Shown piece after piece: positions 1 through 64,000 of a DNA stretch of 64,000 bases (the stretch's first letter is position 1; the number at the start of each line of letters is the position of its first letter). Origin of the DNA: Mycolicibacterium sp. TY81 (GTDB taxonomy: Bacteria; Actinomycetota; Actinomycetes; Mycobacteriales; Mycobacteriaceae); assembly GCF_018326285.1 (NCBI RefSeq), contig NZ_AP023362.1, forward strand, positions 4,526,001-4,590,000, written 5' to 3'. The notes below the pieces were generated by a model that saw nothing but the letters and a program-made list of their open reading frames with translations, searched no databases and was not told the origin of the DNA. A program made the position numbers and the translations under genes.

Positions 1-740
1 TCCAGGGCGCCGTCCTCTTGCAGCCAGGTGGCGGTCTGCAGCGACTCCTGGATCGGGATACCGCCCCGGACGCCGTCGCTCATGTTGAGTTTGGCGATCA
101 CCGCGATCCGATCACCCACGGCCTCCCGTACGGCCTGCACCGTGCCGCGGGCCACCTTGGCCCGGTTGTACAGCGAGCCACCGAACTCATCGCGGCGCTT
201 GTTGATCAACGGCGACAGGAACGAGGACGCGAAGTAGTTGTGGCCCAGGTGCACCTCGACGGCGTCGAACCCGGCCTCGATCGCCAACCGGGCGGCGTTC
301 GCGTGCGCGGCCATCACATCGTCGATATCGGCGCGGGTGGCCTTGCGGGCGAACCGCATCGACAGCGGGTTGAACAACCGCACCGGCGCCAACGCGGTGG
401 CCTTGTTGGTGCGGGCATTGGCGACCGGGCCGGCATGCCCGATCTGCGCGCTGATCGCCGCCCCCTCGGCATGCACCGCCGCGGTCAACTTCTGCAGCCC
501 CGGGATCGCCTCCGGGCGCATCCACAACTGCCACCCATCGGTACGCCCACCCGGGGCCACCGCGCAATAGGCCACCGTCGTCATCCCCACCCCACCCGCA
601 GCGGGCAGCCGGTGATACCGGATCAGATCATCGGTGACCAGCGCATCCGGCGTCGCCGCCTCGAACGTCGCGGCCTTGATGACCCGATTACGCAACGTGA
701 TCGGACCGAGCTTGGCCGGCTGGAAGGGATCGGGTGCCAT
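1..740 (-). CDS. NADH:flavin oxidoreductase, Old Yellow Enzyme family (3' end outside window)
   Basis: Reading leftward from the ATG at 738-740, an open frame runs off the window edge. The visible N-terminal ~246 residues begin MAPDPFQPAKLGPITLRNR, the FMN-binding start of the OYE/2,4-dienoyl-CoA reductase TIM barrel, followed by SAQIGHAG and EVHLGHNYFASSFLSP, close to the family's substrate-binding H-x-x-(H/N)-Y motif. A ribosome site (GAAAGGAC) lies about ten bases before the ATG. Members use NAD(P)H and FMN to reduce activated C=C bonds of enones, steroids or enoyl-CoAs in the cytosol. The gene follows the Mce-like lipoprotein on the same strand after 44 bp, so it is probably the third gene of that operon. 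The substrate cannot be read from the sequence. The C-terminus, including any Fe-S or NADH domain, is not in the window. Confidence 0.88.
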   Translation of the reverse strand, partial: MAPDPFQPAKLGPITLRNRVIKAATFEAATPDALVTDDLIRYHRLPAAGGVGMTTVAYCAVAPGGRTDGWQLWMRPEAIPGLQKLTAAVHAEGAAISAQIGHAGPVANARTNKATALAPVRLFNPLSMRFARKATRADIDDVMAAHANAARLAIEAGFDAVEVHLGHNYFASSFLSPLINKRRDEFGGSLYNRAKVARGTVQAVREAVGDRIAVIAKLNMSDGVRGGIPIQESLQTATWLQEDGAL

Positions 741-784
741 TCTGCGCGGAGTCCTTTCGATAAGTCGTGTTACAACAACGTCTT

Positions 785-1957
785 TCACGGCTTCGCACCG
801 TGCTGGGTGGCAGTTCCGGGCGGAATCTGGAACGGGTCGGCGGCCTGGCCGGACAGATTGGCGAGCGCACCGATCAGGAAATCCGGCGGATTGACGATCT
901 CGGACAGCCGCGGCATGTTCGGGTCGAGCGCCGAGGTGGTGAGCATGTTTTCGCCGAGCCGCCGCAGGGTGAGGTCGAATGTCGAAAAGACGTTGAGATA
1001 GTCGCCTCGAACGGCGTTGCGCAGGTACTTCTGGGAGAACGGGAACGTGGGCAGGATTTCCAGATCGTGAATGAAGTCATCGGCGTTGTCGTTGAGGGCC
1101 TTGATGATGGGAAATATGTCCCTGAGATCGGCAGCGAAGTCGTCCTTGGACTGCGACAGAACGCGTTCGGCAGTCGAGGCCAATCGGCGCAGTGCGGCGA
1201 ACGCCGCGACGATGTTGGCGCGATTTCGGTTCAGGGCATCGAGTGCGGCGGGCAGCGTCTCCAGCGTCCGCGCCAGCGCGCCGGCGCCGTGCGCCAATGC
1301 TGCCGCTGTCCGGTCGACGCCTTCGATCGCCGTGATGATGGTGCCCGTTTGCGCATCGAGGAAGCCGGTCAACTCGGCCAGCTTCGCCACCAATCCGGTG
1401 AACGTGGTCGCGCGTTCGGCCACAGCTGCGTACGCCTCGTTCGTAATATCCTGCAGGGCACCGAGATTGCCGTTGTTGACGATGACACCGAGCGCGGCCA
1501 GCACCTCTTCGGTGGTGGGATAGTGACCTCCCCGGCCGAGCCGGAGGTGCGCGCCGTCGGCCAGCTTGGCGGGCACCGGCTGGTTCGACGGCACCAGTTC
1601 GACGTGCTGGGAGCCCAACAGCGAGGTTTGCCCGACCATCACCGACACGTTTTCGGGGAGATCAACGTGGCGGTCCAACGAAAGACGAACGGCCGCATAC
1701 ACGGTGCTGTCGGCGCGCTGCCTGACGGCGACCCCGGAGACGCTTCCCACGGTCACATCCCCGACCTTTACCGGCGAATTCTGCGGCAGGCCAACGACGT
1801 TGTCCAGCTCGACGGTCACCTCGAAGGAGCCCGGGCCGTGACCGGCCGTCCCCGGCAACGACAGCGAATTCAATCCGTCGAACTGGCACCCCGACAATGC
1901 GGCGGCGACACAGGCCAGGAGCGCGCAGCCGCGCAACCCGATACGACGATCACCCAT
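785..1957 (-). CDS. Mce-family lipoprotein, MceE-like
   Basis: Exported substrate-binding-type component of an Mce lipid importer. The 390-residue protein begins MGDRRIGLRG, has a short hydrophobic signal and a lipobox (LSGC at about residues 20-23), so it should be processed and anchored as a lipoprotein. The MCE/MlaD domain follows (LPGTAGHGPGSFEVTVELDN, then VGLPQNSPVKVGDVTVGSV), then a long helical region and a C-terminus with FQIPPGTA. A lipobox is the hallmark of MceE (LprK) among the six Mce types. I chose the ATG at 1957 because it gives a proper signal peptide; the frame is open further upstream. Its start overlaps the stop of the upstream MceB-like gene by 8 bp, so the two are translationally coupled. 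No YrbE permease or other Mce subunit lies between 1 and 3.7 kb. Confidence 0.87.
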   Translation of the reverse strand: MGDRRIGLRGCALLACVAAALSGCQFDGLNSLSLPGTAGHGPGSFEVTVELDNVVGLPQNSPVKVGDVTVGSVSGVAVRQRADSTVYAAVRLSLDRHVDLPENVSVMVGQTSLLGSQHVELVPSNQPVPAKLADGAHLRLGRGGHYPTTEEVLAALGVIVNNGNLGALQDITNEAYAAVAERATTFTGLVAKLAELTGFLDAQTGTIITAIEGVDRTAAALAHGAGALARTLETLPAALDALNRNRANIVAAFAALRRLASTAERVLSQSKDDFAADLRDIFPIIKALNDNADDFIHDLEILPTFPFSQKYLRNAVRGDYLNVFSTFDLTLRRLGENMLTTSALDPNMPRLSEIVNPPDFLIGALANLSGQAADPFQIPPGTATQHGAKP

Positions 1958-2975
1958 TCTCCGAGCACCGGCCCTTCGATGGGTCGGGAGCTCCGCCGAT
2001 GGGAATGATGATGTCGCTACCCGCCGGCCCGCTGAGCTTGATCTTGCTGGAGCAGAAGAAGATGTTGAAGAACGCACCATACGCGCCAAGTGAATTGAGC
2101 CGCAGATAGCTCTCGGCGAGGGGCTCGATGGCGGCGTTGACCTCCGCCTTGCGCTCGTAGACCCGCTGCGCAAAGGGACGCACATTCTCGAGGACGCCCT
2201 GGACCGGCCGCCGGGAGCGCTCCAGCATCTGGGTCAGCTCCGCCGACGACGCGGCCAGCGGCCCGATGGCTCCGGCGATGGGGTCACGGTCCTGCGCCAG
2301 ACCGGTCAGCAGTTGCTGGAGCGTGTCGATACTGGTGCCGAACTGCCGGCTCTTCGAATCCACGCTGCCGAGAACCGCATTGAGGTTGGTGACGACGTCG
2401 CCGATGAGCTGATCCCGGCCGGATAGATTCTGCGCGAAGTTTCCTGTCGTCGAAAGCAGTTGGGACACAGCACCGCCCTGGCCCTGGAGCAGATCGATGA
2501 CGGCGGCGGTGATGGCGTTGACCTTGTCGCCGTCGAGGCCCTTGAGCACGGGACGCAGGCCGCCCAAGAGCGCGTCGAGATCCACGGCGGGCTGGGTGTG
2601 ACTCAGCGGGATGGTCGCCCCCGCAGCCAGCTCGTGCAAATCTCCTGCGGCGAAGGCCAATTCGAGATAGCGGTCACCGGTGAGGTTCAGATAGCGGATG
2701 ACGGCCCTGGTCGACGTGTAGAGGCGGTAGCGCGAATCAACACTGAAGAGCACGTCGACGGTGTTGTCGGCGCCCAGCGACACGCGGTCGACCTTGCCCA
2801 CCGGCAGCCCGGCCATCCGCACGTCCTGACCGACTGTCAGACGTGAGGCATCGGTGAACTGGGCGTGGTACCGCTCGCCCGTCCCGAACCGGAACTGGCC
2901 GAACACCACCACCAGCGCGGCGGCGACCAACAGCATCACCACGGTGAACGCAGTCACCTTCGCCCCGGCGGCCAT
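1950..2975 (-). CDS. Mce-family protein, MceB-like
   Basis: Mce proteins form periplasmic MlaD-type assemblies that carry lipids to an ABC-type importer. This 341-residue protein has an N-terminal membrane anchor (FTVVMLLVAAALVVVFGQ), an MCE domain (about residues 35-110, with RLTVGQDVRMAGLPVGKV and LNLTGDRYLEL) and a coiled-coil-rich middle. Its C-terminus is Cys-containing (FFNIFFCSSKIK, GPAGSD, DPSKGRC) and of the kind I associate with MceB. The ATG at 2975 sits six bases after a perfect AAGGAGG; an in-frame TTG at 2981 abuts that ribosome site and is less likely. First gene of the operon, facing a tetR gene across an inverted-repeat operator. Assignment to the B class is from pattern memory; membership of the Mce family is firm. 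Confidence 0.86.
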   Translation of the reverse strand: MAAGAKVTAFTVVMLLVAAALVVVFGQFRFGTGERYHAQFTDASRLTVGQDVRMAGLPVGKVDRVSLGADNTVDVLFSVDSRYRLYTSTRAVIRYLNLTGDRYLELAFAAGDLHELAAGATIPLSHTQPAVDLDALLGGLRPVLKGLDGDKVNAITAAVIDLLQGQGGAVSQLLSTTGNFAQNLSGRDQLIGDVVTNLNAVLGSVDSKSRQFGTSIDTLQQLLTGLAQDRDPIAGAIGPLAASSAELTQMLERSRRPVQGVLENVRPFAQRVYERKAEVNAAIEPLAESYLRLNSLGAYGAFFNIFFCSSKIKLSGPAGSDIIIPIGGAPDPSKGRCSENG

Positions 2976-2987
2976 CGCCAACCTCCT

Positions 2988-3016
2988 TAATTAGTGATCC
3001 AGTGGTACACTAATTA
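2988..3016. promoter_or_regulatory. Putative TetR operator, 9-bp inverted repeat
   Basis: TAATTAGTG (2988-2996) and CACTAATTA (3008-3016) are perfect inverted repeats separated by 11 bp. They sit in the short gap between the divergent mce-like operon (start 2975) and the tetR gene. The AT-rich arms stand out in GC-rich DNA. The position just upstream of the mce ribosome site suggests direct repression of that operon and autoregulation of tetR. The site is seen; its function is inferred from position. Confidence 0.72.
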
Positions 3017-3069
3017 CCGGCATGGCGTCAATGGCATCGCCGACAGTCGGGTGCTGTGATGATGGACCC

Positions 3070-3687
3070 GTGAGCAGTCAGTCAGGCCCGGGCCGGCCAC
3101 GGGACGCGAGTATCGACGATCGCGTCCTGACGGCAACCCGAGAGCTCCTGTCAGAGGTCGGGTTTCAGGATTTGAGCATGCGCCTCGTCGCGCAGCGCTC
3201 CGGCGTCACGCGCGCCAGCCTGGCTCGGCGATGGCCGTCGAAGGGCGCGTTGGTCATCGATGCGGTGATGGGCGTGGCACCCGACCTGACGCCGTTCGAT
3301 GGCACCGATGTCTACGGCTGGATAGATTTCGTCGTCCGCGGCAGCCGGGCCCTGTTCAACCGCCCCGATATGAAGGCTGCGGCACCCGACCTCACCCAGG
3401 CCCTGGTCGAAGACAAACAGCTGGGGCGGTCGCTGTGGAATCGGTTCACGGGACCGGCGGTCGAACTGTTCGCCGACGACGTCGGAGCACAGACCGCCGA
3501 AGAGCGGCGCAGTGCGGAACTGGATGCGCGCGCCGTCCTGATCATGGCGGCGGGTGCCGCCATGTACGTCTCCACCATCGCCGCCGACGACGACTCCACC
3601 GAGCTCGAGGAACGGATCGTCGAACTGCTGACCACCGGCTATCGAGCAGTGGTCGCGAACCGCCTGGCGGCCGAAGGGCAGGCCTAG
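3070..3687 (+). CDS. TetR/AcrR-family transcriptional regulator
   Basis: One-domain DNA-binding repressor with an N-terminal helix-turn-helix (about residues 15-60: DDRVLTATRELLSEVGFQDL, then VAQRSGVTRASLARRWPSK) and an all-helical ligand-binding C-terminal domain. About 205 residues from the GTG at 3070; ATG codons at 3022 and 3061 are in frame and give longer N-termini without a better ribosome site, so the start is uncertain. Divergent from the mce-like/OYE operon with a palindromic operator between them, so it most likely controls that operon in response to a lipid or acyl-CoA-like ligand. The ligand is inference only. A hairpin terminator follows the stop within about 10 bp. Confidence 0.87.
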   Translation: MSSQSGPGRPRDASIDDRVLTATRELLSEVGFQDLSMRLVAQRSGVTRASLARRWPSKGALVIDAVMGVAPDLTPFDGTDVYGWIDFVVRGSRALFNRPDMKAAAPDLTQALVEDKQLGRSLWNRFTGPAVELFADDVGAQTAEERRSAELDARAVLIMAAGAAMYVSTIAADDDSTELEERIVELLTTGYRAVVANRLAAEGQA

Positions 3688-3692
3688 AGCAG

Positions 3693-3729
3693 ACGACAGG
3701 CCGCACCCTGCGCGGGCACGGCCTGTCGT
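3693..3729. terminator. Bidirectional hairpin terminator
   Basis: ACGACAGGCCG (3693-3703) and CGGCCTGTCGT (3719-3729) form a perfect 11-bp stem with a 15-base loop. It lies between the convergent ends of tetR and the Gly/Pro-rich membrane protein gene. No U-tract is present, as is common for mycobacterial terminators. Confidence 0.72.
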
Positions 3730-3751
3730 GTGACGCGGGACTGTGGTGGGG

Positions 3752-4219
3752 TCAGCGACCGGGCTGGGCCGGTCCGGGCTGGCCGGGTGCTTGCGGTCCG
3801 GGGCCACCGGGGCCCTGTCCGCCGGGACCACCGGGGCCCTGTCCGCCGGGCCCACCGGGGCCCTGTCCGCCGGGACCCTGCCAGCCGGGGCCGCCGGGGA
3901 ACATCGGATGCCACATGCCGCCGCCGCGCGGTCCGTGGCCCTCGCGGAACTCCGCGGTGTCATGCCCGCGGTGGTGCTTGTGCCAGCCGTGGTGGCCGCC
4001 GCCGGAATGCGCGCCGAGAATGAAGCCGGAGAAGAAAATCGTCGCGACGATGAACACGATGCCCGCGACGATGCCAACCCACGCCAGCACCTTGTTCAGC
4101 TTGCTGGGCTCGTGCTCGGCGGGCGGGGTGGCCACTGCGGTGGCCGTTGCTACGGGCGGGAAGGAGTCCGTCGGGGTGTCCGGCGCCTCTGGCGTTTCTT
4201 TAGGGGTTTCGTCACTCAT
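3752..4219 (-). CDS. Gly/Pro-rich single-pass membrane protein
   Basis: Unknown function. From the ATG at 4219 the protein is 155 residues: an acidic, Pro-rich N-terminus (MSDETPKETPEAPDTPTD), one transmembrane segment (about residues 45-70, VLAWVGIVAGIVFIVATIFF), a His/Gly-rich stretch (GGGHHGWHKHHRGHD) and a C-terminal tail of GPGGQ repeats. The tail is encoded by three 24-bp tandem repeats. Topology suggests a cytosolic N-terminus and an extracytoplasmic Gly/Pro tail; the His cluster could bind metal, but this is speculation. An in-frame start nine codons upstream (4246) is possible. Proline-rich small membrane proteins of this kind are common near this locus in mycobacteria. Confidence 0.7.
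   Translation of the reverse strand: MSDETPKETPEAPDTPTDSFPPVATATAVATPPAEHEPSKLNKVLAWVGIVAGIVFIVATIFFSGFILGAHSGGGHHGWHKHHRGHDTAEFREGHGPRGGGMWHPMFPGGPGWQGPGGQGPGGPGGQGPGGPGGQGPGGPGPQAPGQPGPAQPGR
3804..3875. repeat. Three tandem 24-bp repeats
   Basis: Units at 3804-3827, 3828-3851 and 3852-3875 differ only at the last base (a/c/a). Read on the minus strand they encode an eight-residue Gly/Gln/Pro repeat in the tail of the membrane protein. Copy number is likely to vary between strains by slippage. Confidence 0.85.
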
Positions 4220-4382
4220 GCCATCGATGATCCGTCCGTCAACCACTGCGGTGGCTAGGTTGCGCGTAAGAATCAGCTATGAGGCGCGCGGCGCGGTAGC
4301 GTGGCCTGTGTAGCGGAGCTTCGGCCGGGCTTTGGGGGCCGGCCGACGCTCCGATATCAGCACGCGCGGCAGAAAAGGTGAG

Positions 4383-4853
4383 ATGTCCAGAACCACCCTG
4401 CGCGCCGCGGCTCTCGCCTGCGGCACCGCGTTGCTCCTGACCCTCACCCCGGCGTGCGCGAAGCAGACCGCCGTGCTGACGGGCCCGGCTCCGACGGCGT
4501 CGCCCACGGCTGCCTCCCACACCCAAGCGCCGGCACCGACGACCAAGAGCAAGTCCGGGCTGCCCGTCTGCCAGCTGTCGTCGCTGCCACCCGAGACCAC
4601 CACCACGGTCGACCTGATCCACCGCGGCGGGCCGTTCCCCTATTCACGCGACGGCATCGTGTTCGGCAACTTCGAGCGCCGGCTGCCGAACCAGCAGCGC
4701 GGCTACTACCACGAGTACACGGTGCCCACGCCGGGCGCGAAGACGCGCGGCACCCGACGGGTCATCACCGGCGGCGAGCCGCCGACCAACCCACCGGAGT
4801 TCTACTACACCGGCGACCACTACGAGACGTTCTGCCAGATCGGAGGAGCGTGA
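4383..4853 (+). CDS. Secreted guanyl-specific ribonuclease, N1/T1 (RNase Sa/barnase) family
   Basis: Extracellular endoribonuclease that cleaves RNA 3' of guanosine. The 156-residue precursor has an Arg-containing, hydrophobic signal peptide (residues 1-26), a Ser/Thr/Pro-rich linker (27-58) and a compact RNase domain (59-156). Family motifs are visible: VDLIHRGGPFPYSRDG, RGYYHEYTV, GTRRVITGG and YYTGDHYETF. Glu111, Arg126 and His146 match the catalytic Glu-Arg-His triad, with the same Glu-to-Arg spacing (15) as RNase Sa. Cys63 and Cys151 are placed to form the terminus-linking disulfide of that enzyme. A lipobox-like TPAC ends the signal but is a poor match. The ATG at 4383 follows AAAAGGTGAG. 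The stop overlaps the start of the barstar-like gene by 4 bp, so enzyme and inhibitor are co-translated. Confidence 0.9.
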   Translation: MSRTTLRAAALACGTALLLTLTPACAKQTAVLTGPAPTASPTAASHTQAPAPTTKSKSGLPVCQLSSLPPETTTTVDLIHRGGPFPYSRDGIVFGNFERRLPNQQRGYYHEYTVPTPGAKTRGTRRVITGGEPPTNPPEFYYTGDHYETFCQIGGA

Positions 4854-5125
4854 AGACGTTCACCGTGCGGGGTGCGCGGATCCATTCCCGCGCAGACCTT
4901 TTCACCGAGCTGGGGCACGCCGTCAACGGCAGCGGCGGCTACTTCGGCAGCAATCTGGACGCACTGGCCGACTGCCTCGGCGGCGGCTTCGGCACGCCGG
5001 ACGACGAGCCGTTCCGCTTCGTGCTGACCGACAGTTCAAAAGCCAAGAAGGCGTTGGATTCTCACACCTGGAGCGGACTGCTCGAGGTGTTCGACAGCGC
5101 CGGCGTCGACCTGGTGCTGCGCTGA
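4850..5125 (+). CDS. Barstar-like ribonuclease inhibitor
   Basis: Cytosolic protein that should bind and block the adjacent ribonuclease. The 91-residue chain starts VKTFTVRGARIHSRADLFTE and contains the barstar signature YFGSNLDALADCLGGGFG (about residues 31-48), whose two Asp residues (about 37 and 41) correspond to the acidic residues that fill the RNase active site. The GTG start at 4850 overlaps the RNase stop (GTGA) and is preceded by GGAGG. Length matches the family (about 90 residues). The pair resembles barnase/barstar and RNase Sa/Sai14, where the inhibitor protects the producer before export. The IS element is inserted 8 bp after its stop and has not damaged the gene. Confidence 0.9.
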   Translation: MKTFTVRGARIHSRADLFTELGHAVNGSGGYFGSNLDALADCLGGGFGTPDDEPFRFVLTDSSKAKKALDSHTWSGLLEVFDSAGVDLVLR

Positions 5126-5133
5126 CAACAGCG

Positions 5134-5139
5134 CCTAGG
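5134..5139. repeat. Left 6-bp target duplication CCTAGG of the IS element
   Basis: CCTAGG directly precedes the left TGT end of the insertion sequence and is repeated exactly at 6219-6224. It fits the NCTAGN target preference and 6-bp duplication known for IS481. Confidence 0.85.
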
Positions 5140-6218
5140 TGTACTCGGCCATGACGTTGGTAGCGGGCGTGTTGGCTTGATGTGGGGAGAACCTCCGGGT
5201 GAGGTGTGGCTTGTCGAAGGCCCATCACCAACCCGGAGGTTCTCGTGTCCCACCGTAATGCCCGTACGACGTTGCACGGCCGGCTGCTGATTGTGCAGCG
5301 GCATCAGCAGGGCTGGAAACAAGCCCATATCGCTTCAGCGATGGGCATTTCCCGCAAATGCGTCCACACCTGGATCAGCCGTTATGCCCTCGAGGGAGAG
5401 GCCGGACTTCACGACCGGTCCTCACGACCGCACCACAGTCCGACCAAGACCCCAGCGCGGGTGGAACGACAGGTGGTGGCGGCGCGCCGCCGGCATCGCC
5501 GGGGCCCGGACTGGCTGGGTGCCGAACTTGGGATCCCCGCGCGGACCGTCGGACGGATTCTTCATCGTCGGGGCGTACCTCATCTGCGCGACTGCGATCC
5601 GATGACCGGCGCGGTGATCAAGGCATCGAAGGCCACTGCGGTGCGCTACGAGCGCGACCATCCTGGCGAACTGGTCCACGTCGATGTCAAGAAGCTCGGC
5701 CGCATCCCCCGACGGGGGGCGGGTGGCGCGCTCACGGGCGCAGCGAAGAGGTCCGCGGCCGCGGCATCGGGTATGACTACGTGCACTCGATGGTCGATGA
5801 CCACAGCCGGCTGGCGTACTCAGAGATCCATCCCGATGAGAAGGGATCAACATGTGCCGGGTTCATCGCTCGGGCGGCTGAATACTTTCAATCACAAGGG
5901 ATTTCGAGTATCGAACGAGTCATCACTGACAACCATTTCAGCTATCGACGCTCGGCCGACGTCGCGGCGATCATCGACCAGCTGCATGCTAAACACCTCT
6001 TCATCAGGCCTCACTGCCCGTGGCAGAACGGCAAGGTGGAGCGCTACAACCGGACGCTGCAAGGCGAATGGTCCTATCGCCGGGTTTTCGCCTCCAACGC
6101 AGACCGCGCCCGAGCCCTTGCACCCTGGGTCGAGTTCTACAACACTCAACGCCGCCACAGCGCACTCGACGGACTACCACCCATCAGCCGACTGCGACCA
6201 ACCTGATGGCCGAGTACA
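5140..6218 (+). mobile_element. IS481-family insertion sequence, 1079 bp
   Basis: A complete element bounded by TGT...ACA ends. Imperfect terminal inverted repeats lie at 5140-5161 and 6197-6218 (20 of 22 match, starting TGTACTCGGCCAT). Identical CCTAGG duplications flank it, as expected for a single insertion event. It carries one transposase gene on the plus strand, which is frameshifted. It lies between the barstar-like gene and the convergent DUF4185 gene. Removing it plus one CCTAGG restores a gap of about a dozen bases, so no gene was broken. Confidence 0.92.
5245..6206 (+). pseudogene. IS481-family transposase, frameshifted
   Basis: DDE transposase in two frames. The first part, from GTG 5245 (after GGAGGT), begins VSHRNARTTLHGRLLIVQRH and carries the HTH (WKQAHIASAMGISRKCVHTW) and the first catalytic Asp (LVHVDVKKLGRIP). 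Near 5706-5720 the reading moves to another frame, which continues GGGWRAHGRSEE, then VHSMVDDHSRLAY, the second Asp (VITDNHFSY), the catalytic Glu (NGKVERYNRT) and the stop at 6206. The switch lies in a run of five C and six G (cccccgacgggggg). One extra C and one extra G relative to the expected RIP-D-GGG-W reading would explain it. Either the copy is dead, or these are homopolymer sequencing errors. A programmed frameshift is less likely, because IS481 transposases are normally one frame. Confidence 0.85.
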
Positions 6219-6224
6219 CCTAGG
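6219..6224. repeat. Right 6-bp target duplication CCTAGG of the IS element
   Basis: Exact copy of 5134-5139 directly after the ACA right end. The stop codon (TAG on the minus strand, 6220-6222) of the neighbouring DUF4185 gene lies inside this duplication, so the insertion kept that gene intact. Confidence 0.85.
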
Positions 6225-7338
6225 GCTTGACCGGATTCACGGCGAACTGGATGACGCGGTAGGGCGCGGTATCGCGCGGCGTGGTGTTCCACTGGCTGAC
6301 CAGGATGCGCAGTTCATCGAGCGTCGAGCCCGGCGAGATGTAGCCGCCGTACGGCTGTGCCAGCTGATTGTCTTGCGGCTCAGGCAGTTCGTCGGCCTGC
6401 TCGGGCCAGCCGCCGGCCACGACGACCGTCGTCACCGGCGCGGTGCCGAGTTCCGTCGGCGAGTTCGCGACGCGGACCTCCATGTTGCCGGTGCTGCTGT
6501 TGAAGTACGACAGCACGGTCTTGCCGTCGACCTGCTTCATGCTCATCTCGCCGATCAGGTCGCGCCACAACGGAGTTGGCGGTTTGCCCCAGCCCGCCGT
6601 GGCGGACCAGCCCTGCCAGCTGGATCGGTCCGTGAACGCCTGCGGCGTGGCCCGGTAGAGGTAGGCCGGGCTGCTGCGGTCGAAGTTGTTGGCGACCAGG
6701 TAAACCCAGCCGCGCGGTGAGTCCGCGGTGGGCACCGGGTCGTAGTAGCCCGTGATCTGACTCTGCGCTCCCCCGGCATAACCGGCCGGTCGCACCGAAC
6801 CCGGCACGGTCGGCCATGCGCCGCGCGTCGGGTCGGCCTTGACCAGTCGCGAACTCGCCGGTCTCAGGTCGCGCGTGGTGGTGATCAACAGGTAGTTCTC
6901 CCGGTTGATGCTCACCACGCCAGCCGGAAGTTGCGATGTGCCAGGAACTTTGGCGTCGGCGAGCAGCGGCTTGTCGATGCCCATGACGCCGCGGTACCGC
7001 AGGCCGTCCGGTGAGTTGATGGAGTCGGTCTCGACATGCAGTGCGACGGGCGCATACCAGCCGCCGAATCCGACGCCCTGCCCCGCGAAGCTGTCGCCAC
7101 AGATCTGCAGGATGCCGCTCGGGAACTCCATGAATTCACAGAGATCCGTCGCACCGATGCCGTAATCGGCTGTCGGCGTGCCGGTTCCGGCCACCGGACC
7201 GATGCGTGTCACCTGCCCGACGGCCAACGGTTTGAGCACCGGAGTCGGTACCGGCGCAGGCGGATCCGCCTGCGCCGCCGGCACCCCCATGCCGAACCCG
7301 AGCACCAGCGCCGCGACCGACGCTGCCCCCGCCCGCAA
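6220..7338 (-). CDS. Exported DUF4185-domain protein
   Basis: Function unknown. The 372-residue protein has an N-terminal signal peptide (AASVAALVLGFGMGVPAAQA, likely cut after AQA near residue 24) and then a single domain that I recognise as DUF4185, a predicted beta-propeller fold found in exported actinobacterial proteins. Supporting stretches are DYGIGATDLCEF, LQICGDSFAGQGVGFGGW and YFNSSTGNMEVRVANSP. The best start is a TTG at 7338, two bases after the asd stop. No ATG or GTG gives a full signal peptide without overlapping asd, so the start is uncertain. It lies last in the ask-asd unit on the same strand. The equivalent M. tuberculosis position is Rv3707c. The stop codon falls within the IS target duplication. 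Confidence 0.8.
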   Translation of the reverse strand: MRAGAASVAALVLGFGMGVPAAQADPPAPVPTPVLKPLAVGQVTRIGPVAGTGTPTADYGIGATDLCEFMEFPSGILQICGDSFAGQGVGFGGWYAPVALHVETDSINSPDGLRYRGVMGIDKPLLADAKVPGTSQLPAGVVSINRENYLLITTTRDLRPASSRLVKADPTRGAWPTVPGSVRPAGYAGGAQSQITGYYDPVPTADSPRGWVYLVANNFDRSSPAYLYRATPQAFTDRSSWQGWSATAGWGKPPTPLWRDLIGEMSMKQVDGKTVLSYFNSSTGNMEVRVANSPTELGTAPVTTVVVAGGWPEQADELPEPQDNQLAQPYGGYISPGSTLDELRILVSQWNTTPRDTAPYRVIQFAVNPVKP

Positions 7339-7340
7339 GA

Positions 7341-9646
<2,306 letters not shown>

Positions 9647-9756
9647 TGTTCGCGTTTCCTTCTCTGAATTGGCAGCAAGCATTCGCATCAATGCTGCTCC
9701 AAGGATAAGGGAGGGGTGAACCCGATTTTGTTGCCCGGTCACCTGCCGGACCTGCA

Positions 9757-9784
9757 GGGCGGGAGACGTTCGTCACTCCCGCCC
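9757..9784. terminator. Hairpin terminator, 9-bp stem
   Basis: GGGCGGGAG (9757-9765) and CTCCCGCCC (9776-9784) form a perfect stem with a 10-base loop. It lies three bases beyond the stop of the small membrane protein gene (minus strand) and upstream of the ask start region. It probably isolates ask-asd from the gene upstream. Confidence 0.68.
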
Positions 9785-9787
9785 GGA

Positions 9788-10288
9788 TCAGAAGATGTCG
9801 GTGAGCTTCCGCTGTGCCGGGCAGGCGTCGGTCAGCGCCTTCATCTGTTCGGTGATCTGCGCGTTGATCGCCGACAGCTGGTAGGCCTCGGTCGGCGCGG
9901 GGGCGCCGGGCGCCCGGCCCTGGGCGGCGATCCGGTAGGCGTCCAGCGCCGAGGCGAACTGCGAGGCCAGCGTCGCCAGTTGCACGGCGTTGGCGGCAAC
10001 CTTGTCGCCGGTGACCTTCTGCGCCCGCTCGGCCATACCGTCGGCCCACGCCCGGTAGGCCGTCTCCTCGGCGATGGTCGGGACGCCATTGTTGTTCTTG
10101 TCGATCTTCGACTCGATCTGCACGGCCTGCGCCTTGTTGTAGTCGAGCATGTCGCGCACCGGTTTGCACTCCGGCGTCGGCCCGCGGAACTCGGTCTGCC
10201 ACACCACGAGGCCGATGACGACGGCGAGCGCGACCGCGATGCCGATCTTCCAGCTGCGGTCCAGGCTCAACAACCATCTCGTCAACAC
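9788..10288 (-). CDS. Small membrane-anchored protein, unknown function
   Basis: A 166-residue protein from the GTG at 10288 with one N-terminal transmembrane helix (WKIGIAVALAVVIGLVVW, about residues 13-30) and an otherwise helical extracytoplasmic domain. That domain carries two cysteines (PECKPVRDML and DACPAQRKLTD) that could form a disulfide. A Pro/Ala spacer (APGAPAPTEAYQ) lies before the last helix. I do not recognise a named domain. It stands alone between divergent leuA and downstream ask, with a terminator hairpin just after its stop. It may share the promoter region with the leuA leader. Confidence 0.75.
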   Translation of the reverse strand: MLTRWLLSLDRSWKIGIAVALAVVIGLVVWQTEFRGPTPECKPVRDMLDYNKAQAVQIESKIDKNNNGVPTIAEETAYRAWADGMAERAQKVTGDKVAANAVQLATLASQFASALDAYRIAAQGRAPGAPAPTEAYQLSAINAQITEQMKALTDACPAQRKLTDIF

Positions 10289-10404
10289 GGTCGAACTGTA
10301 TCGGCACAGCTGGCACCACGCCCATTACACCTGGCCAGGACGTTGTCACCCGACAGCCCGACCTCGTTTTGGCGATCTACCGGACCGGAGTAAACTCGCC
10401 AGTG

Positions 10405-10452
10405 ATGTATAGCGCGCGGGTGCTCCTCCTCGGACGCCGCGACGGGGTCTGA
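10405..10452 (+). CDS. leuA leader peptide (LeuL-like)
   Basis: A 15-codon frame starting at ATG 10405 encodes MYSARVLLLGRRDGV and ends at TGA 10452, 88 bp before leuA. Three consecutive CTC leucine codons in so short a peptide upstream of the first leucine-pathway enzyme are the classic sign of leucine-responsive attenuation. Alternative base pairings overlap and follow its 3' end. It is too short for normal gene finders. Confidence 0.8.
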   Translation: MYSARVLLLGRRDGV

Positions 10453-10493
10453 TCCGACCGGCCTCCCGTCGCGGGGGTTTGAGATGCGCCGGT
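10440..10493 (+). promoter_or_regulatory. Candidate leuA attenuator: mutually exclusive hairpins
   Basis: CGACGGG (10440-10446, end of the leader frame) can pair with CCCGTCG (10465-10471). ACCGGC (10457-10462) can pair with GCCGGT (10488-10493) around the same segment. The two pairings interleave, so a ribosome stalled on the Leu codons could decide which forms. Whether the output is transcription termination or masking of the ribosome site cannot be read by eye. Confidence 0.6.
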
Positions 10494-10498
10494 CCTGA

Positions 10499-12355
<1,857 letters not shown>

Positions 12356-12365
12356 TCGACGACTG

Positions 12366-13031
12366 TCAGCTCGGCGCGCCCGGCTCCTCCGACACTCGGA
12401 GGACCCGGGCACACCAGCCGACCGCCTGTTCCGCAAAGTCTTGTGCGGTAACGGTTTTGGCCTCGTCAAGCAGCCGTTCGTTGATCAGCGTGGCGACGCC
12501 GCCGACACAGAAGAGCGCCGCGTCGAAGCTCTCCTGATCGGCGTCGCGGTCGGGCTGCAGTAACGCCAGGATGGCGGCAGCCACCCGGTGTTGCGCCATC
12601 CGGATGTGCTCGGAGACCGATTCGATGTGCCGGGCGTCGGTCAGGAAGATCCGAACGGCCAGCGGGTCGCTCTCGGCATGCTCGATGAACCCGGCCAGAC
12701 CCAGCGTCAGCCGCGTCTGGACCGTCGCCGACTCGGGCGCACTCCCTCCGGCCAGCATCGCGGCGAACGGCCCTTCCAACACGTCGTCGATGACGGCGCC
12801 GATCAACGCACCGAGGCCGGCAAACTGCTCGTAGAAGTAGCGGTCCGTGAGCTTGGCGCGCGCCGAGACCGCACGGACACTCAGCGCCGACAGCCCGCCT
12901 TCGCGCCACAACGCCTCGGCCGCGTCCAGCAGCAGCCGGCGCCGATCGGCCCGTCGCTCCTCTGCTGACCTGCCGGAGTACCTGCGCTGCGGCGCGGCGC
13001 CTGAACCGGTGCCCGATCCGTCGTCAGCCAT
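12366..13031 (-). CDS. TetR-family transcriptional regulator
   Basis: A 221-residue repressor. After a low-complexity start (MADDGSGTGSGAAPQRRYSG), the HTH spans about residues 28-75 (RRLLLDAAEALWREGGLSAL, then RAKLTDRYFYEQFAGLGAL). The rest is a helical ligand domain with a cysteine near the C-terminus. The ATG at 13031 has GGGGGAGG upstream; a more distant in-frame ATG (13103) lacks one. It is divergent from the four-gene membrane operon at 13.2-16.9 kb, and a candidate palindromic operator lies between them. It most likely represses that operon and itself. The C-terminal end meets leuA tail to tail. Confidence 0.85.
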   Translation of the reverse strand: MADDGSGTGSGAAPQRRYSGRSAEERRADRRRLLLDAAEALWREGGLSALSVRAVSARAKLTDRYFYEQFAGLGALIGAVIDDVLEGPFAAMLAGGSAPESATVQTRLTLGLAGFIEHAESDPLAVRIFLTDARHIESVSEHIRMAQHRVAAAILALLQPDRDADQESFDAALFCVGGVATLINERLLDEAKTVTAQDFAEQAVGWCARVLRVSEEPGAPS

Positions 13032-13122
13032 CTGGCGCAACCTCCCCCTCCGACTGCCACATGATGTCAAAATCCGAGGAAGGAAGACGGACACCGGTTT
13101 CAAATTCGGTCTTCTGGCAATA

Positions 13123-13136
13123 TTACCGACGAGTAA
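13123..13136. promoter_or_regulatory. Candidate TetR operator upstream of the membrane operon
   Basis: TTACCGACGAGTAA is a partial palindrome (TTAC/GTAA arms) placed 34 bp before the membrane-protein start and 87 bp before the divergent tetR start. TTAC-n6-GTAA sites are common for actinobacterial TetR proteins. Only four base pairs per arm are perfect, so this is a suggestion. Confidence 0.4.
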
Positions 13137-13169
13137 GGTTCAGGGTTCATCTACATAGTGGGGTGGAAC

Positions 13170-15005
13170 ATGGCAGCACAGCTCGCCGAGCAGGTCACCG
13201 TGGTGGCCGCGGCCGGAACCGAAGGCGGGGGCGCTGCCCTTGACCAGGTTCTCGGGATGTCCATCGCAACCGGCATCATCACGGCCGGCCTGTTGTGGAT
13301 CGGCTATCTGCACCGGCAACGTCGCATCACCTGGTTGCAGAACCTGGCCGACAAGGCCGGTCGCAAGATGAACCGGCCCGGCTGGGTCGCCTTGCCGTCG
13401 CTGCTGTTCATCTCGACGATCATCTGCGCGATGTTCGGCTTCATCTGGGACGTCAGCCTGCACATCGGCAAGGGCCGCGACGCCGGCCCCCTCGCCAACC
13501 CGGCGCACTACTTCATCCTGGTCGGCCTGTTCCTGCTGTTCATCGCGGGCTCGCTGTCGATCATCCTGCCGTACGACAAGCCCGGTCCGGCGGCCATCAA
13601 GATCACCAAAACCTGGTACGCGCCCGTCGGCGGCGTGCTGATGGCCGGTTGCGGTCTGTACGCGCTCATCGGCTTCCCGCTCGACGACATCTGGCACCGC
13701 ATCTTCGGCCAGGACGTGACGCTCTGGGGCCCAACACATTTGATGCTCATCGGCGGCGCCGGACTCTCCCTGGTCGCCACGCTGCTCCTCGAGCGCGAAG
13801 GCGACATCGCGATGGGTGCCGACGCCCCGGCCGCCCGCAGCAAGGTGCTGCCGTACCTGGCCTTCGGCGGTCTGGTGATCGGTCTGTCGGTGTTCCCGGT
13901 CGAATACGACTTCGGCGTCGAACAGTTCCGGCTGGTGCTGCACCCCATGCTGATCGCCGCCGCCGCGGCCATGTCGCTGGTGGCAACCCGGCTGACGCTC
14001 GGACGGTTCGCCACCTTCGGCGCCATCGCATTCTCCTGGTTCATCCGGGGCCTCGTCATCCTGGCGGTCGGGCCGATTCTCGGCTCTCCGTACAGCTGGT
14101 TCGCGCTCTACCTCGGCTCGGCCGTCGTCGTGGAACTGATCGGGCTGACGCCCCTCGCCAACCGCCCGATCCTGTTCGGTGCGGTGGCCGGCCTGGGCGT
14201 GGGCACTGTCGGCATGTGGCTGGAATCGTTCTGGATCGACGCCATGTACCGCACCCCGTGGCCGAGCAGCATGTGGGGTGAGGCGCTGACGATGTCGACG
14301 CCCGTCGCCATCGGTATGGGCATGTGCGGCGCGTTGCTTGCTCTGGTACTCACCGGCCAGCGCCTGCCCGCACGTCCCGTCGGCATCGGCATCGTGACCG
14401 CGACGGTCCTGGTCATCGGCGTGGCCGTGGCCAACGGCCTCAACGTCACCGTGCCGGAGCACGCCCGCGCACAGATCACCCTCACCGATGCACCGAGCCC
14501 GGCCGGTGAGCGCCTCGTGAACGCCGACATCCAGATCACGCCGACCAACCTCGTCAGCGACGACCCGGAGTGGGTGACGCTGATGGCGTGGCAGGGCAAG
14601 CTCGCCAATGAGCGCGGCCTGGTCGTCGACCACCTGCAGCAGGTGGGTCCGGGCCACTACCGGTCCACCCGGCCGATCCCGGTCTGGGGCACGTGGAAGA
14701 CGGTGCTGCGCGTGCAGGATGGCCGGACGATGGCCGCGGTCCCGGTGTATCTGCCGGCCGACCCCGGTATCGGTGCCGAGGAGACGCCCGCGATCTCGAC
14801 GATCCGCGACTTCATGGAGGAGATCAAGGTCCTGCAGCGGGAACGCAACCTCGACGTGCCGTCGTGGCTCTACCCCGCGGCGTCGCTGATCGTGCTGGTC
14901 TGCTCGCTGATCCTGATCGCCCTGCTGAGTTGGGGTGCGGGACGGATCAATTCGCGCGAACAGTTCAGCGCCACCGAGACCAGGGAACCCGTCGGACAGC
15001 CGTGA
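13170..15005 (+). CDS. Large polytopic membrane protein with FixH/YtkA-like C-terminal domain
   Basis: Unknown function. About 611 residues: ten or so transmembrane helices up to about residue 430, then an extracytoplasmic beta-type domain (about 435-560), then one more helix (LIVLVCSLILIALLSW). The membrane part carries conserved-looking His and Asp residues at helix ends (WDVSLHIGKG, NPAHYFILVG, DDIWHRIFGQ, GPTHLMLIGG), as in metal- or heme-binding membrane proteins. The C-terminal stretch VVDHLQQVGPGHYRSTRP, then GTWKTVLRVQDGR and AVPVYLPADP, resembles FixH/YtkA-like Ig folds linked to copper handling. The likely start is ATG 13170, with GTG 13158 possible. It is the first of four genes whose starts and stops overlap by 4 bp. 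A copper or redox role is inferred from the neighbours. Confidence 0.78.
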   Translation: MAAQLAEQVTVVAAAGTEGGGAALDQVLGMSIATGIITAGLLWIGYLHRQRRITWLQNLADKAGRKMNRPGWVALPSLLFISTIICAMFGFIWDVSLHIGKGRDAGPLANPAHYFILVGLFLLFIAGSLSIILPYDKPGPAAIKITKTWYAPVGGVLMAGCGLYALIGFPLDDIWHRIFGQDVTLWGPTHLMLIGGAGLSLVATLLLEREGDIAMGADAPAARSKVLPYLAFGGLVIGLSVFPVEYDFGVEQFRLVLHPMLIAAAAAMSLVATRLTLGRFATFGAIAFSWFIRGLVILAVGPILGSPYSWFALYLGSAVVVELIGLTPLANRPILFGAVAGLGVGTVGMWLESFWIDAMYRTPWPSSMWGEALTMSTPVAIGMGMCGALLALVLTGQRLPARPVGIGIVTATVLVIGVAVANGLNVTVPEHARAQITLTDAPSPAGERLVNADIQITPTNLVSDDPEWVTLMAWQGKLANERGLVVDHLQQVGPGHYRSTRPIPVWGTWKTVLRVQDGRTMAAVPVYLPADPGIGAEETPAISTIRDFMEEIKVLQRERNLDVPSWLYPAASLIVLVCSLILIALLSWGAGRINSREQFSATETREPVGQP

Positions 15006-15175
15006 CCTATCTCGCCGATCACTCGCTATTGTTGGCACTGCCGGCGTTCGCTCCCGCTTTCGTCGTGGCCGGGGTCGTGGCCTGGGTGGCCATGAAAGAC
15101 CGGCGCGCCGGCTCCGACGGTGACGAAACCGATTCGGAGACAACAGGTTCAACCGATGAGGACGGTTCCGCGTGA
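15002..15175 (+). CDS. 57-residue single-pass membrane protein
   Basis: A short coupled gene: its GTG start (15002) overlaps the stop of the large membrane protein (GTGA), and its own stop overlaps the start of the next gene in the same way. It has one hydrophobic helix (LLLALPAFAPAFVVAGVVAW) and an acidic Asp/Glu/Thr tail. It resembles the small accessory subunits of membrane oxidoreductases and transporters. Function unknown; the coupling at both ends is strong evidence that it is real. Confidence 0.78.
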   Translation: MTYLADHSLLLALPAFAPAFVVAGVVAWVAMKDRRAGSDGDETDSETTGSTDEDGSA

Positions 15176-15582
15176 CATTTGTGAAGACCTTCGCCGTGGC
15201 CGGCGCTGTTGCCCTGGCGCTCGCGGGCTGCGGTGGCAACGACAAGTCGACCGGCAACTCACCGAGTTCCACCGCAAGTGCCACACCGCAGTTCAGCAAC
15301 CAGCAGGCCCCGCCGGCGCGCGTCTACGTCGACGTGACCATCGCCGGCGGCACCGCCACGCCACTCAACCAGCAGGTGCAGGCCAAACTCGGCGAGCCGA
15401 TCATCCTGCGGGTCAACAGTGACGCCGCCGACCAGCTGCATGTGCACTCGAGTCCCGAGCACACCTTCGACATCAAGCCGGCGAAGGATCAGCAGTTCCA
15501 GTTCACGGTGAGCGTGCCGGGCAAGGTCGATGTCGAGCTGCACCACCTGGACAAGACGGTCGCCACGATCACGGTGCAGTGA
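15172..15582 (+). CDS. Cupredoxin-like lipoprotein
   Basis: A 136-residue exported protein with a signal peptide and lipobox (LALAGC, acylated Cys near residue 20), a Ser/Thr-rich linker and a compact beta-sandwich domain. The segment VNSDAADQLHVHSSPEHTF, followed by FQFTVSVPGKVDVELHH, has the order of strands seen in cupredoxin-fold proteins. The His residues (HVH, EH, LHH) are possible copper ligands, but the full type-1 Cys-His-Met set is not evident. The GTG start overlaps the upstream stop by 4 bp and the stop overlaps the next start by 4 bp. It probably works at the outer face of the cytoplasmic membrane with its membrane-protein neighbours. Confidence 0.8.
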   Translation: MTFVKTFAVAGAVALALAGCGGNDKSTGNSPSSTASATPQFSNQQAPPARVYVDVTIAGGTATPLNQQVQAKLGEPIILRVNSDAADQLHVHSSPEHTFDIKPAKDQQFQFTVSVPGKVDVELHHLDKTVATITVQ

Positions 15583-16859
15583 CCTCTTCGGTCCTCGCGC
15601 ACGGGCTGGGCGGATCGACTGATCTGCCCATCCCCGTGACGTACGCCCTGATCGGCGCGGCATGGGCGTTGACCTTCACCTTCGCGGTGGTGGCACTGGC
15701 GTGGCGCAAGCCGCGGTTCGATCCGCAGACGCCGGGACGCCCGTTGCCGCGCTGGGTGACGACGGCCGTCGACGCGCCCGCCACGCGCTGGACGGTCGGG
15801 CTGCTGGCTCTGGCGTTCGCGGTGTGGGTCGCGGTGGCGTCCATCGTCGCGCCTGCCGAATCCGGCAACCCGCTGCCGGGCGTGTTCTACGTACTGCTGT
15901 GGGTCGGAATCGTCGCGCTGTCAGTGCTTTTGGGCCCAGTGTGGCGGGTGTTGTCGCCGGTGCGGACCATCGCCCGACTGCTGCGGCTGAGCCGGGACGC
16001 GTATCCCGCGCGGCTCGGCTATTGGCCGGCGGCGGCCGGGCTCTTCGCGTTCGTCTGGCTCGAGCTGGCCAGCCCTGACCCGGGTTCGGTTGGCGCCGTG
16101 CGTATCTGGCTGCTGGTCTATCTCTGTGTGACGCTGACCGGGGCGGTCGTGTGCGGCACCCGGTGGTGCTCGCATGCCGACCCGTTCGAGGTGTACAGCG
16201 TGGTGGCGTCACGGTGTGCGCCGGTGCGGCGCAACGCCGATGGGCAGATCGCCATCGGCAATCCGTTCAATCACCTACCCACACTGCCGGTCCGGCCGGC
16301 CACGGTGACGGTGCTCGCGGTGCTGCTGGGCTCGACGGCCTTCGACAGTTTCTCGGCGACGCCGACATGGCGGGGGTTCGTCGAAGCGCACGCGCACGGC
16401 GGCTGGCAGGTCACCGCGATGAAAACCCTTGGGCTGGCGGTGTTTGTCACGACGGTCGCGCTGTCGTTCAGCCTCGCTGCCCGCGCCACCGGCGGCGTGG
16501 ACCGCGCGCGGCGCCGGGAGCTGCCCGGTTTGATGGCGCACTCCCTCATCCCGATCGTCATCGGCTACGTGTTCGCGCATTACCTGACCTATCTCGTCGA
16601 GAAGGGTCAGCAGACCGTCTTCCAGCTCCTGGGCCTGCACGATGCGCAGGTGTATTACGTGCTGTCCATGCACCCGTCGGTGCTGGCCACGACGAAGGTG
16701 TTGTTCGTGGTGGCGGGGCACATCGCGGGCGTCGTCGCCGCACACGACTGCGCGCTGCGCGTACTGCCCAAGCGCCATCAGCTCACCGGGCAGCTCGCGA
16801 TGATGCTGGTGATGGTCGGCTACACGTTCACGGGGCTGTACCTGCTCTTCGGCGGTTGA
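15579..16859 (+). CDS. Polytopic membrane protein, unknown function
   Basis: A 426-residue integral membrane protein with about ten predicted helices and little soluble mass. It starts at GTG 15579 (MTSSVLAHGLGGSTDLPIP), overlapping the lipoprotein stop by 4 bp. Notable residues are CGTRWCSHADPFEVY between helices (two Cys and a His), EAHAHGGWQ and HYLTYLVEKG. The Cys-His cluster could bind a metal. I do not recognise a named family beyond similarity to uncharacterised actinobacterial membrane proteins with an HGLGG...LPIP start. It is the last gene of the four-gene operon; the carotenoid oxygenase follows after 69 bp with its own ribosome site. Confidence 0.78.
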   Translation: MTSSVLAHGLGGSTDLPIPVTYALIGAAWALTFTFAVVALAWRKPRFDPQTPGRPLPRWVTTAVDAPATRWTVGLLALAFAVWVAVASIVAPAESGNPLPGVFYVLLWVGIVALSVLLGPVWRVLSPVRTIARLLRLSRDAYPARLGYWPAAAGLFAFVWLELASPDPGSVGAVRIWLLVYLCVTLTGAVVCGTRWCSHADPFEVYSVVASRCAPVRRNADGQIAIGNPFNHLPTLPVRPATVTVLAVLLGSTAFDSFSATPTWRGFVEAHAHGGWQVTAMKTLGLAVFVTTVALSFSLAARATGGVDRARRRELPGLMAHSLIPIVIGYVFAHYLTYLVEKGQQTVFQLLGLHDAQVYYVLSMHPSVLATTKVLFVVAGHIAGVVAAHDCALRVLPKRHQLTGQLAMMLVMVGYTFTGLYLLFGG

Positions 16860-16928
16860 CGCCTGAAACCTTGACATCGCCGGGGCGCGGCACAAAACTG
16901 AGGACACACGTCATCAGATGGAGGTGGC

Positions 16929-18380
16929 ATGACAGCCACAGTGCCCGCGGAACCCACGCTCAAGCAGTTGCACGGCCGCGCCTTCGCGTCGCTGTACGAC
17001 GAAATGGACTACCAGGTCGCACGCATCGACGGCACCCTGCCACCCGAGCTGACCGGCACGCTGTTCCGCATCGGCCCCGGCAAGTTCGAGGTCGGCGACA
17101 CCGTGCTCAAGACCATGTTCGACGCCGACGGCATGGTGTCCCGTTTCGTCCTCGACGGGAAGTCCGTGCGTTTCACCAACCGCTATGTGCGCACCAAGCA
17201 GTACCGCAGCGGCGATGTGATGAGCCAGCGCGGCATCACCACCAACGCCCCGACCCTGCGCGGCAACCTGCTGCCGCCGGCCAACACCGGCAACACCAAC
17301 ATGGCCACGATCTGCGGCGAACTCCTGGCCATGTGGGAGGGCGGCCCGCCGTACCAGATCGATCCGGACTCACTGGACACGTTGGGCTACAAGCGCTTCG
17401 ACGGTGACCGCCTCGGCTATCTCGGCTCCTTCTCCGCCCACCCGAAATGGGATCCGCACACCGGCGACGTCTACAACTTCGGCCTCGACCTGCTGCCCAC
17501 GCCGCGACTGCGGTGCTTCAAGGTGGACCGCGCCGGCCGGAGCCACCAGATCAGCTCACTGAAGTTGTGGGACATGGTGTGGAACCACGACTTCGCCCTC
17601 ACCGAGAACCACATGGTGTTCGTGCTGGATCCGTTGCGCCCCAACATTCCGACGCTGCTGCGAACCCGATCGCTCGCGAAGGCCCTCGAATACCAGACCC
17701 GCAACGGCTCGACGCGGTTCGCCCTGGTGCCGCGGGACGGGTCCAAGCCCCGCATCATCGAGCACGAGGCACTGACGCACATCCACGTCACCAACGCCTT
17801 CGAGGACGGCTCCGACACCGTCGTGGAGTTCTTCCGGTTCGAGGACTCGGACATCTTCGGCAAGCTCGGTAAGGCGTGGCAGGACCCGGCCGATCCGACC
17901 GATCCCCGTGCGCACCTGACCATCGATGAGTGGCCCCGCGGACACCTCTCGCGCTTCCGCATCAGCAAGTCGGGACGAATCAGCGAGACGGTGCTATCAG
18001 CAACGGCGCCAATGGAATTCCCGCAGTACGACTGGCGCCGTTCGACGCTGCAGCACAACGTCACCTACGCCTGCAAGGCCACCGAGGACGTGGGCCACTA
18101 CAACGCGGTGACGCGCATCGACCACCGAACCGGCGTACAGACCACGTTCGATTTCGGTCTGGCCCAGACGGGTGAACCGTTGTTCGTACCCCGCTCCCGC
18201 ACGGCCGCCGAGGACGACGGTTGGCTGCTGGTGCTCAATCACGATCTGCGGAGCCATCGTTCGCAACTCGTGATCTTCGATGCCCGCACCATCGAGGACG
18301 GGCCGCTGGCCACTGCGCATTTGGAGCACCACTTGCCGATCGGGTTCCACGGCACATTCAGCCGGCGTATCGCGGGCTGA
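16929..18380 (+). CDS. Carotenoid cleavage oxygenase (RPE65/lignostilbene dioxygenase family)
   Basis: Fe(II)-dependent dioxygenase that splits a C=C bond of a carotenoid, apocarotenoid or stilbene to two carbonyls. The 483-residue length fits the seven-bladed propeller. The four iron-binding histidines are all present: His171 (SAHPKWD), His220 (VWNHDF), His286 (THIHVTNAF) and His474 (GFHGTF). The second-shell acidic residues of the family also appear. It starts at ATG 16929, eight bases after GGAGG-type spacing (GATGGAGGTGGC). A TTGACA at 16871-16876 may be a -35 element for its own promoter. Substrate unknown; no carotenoid synthesis gene is in the window. Confidence 0.93.
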   Translation: MTATVPAEPTLKQLHGRAFASLYDEMDYQVARIDGTLPPELTGTLFRIGPGKFEVGDTVLKTMFDADGMVSRFVLDGKSVRFTNRYVRTKQYRSGDVMSQRGITTNAPTLRGNLLPPANTGNTNMATICGELLAMWEGGPPYQIDPDSLDTLGYKRFDGDRLGYLGSFSAHPKWDPHTGDVYNFGLDLLPTPRLRCFKVDRAGRSHQISSLKLWDMVWNHDFALTENHMVFVLDPLRPNIPTLLRTRSLAKALEYQTRNGSTRFALVPRDGSKPRIIEHEALTHIHVTNAFEDGSDTVVEFFRFEDSDIFGKLGKAWQDPADPTDPRAHLTIDEWPRGHLSRFRISKSGRISETVLSATAPMEFPQYDWRRSTLQHNVTYACKATEDVGHYNAVTRIDHRTGVQTTFDFGLAQTGEPLFVPRSRTAAEDDGWLLVLNHDLRSHRSQLVIFDARTIEDGPLATAHLEHHLPIGFHGTFSRRIAG

Positions 18381-18455
18381 ACACCCGCTTTCGGCACCGG
18401 CCCAAGCCCTGGGCAGCCTCGTGCCACGCCGCACCCGATCGGTGGTGGCGGTGAC

Positions 18456-19871
18456 TCACCTTGCAGGACTGTCACTTTCGCCATCGGCGTCCTCACCTTC
18501 GGTCGGGTAGAGCGTGGGGTGGTGGTAGTGGTTGGTTCGGGGTTGGCCGACGTCCAGTAGTGGTGGTGGGGTCCAGTGGGTTCTGCCGTGGGGGCCCATG
18601 GTGGTGGTCCAGCCGCCGGTGTCGGCCAGGCGGTTGTCGGGTCCGCAGGCCAGGGTCATGGTGTCGATGTTGGTCAGTCCGTCGTCGCGCCAGTTGGTGT
18701 TGACGTGATGGGCCTGCGAGCGGGAGGCGGGGGCGGTGCAGTTCGGTCTGGTGCAGCCGTGGTCGCGGGCGAACAGCGCGAGGCGTTGGGCGGTGCTGGC
18801 GGTTCTGGCCGCCCGGCCCAGATAGAGGGGTTGGCCGGTGTGCTCGTCGAACACCGCCAGGTAGTTGTCCGAGCCTTGCGCGGCCATCCGGATCAGATCC
18901 TTGACCGGGAGCTTGGTGCCGGTGTGGGTGAGCGCCATCCCGGCGCGCTTTTCCAGGTCGGTGACGGTGCAGGTGGCGACCACCGCGACCGGGAATCCGT
19001 TGTGCACACCCGAGGTCCCAGTGGCCAGCGCCATCCGGCCGATGAATTTGAACGCGTCGTATTGCCGCTGGGCCACAGTCCTTGTGTCGTTGTCGATCTG
19101 TTCCTGGGTCGGGGTCCCGGAGATACAGGGCTGCGGGTCAGCCGGATTGCACATGCCGGGGGCGGCGTACTTGTCGAACAACACTTCCCAGTAGGCCCGC
19201 CCTTCCGGATCGAGTTGGGCGGTGACGTCGGTGCGCCCGTCGGGTCGCTGCTTGCCCATGACGAACGAGCGCTGCGGGTCGGGCTCGTCGTCGTTGGGTT
19301 CGGGCCCGTCCTGATCGAGCCGGTACAACAAATCCGCCGCGACTTTGCGGAGGTCTTCGGGGGTTTTGACCCGGGCATCGGCGACCAGATCGGTCTCGCA
19401 TTGGGCCATGGTGATCGGGTCGGCCGCCCACACCGGGACCTTGCCGAAGAACCAGGTGATCACTGCGACGTGCTCACTGTTGATCGCACCCTCGGCCAGC
19501 GCGGCGGCGACCAGTTCCCACACCGGACCCAACGCCTCGCCCGTGATGGCCGAGCGCGGGCCCAAGTTATCCGTGTCGCGGACCCAGCGGCGGGCTTCCT
19601 CGCGGCTGATCCGCAACCGCACATGCAGCACCTCAGGCCAATCCTTGGCCCCGATCTCTCTGGCGGTGGCCTGGGTTTGTGCGGCGGCCAGAATCTGGTG
19701 ATCGACCGCCTCGGCCGCGCACCTCAAGGTTTCGCGGCGGGACTGCAACTCCAACAACGTCGCCACGTCCAGACTGCTGTAGTCCAGGGACGCGAGCCGC
19801 GCATGCGCCGCCTCGTAGGCGGCGTAGGCGGCGTACGCCTCCTCGACAACGGCTCGATCGGTCAATCCCAT
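18456..19871 (-). CDS. HNH endonuclease-type protein with DUF222 (13E12 repeat family)
   Basis: A 471-residue protein of the family repeated many times in mycobacterial genomes. The N-terminal DUF222 part begins MGLTDRAVVEEAYAAYAAYE and is helical. The C-terminal HNH nuclease motif is at about residues 380-425 (CTRPNCTAPASRSQAHHVN, WRDDGLTNIDTMTLACGPDN), with the Cys pairs and histidines of a zinc-bound beta-beta-alpha metal fold intact. The tail TNHYHHPTLYPTEGEDADGE is variable in the family. The start could be GTG/ATG ten codons earlier (19901). It is often linked to mobile or duplicated DNA; its cellular role is unknown. No intein or intron accompanies it. Confidence 0.87.
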   Translation of the reverse strand: MGLTDRAVVEEAYAAYAAYEAAHARLASLDYSSLDVATLLELQSRRETLRCAAEAVDHQILAAAQTQATAREIGAKDWPEVLHVRLRISREEARRWVRDTDNLGPRSAITGEALGPVWELVAAALAEGAINSEHVAVITWFFGKVPVWAADPITMAQCETDLVADARVKTPEDLRKVAADLLYRLDQDGPEPNDDEPDPQRSFVMGKQRPDGRTDVTAQLDPEGRAYWEVLFDKYAAPGMCNPADPQPCISGTPTQEQIDNDTRTVAQRQYDAFKFIGRMALATGTSGVHNGFPVAVVATCTVTDLEKRAGMALTHTGTKLPVKDLIRMAAQGSDNYLAVFDEHTGQPLYLGRAARTASTAQRLALFARDHGCTRPNCTAPASRSQAHHVNTNWRDDGLTNIDTMTLACGPDNRLADTGGWTTTMGPHGRTHWTPPPLLDVGQPRTNHYHHPTLYPTEGEDADGESDSPAR

Positions 19872-19981
19872 ACATCGAACACTAGTTCGAGCCACCGACA
19901 AGAAATCACCGGGAATGTGACGCTAGTTACCTACCGTGACCAGCGGAATCAAAGTGATCAAAGTTTTTCGACGAGCGCCTG

Positions 19982-20980
19982 CTAGAACAGCATGAACTGG
20001 TCGCCGGCCGGGGTCCGGTCGACGAATTCCTCGACATCCGAGCCGCCGACCACATGGCCGAGCAGCGTCATGAATTCGGCGTCGGAGACGAGCGGCACGC
20101 CGAGCTCGCGAGCCTGATAGCCCTTGCCCTGCACGGGCGCCGGCTCGTTGCAGATGACGAGCGAGGTCTGGGCGTCGACGCTGTCGGAGTAGGACAGCCC
20201 GACGTGCACGATGCGCTCGATGATCTCTTCGTGCGTGCGGACCATCTCGGCCGACAGCGCCACCCGCATGCCCTGCACCAAGGGCTGTCCCGGTACGAAC
20301 CAGCCCGGGTTGGCGTAATCACATGGCAGCCGGGACGCCAGCACCTTCAGCGGCCGGAGTTCGTCATGCGTGATGGCGCCACTGGGCCAGCGCTTGCGAC
20401 CCACATTCCGAATGGGCAGCCAGCGCCGGTGCTCACGCGCCGCGGCCAGCGCCGGTTTGAGGATTTGGGCCAGCACCATGGCGTCGTCGAGGGCGTCGTG
20501 CGGGCGAATCTGCGTCGCGCCGTAGTGCGTCGCGAGCGTCTCGAGGCGCAGGTTTTCGGTGCCCAGGTTGAGCCGGCGGGTCAGCTCGACGGTGCACATG
20601 ACGCTGTCGACGGGCAGCACCGCGCCGACGCGCTCGCACTCGGCGGCCAGGAAGGCGTAGTCGAAACCGGCGTTGTGGGCGACCAGCGTGCGCCCGGACA
20701 GCACGGCAGCGAGGTCACCGACGACCTCACCGAACGTCGGCTGTCCCGCCAGCATCTCGGAGGTCAGGCCGTGCACGTGCGTGGGGCCGGGATCGACGCC
20801 CGGATTGAGCAGACTGCTGAACGAATGCTCGACGTTGCCGTCGCCGCCGAGGGCCAGCGCCGCGACGCTGATGACGCGGGCATGGCCGGGATCGAAACCT
20901 GACGTCTCGACGTCGACGACGGCCCAACCCGCACCGGCATCGGTGGCCGGTCGGCCCCAGCCGAGGTTGGTTTCGCCCAC
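19982..20980 (-). CDS. dnaQ: DEDDh 3'-5' exonuclease (DnaQ-like) with C-terminal BRCT-like domain
   Basis: A 332-residue protein. The exonuclease domain (about 15-185) shows all acidic ligands: VVDVETSGFD (Asp23, Glu25), LVAHNAGFDYAFL and HDALDDAMVL with the DEDDh histidine. A linker follows, then a C-terminal segment (about 235-325; GMRVALSAEM, IVHVGLSYSD, KGYQARELGVPLVSDAEF) with the strand order of a BRCT domain. It may proofread or trim DNA in replication or repair. Mycobacterial replicative proofreading is by the PHP domain of DnaE1, so this is not expected to be the main proofreader. GTG start at 20980. Its position next to leuA and murT/gatD matches the M. tuberculosis gene Rv3711c, called dnaQ. 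Confidence 0.9.
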   Translation of the reverse strand: MGETNLGWGRPATDAGAGWAVVDVETSGFDPGHARVISVAALALGGDGNVEHSFSSLLNPGVDPGPTHVHGLTSEMLAGQPTFGEVVGDLAAVLSGRTLVAHNAGFDYAFLAAECERVGAVLPVDSVMCTVELTRRLNLGTENLRLETLATHYGATQIRPHDALDDAMVLAQILKPALAAAREHRRWLPIRNVGRKRWPSGAITHDELRPLKVLASRLPCDYANPGWFVPGQPLVQGMRVALSAEMVRTHEEIIERIVHVGLSYSDSVDAQTSLVICNEPAPVQGKGYQARELGVPLVSDAEFMTLLGHVVGGSDVEEFVDRTPAGDQFMLF

Positions 20981-21093
20981 GTGGCAAGGATGGCACGGAC
21001 CCCTGACAAGATTCGGCGGGCACCACAGCGTGTCGCCGTCCGAATCAGGCGATGACCGCCCTCGACGAGGTGCTCGACGCTATCGTCACGGGC

Positions 21094-22173
21094 ATGACCA
21101 CGATCGACCCCGACGCGCCCGTCCTCGTCACGGGCGCCAGCGGGTATATCGGCAGCTGGATCGTCCGTTACCTGCTCGAAGCGGGGCACACCGTGCACGG
21201 GACGGTGCGCAATCCGCAGAAGCCGACCGGCCTGGAGCACCTCCACAAACTGTCGGCCGACCACCCGGGCAAGCTCAAACTCTTCAAGGCCGACCTGCTC
21301 GACGTCGGCAGCTTCGACGAGGCCATGGCCGGCTGTGAGCTCGTCATGCACACTGCCTCGCCGTTCCTGCTCCAAGGCGTCACCGACGCGCAGGAATCGC
21401 TGGTGCGCCCCGCGCTGGAAGGCACCCGCAACGTCCTGGACGCGGTGAACCGCACCGAGAGCGTCAAGCGCGTGGTGCTGACCAGCAGCGTGGTGGCGAT
21501 CTACGGCGACGCCCGCGAATCGCGCGACGTCCCCGGCGGCGTGTTCACCGAGGACCAGTGGAACACCACCAGCAGCGTCGACCATCAGCCGTATTCGTAT
21601 TCGAAGACCGTGGCCGAGCAGGAGGCCTGGCGCTACCAGAAGGCGCAGGACCGCTGGGATCTGGTGACCATCCATCCGGGCCTGGTGCTCGGCCCGTCTC
21701 TGACGAGCGCCAGCGACTCGGCCAGCCTGGCCACCATGAAGCAGTTCGCCGACGGCACCATGCTGACCGGTGCGCCGGAGCTGACCTCGGGCATCGTGGA
21801 TGTGCGCGACGTCGCCGACGCCCACGTACGCGCCGGCTACACACCCGAGGCGCACGACCGTTACCTGGTCAACGCCGCCTCGCTGAGCCTGCTGGAGATC
21901 GGCCAGATCCTGCGCGCCAAGTTCGGCGTCCTGTATCCGTTCCCGTGGCTCAACGTGCCCAAGCTGGCGGTCAAGGCCGTAGCGCCGGTCATCGGGCTGA
22001 CGCGCGAGTTCGTCGACACCAACGTGGGCTACCCGCTCGTCTTCGACGCCAGTCGCAGCCAGAGCGAGCTCGGATTGGTGTATCGACCCATCGAGCAGAC
22101 CGTCACCGACCACTTCCAGCAGATGCTCGACGACGGCATCGTGCGCAAGCGGCCGAGCATCCGGCTGCCGTAG
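21094..22173 (+). CDS. NAD(P)-dependent SDR, dihydroflavonol reductase/3beta-HSD-like
   Basis: Extended short-chain dehydrogenase of 359 residues from the ATG at 21094; an ATG at 21052 would add 14 residues. The nucleotide-binding motif TGASGYIGSWIVRYLLEAGH is at the N-terminus, which favours the shorter start. The catalytic Tyr-x-x-x-Lys is in YSYSKTVAEQEAW, with SSVVAIYG upstream holding the Ser. The family reduces or oxidises carbonyl/hydroxyl groups of flavonoids, sterols, sugars or cinnamoyl-CoA; substrate unknown here. It is divergent from the dnaQ-like gene and lies just upstream of murT. It is not part of the usual dnaQ-murT junction in M. tuberculosis, so it may be an insertion in this lineage. 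Confidence 0.87.
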   Translation: MTTIDPDAPVLVTGASGYIGSWIVRYLLEAGHTVHGTVRNPQKPTGLEHLHKLSADHPGKLKLFKADLLDVGSFDEAMAGCELVMHTASPFLLQGVTDAQESLVRPALEGTRNVLDAVNRTESVKRVVLTSSVVAIYGDARESRDVPGGVFTEDQWNTTSSVDHQPYSYSKTVAEQEAWRYQKAQDRWDLVTIHPGLVLGPSLTSASDSASLATMKQFADGTMLTGAPELTSGIVDVRDVADAHVRAGYTPEAHDRYLVNAASLSLLEIGQILRAKFGVLYPFPWLNVPKLAVKAVAPVIGLTREFVDTNVGYPLVFDASRSQSELGLVYRPIEQTVTDHFQQMLDDGIVRKRPSIRLP

Positions 22174-22228
22174 TGGGCACCCTCACACGTGTCGTCACAT
22201 TCGGGGCGCCCCTCCTAGACTTCCGGGG

Positions 22229-23455
22229 ATGATCACCGCACGAGGACGCGTCGCGCTGGGCGCGGGCGCCGCCGCCCGGTGGGCGTCGCGCGTGACGGGC
22301 CGCGGTGCCGGCGCCATGATCGGCGGGCTCGTCGCCATGAAGCTGGACCCGTCGATCCTCGGACAGCTCGGCTCCGGGCGGCGCTCCGTCGTCGTCACCG
22401 GGACCAACGGCAAGTCGACGACGACGCGGATGACGGCGGCGGCGCTGGCGACCCTCGGGCCGGTGGCGTCCAACAGCGAGGGCGCCAACATGGACGCCGG
22501 GCTGATTGCCGCGCTGGCCGGATCGCGCAAGGCGACGCTGGCCGCGCTCGAGGTCGACGAGATGCACGTGCCGCATGTCTCCGACGCGGTGGATCCGTCG
22601 GTGATCGTGTTGCTCAACCTGTCTCGTGACCAGCTGGACCGTGTCGGCGAGATCAACCACATCGAACGGACGTTGCGTGCCGGACTGGCCCGTCACCCCA
22701 AGGCCGTTGTCGTGGCCAACTGTGACGACGTTCTGGTGACCTCGGCGGCGTACGACAGCCCCAATGTCGTCTGGGTCGCCGCCGGTGGCGGCTGGTCCGG
22801 CGATTCGGTGAGCTGTCCGCGCAGCGGTGAGGTGATCGTCCGCGAGAACGGGCACTGGCATTCGACCGGTACCGATTTCTCCCGGCCGACGCCCCAGTGG
22901 TGGTACGACGAGACGAACATCTATGGGCCGGACGGCTTTACCGCCCCCATGACGCTGGCCCTGCCCGGCACGGTGAACCGCGGCAACGCGACGCAGGCCG
23001 TGGCCGCCGCGGTCGCGCTGGGCGCGTCACCCGCCGCGGCGGTGGCCGCGGTGTCGACGGTCGACGAGGTCGCCGGACGCTACCGGACCCTGCACGTCGG
23101 CGAGCACACCGTGCGCATGCTGCTGGCCAAGAACCCCGCCGGCTGGCAGGAGGCGCTGTCTATGGTCTCCAGCGATGTTGCGGGAGCGGTCATTTCAGTG
23201 AACGGCCAGGTACCCGACGGCGAGGATCTGTCGTGGCTGTGGGACGTGAACTTCGAGCACTTCGTGGACTTCCCGGCGCCCATCGTATCGGCGGGCGAGC
23301 GCGGCACCGATCTCGCGGTGCGCCTCGGCTACGCGGGTGTCGACCACACGCTGGTGCACGACACGTTGGCCGCCATCAAGTCCTGCCCGCCCGGGCACGT
23401 CGAGGTCATCGCGAACTACACGGCGTTCCTGCAGCTGAATCGGGAGCTGGCATGA
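22229..23455 (+). CDS. murT: Lipid II isoglutaminyl synthase, glutamate-activating subunit MurT
   Basis: Mur-ligase-like subunit that uses ATP to activate the alpha-carboxyl of D-Glu in lipid II so that GatD-derived ammonia can make D-isoglutamine. 408 residues. The P-loop VVVTGTNGKSTTTRMTAAAL is at about 54-72, the central Mur ligase domain includes LEVDEMHVPHVSD, and the C-terminal DUF1727 domain begins near residue 310. In the region where coccal MurT has a four-cysteine zinc ribbon, only isolated cysteines (NCDDV, SCPRSGE) are visible. Its stop overlaps the gatD start by 4 bp. Starts at ATG 22229. Confidence 0.94.
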   Translation: MITARGRVALGAGAAARWASRVTGRGAGAMIGGLVAMKLDPSILGQLGSGRRSVVVTGTNGKSTTTRMTAAALATLGPVASNSEGANMDAGLIAALAGSRKATLAALEVDEMHVPHVSDAVDPSVIVLLNLSRDQLDRVGEINHIERTLRAGLARHPKAVVVANCDDVLVTSAAYDSPNVVWVAAGGGWSGDSVSCPRSGEVIVRENGHWHSTGTDFSRPTPQWWYDETNIYGPDGFTAPMTLALPGTVNRGNATQAVAAAVALGASPAAAVAAVSTVDEVAGRYRTLHVGEHTVRMLLAKNPAGWQEALSMVSSDVAGAVISVNGQVPDGEDLSWLWDVNFEHFVDFPAPIVSAGERGTDLAVRLGYAGVDHTLVHDTLAAIKSCPPGHVEVIANYTAFLQLNRELA

Positions 23456-24165
23456 ACACGCCCGTCCGCATCGGCCTGGTCCTGCCCGACGTCATGGGCA
23501 CCTACGGTGACAGCGGTAATGCCGTCGTGCTGCGACAGCGCTTGCGGCTCAGGGGAATTGACGCCGAGATCGTCGAGATCACCCTCGACGACCCGGTGCC
23601 GGATTCGATGGACCTCTACACCCTCGGCGGCGCCGAGGACTATGCACAGCGCCTGGCTACCCGCCACCTGCTGCAATACCCGGGCCTGCAGCGTGCCGTC
23701 GAGCGCGGCGCTCCGGTGCTGGCGATCTGCGCCGCCATCCAGGTGCTCGGACACTGGTACGAGACGTCGTCAGGCGAGCGCGTCGACGGCGTCGGCCTGC
23801 TGGACGTGACGACCTCGCCGCAGCCCGAACGCACCATCGGCGAGGTGGCGTCGGTGCCGATGCTCGACGGCCTCACCCAGAACCTCACAGGCTTCGAAAA
23901 CCACCGCGGCGGAACCGATCTCGGCCCGCTGGCCAAGCCGTTGGCGCGCGTCGAGAAGGGTGCCGGCAACCGCGCGGGGTCGGGCTACGACGGTGTCGTA
24001 CAGGGCAGCGTGGTCGCCACCTACCTGCACGGCCCGTGCCTGGCCCGGAATCCGGAGCTGGCCGACTACCTGCTGGCTCAGGTGGTCGGTGAGCTGCCAC
24101 CCCTGGAACTGCCCGAGGTCGACCTGCTCCGCCGCGAGCGCCTCGCCGCACCGCGCCGGGCTTGA
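23452..24165 (+). CDS. gatD: Lipid II isoglutaminyl synthase, glutaminase subunit GatD
   Basis: Class I glutamine amidotransferase that hydrolyses glutamine and passes ammonia to MurT. 237 residues from ATG 23452, overlapping the murT stop (ATGA). The nucleophile is Cys93 in VLAICAAIQVLGHWY and the catalytic His193 is in YLHGPCLARNPE; GGAEDYAQ near residue 60 is the oxyanion-side motif of the CobQ-like family. Annotated as cobQ2 in M. tuberculosis (Rv3713), but the MurT partner identifies the role in peptidoglycan amidation rather than cobalamin synthesis. Confidence 0.95.
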   Translation: MNTPVRIGLVLPDVMGTYGDSGNAVVLRQRLRLRGIDAEIVEITLDDPVPDSMDLYTLGGAEDYAQRLATRHLLQYPGLQRAVERGAPVLAICAAIQVLGHWYETSSGERVDGVGLLDVTTSPQPERTIGEVASVPMLDGLTQNLTGFENHRGGTDLGPLAKPLARVEKGAGNRAGSGYDGVVQGSVVATYLHGPCLARNPELADYLLAQVVGELPPLELPEVDLLRRERLAAPRRA

Positions 24166-24210
24166 CGCCGGCGAAAGCGCTTGAGCCCGTTGCTGTGAAC
24201 TGACTGTCAA

Positions 24211-24224
24211 CGCGCACGTGCGCG
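24211..24224. promoter_or_regulatory. 14-bp perfect palindrome upstream of the zinc-ribbon gene
   Basis: CGCGCACGTGCGCG is perfectly self-complementary and lies 63 bp before the ATG of the small zinc-ribbon gene, between gatD and that gene. It could be an operator or part of a terminator for murT-gatD. No U-tract follows. Function unknown. Confidence 0.4.
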
Positions 24225-24286
24225 GTTTCACCATTCGACAACCGGGTAGATACGAGCCACCACTGCCCAGCTCGAGAGGTGTGCTC

Positions 24287-24391
24287 ATGTTCGACTTCTT
24301 CTGCCCCCAGTGTGGCGACTTCACCTTCGACACGGTCATCTGCCTCCACTGCGACAGTTCGACAGCACAGGAGCACGCCGAGGTAGCGTGA
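24287..24391 (+). CDS. 34-residue zinc-ribbon microprotein
   Basis: A short frame with a clear fold signature. From ATG 24287 it encodes MFDFFCPQCGDFTFDTVICL and then HCDSSTAQEHAEVA. Two C-x-x-C knuckles (CPQC at 6-9, CLHC at 19-22) separated by nine residues are the four ligands of a rubredoxin-like zinc ribbon. GAGAGG lies about eight bases upstream. It stands alone between gatD and the iron-box-preceded megasynthase locus. Function unknown. Such microproteins often regulate an enzyme or bind nucleic acid. Too short for standard gene calling. Confidence 0.6.
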   Translation: MFDFFCPQCGDFTFDTVICLHCDSSTAQEHAEVA

Positions 24392-24420
24392 AAGACATTG
24401 CTGTAGTGCATATTTCACGC
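24386..24420. promoter_or_regulatory. 8-bp inverted repeat GCGTGAAA/TTTCACGC
   Basis: GCGTGAAA (24386-24393) and TTTCACGC (24413-24420) are perfect inverted repeats with a 19-bp spacer. They overlap the stop of the zinc-ribbon gene and lie 30-65 bp before the iron box. The site could be a regulator half-site pair for the downstream locus or a weak terminator. Confidence 0.4.
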
Positions 24421-24451
24421 AATACACCACACTCGCGCCATGGGTTGCCTA

Positions 24452-24470
24452 TTTGGTTAGGCAAACCTTT
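24452..24470 (+). promoter_or_regulatory. IdeR/DtxR-type iron box
   Basis: TTTGGTTAGGCAAACCTTT matches the mycobacterial IdeR consensus TTAGGTTAGGCTAACCTAA at 15 of 19 positions, including the whole GGTTAGGC core and the AACCT arm. It lies 152 bp upstream of the chorismate lyase start and nothing else is transcribed from it rightward. It predicts repression of the lyase-megasynthase operon when iron is plentiful. The match is seen; binding is inferred. Confidence 0.68.
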
Positions 24471-24621
24471 CCGGCTCGTGGAAAGCCGCGTACCCAGTTC
24501 ATTTCTCGTCAGTTCGCCATGCACCGCACTCGGTCGTGGGGGATCATGAACCGCACGGTTCGCAGCGTCTCGCGAGCCTGCAGCACGTTGAGTATTGGCG
24601 TCTTCGATTAGGAACGGCCAT

Positions 24622-25149
24622 ATGTCCGAGTGCTTTCTGGCGGGCGAAGAAATCCACCAGCTCAATCGGGACCTACGGATACTCATCGCGACAAACGGCA
24701 CCCTCACGCGGATTCTCGGTGTCGTCAGCGGCGAGGAGATCGTGGTCCAGGTCGTCGAGCAGCAGATTCATCCGCACGAACTCGACCAGTGGGACCACCT
24801 GTCGGGCCGGGTTCTGCAACGCCGTGTCCTGCTCAACGGCCGGACCTCGGGCCGGCGATTCGTCGGCGCCGAATCCCTCATCGCCATCGACCTGCTGCCC
24901 CCGACCATCGCGGCAGACCTGACGAGCACAACTGCGCCCATCGGCGAGATCATGGCCGCCAGCCGCCTCGAAACATTCAAGGAGCCGGCCGACATCTGGG
25001 TGGCGGAATCACCCGACTGGCTTGCCGCCGCGACGGATCGGGACGCGCAATCGAGGACCGTCAGCCGCCGGTACCGCATCATCCTCGACGGCCGGCCCGT
25101 CATCGTCATCACCGAGTACTTCCTCGATTTCGAGGCAACCGCATCATGA
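24622..25149 (+). CDS. Chorismate pyruvate-lyase (4-hydroxybenzoate-forming), Rv2949c-like
   Basis: Removes pyruvate from chorismate to give 4-hydroxybenzoate, the aryl starter of phenolic glycolipids. The 175-residue protein begins [20 protein letters not shown] and follows the M. tuberculosis Rv2949c pattern as I remember it throughout: [16 protein letters not shown], then [12 protein letters not shown], then [10 protein letters not shown], then [14 protein letters not shown] and [18 protein letters not shown]. The Glu and Arg residues typical of the UbiC-like fold are present. The ATG at 24622 follows AGGAA. The stop overlaps the megasynthase start (ATGA), so starter synthesis and use are translationally coupled. 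An iron box lies upstream. Confidence 0.88.
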
Positions 25150-28100
25150 CGCTGCCGAGTGGGAATCTGGCAGCGCTGCTGGCCGAACGTGCAGCGCAGG
25201 CAGGATGGCGGGACAGGCCCGCCTACCATGGCCCGCAGGTCGTGACCCACGGGCAAATCCACGACGGCGCAGCACGTTTGGGGACGGTGCTACAGCGCCG
25301 TGGCCTCTCCGCCGGAGACCGCGTCCTGTTGTGCCTTCCGGATTCTCCCGAACTCGTACAGTTGCTGCTGGCCTGCCTCGGCCGCGGCATCGTGGCCTTC
25401 CTCGCCAACCCCGAGCTCAATCGCCGGGATCACCGTTTCGCCGAAAACGATACGGAGCCAGGCCTTGTCATCACATCCGGCGCACTCCTCGATCGGTTTC
25501 GAGAGTCGGCCGTCGCCGACGCCGCGGAGTTGCATTCCGAAGCGGCCCATGCCGGCCCGGCCGGCTACGAGCCGCTGAGCGGCAACGCTCCCGCCTACGC
25601 CACTTACACCTCCGGTACGACGGGTGCACCGAAGGCCGCCATCCACCGGCACTCCGACGCGTGGGCCTACGTCGATGCGATGTGTGACCGAGCACTGCGC
25701 CTCACCGCACCCGATGTCGGGTTGTGCAGTGCGCCAATGTACTTCGCGTACGGGCTCGGCAACGCGGTCTGGTTCCCGCTTGCGACAGGCAGTTCCGCGG
25801 TCATCGTCAAACGGCCGGTCACCCCCGAAGCGACAGCCGACCTGAGCACCACATTCGGCGCATCGGTGCTCTACGGCGTGCCGACGTTTTTCGCGCGCAT
25901 CGTCGAAGCCTGCTCCCCCGCATCATTCCGTTCGCTGCGCTGCCTGGTATCAGCCGGCGAAGCTCTCGACGTGCGGCTCGCCGAGCGGATGACGGAGTTC
26001 TTCGGCGGTATCCCGATACTCGACGGGATCGGCTCGACCGAGGTGGGGCAGACGTTCGTCTCGAACACCATCGCGGACTGGCGTCCTGGCACCATCGGAA
26101 AAGTTCTCCCGCCCTACGAGATCCGCGTCGTCACGCCGGAGGGCGCGGTGGCGCCTCCCGGCACAGTGGGGAACCTCTGGGTCCGGGGGCCGTCGATATC
26201 GCCGGGGTACTGGAGTCGTCCGGCCGGCACTCTCGTACGGGATGGCGACTGGCACGATACGCGGGACCGGGTGTCGGTCGACGCCGACGGCTGGGTGACG
26301 TACTGCTACCGCGCGGACGACACCGAGATCATCGGTGGCGTCAACGTCAATCCACGGGACATCGAGCGCCTCATCACCCAGGACGACAGGATCGCGCACG
26401 CGGCGGTAGTCGGGGTGAAGGAGTCACCCGGCGTCTCGGCGCTGCAGGCGTTCCTCGTCCCCGCCGAAAATGCCGTCGTCGACGAATCGGTCTTCCGAGA
26501 CCTGCACCAGCGCTTGGTTTCTCAGTTGTCTGCCGTCCAGGTGCCGCACAGATTCGCCGTGGTCGAGCAGCTCCCCCGCACGCCGACCGGCAAGCTGGTC
26601 CGCCCCGCGCTGCGCGCCGAGAGCCCGGCGCCGCCGATCTGGGATTACCCGGCCGCCGAGACACCCTCGGACACAGTGCCGCCCGCTCCCGAACGCGCAC
26701 CGAATCACGTGACGCTCAGTGACCGGGTCGCCGCCCTGCGGCAGGAACAGCACCGGCTGGTGGCCGATACCGTGTGCGCCGAGGTCGCGAAGATGCTGGG
26801 CCTGACGGACGCGCAAGCACTGAACCGGGATCTCGCCTTCTCCGAACTCGGCTTCGATTCGAGGATGACGGTCGAACTTCGCAACCAGCTGACAGCCGTT
26901 ACCGGACTTCAGCTTTCGGACACCGTCGGCTGGGATTACGGCTCGATCGGACAACTGGCCCGGCATGTGGAAGCCCAATTGTCCGCCGGCGCAGGCCCCG
27001 TCGCGTCGGCCCCGGCAACGACGGCCGACGAGCCCATCGCCATCGTGGGCATGGGCTGCCGCTTTCCTGGCGGGGTGGATACGCCCCAGGGCCTGTGGGA
27101 ATTGGTGGCGAACGCGCGGGATGTGGTGTCGGAGTTCCCCACCGACCGGGGGTGGGATGTGAAAGGCTTGTTCGACCCCGACCCCGATGCGGCGGGCAAG
27201 ACCTACACCCGCTGGGGTGGCTTCCTCGCGGACGTGGCCGGCTTCGACGCCGGCTTCTTCGGAATCGGCCCCAGTGAGGCGCGGGCGATGGATCCACAAC
27301 AGCGGCTGCTCCTCGAATGCTCGTGGGAAGCCTTGGAGCAGGCCGGAATTGATCCGACGTCATTGCACGGCTCCGCCACCGGGGTGTTCACCGGGGTCTT
27401 CGCGCAACGCTACGGCGCCGCGGGAACCGACAGGCTGGAAGGCTACGGGCTGACCGGCTCGGCACTCAGTGTGGCCTCGGGCCGGGTGTCGTACGTGTTG
27501 GGGCTGCAGGGGCCCGCGGTGTCGGTGGACACCGCGTGCTCGTCGTCGTTGGTGTCGCTGCACTGGGCCGCGCAGTCCCTGCGGTCGGGCGAATGCGACC
27601 TGGCGTTGGCCGGTGGCGTGACGGTGATGACGTCGCCGGAAACCTTCATCGGGTTCAGCAGGCAACGCGGACTGGCCCCGGATGGCCGGTGCAAGGCTTT
27701 CGCCGGCGCCGCGGACGGGACGGCATGGGGCGAAGGCGCCGGCGTGCTGGCGCTGGAGCGGTTGTCGGATGCCCAGCGGTTGGGACATCCCGTGCTGGCG
27801 GTGGTGCGCGGCAGTGCGGTCAACCAGGATGGCGCCTCCAATGGGCTGACCGCACCCAACGGGCCGTCGCAGCAGCGGGTGATTCGGGCCGCCCTGGCCA
27901 GCGCGGGGTTGACCGCCGCCGACGTGGATGTCGTGGAGGGCCACGGGACCGGCACCACGTTGGGGGATCCCATTGAGGCGCAGGCGCTTCTGGCCGCCTA
28001 TGGGCAGGACCGCCCGGCGGAGCGGCCGTTGTGGGTGGGCTCGATCAAATCGAACATGGGTCATACTCAGGCCGCCGCCGGCGTCGCCGGGGTGATCAAG

Positions 28101-31100
28101 ATGGTGCAGGCCATGCGCCATGGCGTGATGCCGGCAACGCTGCACGTGGATGTCCCCTCCCCGCGCGTGGATTGGGACCGCGGTGCGGTGTCCGTGCTGA
28201 CCGAGGCCCGGCCCTGGCCACTCGACGGGCGCCCGCGCCGGGCCGGTGTGTCGTCGTTCGGCATCAGCGGCACCAACGCGCATGTGATCCTGGAGCAGGG
28301 TCCGCCGCCTGAACCGGAAAGTCACGGGGCGGAGAACCCGAGCGGCGCACTCCCGTGGGTCATCTCGGCCAAATCAGCCGAGGCGCTGAGCGCGCAGGCC
28401 GACCGCTTTTCGGCCCACCTGCGCGCCCATCCGGAACTCCAGCCTGTCGACGTGGGGTACTCGCTGGCCCGACGTTCGGTGTTCGAGCACCGCGCGGTGG
28501 TGCTGGGCGCGGATCGTGAGGCACTCGCCGCGGGACTGACTGCGTTGGCCGCCGGGAAACCGCATGCGGCGGTCGTGGCAGGCCGTGCCGGCGCGGTCGG
28601 CAAGTCGGTGGTCGTGTTTCCCGGGCAGGGCTCACAGTGCCTCGGGATGGGCCGGCAGCTGTATGACCAATTGCCGTTTTACGCCACGGTGTTTGACGAA
28701 GTGGCCGCCGAGCTGGACCGTCATCTGCGGCTGCCGCTGCGCGAGGTGCTCTGGGGCTCCGACAGCGGCCTGCTCGACAGCACCGAATTCGCGCAGCCGG
28801 CGCTGTTCGCGGTGGAAGTGTCGTTGTTCGCGGTGCTGCGGCGCTGGGGCGTCACGCCCGACTTCGTGCTGGGACATTCGATCGGTGAGTTCTCGGCGGC
28901 GTACGTCGCGGGGGTGCTCACGCTCCCGGACGCCGCATTGTTGGTCGCCGCCCGGGGACGGCTGATGCAGGCCCTCCCGGCCGGCGGCGCGATGACGGCC
29001 GTGAGCGCCGCAGTAGACGTGGTGACGCCACTGCTGGCCGACGGTGCGGTGATCGCGGCGATCAATGCGCCTGAGTCGGTGGTCCTCTCGGGTCTGCAGG
29101 GCGCCGTCACCGAGACCGCCGAGCGGCTGGCCGCGCTGGGCCACCGGGTGCACCCGCTCGCGGTCTCGCATGCCTTCCACTCGCCGTTGATGGAGCCGAT
29201 GCTCGACGAGTTCGCGCGGCTCGCAGCAGAAGTCGAACCGCGCCGGCCGCAGATTCCGCTGATCTCGAATGTGACGGCCCAATCAGTTGATGCCGCAGCC
29301 GGTTTCGGCTCGGCACCATATTGGGTTGACCACATCCGGCGGCCCGTGCGTTTCGCCGACAGCATCCGGAACCTGCAGACAAGCGGCGCGACGCATTTCA
29401 TCGAGGTCGGTCCGGGCAGCGGGTTGACGGCCGCCGTCGAACAGTCGGTGTCACCGGCCGAACCCGTCACGGTGTCGCTGCTCGGCAAGGGCCGGCCGGA
29501 GGTGGCGGCACTCCTGCACGGCACCGCCCGGTTGTTCACCACCGGCTTGCCCGTGGCGTGGCCGGCGGTGTCCGCGCACGGACACCGGGTCGACTTGCCC
29601 ACGTACGCATTTCAGCGGCGTCGCTTCTGGACGATGCCGACCTCCGCCGGGTCCGCGGGTACCGCGGCACTGGGGCTGAATGCCGCCCACCATCCGTTGC
29701 TGAGCGCAGTGGTCGAGCGGCCTGATTCCGGTGGGGTGGTCTTGACCGGGCGCTTGTCCTTGGCAGATCAGCCATGGTTGGCCGATCACCTGATCGGCGG
29801 CGCGGTGCTTTTCCCCGGGACCGGGTTTGTGGAGCTGGCCCTGCGGGCCGGCGACGAGGTGGGCTGCGGAACCGTCGAAGAGTTGGTGCTGGCCGCGCCC
29901 CTGGTCCTGGACGAGGACGCGGCGACCCAACTTCAGGTGGTGGTGAGCGCTGTCGCGGAGTCGGGCAGCCGGGCGGTCTCGGTGTACGCACGTCGCGATG
30001 AGTCCGACGCGGAGTGGTCGCTGCACGCCGAGGGCACGCTGACGGCCCACGCTTCGGAGCGCGCAGGAGACCTGACGGCGTGGCCGCCGCCCGGTGCGGC
30101 GAGCGTCGACCTGTCCGGTGGCTATGCGCGGCTCGGCGAGCGCGGCTACGAGTACGGGCCGGCGTTCCAGGGCCTGATCGCGCTCTGGCGCTGCGGCCCT
30201 GAGCTTTTCGCCGAGGTTGCCGCACCCGATGACGCGGGTGCGGCCGACACGATGGGTATCCATCCGGCGGTGCTGGATGCGGTGCTGCACGCGGCCGGGC
30301 TGGCCAGCGACACCACCCAGACGATGTTGCCGTTCTGCTGGCGCGGTGTGACGCTGCATGCCGGCGGCGCCGGGCGGGTACGGGCCCGCATCACCGTGCT
30401 GGGCGACGACGAACTGTCGGTGGACGTGGCCGACCACGCCGGGTCGCCGGTGCTCACGGTGCGCGCACTGACCACCCGCCCGATCACCGCCGACCAACTC
30501 CCCGCCGCCGCTGACGGACCACTCGAAGTGCTCTGGACGCCGATATCGTTGAGCCACAAGCCCGAACCGGCGGATCGTGACCGAGTGGTGGTGTGGGAGT
30601 ACACATCCGCCGACGACGACGTGGTGGGCGCGGTGCATGCCGGCACGTGCGCCGCCCTTGAGGTATTGCAGGATTGGCTGGCCGACGAGCGTGCCGGCAC
30701 CTTGGTGGTGTCGACCCGCGGCGCGGTGGGACTGGCCGGCGAGGACGTCGGCGATCTGGCTGCCGCGGCGGTGTGGGGTCTGGTGCGCTCGGCGCAGGCC
30801 GAAAACCCGGGCCGCATCATGCTTCTCGACACCGACGGCACGGTCGACCCGACCAAGCTCGTCGCCGCCGGCGAGCCGCAACTCGTGGTGCGGTCCGGCA
30901 AGGTGCACGCTGCCCGGTTGGCCTCGGCCCCAGCGCTTTTGGTGCCACCGGAAGGTGCGTGGCGGTTGGCGGTCGGCGGTGACGGGACGCTGGAGAACCT
31001 CGCCATCCGGCCCTGCCCCGAGGTGGAAGCAGCGTTGCCGGCCGGCCAGGTGCGGGTGGCGGTGGCGGCGGTCGGGGTCAACTTCCGCGACGTCATGGCG

Positions 31101-34100
31101 GCGTTGGGCATGTATCCCGGGCAGGCCCCCGTGCTGGGCGCCGAGGGCGCCGGCGTGGTGGTGGAGACCGGCCCGGGCGTCTCGGGCATTGCGGTCGGTG
31201 ATGCGGTGATGGGCCTGATGGCCGGCACCGGCCCGGTGGCCGTGGTCGATGAGCAGTTGCTCACCATGGTGCCGGAGGGCTGGTCGCTCGAGCAGGCCGC
31301 CGGGGTCTCGGTGGCGTTCCTGACGGCCCTGTACGGATTGTTGGATCTGGCCGGCATCGCTGCCGGGGAATCGGTACTCGTGCACGCCGGCACCGGCGGG
31401 GTGGGCATGGCGGCGGTGCAGCTGGCCCGCCACCTCGGTGCGGACGTCTTCGTCACCGCCAGTCCGGGCAAGTGGAACACCTTGCGCGCCATGGGTTTTG
31501 CCGACGACCACATCGGCGATTCGCGCACCCTCGACTTCGAGGACAAGTTCCTGGCGGTCACCGGGGGCCGCGGCGTCGACATCGTGCTCGACTCGCTGGC
31601 CGGGGAATTCGTGGACGCGTCGCTCCGGTTGCTGGGCCGCGGTGGGCGTTTCATCGAGATGGGCAAGACCGACATCCGCGACGGCGAGGCGGTCGCCGCG
31701 CAGTATCCCGGTGTCCGGTACCAGGCTTTCGATCTCTCCGAGGCCGAACCGCAACGGATGCAGGCGATGCTGTGCGAGTTGACCAAGCTCTTCGAAACGG
31801 AGCGGCTGCGGCCCCTGCCCGTCACCCCCTGGGATGTCCGCTGCGCCCCGGAGGCCTACCGGTTCATCAGTCAGGCGCGCCATATCGGCAAGGTGGTGCT
31901 GACGATGCCGACGGCGCTGGCCGGCCGACTCGCCGACGGCACGGTGTTGATCACCGGCGCCACCGGAATGGTCGGCGCGCATCTGGCCCGCCATCTGGTC
32001 AGTGCCTACGGCGTCCGGCACCTGGTGCTGGCCAGCCGGCGTGGGGACCGCGCCGAGGGCGCCGCCGCGCTGGCCGCCGAATTGGAAAGTGCCGGCGCCC
32101 ACGTGGAATTGGTGGCCTGCGATGTCACCGATCCGGACGCGGTGCGAGCGCTGGTCGCGCGGTGCTCCCCGCCACTGCGCGGAGTGATCCATGCCGCGGG
32201 CGTCCTCGACGATGCCGTGATCGCCTCCCTGACCCCGGACCGGCTGGGCCCGGTGCTGCGGGCCAAGGTGGACGCGGTCTGGAACCTGCACGAAGTCACC
32301 CGCGATCTGAATCTGGCGATGTTCGTGTTGTGTTCGTCGATCGCCGCCACGGTGGGCGCACCGGGACAGGGCAATTACGCAGCGGCGAACGCGTTCCTGG
32401 ACGGCTTTGCCGCCCATCGGCGAGCCCTGGGATTGCCCGGTACGTCCCTCGTGTGGGGAATGTGGGAACAGTCCGGTGGGATGACGGCCCACCTGAGCGA
32501 CCGTGATCTGGCCCGGATCAGCAGCAGCGGGCTGGCACCGATGACACCCGCGCAGGCGCTGCAACTGTTCGACGACGCGCTGACGCACGATCACCCCGTG
32601 GCCGTCGCCGCCCGCCTGGACCGGGCCGCACTGAACACCAAGGCCCGCAACGGAAATCTGCCGGTGTTGTTCAGCGGGCTGGTCCGCAGTCCGCGGCGGC
32701 GGCCGGCCCACGATTCCGGCGATGCCACCGCCTCGAAGTCAGCGCTGGCCCAGCGCCTCAACGGGTTGACGCGCGATGAGCAGCGCGCGCTGCTGACCGA
32801 CATGGTGTGCGCGCAGGCGGCGGCGGTTCTCGGCCGCCCCACACCCGACGATCTCGACCGCGAGGCCGCTTTCGAGGAGCTGGGCTTCGACTCCCTCACC
32901 GCCGTCGAACTACGCAACCGCCTCAAGACCGTGACGGGCCTGGCCCTGCCGCCGACCCTGATCTTCGACCACCCCAGCGCCAGTGCACTGGCGGCCCACC
33001 TCGCCGGTTCGCTCACCGCCACCGACACCGCCGCGGCCGTAACGCACGTCGACGCGCCCTCCGCTCGGCCCGTGGACGACCGGCTCGCCTATCTGGACCA
33101 GGCCGCGTTCCTCGCGCTGCGCGCGAGCCATGGCACCGTCCTGCAGATGACCTGGATCTATGACCGGGCCGTCGACGTCGCCGCGTTGCGGCGGTTTCAC
33201 CACAACCTCGGTCATGGTCTGCTGGGGCGCCTGATCGAGCGGGCGTCGGTACCGTTCGCCCGTGATCGCTGGGTCCGGTCTCCGGCGGCGCCCGACATCG
33301 ACTTCGCCGTGAAGGCACGGCCGCGCGCCGCGGTGAGCGCATGGTCCGACGAGCGCGCCCGGCTGCCGCTCGATCCCGAGCGGGGCCCCGGATGGCATCT
33401 CGGGGTGCTGCCGCTCGAGGGCGGCGCCACCGCGATCAGCCTCGTGGCGTCGCATCTGATCGTCGATGCCATCGCCTTCGGGCAGGCGGTCGCCGACGCC
33501 GTCGAGGGCCGGACGCACGACCTGGGTTATCTGCCGGCGCGGTCACGGCCTCGCGGTCGCGCCCTGCGCGAGGATCTGCGGCAGACGGTCAAGGATCTGC
33601 CCGACATGGCGCACGGCGTGGCCGCCGTGGCCCGGATCGCGCGACGCGGAGCGAGCGAATCAGCGCCGCAGGCCAAGCCGGCACCCCCGAGCAAAGCCGG
33701 CAGCGACCAGAAGGTCGACGTCCCCGGCCTCACCGCGCAGATCGATCTGAGCGCATGGGATGCCCGCGCGAAAAGCCTTGGCGGCGGCAGTAACTCGCTC
33801 ATCGCCGGCATCGCGTGCCGGCTGGCTGTGGCGACCGGGCGCGTTCAGGAGGACGGGACGGTCACGCTGCGCTTCGTGCTGTCGCGGCGGACCGAGGGCG
33901 ATACCCGCGCCAATGCGCTGACGAGTGCCGACGTCGTGGTCGACCCGACGCACGTGGCGAAGGACCTCGCGGACATCCGCGCCAAGATCACGCGCGCCAC
34001 CCTCGAGACCATCGAGAACCCTGACGACGAGGCCCTGACGCCGACGGCCCTGGCGGCGGTCACGCCGAAGTGGGCGGTCCGGAAGTTCGGTGCGATGGCA

Positions 34101-34403
34101 GCAGGCGGCGCCGTCCTGCCCGTCACGTGCTCCAACGTCGGTGACGTGCCGGCGGCGGTGAGCCGGCCCGACGGCACCGAGGCTGACTACCTGTCCATGC
34201 GATCGGTCGAGCCCGACATCACGAAGGGCCTGCTCGAGGCGATGGGCGGCCAGATGTTCCTGTCGTCGGGGCGCGCCGGCGGAAAGATGTCGATCAGAAT
34301 CTCCGCCTATCTCCCGGGCCGGCTCGACACCCGGGAAGCGTTGCGCGACACGGTGTCACGAGTCCTTGCCGAATTCGATCTGGATGCGCAGATCGACTAC
34401 TGA
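25146..34403 (+). CDS. Aryl-acid-loading type I PKS with fused C-terminal acyltransferase (AL-ACP-KS-AT-DH-ER-KR-ACP-condensation-like)
   Basis: A 3085-residue megasynthase starting at ATG 25146, overlapping the chorismate lyase stop. Domains in order: benzoate-CoA-ligase-like adenylation, about 1-500 ([11 protein letters not shown] near 155, PTGKLVRP near 480); ACP1 with Ser572 ([12 protein letters not shown]); KS about 628-1050 (DTACSSS, Cys798; [19 protein letters not shown]); AT about 1150-1460, Ser1245 in GHSIGEFSA and [10 protein letters not shown], so malonyl-specific; DH with [10 protein letters not shown] near 1548; ER about 1960-2250 ([15 protein letters not shown]); KR about 2260-2450 ([15 protein letters not shown] motif, B-type); ACP2 with Ser2583 ([12 protein letters not shown]). 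The C-terminal ~440 residues (from about 2640) form a condensation/PapA-like domain with HLIVDAIAF (H-x-x-x-D). All catalytic residues I looked for are present. The first eight domains equal FadD22 plus Pks15/1 of phenolic glycolipid synthesis. Likely product: a 4-hydroxyphenylalkanoyl chain, released by transfer to an unknown acceptor. Confidence 0.92.
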
Positions 34404-35308
34404 CCGCCTGCCGCGGCCTGTTCCCGGGCAGCACGGGCCACTGGTGAGTACTCCAGGTAGTCCAGCGCCATCTGTGTCGACGCCTCCGCGTTGGGGTGAT
34501 AGCCGGGCCGGATGTAGCGGAACGGCACCGTCACCATGAGCAGCCAGGGACCGGGCACCCGGTACTCCCGCGAGGCGCGCAGCCAGTCGCGGAACCGCGG
34601 CTTGGCGGAGATGGTCGGGTCGGCGTTCATGAGGTACCGCATACCCCGGTACCACGTGAGCAGGAACCCGGGCGCGGTGAGCAGCATCGTCACCGCCCGC
34701 ATGAGGTAGTTGCCGCACAGATGCTGGTAGATGTCGAACACCAGCGCGCGGTGTTCGATCTCCTCGGCTCCGTGCCAGCGCAGCAGATCCAGCATGGTCG
34801 GATCGGCGCCGGCGTAGTCGAGGCCGCGGTTCTGGATCGTCCACTGGCCCAGCGCCGCGTTGAAGGGTTCGAGGGCCGCGGCCACCGCCAGGCGCTGGTA
34901 CAGCGCCCACCGCTGTACCACCCGCGGCAGTCGTGACTGTTTGGCAGCGGCCTTGTCACCCACCGCGGGCAGTTCGGTGGACATCGTGCCGGTGAACGGC
35001 GTGGTGTCGATGCCCTGTTCCAGCAGATGTTGCAGCACCATCTGGTGCGCCTGGGCATGCCAGCCCTCCTGCTGCACGAACGGCTTGATCGCGGCTTTCA
35101 TCTGCGGGTCGTCGACGAGCGGTTCGGCCTCGTTGACGACCTGGATGAACCAGCGCTCACCGGCCGGCAGCATCAGGTGCAGCACGTTCAGCATGTGGGT
35201 GGAAAACGGATCGCCGGGAACCCAGTGCAGCGGCGTGTCCGACCAGTCGAAGCGGACCTTTCGGCGGTGGGTCGGATATCCGTCGTGGTGGACCTCGTGA
35301 TCAGCCAT
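34397..35308 (-). CDS. PF10118-type predicted metal-dependent hydrolase
   Basis: A 303-residue mainly helical protein starting [20 protein letters not shown]. It fits the 'predicted metal-dependent hydrolase' family (PF10118). The motifs [14 protein letters not shown], then [15 protein letters not shown] and RPGYHPN place Glu and His residues as in di-iron helical bundles, so an oxygenase or hydrolase role is possible. An in-frame start 18 codons upstream is available but lacks support. It converges on the megasynthase, with coding ends overlapping by 7 bp, and is followed upstream by the Gap-like exporter on the same strand (34 bp gap). It may tailor the polyketide lipid; this is inferred from position only. 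Confidence 0.8.
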
Positions 35309-35342
35309 CCCCACTCTTTTCCCAGTTGGAGCGGCTTTAACC

Positions 35343-36083
35343 CTACGCCAACAACCCCGCACCCTGCGCGACGAACGCCAGGCCGACGAGGGTCACGATC
35401 GCCACCACGATCTGTTGCCGGTAGCCGCCGACCCAGTCGTGCACTTTCCGCAGTGCCGCTTGGGTTTTCGCCGGTGCGACGACATTGCAGAGCAACACCA
35501 CCTCGACGACGGCGAGGCTCACGACGATGAACACCAGCGCGACGGCGATCTGTGTGCCGATGGCGGCGCCCGACGCCAGGATCGTCGTCAGCGCGAACAG
35601 CACCAGCGACGGGTTCGGGCCGGCCCAGAAGCCGATCACCGCCGCGACCCACAGCGCCCCGCTCTCCCAGGCGCGTTGCGCGCGCCCCAGCAGGCCGCCG
35701 CGCGGCGGCGCGTCGGGGTCCCGGTGCAGCAACTTCGAGATGGGTGAGACGTCGTCGTCCGGGGTGCGCCGGCGCGTCACCATCCGCACCGCCGTCACTG
35801 CCGCGATGACGAGCAGCAGCACGCCGACGGCCACCTGGAGGTGCCGCATCGTCGCGCTCGCGGTGGTGCGCGGGTTGGCCAGGTCGTGCACCCACGCCAG
35901 GTCGGTGAAGTGCAGCGCCAGCAGCGGAAGCAACAGCAGCATGACGCTCGCGGCCACGCAGCCGACCCAGTACACCAGCAGGTTCTGCGCCGGGCGCGGC
36001 CGGGAGATCAGCAACAGGTTGACGCCGAGGCGCACCGGATCGAACGCGATCGGCAGTGCCAGCACCGCCACAGAACCCCACAT
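35343..36083 (-). CDS. Gap/Sap-family lipid-addressing membrane protein
   Basis: A 246-residue protein with six predicted helices, starting MWGSVAVLALPIAFDPVRLG, the typical start of the Gap/Sap family (PF11139; glycopeptidolipid or sulfolipid addressing proteins). A central charged loop (RRRTPDDDVSPISKLL) separates two three-helix halves, the second holding GFWAGPNPSLVLF. Family members are needed to move complex lipids to the mycobacterial surface. Its place beside a lipid megasynthase suggests it exports that product. An alternative TTG start lies three codons upstream (36092). It reads in the same direction as the PF10118 gene. Confidence 0.83.
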   Translation of the reverse strand: MWGSVAVLALPIAFDPVRLGVNLLLISRPRPAQNLLVYWVGCVAASVMLLLLPLLALHFTDLAWVHDLANPRTTASATMRHLQVAVGVLLLVIAAVTAVRMVTRRRTPDDDVSPISKLLHRDPDAPPRGGLLGRAQRAWESGALWVAAVIGFWAGPNPSLVLFALTTILASGAAIGTQIAVALVFIVVSLAVVEVVLLCNVVAPAKTQAALRKVHDWVGGYRQQIVVAIVTLVGLAFVAQGAGLLA

Positions 36084-36113
36084 TGCCGCCAACTTACCGG
36101 GCGCGGCGGAGTG

Positions 36114-37997
36114 CTAGCTGGGGCGCAGCACCGGGATGAGCGCGTCGATCACCGAGCTGTCCTCGATGGTGGACGGGACGACGTAGTCGGTGCCTTCGGC
36201 GATCTGCCGCATGGTCTTTCGCAGGATCTTGCCCGAGCGGGTCTTGGGCAGCGCGCCCACGACGGTGACGTCACGGAAGGTGGCGACGGCGCCGATCTGG
36301 TCCCGCACCATCGCCGCGAGTTCCTGTTGCAGCACCCCGCCGTCGATGTCCGCCCCGGCCTTGAGCACGACGTAGCCGCTGGGCCGCTGCCCCTTGAGGT
36401 CGTCGTGGACGCCGATGACGGCGCACTCGGCGACGGCCCGGTGGCCGGCGATGACGGCTTCGATGCTCCCGGTCGAAAGCCGGTGCCCCGCAACGTTGAT
36501 CACGTCGTCGGTGCGGCCCAGCACGGTGAGGTAACCGTCGTCGTCGACGTAGCCGAAGTCACCGGTGAGGTAGTAGCCGGGGAACGCCGACAGGTACGAC
36601 TGCACGTAGCCCTTGTCGTTCTGCCACAGCCCGGCCAGCGTGCCGGGCGGCAGTGGCAGCTTGATGACGATGTTGCCCTCGACGCCGGGCGCGACCGGAT
36701 TGCCCGACGCGTCGACGATGCTGACGCGGTAGCCGGGTACCGGCACGGTCGGGGAGCCGGCTTTGATGGGCATGGGTTCGAGCCCGCGCAGGTTCGCGCA
36801 GATCGCCCAGCCGGTTTCGGTCTGCCACCAGTGGTCGACGACGGGGCAGTGCAACTTCTCCGAGGCCCATTCATAGGTGTCGGGGTCCAGCCGCTCCCCG
36901 GCGACGAAGAGCGTGTGCAGCGTCGAAATATCATGGCCCGCAAGCAATGACGCGTCAGGGTCGGCTTTGCGGATGGCACGCAGCGCGGTCGGCGCGGTGA
37001 ACAGCGCCGCCACGCGATGTTGCTCGATGACCCGCCAGAACGCGCCCGCGTCGGGAGTGCCGACGGGCTTGCCTTCGTAGAGCACGGTGGTGGCGCCGGC
37101 GATCAGCGGCCCGTACACGATGTACGAGCTGCCGACGACCCACCCGATGTCCGAGGCCGTCCACATCACCTGGCCGGCACCGATGTCGTAGACGTTCTTC
37201 ATCGACCAGGCCAGCGCGACGGCGTGCCCCCCGTTGTCGCGGACGACGCCCTTGGGCCGCCCGGTCGTGCCGGAGGTGTACAGGATGTAGAGCGGGTCGG
37301 TGGCGGCCACCGGCACCGGAGCGGCGGGCTCGGCACCTGCGGCCAACGTGTCCCAATCGAGGTAGCCCGGATAGTCGGCGGCCTCCCCCGCGATCTCGCC
37401 GCGGTTCTTGACGATCACCGTGGCCGGCGCGGCGCTGGTCAGCGTCAGCGCCTTGGCGACGACGGGCAGGTATTCGACGGTGCGACCCGGTTCCAGCCCA
37501 CCGGAGGCGGTCAGCAGCGCCACCGGCTGTGCGTCGTCGATGCGGGCCGCGAGTTCGTTCGCCGCGAACCCACCGAACACCACCGAGTGGACGGCGCCGA
37601 TGCGGGCGCAGGCCAGCATGGCGACAACCGCTTCGGGGATCATCGGCATGTAGACCACGACGCGGGCGCCCTTGGTGACGCCTTGTGCGGCAAGCACTCC
37701 GGCGAAGCGCGCCACCCGGTCGAGCAGTTCGGCGTACGTGAAGGACTGCTGCACGCCGACCATCGCGGAGTCGTAGATCAGTGCGGTGCGGCCGCCGTTA
37801 CCGGCCGCGACGTGCCGGTCGAGGGCGTTGTAGCAGGTGTTGAGCTGACCGTCGGGGAACCAGCGGTAATGCGGCGCCGCGGAATCGTCGAGTGCGCGGG
37901 TCGGCGCGACGGTCCAGTCGATGGCCTGCGCGGCCGTCAGCCAGAAGTCGTCGGGCCGCTCCGCTGCGGCCTCGAACGCCTCGCGATAGGCGCTCAC
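36114..37997 (-). CDS. prpE: Acetyl/propionyl-CoA synthetase (PrpE-like)
   Basis: AMP-forming short-chain acyl-CoA synthetase, 627 residues from the GTG at 37997, which overlaps the stop of the upstream aminotransferase-like gene (GTGA). The N-terminal ACAS segment is YREAFEAAAERPDDFW; the adenylate motifs are YILYTSGTTGRPKGVV and WWQTETGWAI, then TGDFGYVDDDGY; the catalytic lysine is in PKTRSGKILRK. Overall the pattern is nearer propionyl-CoA synthetase (PrpE) than Acs. It would turn acetate or propionate from the neighbouring pathway into an acyl-CoA. Substrate choice cannot be settled by eye. Confidence 0.86.
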   Translation of the reverse strand: MSAYREAFEAAAERPDDFWLTAAQAIDWTVAPTRALDDSAAPHYRWFPDGQLNTCYNALDRHVAAGNGGRTALIYDSAMVGVQQSFTYAELLDRVARFAGVLAAQGVTKGARVVVYMPMIPEAVVAMLACARIGAVHSVVFGGFAANELAARIDDAQPVALLTASGGLEPGRTVEYLPVVAKALTLTSAAPATVIVKNRGEIAGEAADYPGYLDWDTLAAGAEPAAPVPVAATDPLYILYTSGTTGRPKGVVRDNGGHAVALAWSMKNVYDIGAGQVMWTASDIGWVVGSSYIVYGPLIAGATTVLYEGKPVGTPDAGAFWRVIEQHRVAALFTAPTALRAIRKADPDASLLAGHDISTLHTLFVAGERLDPDTYEWASEKLHCPVVDHWWQTETGWAICANLRGLEPMPIKAGSPTVPVPGYRVSIVDASGNPVAPGVEGNIVIKLPLPPGTLAGLWQNDKGYVQSYLSAFPGYYLTGDFGYVDDDGYLTVLGRTDDVINVAGHRLSTGSIEAVIAGHRAVAECAVIGVHDDLKGQRPSGYVVLKAGADIDGGVLQQELAAMVRDQIGAVATFRDVTVVGALPKTRSGKILRKTMRQIAEGTDYVVPSTIEDSSVIDALIPVLRPS

Positions 37998-39319
37998 GCG
38001 AGTTCCTTGGCGACAGCCGAGAACACCGTCATGAACCAGTCCAGGTCCGACATCGAGAAGACAAGAGGTGGGCGCACTTTGAGGATGTTGCCATGTCCGC
38101 CGCACACAGAGATCAGAACGCGGTTATCGCGCATCATGTCGACGATGCGCTGCGCCTGCCCGCGGTCGTGTTCCTTGCTGTCGGGGTCGGCGACGATCTC
38201 GACGCCGGTGTACAGGCCCGCGCCGCGGACGTCGCCGACGAACGGGTAGTCCTTCGCCAGCGCGCGCAGTTCGGCGCGCAGTTGGTCACCGACCTCGACG
38301 GCGTGCGCGGCCAGCCCGTCGCCCTGGATGACGTCGAGGACGGCCTGCGCCGCGGCCATCGAGACGGGGTTGCCGCCAAAGGTGTTGAAGTAGGGCGTCT
38401 CCTGTGCGAAGGCGTCGAGAATCTCCGGGCGGGCGGCCATCGCCGCGACAGGAATGCCGTTGCCCATGGGCTTGCCCATCGTCACCAGGTCGGGCACCAC
38501 GCCGTGCCGCTGGAAACCCCACATCGCCTCGCCGGTCCGCGAGAAGCCCGGCTGCACCTCGTCGGCGATGAACACGCCGCCGGCGCGGTGGACGACCTCG
38601 ACAGCGGGCGCCAGCACCGATGGATCGACGTAGATGCCGTCGGAGGAGAAGATCGAATCCAGCAGCAGCGCGCTGAACTTGTGGCCGTGCCGCTCCAGAT
38701 CGGCGATCGCGGCGCTGACCTGGTCGGCGAACCACTGGCCCAGCACCGCCGGGTCGATGCGGTACGAGTCCGGCGCCGGCACCGTGCGCACGTTGGCGCC
38801 CAGTGGCACACCGACGCCCAGCGACGGCGACATCGCCGAGATCAGCGCACTGTTGCCGTGGTACGCCTCCTCGGTGACGATGACCCCGGTGCCGCCGCTG
38901 TACTGTTCGGCGACCCGGACGGCCAGGTCGTTGGCCTCGGATCCCGTGCAGGTGTACATGATCGACGAGATCTCCGCCGGGAACGTGGCCAGCAGCTTCT
39001 CGGAGTAGTCGAGGATGCCGCCGTGCAGGTACCGGGTGTGGGTGTTGAGCTCCGACATCTGCCGGGTGACGGCCTCGATGACCCGCGGGTTGCAGTGCCC
39101 GACGCTGGCCACGTTGTTGTAGGCGTCGAGGTACTTGTTGCCGTCGGCGTCATAGAGATGGGCGCCCGAGCCTTTGACCAGGTGGACGGGCCGGTTGTAG
39201 AAGAGCCGATAGGACGGACCCAGCGTCGATCGCCGCTTCTCGACCATGGCATCGGTGGTGGGGTCGAGATCTTCCCCTCCGGTGTAGCTGTTGGAGTCCA
39301 TGATTGTGGAGAAAGCCAT
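37994..39319 (-). CDS. Class-III PLP-dependent enzyme (aminotransferase or phospho-lyase)
   Basis: A 441-residue fold-type I enzyme. PLP lysine Lys283 is in VTMGKPMGNG; the PLP-binding Asp253 and the rest of the motif are in FIADEVQPGFSRTG; the phosphate site is TCTGSEANDLA. It is closest in feel to the AGXT2-like group, which includes ethanolamine-phosphate and 5-phosphohydroxylysine phospho-lyases as well as true aminotransferases. A kinase of the matching type, an amino-compound permease and an acyl-CoA synthetase lie beside it, favouring the phospho-lyase reading (amino-alcohol phosphate to aldehyde, ammonia and phosphate). The ATG at 39319 follows AAGGAC. A plain omega-aminotransferase remains possible. 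Confidence 0.85.
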   Translation of the reverse strand: MAFSTIMDSNSYTGGEDLDPTTDAMVEKRRSTLGPSYRLFYNRPVHLVKGSGAHLYDADGNKYLDAYNNVASVGHCNPRVIEAVTRQMSELNTHTRYLHGGILDYSEKLLATFPAEISSIMYTCTGSEANDLAVRVAEQYSGGTGVIVTEEAYHGNSALISAMSPSLGVGVPLGANVRTVPAPDSYRIDPAVLGQWFADQVSAAIADLERHGHKFSALLLDSIFSSDGIYVDPSVLAPAVEVVHRAGGVFIADEVQPGFSRTGEAMWGFQRHGVVPDLVTMGKPMGNGIPVAAMAARPEILDAFAQETPYFNTFGGNPVSMAAAQAVLDVIQGDGLAAHAVEVGDQLRAELRALAKDYPFVGDVRGAGLYTGVEIVADPDSKEHDRGQAQRIVDMMRDNRVLISVCGGHGNILKVRPPLVFSMSDLDWFMTVFSAVAKELA

Positions 39320-39396
39320 GTTCGTTGTCCTTGCGGTAGAAAGCGATCGGCGCGGTGTGACGAGGTGACGGCGGATGCTGGATGACGCCTACGGCG

Positions 39397-40977
39397 TCAA
39401 CGTTCTTCGTCGAGCACGACGCGCCCCAATCGGTCGTAGCGCTGCGGGGACCGGGCCCGAAGTACCAGGGCGACAACGATTCCGGCGATCGCGGTGCCAC
39501 CGACGACCCAGGGAATCGAATCGAAGACGATGTCGTCCTTGGCCGTACCCGCCGCGAACGAGGCGTTCTTGATCAGCAGGTAGATGACGTACAGCATGCC
39601 GATGCCGCCGAGCCCGGGGGCGACCAAGGTGCGGAACCAGTGCGTGGTCTCCGGATGTTGCTTGCGCACATGGAAGTACGAGACCACCGAGAACGCCGCC
39701 ATCGCCTGCACGATGAGAATGGCGGATGTGCCCAGCAGCGCGGCAAGGCCGTAGAGCCCGCTGTAGGGATCGCGACCGGAGACCGCGAACCACAGCACGA
39801 TCACCAGGGTGATGGCCGTCTGCACGAAGCCCGCGAAGTGCGGGGATCCGTGGATGTGGTGGGTACGGCCAATGGTTTTCGCGGTTCCGGGGAGGATGTC
39901 TTCCCGGCCGAGCGCGTAGATGTAGCGGGCAGCGCAGTTGTGGAAGGCCATGCCGCACGCGTACGAGCCGGTGGTGAGCAGGATCTGGAACATGGTCACG
40001 GCCCAGCCACCGAGGTGCTCACGCACCGGGGTGAAGAAGATCTCCCCGGCGGTGTTCGTATCCTGCGCCAGCGCAATGGATTTGCTGGGTCCGGTGCCCA
40101 CGATCGCCAGCCACGACACCACGATGTAGAACGCCCCGATGCCGAGCACCGACGACATGATCGCAACGGGGATGATCTTCTTGGGGTTCTTGGACTCTTC
40201 GCCGTACATGGCGCTGGACTCGAATCCCACCCAGGACCAGAAGGCGAAGAACAAGCCGATCCCGGCGGAGCCTGCCACGGCCATGGTGCCCGCGCCGCTG
40301 ACGTTTGGGACGACGGCGTCGAGCCCCTTCAGCCCGTTGATCGGGTTGAGAGATGACAGCGACCAGCCTTCCGGGCCACCGCCGCTGACGACCACCGAAC
40401 CCGCCATCAGCGTCAACATCACAATCTCGGTGATCAGCAGTCCGCCAAGCACTTTCGCGGCCAAGTTGACATCGAAGTAGGTGAGTACCGCATTGGCGAC
40501 GATCATCACCACGGCGAACAGCAGCCACGGCAGATGCACGTTGAACAGTGAGGCGAACAGATCCCGTGAGAAGAACGAGAAAATGCCGACCAGGGACGCC
40601 TCGAAAACCACGTACGCCAGGACCGTCAGGAAACCGGCCGACAGACCGAGCACCCGCCCGAGTCCGTGCGAGATGTAGCCGTAGAACGCACCGGTGGCGG
40701 TGATGTGCTTCGACATCGCCGCATATCCGACAGCGAAGAGGCCCAGCACGATGGTGGCGATGAGGTACCCGGCAGGAGCGGCGGCGCCGTTACCGGACCC
40801 GACGGCGATCGGGACGTTGCCGACCATCGCGGTGATCGGGGCGGCGGTGGCCACCGCCATGAACAGCACGCCGATCAAGCCGACGGCGTTGGGTTTGAGG
40901 CGCTGCACGCCGGGGCCGCTGTCGGGCGGTGCCGGTGTCAGCGGGGCGGTTCGTGGGTGGTCGTCGATTTCACTCAT
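39397..40977 (-). CDS. APC-superfamily amino acid/amine permease
   Basis: A 526-residue secondary transporter with about 12-14 transmembrane helices. It starts MSEIDDHPRTAPLTPAPPDS and then enters the APC core (GVLFMAVATAAPITAMVGN, GYAAMSKHITATGAFY). The GFESSAMYGEESK stretch after helix 6 is typical of the amino acid/ethanolamine branch. It is the first gene of the leftward unit permease - PLP enzyme - acyl-CoA synthetase and is divergent from the kinase. It probably imports the amino compound degraded by the cluster. Confidence 0.88.
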   Translation of the reverse strand: MSEIDDHPRTAPLTPAPPDSGPGVQRLKPNAVGLIGVLFMAVATAAPITAMVGNVPIAVGSGNGAAAPAGYLIATIVLGLFAVGYAAMSKHITATGAFYGYISHGLGRVLGLSAGFLTVLAYVVFEASLVGIFSFFSRDLFASLFNVHLPWLLFAVVMIVANAVLTYFDVNLAAKVLGGLLITEIVMLTLMAGSVVVSGGGPEGWSLSSLNPINGLKGLDAVVPNVSGAGTMAVAGSAGIGLFFAFWSWVGFESSAMYGEESKNPKKIIPVAIMSSVLGIGAFYIVVSWLAIVGTGPSKSIALAQDTNTAGEIFFTPVREHLGGWAVTMFQILLTTGSYACGMAFHNCAARYIYALGREDILPGTAKTIGRTHHIHGSPHFAGFVQTAITLVIVLWFAVSGRDPYSGLYGLAALLGTSAILIVQAMAAFSVVSYFHVRKQHPETTHWFRTLVAPGLGGIGMLYVIYLLIKNASFAAGTAKDDIVFDSIPWVVGGTAIAGIVVALVLRARSPQRYDRLGRVVLDEER

Positions 40978-41320
40978 GGGTGCTGACCGATCCGATCTGA
41001 TGGGAGATGGGTCCGGGCCACGCTGGCCGGTTTTGGGTTTATTTGGTCTGCTCTGTCGAGCGGCACTTCAGCTAATCCGATGGACCAATGGACCCCCACG
41101 CCATCGGCACAGGGCTATTGGTACCAGACCGCCCCGACGTGGTCAATACCCGAACTACCTGCACACTTCCTGTGCGCCCTGCCAAAATCGCGCCATATTT
41201 CCGGCCCGTAAAGCCGTCGTTACCAATTTTCGGTTTTGGTTCACTTTCGAGCCAAAGTGCGCTACAACTGACCAGACCAAATAGTGACCGTGCCCACACC
41301 GCCAGTTCAGGAGAGCCACA
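40978..41320. promoter_or_regulatory. Divergent control region with GntR-type half-sites
   Basis: This 343-bp gap holds no gene I can support. It contains TATTTGGTCTG (41040-41050) and its exact inverted copy CAGACCAAATA (41273-41283), near the permease and kinase starts respectively, plus ACCAGACC (41123-41130) between them. TGGTCT/AGACCA half-sites are characteristic of HutC/DasR-type (UTRA) GntR regulators, and such a regulator is encoded at 43146. The middle site abuts a TGGTACCA palindrome. The layout suggests joint control of both transcription units by that GntR protein. Confidence 0.6.
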
Positions 41321-42337
41321 ATGAGCGACATGGCCGCCACCGACTACGAACGCTTCGCGCGCGCTGCGCTCCCGCACTATGGGCTCGATTCGGCAACCGT
41401 GACGCTGCTGAGCTACTCGGAGAACGGCACCTTCCTGGTGGAATCGGGGACCGAACGCCAGGTCCTGCGCGTGCACCGGCCCGGCTACCACTCGCTGGCC
41501 GCCATCGAATCCGAACTCGACTGGATGGAGAGCCTGCGCCGCGACTCCGCGATCACGACACCGCAGGTGATTCCCGCCCCCGACGGACGCCGGGTGGTGG
41601 AGGCCCGCATCGGCGACCAGAGCTGTCTCGTCGACCTGTTCACGTTCGTGGAAGGCACCATCGCCGAGGACGACGCCTCGGACATCAGCTTCAGCGAGTT
41701 GGGCGCGATCACGGCGACGCTGCACGACCACGTCCAGCGCTGGCAGCGACCGGAGGCTTTCACACGCTTCCGGTGGGACCTCGACACCATGCTCGGCGCC
41801 GCCGGCCGGTGGGGTGACTGGCGGGACGCGCCGGCCCTGTCGGCCGGCGATGCCGCCGTCATCGAGGAGGCCGAGCGCAAGGTCATCGAACGCCTCACCG
41901 ACTACGGCATGGGCCCCGACCGCTTCGGGCTGGTCCACGCCGACCTGCGGATGTCGAACCTGATGGTGCACAAGGGCAAGATCACCGTCATCGACTTCGA
42001 CGACTGCGGCTGGTCGTGGTACCTCGCCGACCTGGGTGCGGTGGTGTCGTTCGTCGAGGACACCCCGGACGCCGCCCGCATCATCGACGAATGGCTCGCC
42101 GGCTACCGCACCGTCCGCGACATCCCCGCCGCCGACCTCGCCGAGATCCCCACCTTCGTCATGCTGCGCCGCCTGATGCTCACAGCCTGGATCGGCAGCC
42201 ATCCCGAATCCGGACCGGCACAGACCCTCGGGCACCGATACGCCTCCGGCACAGCACAATTGGCGCAGTCCTACCTAACCGACCCATCGTGGTTCCGGGT
42301 TGATGTGCCCGCGACCGCTCCCACTCTCTCCCACTGA
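41321..42337 (+). CDS. APH-fold small-molecule kinase (amino-alcohol kinase-like)
   Basis: A 338-residue phosphotransferase with the aminoglycoside phosphotransferase/choline kinase fold. The Brenner motif is [13 protein letters not shown] (catalytic Asp) and the metal-binding motif is [14 protein letters not shown]. The ATG at 41321 follows CAGGAGA. Members phosphorylate hydroxyl groups of amino alcohols (ethanolamine, choline, hydroxylysine), homoserine or antibiotics. Next to a class-III PLP enzyme and an amine permease, an amino-alcohol kinase is the best reading. It heads the rightward unit kinase - SDR - GntR. Confidence 0.84.
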
Positions 42338-42353
42338 CAGGACACCGCGCACC

Positions 42354-43130
42354 ATGTTCGATCTCACCAACAAGAACGTCATCGTCACCGGCGCCACCAA
42401 GGGCATCGGCTACGGCATCGCCGCGGTCTTCGCCACCGCGGGCGCCAATGTCGCCGTGGCGGCCCGCTCACTGCACGACCTCGACACCGCCGTCTCCGGC
42501 CTGGACGGGCTCGGGTCCGGCAAGATCATCGGGGTCGCGGTCGACGTGGCCGATCCCCGGTCCTGCCACGCGATGGCCGAGGCTGCCGTCGACGCCTTCG
42601 GCGGCATCGACGTGCTGTGCGCCAACGCCGGCATCTTCCCCGAGGCACCGCTGGCCACCATGACACCCGACGATCTCGCCACCGTGCTCGACGTCAACGT
42701 CAAGGGCACCGTCTACAGCGTGCAGGCCTGTCTCGAGGCGCTCACCCGCAGCGGCGCCGGCCGTGTCATCCTCACCTCGTCGATCACCGGTCCGGTGACG
42801 GGCTTCCCCGGCTGGTCGCACTACGGCGCATCCAAGGCCGCACAGCTGGGCTTCATGCGCACCGCGGCAATCGAACTCGCGCCCAAGCGCATCACCGTCA
42901 ACGCCATCCTGCCCGGCAACATCCTCACCGAGGGTCTGCAGGAGATGGGCGAGGACTACATCGCCGGCATGGCCCGCTCCATCCCCGCCGGGACGCTGGG
43001 CACTCCCGAAGACATCGGCCACGTCGCCGCGTTCCTCGCCAGCGACGAGGCCCGTTACCTCACCGGCCAGTCCATCGTCGTCGACGGCGGGCAAATCCTG
43101 CCGGAATCCCTGGACGCCGTCGCCGGGTGA
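42354..43130 (+). CDS. Short-chain dehydrogenase/reductase
   Basis: Classical SDR, 258 residues from ATG 42354 ([20 protein letters not shown]). The cofactor motif is TGATKGIG, the NAG motif is CANAGIF, the catalytic Ser is in [11 protein letters not shown] and Tyr/Lys in HYGASKAAQ. The C-terminal [15 protein letters not shown] and [10 protein letters not shown] are typical. It lies 16 bp after the kinase and 15 bp before the GntR gene, so it is in the same operon. It may oxidise the alcohol substrate directly or handle the aldehyde product; its place in the pathway is not clear. Confidence 0.88.
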
Positions 43131-43145
43131 TACCAGGTCGGTACG

Positions 43146-43940
43146 GTGAACGACATGGACGAGTCCGAGGGTGGCCCGGTAGCCGAGGATGTGCGGCGCC
43201 GCATCGTCAGCATGCTCGACGCCGGAACGCTCCGTCCCGGTGACCGTCTCGGTTCCGAACGCGAGATGGCCGAGCAGTTCTCCGTCTCGCGGGCGACGCT
43301 GCGCAGTGCCCTGGTTCCGCTGAGCCGCGCCGGCATCCTGGAGCGGCGCAGCGGCCGTGCGGGCGGCACGTTCATCAAGACCGTGCTCGTGGAACGCAAC
43401 GTCGCCGAGCTGTCGGGCCTGCCGAATCGGCTGAAGCAGGGCGGTCATTCCACGACCCGCAGCCGGGTGCTGTCGACGGCCCTGCGCGGCGCCACGGCCA
43501 TCGAGGCGCAACGCCTGGGCATCGAGCCCGACACCGAACTCGTCGTCATCCAGCGCCTGCGCTATGCCGACGGCTTCCCGCTGTCGGTCGACTGCGCGCA
43601 CTTCCCCGCCGACCTCGTTCCGGACCTGCTCGAGCAACCTCTCGGCGGGTCGCTCTACGACATCTTGGCCGTCCGCTACGACCTGCGGCCGGTCACCTCG
43701 GTCGAGAGCATCGAGGTCGTCAGCGCCAATCCCCGTGAAGCGTCCTGGCTCGAAATCCCGACGCGCACTCCCCTGCTGGCGATGACGCGTGTCGCCTCGG
43801 ATGCGGGCGGGCGGCCGTTCGAATACTCCGAGGATCTGTTCCGCGCCGACCGGGTCCGGCTCGTCGCCAAGACCTCCGCGCTGGCCGAGCGCGAGACCCT
43901 CGGCACCGACGGCCGCGTCGAGCTCACCGTCACGGCCTAG
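43146..43940 (+). CDS. GntR-family regulator with UTRA ligand domain (HutC/FarR type)
   Basis: A 264-residue regulator. The winged HTH spans about 10-75 (EDVRRRIVSMLDAGTLRPGD, EREMAEQFSVSRATLRSAL), then the UTRA effector domain about 95-255 (LGIEPDTELVVIQRLRYADG, EYSEDLFRADRVRL). The start is GTG 43146 or ATG 43155. TACC-n5-GGTA at 43131-43143, just before the start, may be an autoregulatory site. Matching half-sites in the 41.0-41.3 kb divergent region indicate that it controls the permease and kinase units. UTRA proteins sense small metabolites, often the pathway substrate or its phosphate. Confidence 0.89.
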   Translation: MNDMDESEGGPVAEDVRRRIVSMLDAGTLRPGDRLGSEREMAEQFSVSRATLRSALVPLSRAGILERRSGRAGGTFIKTVLVERNVAELSGLPNRLKQGGHSTTRSRVLSTALRGATAIEAQRLGIEPDTELVVIQRLRYADGFPLSVDCAHFPADLVPDLLEQPLGGSLYDILAVRYDLRPVTSVESIEVVSANPREASWLEIPTRTPLLAMTRVASDAGGRPFEYSEDLFRADRVRLVAKTSALAERETLGTDGRVELTVTA

Positions 43941-43991
43941 CTGTCCCACCGAGCGCGCCGAGAATGCCCAGGGATTTCCACTAGCTCCAGC

Positions 43992-45353
43992 TCATTTAGG
44001 CTGCGACACAAGTGAAAACAAGTCGTTCGCGCCGCGACCCAGCAGCGTGGTGTTGACCCTCCATACTTCCCGCACAGTCACGTCTGGGGAGCTTGTGCCT
44101 GGCATGGCCCACGCGGTTTCACATGTCGCCATATCCATGCCATAGGCGACCGGTGACGGCTCGCCCGTCAGGATGGCGATCGCGCCATCAGAGCCGATGT
44201 AGCTGGTGGACAGGCCTTCGGCATCGCAGGCCTTTCCCTTGGCGCCCGTTCGCAGGTCGAATTGCTGCCAACTTCGAAGCCGCTTGTCGGAGGCGACGTA
44301 CAGGGTCGTACCAATGAGCCGTGCGTATAGCCGTAACGTCGGCTTGGGGATTTCGAGCAGTTGCCGCCCACTCATCGTGACGACTCGAAGCTGCGACTCG
44401 TCCTCCACGATCGGCACGTCGGGCGAGGTATTCACAAGGCCTCCGGCTATCTGCGCCGATAACCGGCCGGATTCATCAAGCAGCGCAACGCGTTCCGAGC
44501 CGTCTTGATCGTGATAGCTGAACCCGAACCCACCGGCGTAGACGATGGCACCCCCGACTGATGCGTCACGCCCCGCTGAAGGCTTCACCGAGACGCCGTC
44601 GACAACCGAGAAAACGATGTCCGGCGCCCTGAAAACACCTTGCGACGCAAACTTCATCGGCTGAAGGTCCGAATTGGCTCCCGCAGAATCCCCGAGCAGA
44701 CCATCGCCCGGGACAAACCATGTGAGCTCGGCATGCGGGCCGACCCCATGAACACCACTGTCCGGCACCGCGGCAACCACGTAGTCACCTACCTGGCTCA
44801 AGCGTGGTTCGGGACCTGATCCGTATGCTCGTAGTTCAGTCGGGCCGTCGAACATCACGGCCCCAGTCTCGGTGTTGACGACCCACGCCCGCCGCGGCTG
44901 TCCCGAAGCCTCCCATACGCACAACAACATCGCCGGCCCATTCACGAAACAGCGAGTACTGGCCGCGCGTGCGTTGGGGCCCAGCCGAACCGGAGCGAAC
45001 AGCCGGTGACCATCCGCCACGTTGACCCCGACAACTCGCCACCCGTCGCTCGAGGCACCGAGAAAGAATCCACGGTCCCCCACATTGCCGGCCGGATGGA
45101 TCATCGAATCTGCCGGTAGCCCCAGCTCGGCTGCCGTCACGTGCCAGCCGAACACCGGTTGCTTCCGCATCGACTGAGACAGCAACAACTGGTTGGGCAA
45201 CCCCAACTGCTCTGCGGTGGCCAGCGGTGGCGCAGACTGTGGCCTGCCGTCGACCGGTCGCTGGACGACGATCACGGCAGCCACCACCGCAGCAGCCAAA
45301 GCCAGCGCACCAGCCACCAGCCACCATTTGCGAAGCCCGCCTCGACGGATCAT
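43992..45353 (-). CDS. Membrane-anchored propeller-like extracytoplasmic protein
   Basis: Unknown function. 453 residues: a short basic start (MIRRGGLRKWW), one N-terminal transmembrane helix (AGALALAAAVVAAVIVV) and a large beta-rich outer domain with repeating blades (WRVVGVNVADGHRLFAP, RAWVVNTETGAVMFDG, FDLRTGAKGKACD) that suggest a PQQ- or WD-like propeller. Cysteines are placed to form disulfides. Its ATG overlaps the stop of the four-TM protein gene (ATGA), so it is the last gene of the type VII-linked unit. A sensor or immunity partner role is possible but unsupported. Confidence 0.72.
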   Translation of the reverse strand: MIRRGGLRKWWLVAGALALAAAVVAAVIVVQRPVDGRPQSAPPLATAEQLGLPNQLLLSQSMRKQPVFGWHVTAAELGLPADSMIHPAGNVGDRGFFLGASSDGWRVVGVNVADGHRLFAPVRLGPNARAASTRCFVNGPAMLLCVWEASGQPRRAWVVNTETGAVMFDGPTELRAYGSGPEPRLSQVGDYVVAAVPDSGVHGVGPHAELTWFVPGDGLLGDSAGANSDLQPMKFASQGVFRAPDIVFSVVDGVSVKPSAGRDASVGGAIVYAGGFGFSYHDQDGSERVALLDESGRLSAQIAGGLVNTSPDVPIVEDESQLRVVTMSGRQLLEIPKPTLRLYARLIGTTLYVASDKRLRSWQQFDLRTGAKGKACDAEGLSTSYIGSDGAIAILTGEPSPVAYGMDMATCETAWAMPGTSSPDVTVREVWRVNTTLLGRGANDLFSLVSQPK

Positions 45354-46105
45354 TCGACCTCGAAGTCCTGCGCCCGCAACCGTTCGATCGCCCGGCCATT
45401 GGCGAGCTCACCGCGGTTCTCCGGATACAGCCAGTAATGCCGGATAGCCCAGTAGAGCGCAGCTCCATTCGCCTGGTAGGTAGGCAAGCTGTTGATGGTC
45501 TGCGTTTCACCATCTGTCATCACCATCACCGCCGGACAGCTCACGGCCTTGCCCTTGGGCGCCTGGTCAATGACATCCACCACGTCATCCCACGCTCCAC
45601 TGGCGGTCGTGGTTACGGAGTTTGAGACCTCAAACCCTTCCGGCGACAGTTTCAGATATCCCCAGCCGTTCGACCTACCGCGCAGGAGAAGGTAGGCAAA
45701 CCAACACACCATTCCGGCAACAATAATGGGGTAATAGATTTGCCTGGCCCCACCGATTCCGATTGCGAGCCGCCCGCTAGGAACGTAGCAAACAAAAGAA
45801 ATTCCACTAACTATCGCGCTGACAATCGATAGCTCCAGGAACCGGGTCTTTGCGTGTGGTGGACGGAAATATGTGCCGTCGGCTTCACTGGTTGCCTGAG
45901 GAACAACGCGACCCAGCCGAACCTGTAGTGCCAAAACAAGCAGAAACAGGAAACACAGTAGTAGTCCGACAGCGAATACAGAAGTTAGATAGTCACGACG
46001 GCCAAGTAGATAGAGAACCCAGATGAGGCAAAGCGCAACGAGAACCGCAAAAACCGAGATAGAAAAATTCGCGGCCACTCTTGGATTTTTCCAGTGCTCG
46101 GGCAT
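45350..46105 (-). CDS. Four-TM membrane protein, possible immunity partner
   Basis: A 251-residue protein from ATG 46105 (MPEHWKNPRVAANFSISVFA) with two pairs of transmembrane helices (about 12-32, 42-62, 95-115, 125-142) and a C-terminal cytosolic domain of about 100 residues (LKLSPEGFEVSNSVTTTASG, then AVSCPAVMVMTDGET). It starts 8 bp after the stop of the WXG-like protein and overlaps the start of the next gene. Its coding DNA is clearly more AT-rich than the rest of the window. The position directly downstream of a secreted multi-domain protein is typical of immunity genes. No known domain recognised. Confidence 0.7.
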   Translation of the reverse strand: MPEHWKNPRVAANFSISVFAVLVALCLIWVLYLLGRRDYLTSVFAVGLLLCFLFLLVLALQVRLGRVVPQATSEADGTYFRPPHAKTRFLELSIVSAIVSGISFVCYVPSGRLAIGIGGARQIYYPIIVAGMVCWFAYLLLRGRSNGWGYLKLSPEGFEVSNSVTTTASGAWDDVVDVIDQAPKGKAVSCPAVMVMTDGETQTINSLPTYQANGAALYWAIRHYWLYPENRGELANGRAIERLRAQDFEVE

Positions 46106-46113
46106 CTGTAATT

Positions 46114-47508
46114 CTATTTCGGGCAAAATGCACCACCAACCTGATTTCCTATCCACTCCATTCCCTTGCCCCCGCCGAACGCACCCCCGACCGCAAACAC
46201 TGGCACTGTAAACGCCGCCACCTCGGGCCCAAACGGCGCACCGACTACGGCACCGAGCTTTGCACCGCCCCAGCCTCCGGCGTAATCACCGCCAACCCCG
46301 AAAACCCCAGAGATGCCTGCGACACAGGCCTCATGCGGAGTCGGCGCAGCGGCAAACTTATACATTGTTGTCAATAGTCCCAGAGCTGGCCCGCCGTATC
46401 TGGCAGCCTTACCGATGTCCTTGACGGAGTCCGGGGTCAGCCCCGGCAGGCTGCCGCCTCGGCCCACGTGTGCATCGAGGCCTGTGAGTGCCCCGCCGAC
46501 CACCGTCGGCGCGTCGCTGGTAAAGAACGGATTGTCGGGCGGCAACGCTCCGTGCCGCCCATCCGGCATTGTCCAACCCGCTGTTTGGTGTCCGTCCGGG
46601 GTCTCGGTGGCGAGGAAGAATGCACCGTTGTTCCCGAAATCCATCTGGGTGTATTTCACCTTTGTTCCAGGGTCAACCCAGGACGCCGTGTGACAAAGCA
46701 AATTGCCGTTCTTGTCGAACCAATTCGACCCCACATGTTCCATCTTCTTCGTATTATTGAAGTCATACGTCGTGATGACCTTCTTGCCGCCGTCCGCCAT
46801 TGTCAACGTGGTGACGTGATTTCCGTCCTTGTCAATCGATTCGGTCGTGGCAATTCTGATAGTCGCCATATCTTCGCCACGGACGATGCCTTGCTGCATC
46901 AATCCGTCCATGGTGAGCGGGTTTGGAACCTCGTCCGCCGGTTGCACCGGCCCGGTCGTCGGGAACCCCAAGCCGATGTCACTCGGCGCAGGCAACGCGA
47001 AGCCAAAATTCTTCGCAGCAGCCTGCACCGCAGCTGCCGTACCACTATCGGCGCCACCGACGGCCACCAGCAGCCGGTTGACTTCTACCTGCTCCACTTC
47101 CGCTTGACGCTGGAGCGCGGCGGCCTTCTCCTCTGACATCTCGGCTGGTTTGATCAGCACTACCCACTGATCGCTGACGTGAAGTTCGGTCCGATCGATC
47201 GCGTCGGCTTTGTTGATGAGCGCGGCCCTTGCATTGCCAATATCTGACGCGCCCTTGGCGAGTGCCGATTTCACCGAGCTCGTGTACTTCGCGAAATCAT
47301 CAGCGGCTCTCGTCGCCCGGCCGAACATCGCGGTCGCTGCGTCATGTGCGGAGCCCGACCATGCGCTCGCCTCAGGCATCCGCCTGATCTGGTCGTCGAG
47401 AGATCGAACGGCTGACGCGATATCGTCGCCGCTCTTTCCCAGTGCACTCCCCGCCGAGACGAGGGAATCTGGCGACCATTTCTCCAACCGGGGTCTCGAC
47501 GGCAACAT
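46114..47508 (-). CDS. Type VII secretion-linked protein: WXG-like helical N-terminus, glycine-zipper C-terminus
   Basis: A 464-residue protein of unknown activity. Residues about 10-150 are helical and carry a WXG-type turn (ASAWSGSAHDAATAMFG) like WXG100/LXG T7SS substrates. A beta-rich middle (about 215-320; DKDGNHVTTLTMADGGKKV, NWFDKNGNLLCHTASW, TPDGHQTAGWTMPDGR) is followed by a C-terminal glycine-zipper region (GVGGDYAGGWGGAKLGAVVG, FAVGGAFGGGKGMEWIG) that could insert in membranes. It lies 3 bp after the EspC-like gene. This layout fits a secreted effector or membrane-active toxin with downstream immunity genes. No enzymatic motif was recognised. Confidence 0.72.
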   Translation of the reverse strand: MLPSRPRLEKWSPDSLVSAGSALGKSGDDIASAVRSLDDQIRRMPEASAWSGSAHDAATAMFGRATRAADDFAKYTSSVKSALAKGASDIGNARAALINKADAIDRTELHVSDQWVVLIKPAEMSEEKAAALQRQAEVEQVEVNRLLVAVGGADSGTAAAVQAAAKNFGFALPAPSDIGLGFPTTGPVQPADEVPNPLTMDGLMQQGIVRGEDMATIRIATTESIDKDGNHVTTLTMADGGKKVITTYDFNNTKKMEHVGSNWFDKNGNLLCHTASWVDPGTKVKYTQMDFGNNGAFFLATETPDGHQTAGWTMPDGRHGALPPDNPFFTSDAPTVVGGALTGLDAHVGRGGSLPGLTPDSVKDIGKAARYGGPALGLLTTMYKFAAAPTPHEACVAGISGVFGVGGDYAGGWGGAKLGAVVGAPFGPEVAAFTVPVFAVGGAFGGGKGMEWIGNQVGGAFCPK

Positions 47509-47511
47509 CGG

Positions 47512-47796
47512 TCAGAACAGCCCTTTGAACGCCCCGGCGAGGTCGCTGTCGGTCACCTCGTACTTGTCGCCGGCCCCGCGAACCGCCGCCCCCATACGCG
47601 TGATGCTGCTTGCGATCTTCTCAGCCTCGGCGGCGATATGGGCTCCGACAACGCGGCAGGCCCATTGCGTAGTGGAACCAGGTAGCCCATCTCCGGCGCT
47701 ACTCGCCTTGCTCCCCATGTCCGCGGCACGGATCGCATTGGATGCGATACCAACTTGATCTGCGAACGCCCGCAAAATCTCAGGGTCAACCAGCAT
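47512..47796 (-). CDS. EspC-like type VII secretion substrate (DUF2580)
   Basis: A 94-residue helical-hairpin protein starting MLVDPEILRAFADQVGIA. The length and pattern fit the EspC family (PF10824), small partners co-secreted by ESX systems. Near the C-terminus, KYEVTDSDLAGAF contains a Y-x-x-x-D element that matches the general T7SS export signal. An in-frame start five codons upstream is possible (47811). It is the first gene of the leftward unit and 3 bp before the WXG-like protein, with which it may form the export dimer. No ESX machinery genes are in the window. Confidence 0.78.
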   Translation of the reverse strand: MLVDPEILRAFADQVGIASNAIRAADMGSKASSAGDGLPGSTTQWACRVVGAHIAAEAEKIASSITRMGAAVRGAGDKYEVTDSDLAGAFKGLF

Positions 47797-47866
47797 TCGG
47801 ATCCTCCCCACCCTCGCGTTCGAGGATATCGCGCACCGCGAGGGCGAACCGTCAGCAAAATCAGAA

Positions 47867-47904
47867 TTGACCGATCTTTACTGGATGCCGAGACTTGACC
47901 GATC
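47867..47904. repeat. Direct repeat TTGACCGATC, 28 bp apart
   Basis: TTGACCGATC occurs at 47867-47876 and 47895-47904 in the short region between the EspC-like gene and the MBL gene. Two copies on the same face of the helix roughly three turns apart could bind a regulator of the EspC-like unit; either copy could also serve as a TTGACC -35 box pointing right. Function unknown. Confidence 0.45.
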
Positions 47905-47943
47905 CGCAGCGCCCGTTGAGTAGATGGCCTGCTGGCCGCGGAT

Positions 47944-48654
47944 TCACCCGAACAGGTCGACGGCCGCGGCGATGCGGGCCGCGGCATCGCCGACGATCGC
48001 CTCACCGTGGCCGAACCCGGCGATGCGGGCGCCGGTCGCCGCGATGATGCCGGCGGCCCGGACCGCGGCGGGCCGGTCGGTGTTGAAGACACCCACGGCC
48101 ACTTGACCGTTCACCTCCGCGACGGCGTCGCCGGTGAGCACGGCATCGTCGTCCGACAGGTACAGCGCGATACTGCCCGGCGTGTGACCCGGGACGGCGA
48201 TGACGCGGGCGCCGCCGGCGAAGTCGAGGATGTCACCATCGGCCACCGTGCGGTCGACAGGGCAGGCCGGGCCGTGCGGTGCGGCGTCGAAGTCCGGCCG
48301 CAGCGTCCGCTCGGCATCGGTGAGGACCGGTACCGGCCCGTCGGCGGCACCCGTGATGTACGACGAATCCAGCTCCCCGGCAATCACTTCGGCACCGGAC
48401 CAGCCGGCGATCTCCGCGGCGGCGCCGCAGTGGTCCTCGTGAAAGTGCGTCAGCACAATACGTTTCACATCGGCGGGCTCCCGGCCGAGTGCGGTGAGGG
48501 CGTCGGCGACCAGTGCGGCGCTGTCGGGCCAGCCGGTATCGACGAGCGTCACACCGTCGGGGTCGAGCCGCAGATAGCAGTTGAGCAGATGGGCCCGCTC
48601 GCCAGGGATCCGCAGTCGGTACAACAACGGGGTCAGCGCGAGCAGTTCGGCCAT
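47944..48654 (-). CDS. Metallo-beta-lactamase-fold hydrolase
   Basis: A 236-residue MBL-fold enzyme with the two-metal motif VLTHFHEDHCG (H-x-H-x-D-H), a further His in VPGHTPGS, the bridging Asp in VLTGDAVAE, and FGHGEAI near the C-terminus. It belongs to the glyoxalase II-like or lactonase/thioesterase-like branch. The ATG at 48654 lies 9 bp after the MmpL stop, so it is probably the last gene of the NRPS-MmpL unit. There it might act as a thioesterase or peptide/lactone hydrolase. That link is inferred from spacing. Confidence 0.87.
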   Translation of the reverse strand: MAELLALTPLLYRLRIPGERAHLLNCYLRLDPDGVTLVDTGWPDSAALVADALTALGREPADVKRIVLTHFHEDHCGAAAEIAGWSGAEVIAGELDSSYITGAADGPVPVLTDAERTLRPDFDAAPHGPACPVDRTVADGDILDFAGGARVIAVPGHTPGSIALYLSDDDAVLTGDAVAEVNGQVAVGVFNTDRPAAVRAAGIIAATGARIAGFGHGEAIVGDAAARIAAAVDLFG

Positions 48655-48663
48655 GTCCCCACG

Positions 48664-51620
48664 CTAGCCGAGGACGGGCGCCGGCCTCCGCTTGGAACCG
48701 CTCCTGTTTCTCGATGGCCACCAGTTGTACTTGCCGACCAGTACGGCCAGCGCCGGCACGGTGACGGTGCGGACGATGAGGGTGTCGATCAGCAGGCCCA
48801 CGCCGATGATGAAGCCGCCCTGCACCATCGAGCCGATGCTGCTGAACAGCATGGCGAACATGGGTGCGGCGAAGATCATTCCGGCAGAGGTGATCACGCT
48901 GCCGGTGCTCCGCACCGTGCGGATGACGCCCGAACGGATGCCGTTCGGCGATTCGTCGCGGATCCGGGAGATCAGCAGCATGTTGTAGTCGGCGCCGACG
49001 GCCACCAGCACGATGAAGGCCATGCCCGGAGTACTCGCCGCCATGGGCTGACCGCCGAGAATCTGCAACACGATGACCCCGATGCCGAGCGACGACAGGC
49101 ACGAGAGGATCACGGTGCCAACGAGATACAGCGGTGCGACGACGGCCCGCAGCAGCAGCACCAGGATCAGGAAAACCACGATGACGGTCATCAGCACGAT
49201 GTACCGCAGGTCCTTGTTGAAGTAGTCGCGCAGTTCCGCGTAGTACGGCGTCATGCCCGACATCGCGATCTTGGCGTCCGCCAGCGACGTATTGGCCTGT
49301 GCGCCTTGCGCGGCGGCGAGAATCGCCTTGACCTGATCCATGGCCTTGGTGTCGTAGGGGTTCAGCTTGGACTCGACCAGGTACCGCGCCGAATGCCCGT
49401 CCGGGGACATGAAGACCCGGGCCAGGTCCTTGAATTTGTCATTGCCGAGGATCTCCGGGGAGATGTAGAAGCCCGCGGCTCCCGGCTCCGAGGCGTGCAG
49501 TTTCATCGCCAGCAGGAATGCCGACGCGTGCGAGAGGCCTTCGCCGAGCTGCTTGGTCTGGTCGTCGAGGACGCGCAGCCCCTCGGCGATCTTGCGGCTG
49601 CCCTCGGCCAGCGCGTTGGCGCCCTCCTGCAGCGACGCCATGTTCTGCTTCATGCTCGCCGGGCTGGCGCCCGCACCACTGCCGCCAAGGGAGCGAAGGG
49701 CTTTGGCCGCCGAGTCCAAAGAGGGCTGCATCTTGTGCAGGCCGTCCGAGAGCCGCTGCAGTTGGTCGCGCTGCCCCGCGCAATCGGGATCGGCATCGCA
49801 ACCCGGGTTGTCCTTGCGCTGCTGCAGCAGCGCGTCGGCCATGGCGACCATGTCCTGGAAGTTCTGGCTGCCCGACCGCGGCGGGATGTTCGGCACGTCA
49901 CCGGAATTGCGCACGCTGTCCAGTTGCCGCTGCGCGTCCTGGAACTCCTGTGAGCTCTCCAGTTGGTCCTTGATGCTCGCCATGCTCTTGTTCAGGCTGT
50001 CGATCACGCCCATGGTCTTGGTCAGCTGGGTGCGCACCGTGGCGAGGCTGTCGGCGAGCTTGCCCGCACCGCCGACGAGAGCCTGCCGTTGGTCGACGCT
50101 GCCGTTGATCTTGTTGGTGGCCTCGGCGAGCTTGTCGCCGATCTCGCCGGCCTGGTAACTCAGCGTCGCCTGCTCCAGCGGGGCGCCGGTCGGGCGGGTG
50201 ACGCCGCGGACGGCGGCGATGTCGGGCAGCTGCGCGACGCGCTGCGCCATCTGTTCGAGGTCGGCGAGGCCCTTGGTCGTCCGCAGGTCGTGCGGCGACT
50301 GGACGAAAAGGTATTGCGGCGCCGTCACACTCGCCGGGAAGTGCCGCTCGATGGCGGCCATGCCGATGTTGCTCTCGGCCGTCGCGGGCAGTGCGGTGCG
50401 GGCGTCGTAGCTGGTGTGCAGCCAGCCGACGCCGGCCGCCAGCGCGATCAGCACGACGAGACTGCCGACCAGGTGGACCACGGGGCGCCGCACGATGTTG
50501 ATGCCGGACCGGTGCCAGAAGCGGCTGGTCAGTTCCTTGCGGGGCCGGGCCCAGCCGCGCCGCCCGACGAGCGTGAGGATCGCCGGCAACAACGTGATGG
50601 ACGACAGGAACGCCACCGCGATCGTGACCGCCAGCGCCGGACCCGTCGTCGAGAAGACCTTGAGGCTGGTGAAACTCATGCCCAGGAACGTCACCGCGAC
50701 GGTGGCCGCCGACGCCGCGATGACCTTGCCGATGGCGGTCAGCGCCCGCGCCACGGCCTCGTCGGAATCGAGTCCCTGCCTGAGGTATTCGTGGTAGCGG
50801 CTGATCAGGAAGACGGCGTAGTCCACGCCGGCGCCGATCATCATGGCGCTCATGAACACGACGGTCTGCTGCGAGATGGGCAGCCCCCATGTCGCCAGCG
50901 CCGCCACGCCCTGCGTCGCGGCGGCCTGCGACACCGTGATGGTCGCCAGCGGCACCAGGATCGTGACGATGTTGCGGTACACCACAAAGAGGATCAGCAG
51001 CACCATGGCGACGGTGGCGGTCTCGATGACCCGCAGATCACGCAGCCCGAGCTGTTCGCGCTCGGCGACGGTGGCCGTCAGGCCCGTCATGTGGACCGTC
51101 AGAGTCGAGCCGGAGACGGTGTGGTCGACGATGCCGACGACGCGTTTGTACGCCTCGCTGGACTCCGGTGAGCCGAGCTCACCCCGGATACCGACGGGGA
51201 TGAACCACGCCTTGTTGTCCTTGCTGGCCAACACTTCTCGCATGGGTGGTTGCGAGATGAAGTCCTGCACCATCACCACGTCGGCGGTGTCGCGGTGCAG
51301 GCTGTCGACCAGGGTGCGGTAGACGTCTTCGTCGGCCTTGGTCAGGCCGTTCTCGTCGGTGAGGACCACCAGCGCGATGTTCTGGATCCCGGGTTCGTGG
51401 AACGCGGACGTCATGTCCCGGGTCGCCGCCATGACCGCGGAGTTGCTCGGCAACAGCTCCTGGTTGCGGTCGCTCGCCAGCTTCATCAGCGGCGGCACGG
51501 CCGCCGACAGCGCCACGACGAGCAGCAGCCAGGCGCCGATCACGGCCCAGGGCCGGCGTAGCACCAATCGCGCCAGCAGCTCGAAAGCCCCGGCGAACAC
51601 ACCCTTGCCCGACCGAGCTA

Positions 51621-51624
<4 letters not shown>
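48664..51624 (-). CDS. MmpL-family RND transporter
   Basis: A 986-residue inner-membrane lipid/siderophore exporter driven by the proton gradient. Two homologous halves each hold a periplasmic domain and a six-helix bundle. The proton-relay Asp-Tyr pairs are in [16 protein letters not shown] (first half) and [18 protein letters not shown] (second half). The periplasmic part of the second half is rich in helical coiled-coil sequence. The GTG start at 51624 overlaps the NRPS stop (GTGA), so the two are translationally coupled and the NRPS product is the likely cargo. No MmpS gene is seen. It ends with KYNWWPSR and a basic tail. Confidence 0.94.

Positions 51625-64000
<12,376 letters not shown>

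What the first reader, a model, noticed from the sequence alone, without database searches (positions are those of the whole stretch)
24287..36083. Iron-box-preceded locus for a 4-hydroxyphenyl polyketide lipid, with its own exporter
Seen: iron box, chorismate lyase, a single-chain aryl-loading PKS, and a Gap-family protein in one 12-kb block. Known: Rv2949c, FadD22 and Pks15/1 make the phenol chain of phenolic glycolipids, and Gap/Sap proteins move complex lipids outward. Inference: this is a distinct phenolic-lipid pathway without Pps, FadD29 or glycosyltransferase genes, possibly induced by low iron. I know of no description of this arrangement, but cannot search.
Basis: partly seen in the sequence, partly recalled or inferred. 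Interest (0 to 1): 0.85.

Follow-up and report, generated by a model that had tools for sequence, protein, structure and literature searches.

The report
Iron-box phenolic lipid synthase with built-in acyltransferase
A small group of fast-growing mycobacteria carries, behind a predicted low-iron switch, a lyase and one giant enzyme that should build a phenol-tipped fatty chain and hand it to an alcohol by itself, unlike the known phenolic glycolipid pathway.

Summary
Window 24452-24470 is a strong IdeR-type iron box, followed by a Rv2949c-like chorismate lyase (24622-25149) and a 3085-aa synthase (25146-34403) with a FadD22-type loader. The box is one of two perfect matches to the pattern in the 6.47-Mb genome. 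Lyase, synthase, box core and flanks recur at the same place in all 5 of 396 genus genomes that have a close lyase.

The body groups with Pks15/1, the tail with tails of fatty-acyl-loaded synthases: a fusion. The tail is not PapA-type; it belongs to a large, mostly unnamed family with weak WS/DGAT, BAHD and PapA5 signals.

Best reading: 4-hydroxybenzoate is loaded, extended with malonyl units, reduced, and released in cis as an ester of an unknown alcohol when iron is short. No Pps-like ketosynthase set exists in this genome. The Sap/Gap gene is a conserved neighbour on the opposite strand; 'own exporter' is only suggested. Product, acceptor and induction are untested.

The parts
24287..24391 (+). 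34-codon mini-ORF with CPxCG...CLxC zinc-ribbon pattern, upstream of the box
   Evidence: 34 codons and four Cys kept in 5 of 5 carriers (G149 has CSSCG); differences by codon position 52/67/108 over all pairs; among the 226 loci searched, full-length hits come only from the 5 carriers. Role unknown; may not belong to the pathway.
24452..24470 (+). IdeR-type iron box TTTGGTTAGGCAAACCTTT
   Evidence: Core GGTTAGGCAA[AC]CC kept in 5 of 5 carriers.
24505..24565 (+). conserved leader element (hairpin or start of a short ORF) between box and lyase
   Evidence: invariant columns; consensus stem without covariation support; short frame conserved at its N-terminus but shifted or stopped early in 2 of 5.
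24622..25149 (+). Rv2949c-like chorismate lyase, makes 4-hydroxybenzoate (inferred)
   Evidence: PF01947 E 1.6e-16; 2nwi E 1.6e-10; 5 of 396 genus genomes have it at 75% identity or more, own genome included.
25146..26645 (+). synthase residues 1-500: FadD22-type adenylation (loading) domain
   Evidence: NF004716 FadD22 1072 bits, below its cut-off of 1228; pocket-region motifs shared with nine FadD22-type domains of lyase-linked loci.
26646..27005 (+). synthase residues 501-620: loading ACP (LGFDS)
27021..28295 (+). synthase residues 626-1050: ketosynthase
   Evidence: PF00109 E 9.4e-97; [21 protein letters not shown] intact.
28596..29555 (+). synthase residues 1151-1470: acyltransferase (HAFH, malonyl type by recall)
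   Evidence: PF00698, GHSIGE and HAFH.
29676..32495 (+). synthase residues 1511-2450: dehydratase, enoyl reductase, ketoreductase
   Evidence: PF21089/PF14765, PF13602/PF00107, PF08659; motifs intact.
32766..33020 (+). synthase residues 2541-2625: second ACP (LGFDS)
   Evidence: PF00550.
33066..34400 (+). synthase residues 2641-3085: C-terminal HxxxD acyltransferase-like domain, proposed to release the chain onto an alcohol
   Evidence: HLIVDA at residue 2770; family of 1554 homologues among 7997 scored; WS/DGAT signal via paralogue L095, TIGR02946 E 5.6e-9; PF03007 in 21 of 40 and PF02458 in 13 of 40 members at E<=1; 8s6l (PapA5) is the best of 7 weak PDB hits, E 0.07, best single stretch 2.3.
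34397..35290 (-). PF10118 'predicted metal-dependent hydrolase' gene, conserved neighbour, role unknown
   Evidence: present at this place in 5 of 5 carriers.
35343..36092 (-). Sap/Gap-family (SfLAP) membrane protein, possible export helper
   Evidence: PF11139 4.6e-49; same place in 4 of 4 other carriers at 93-97%; not at this place in 8 of 8 non-carrier loci fetched.

Best explanation
The locus is an IdeR-controlled two-gene operon for a phenol-tipped ester lipid. When iron is short, IdeR leaves the box at 24452 and the operon is transcribed (inferred). The lyase turns chorismate into 4-hydroxybenzoate (family function). The giant protein adenylates it and loads it on its first ACP (family function), the KS-AT-DH-ER-KR-ACP module extends it repeatedly with malonyl units to a saturated 4-hydroxyphenylalkanoyl chain, as Pks15/1 does (family function; iteration inferred), and its own C-terminal HxxxD domain, of the kind found at the end of fatty-acyl-loaded mycobacterial synthases (shown by trees), transfers the chain from the ACP to the hydroxyl of an acceptor, probably a sugar or glycolipid such as a trehalose derivative (inferred). 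This release in cis replaces FadD29 and PpsA-E.
For: Shown from sequence: box, lyase, domain order, intact motifs; box is one of two perfect genomic matches and in the company of mbt-type genes; same arrangement, place and box core in 5 of 5 carriers; loader like lyase-linked FadD22 domains; body joined with the five PGL-type Pks15/1 rows at 100/100, tail joined with FAAL-PKS tails at 100/99 (72); no Pps-like set in the genome; tail family weakly related to HxxxDG acyltransferases. The one stand-alone tail relative whose neighbourhood was annotated (L091, 53%) sits near MmpL, FAAL-like, glycosyltransferase and methyltransferase genes, which suggests an acceptor in envelope glycolipids. PapA5, the best though weak PDB match, moves mycocerosic acids onto phthiocerol (PMC4183827, passage).
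Against: No product, expression or IdeR-binding data. The tail matches no curated family above cut-off: TIGR02946 12.3 bits against 309.95, no Pfam hit for the domain itself even at E 10, PDB E 0.07 is not significant. HxxxDG reads HxxxDA in all eight fused tails aligned. In carrier G157 the box scores only 12/19, no better than another site in that locus. The box ends 151 nt before the lyase start, while four mbt-type sites end 5-39 nt before the first possible start of the frames called there. PGL genes of M. tuberculosis go down in low iron. The place of this tail inside the FAAL-PKS tails has moderate support (86/89). Chain length and iteration are carried over from Pks15/1.
Confidence: 0.55

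Rival explanations
1. The aryl chain is the acyl starter of the large NRPS in the same insertion region (51.6 kb to beyond the window), giving a phenol-tipped lipopeptide exported by the MmpL next to it.
For: An MmpL gene and the NRPS lie 14-17 kb from the synthase in the window, and proteins of matching length and position lie 10-16 kb from it in G222 and G157 (not annotated there). The first NRPS frame begins with a condensation domain at residues 15-341, as lipo-initiating NRPSs do (the comparison is recalled).
Against: The synthase has its own transfer-like domain; other synthases with the same tail (L076-L078) have no NRPS among the ten neighbours scanned; no box-like place near the NRPS in the genome scans; the NRPS frame looks interrupted at two places in this assembly.
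Confidence: 0.12
2. The C-terminal domain is hydrolytic or inactive and the 4-hydroxyphenylalkanoate leaves as a free acid or is picked up by a FadD29-like ligase for an unrelated PKS.
For: HxxxDG is HxxxDA in the fused tails; no significant match of the domain itself to a proven acyltransferase. FadD29-like ligases in the genome were not tested.
Against: His and Asp invariant in 40 of 40 chosen family members; the domain is kept at 85-91% identity in 4 of 4 other carriers; no Pps-like set.
Confidence: 0.15
3. Ordinary phenolic glycolipid (PGL) locus of the M. tuberculosis/M. marinum type.
For: Same lyase, loader and Pks15/1 body.
Against: No Pps-like KS set in the genome, loader and PKS fused in one chain, extra tail, iron box.
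Confidence: 0.04
4. The box is a chance or relic site and the operon is not iron-regulated.
For: Only 12/19 in G157; 3-mismatch scans are noisy (3 to 10 control hits per strand in four genomes); long leader.
Against: 0 control hits at two mismatches in the own genome; 3 of 20000 sampled regions reach the score; core invariant while flanks drift.
Confidence: 0.12

Closest known systems
Rv2949c / FadD22 / Pks15/1 arm of phenolic glycolipid synthesis
   Same: Chorismate lyase, 4-hydroxybenzoate adenylation domain plus ACP, KS-AT-DH-ER-KR-ACP body (KS 79-84%, AT 69-71%, ER 73-77% to five loci of this type, L065-L069).
   Different: Loader and PKS are one protein; a C-terminal acyltransferase-like domain is added; no Pps-like set in the genome; iron box; no glycosyltransferase hit among the neighbours scanned.
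FAAL-loaded synthases with the same tail in slow growers (M. kansasii, M. persicum, M. basiliense and others, hits)
   Same: Same C-terminal domain (52-69% in nearly all full-length tails).
   Different: Other loader (21-32% to ours), other AT (mostly 32-45%), no lyase match and no site above 12/19 at the three loci examined (L076-L078). No listed paper describes them.
PapA5 and PapA1-3
   Same: Act beside a PKS and esterify its chain (PapA3 on trehalose, PapA5 on phthiocerol; PMC4183827 passages).
   Different: Separate proteins; no sequence similarity found to a PapA2-type protein of the same genome; PapA5 only at E 0.07.
IdeR regulon (mbtA/B, mbtI, siderophore-interacting proteins)
   Same: Same type of box; the genome scans find both.
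   Different: Target is a phenolic-lipid synthase rather than siderophore or iron-storage genes.

Membership tests
Phenolic glycolipid pathway | Rv2949c-type chorismate lyase | tested here: met
   PF01947 61.1 bits, cut-off 22
Phenolic glycolipid pathway | FadD22-type 4-hydroxybenzoate loader | tested here: inconclusive
   Best NCBIfam ligase hit is FadD22, 1072 bits, but below the equivalog cut-off 1228; pocket-region motifs match
Phenolic glycolipid pathway | Pks15/1 body | tested here: met
   Tree, 100/100 with five PGL-type rows
Phenolic glycolipid pathway | PpsA-E in the genome | tested here: not met
   PF00109 inventory of the own genome
Phenolic glycolipid pathway | FadD29 | not tested
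   No ligase inventory of the genome was made
PapA family (PapA1-3 type) | sequence similarity to PapA2 | tested here: not met
   PDB search finds no PapA2 for the domain, while the genome's own PapA2-type protein gives E 7.8e-142; negative
WS/DGAT family | match above curated cut-off | tested here: not met
   TIGR02946 12.3 of 309.95 bits; no PF03007 for the domain itself
HxxxDG acyltransferase superfamily (BAHD, WS/DGAT, PapA, condensation) | catalytic His and Asp of HxxxD | tested here: met
   His130 and Asp134 of the domain invariant in 40 of 40 chosen rows; G is A in the fused tails
HxxxDG acyltransferase superfamily | significant profile match | tested here: inconclusive
   Domain itself none; paralogue L095 TIGR02946 E 5.6e-9; weak hits
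HxxxDG acyltransferase superfamily | fold | not testable with these tools
IdeR regulon | operator near consensus | tested here: met
IdeR regulon | IdeR binding and iron response | not testable with these tools
   wet-lab question
Sap/Gap (SfLAP) family | PF11139 above cut-off | tested here: met
   167.2 bits, cut-off 35
Sap/Gap (SfLAP) family | helps export of the locus product | not testable with these tools
   adjacency only

The most novel reading that the evidence does not exclude
A new class of mycobacterial phenolic lipids, made under iron limitation by one self-releasing synthase: the aryl chain is off-loaded in cis by a member of a widespread HxxxD acyltransferase family for which I found no description, and the same domain would be the release step of many orphan FAAL-PKSs in slow-growing mycobacteria. 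The low-iron phenolic lipid might reshape the envelope for mycobactin traffic or hold the lipophilic siderophore.
Probability: 0.4. Interest if true: 0.78.

Novelty: new variant of a known kind. Interest (0 to 1): 0.62.

Why it matters
It ties a phenolic-lipid pathway to the iron regulon, suggests a route from chorismate to a finished lipid in two genes, and points to a common but unnamed acyltransferase-like family as the possible release step of many mycobacterial synthases. Two genes and one box make it unusually easy to test.

Tried and rejected
I first took the C-terminal domain for a PapA protein because of context and memory. That was wrong: the genome's own PapA2-type protein finds PapA2 in the PDB, the domain does not and has no similarity to that protein. 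My notebook entries still say PapA-like; the entry corrects it.

Considered and dropped: an ordinary PGL locus (no Pps-like set); plasmid carriage (lyase has no match in 72,556 plasmid records); sigma-70 promoter or terminator matches at 24100-24700 (none); a leader peptide before the lyase (frame shifted or stopped early in 2 of 5 carriers); a conserved RNA fold of the leader (38 pairs, 5 with a compensatory change, but covariation term +0.92, so no support). A named-genome scan with the lyase gave 2 loci from 56 pattern matches, Mycolicibacterium sp. CBMA 226 and sp. lyk4-40-TYG-92.

Sampling limits: genus searches covered 297, 396, 198 and 148 genomes drawn from a larger genus, and 61 genomes (own, genus and order relatives) for the Sap/Gap protein. 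In one search at most 5 and at most 8 candidates per genome were scored. One search scored 2621 and 7997 candidates, those sharing most words; one search lists 120 of its 1554 hits. Alignment A4 used 40 rows that I chose. The trees used 25 and 24 rows that I chose (19 of the 98 hits).
Full report
OBSERVATION. The lyase ORF 24622-25149 and the synthase ORF 25146-34403 overlap by ATGA. The lyase matches PF01947 (Rv2949c-like) at E 1.6e-16. The synthase, 3085 aa, reads A-ACP-KS-AT-DH-ER-KR-ACP by Pfam and its motifs (recalled) are intact: YTSGTTG, PTGK, two [61 protein letters not shown]. After the second ACP about 445 residues remain that Pfam does not name. The Sap/Gap-family gene is at 35343-36092 on the minus strand.

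THE IRON BOX. TTTGGTTAGGCAAACCTTT at 24452 is the best site of the window, 15/19; the next score 12. In a first-order Markov model of the 456-nt intergenic region, 3 of 20000 samples reach 15. In the whole genome the pattern WWWGGTTAGSCWAACCTWW with up to two mismatches occurs at 5 places with no control hit; two are perfect, this one and 964196. A scan with the full consensus and up to three mismatches adds 433311 and 967828 (this box, at four mismatches, is not in that list). Of the six other places, three stand before or between siderophore-type genes: 967828 before salicylate synthase (TIGR03494, 580 bits against a cut-off of 325), 974278 between an aryl-acid ligase and an NRPS (mbtA/mbtB-like by inference), 433311 before a siderophore-interacting protein. 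A fourth, 964196, stands before a pair of ABC transporters next to these (IrtAB-like by inference). 1279346 (oxidoreductase or unknown) and 2449610 (penicillinase-repressor family) do not fit. So the scan finds a mycobactin-type regulon with this operon in it. In four other carriers the site scores 14, 13, 12 and 14 of 19 at the same place while the surrounding DNA drifts; GGTTAGGCAA[AC]CC is kept in 5 of 5. At three mismatches the genome scan of these carriers is noisy, with 3 to 10 control hits per strand.

DISTRIBUTION AND PLACE. 32 of 396 genus genomes have any relative of the lyase. Five have a close one (75% or more: the own genome, G222, G149, G380, G157), and all five carry lyase, synthase, PF10118 gene, Sap/Gap gene and acyl-CoA synthetase in the same order after murT-cobQ2. 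In 8 of 8 non-carrier loci fetched none of the genes downstream of the synthase lies at this place; in 6 of the 8 a beta-lactamase-fold gene follows cobQ2 directly. In the own genome recR lies about 59 kb after cobQ2, so the region looks like an insertion. The species of the window itself was not identified. Among the 98 homologues, 9 complete proteins (the window's own included) have the FadD22-type loader; one shorter protein lacks the loader but is 75-94% alike from KS to tail (P0008).

A FUSION. Against the five PGL-type loci L065-L069 the KS is 79-84%, AT 69-71%, ER 73-77% identical; against the FAAL-loaded synthases L076-L078 the KS is 68-70%, AT 33-34%, ER 43-50%, yet the tail 64-67%. 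Trees agree: the body (KS to KR, 25 rows) joins PGL-type Pks15/1 at 100/100; the tail (24 rows) joins FAAL-PKS tails at 100/99, apart from stand-alone family members, with moderate support (86/89) for its place among them. The loader carries the same pocket-region motifs ([18 protein letters not shown] and others) as nine lyase-linked FadD22-type domains, with a CSAP for S[SI]AR change in the carriers. Its nearest solved relatives are benzoate-CoA ligases.

THE TAIL. It keeps HxxxD as HLIVDA; His and Asp are invariant in 40 of 40 chosen members. It has 1554 homologues at E<=0.001; of the 120 listed most have no name or 'hypothetical protein', some are named after attached PKS parts. It is not PapA1-3 type. 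Signals to the HxxxDG acyltransferase superfamily are weak but agree: own-genome paralogue L095 (43-44%) matches the WS/DGAT model TIGR02946 at 5.6e-9, far under its cut-off; 21 of 40 members touch PF03007 and 13 of 40 PF02458 at E<=1, best 8e-4 and 2e-3; the best of 7 weak PDB hits of the 40-row profile is 8s6l, a phthiocerol dimycocerosyl transferase (PapA5 by recall), E 0.07 for the whole chain and 2.3 for the best stretch, with HxxxDG on HxxxDG and SN-G on SN-G; the other six hits are unrelated proteins. L095 alone finds no such structure. The fold could not be predicted. I read the tail as an O-acyltransferase that releases the chain in cis, about 70% likely; the acceptor is open.

EXPORT. 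The Sap/Gap gene is conserved with the locus (5 of 5), and 2 of 29 other Sap/Gap loci lie next to a gene of the same acyltransferase family (L123, L125), which favours a link. Against it: 27 of 29 do not; here it is on the opposite strand, 21 bp from the acyl-CoA synthetase gene; and the genome has four other above-cut-off family members.

PAPERS. Passages read: PMC7205293 (Rv2949c makes p-HBA, FadD22 activates it, Pks15/1 extends it with malonyl-CoA in eight to nine cycles; the PGL genes are down after one week of low iron and mostly down in high iron), PMC6996325, PMC4183827, PMC7261415, PMC11837247. For all others only listings and abstract starts were seen. In searches no listed title or abstract start describes such a locus or such a fused tail; several lists were capped and the library lacks most subscription journals.

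LIKELIHOOD OF STEPS (my estimates). Lyase makes 4-hydroxybenzoate 0.9; loading of it 0.85; reduced alkyl chain 0.8; iron control 0.8; release as ester by the tail 0.7; sugar-type acceptor 0.4; Sap/Gap protein helps export 0.35.

Noticed in passing
window 47944-64000 and on to G000:C1:4608579: A beta-lactamase-fold gene, an MmpL gene and a very large NRPS with TE lie in the same ~59-kb insertion between cobQ2 and recR, with an MbtH gene towards the far end. The NRPS frame looks interrupted at two places beyond the window, a broken gene or an assembly error; pieces were searched apart.
   Followed up: partly
window 24287-24391: 34-codon zinc-ribbon mini-ORF upstream of the iron box, conserved in all five carriers; full-length hits in the fetched loci come only from the carriers.
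   Followed up: partly
window 24505-24565: Conserved element between iron box and lyase that could be a hairpin or the start of a leader ORF (M...WxIMN); no covariation support.
   Followed up: partly
window 27975-28049 minus: Rfam ASpks antisense RNA (RF01782, 85.9 bits, cut-off 52) matches opposite the ketosynthase; may just mirror conserved KS coding sequence.
   Followed up: no
window 36114-43940: Opposite-strand block of acyl-CoA synthetase, class-III aminotransferase and amino-acid permease, then APH-like, SDR and GntR/UTRA genes on the plus strand: looks like a catabolic cassette, not lipid synthesis.
   Followed up: no
L065 (G157), L071, L074, L075, L080: Further lyase plus FadD22-type loader loci of other architecture: G157, which also carries this locus, has a separate PGL-type one; L074 looks like a modular aryl-loaded PKS. 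L070, L072, L073 and L079 have a lyase without a loader match in the stretch fetched; L079 has a member of the tail family (38%) nearby.
   Followed up: no
G000:C1:2449610 and the same sequence in G222, G149, G157, G380: Overlapping box-like palindromes (TTAAGTTAGGTTAGCCTTACTATA) before a penicillinase-repressor-family gene in the own genome, with the same sequence in four more; probably an operator of another regulator.
   Followed up: no
P0100-P0219 and L095-L098: Large mycobacterial family of ~445-aa HxxxD proteins, stand-alone or fused, mostly unnamed in the part listed; four further copies in the own genome, two of them about 7-9 kb from the ketosynthase of a 2091-aa PKS frame.
   Followed up: partly
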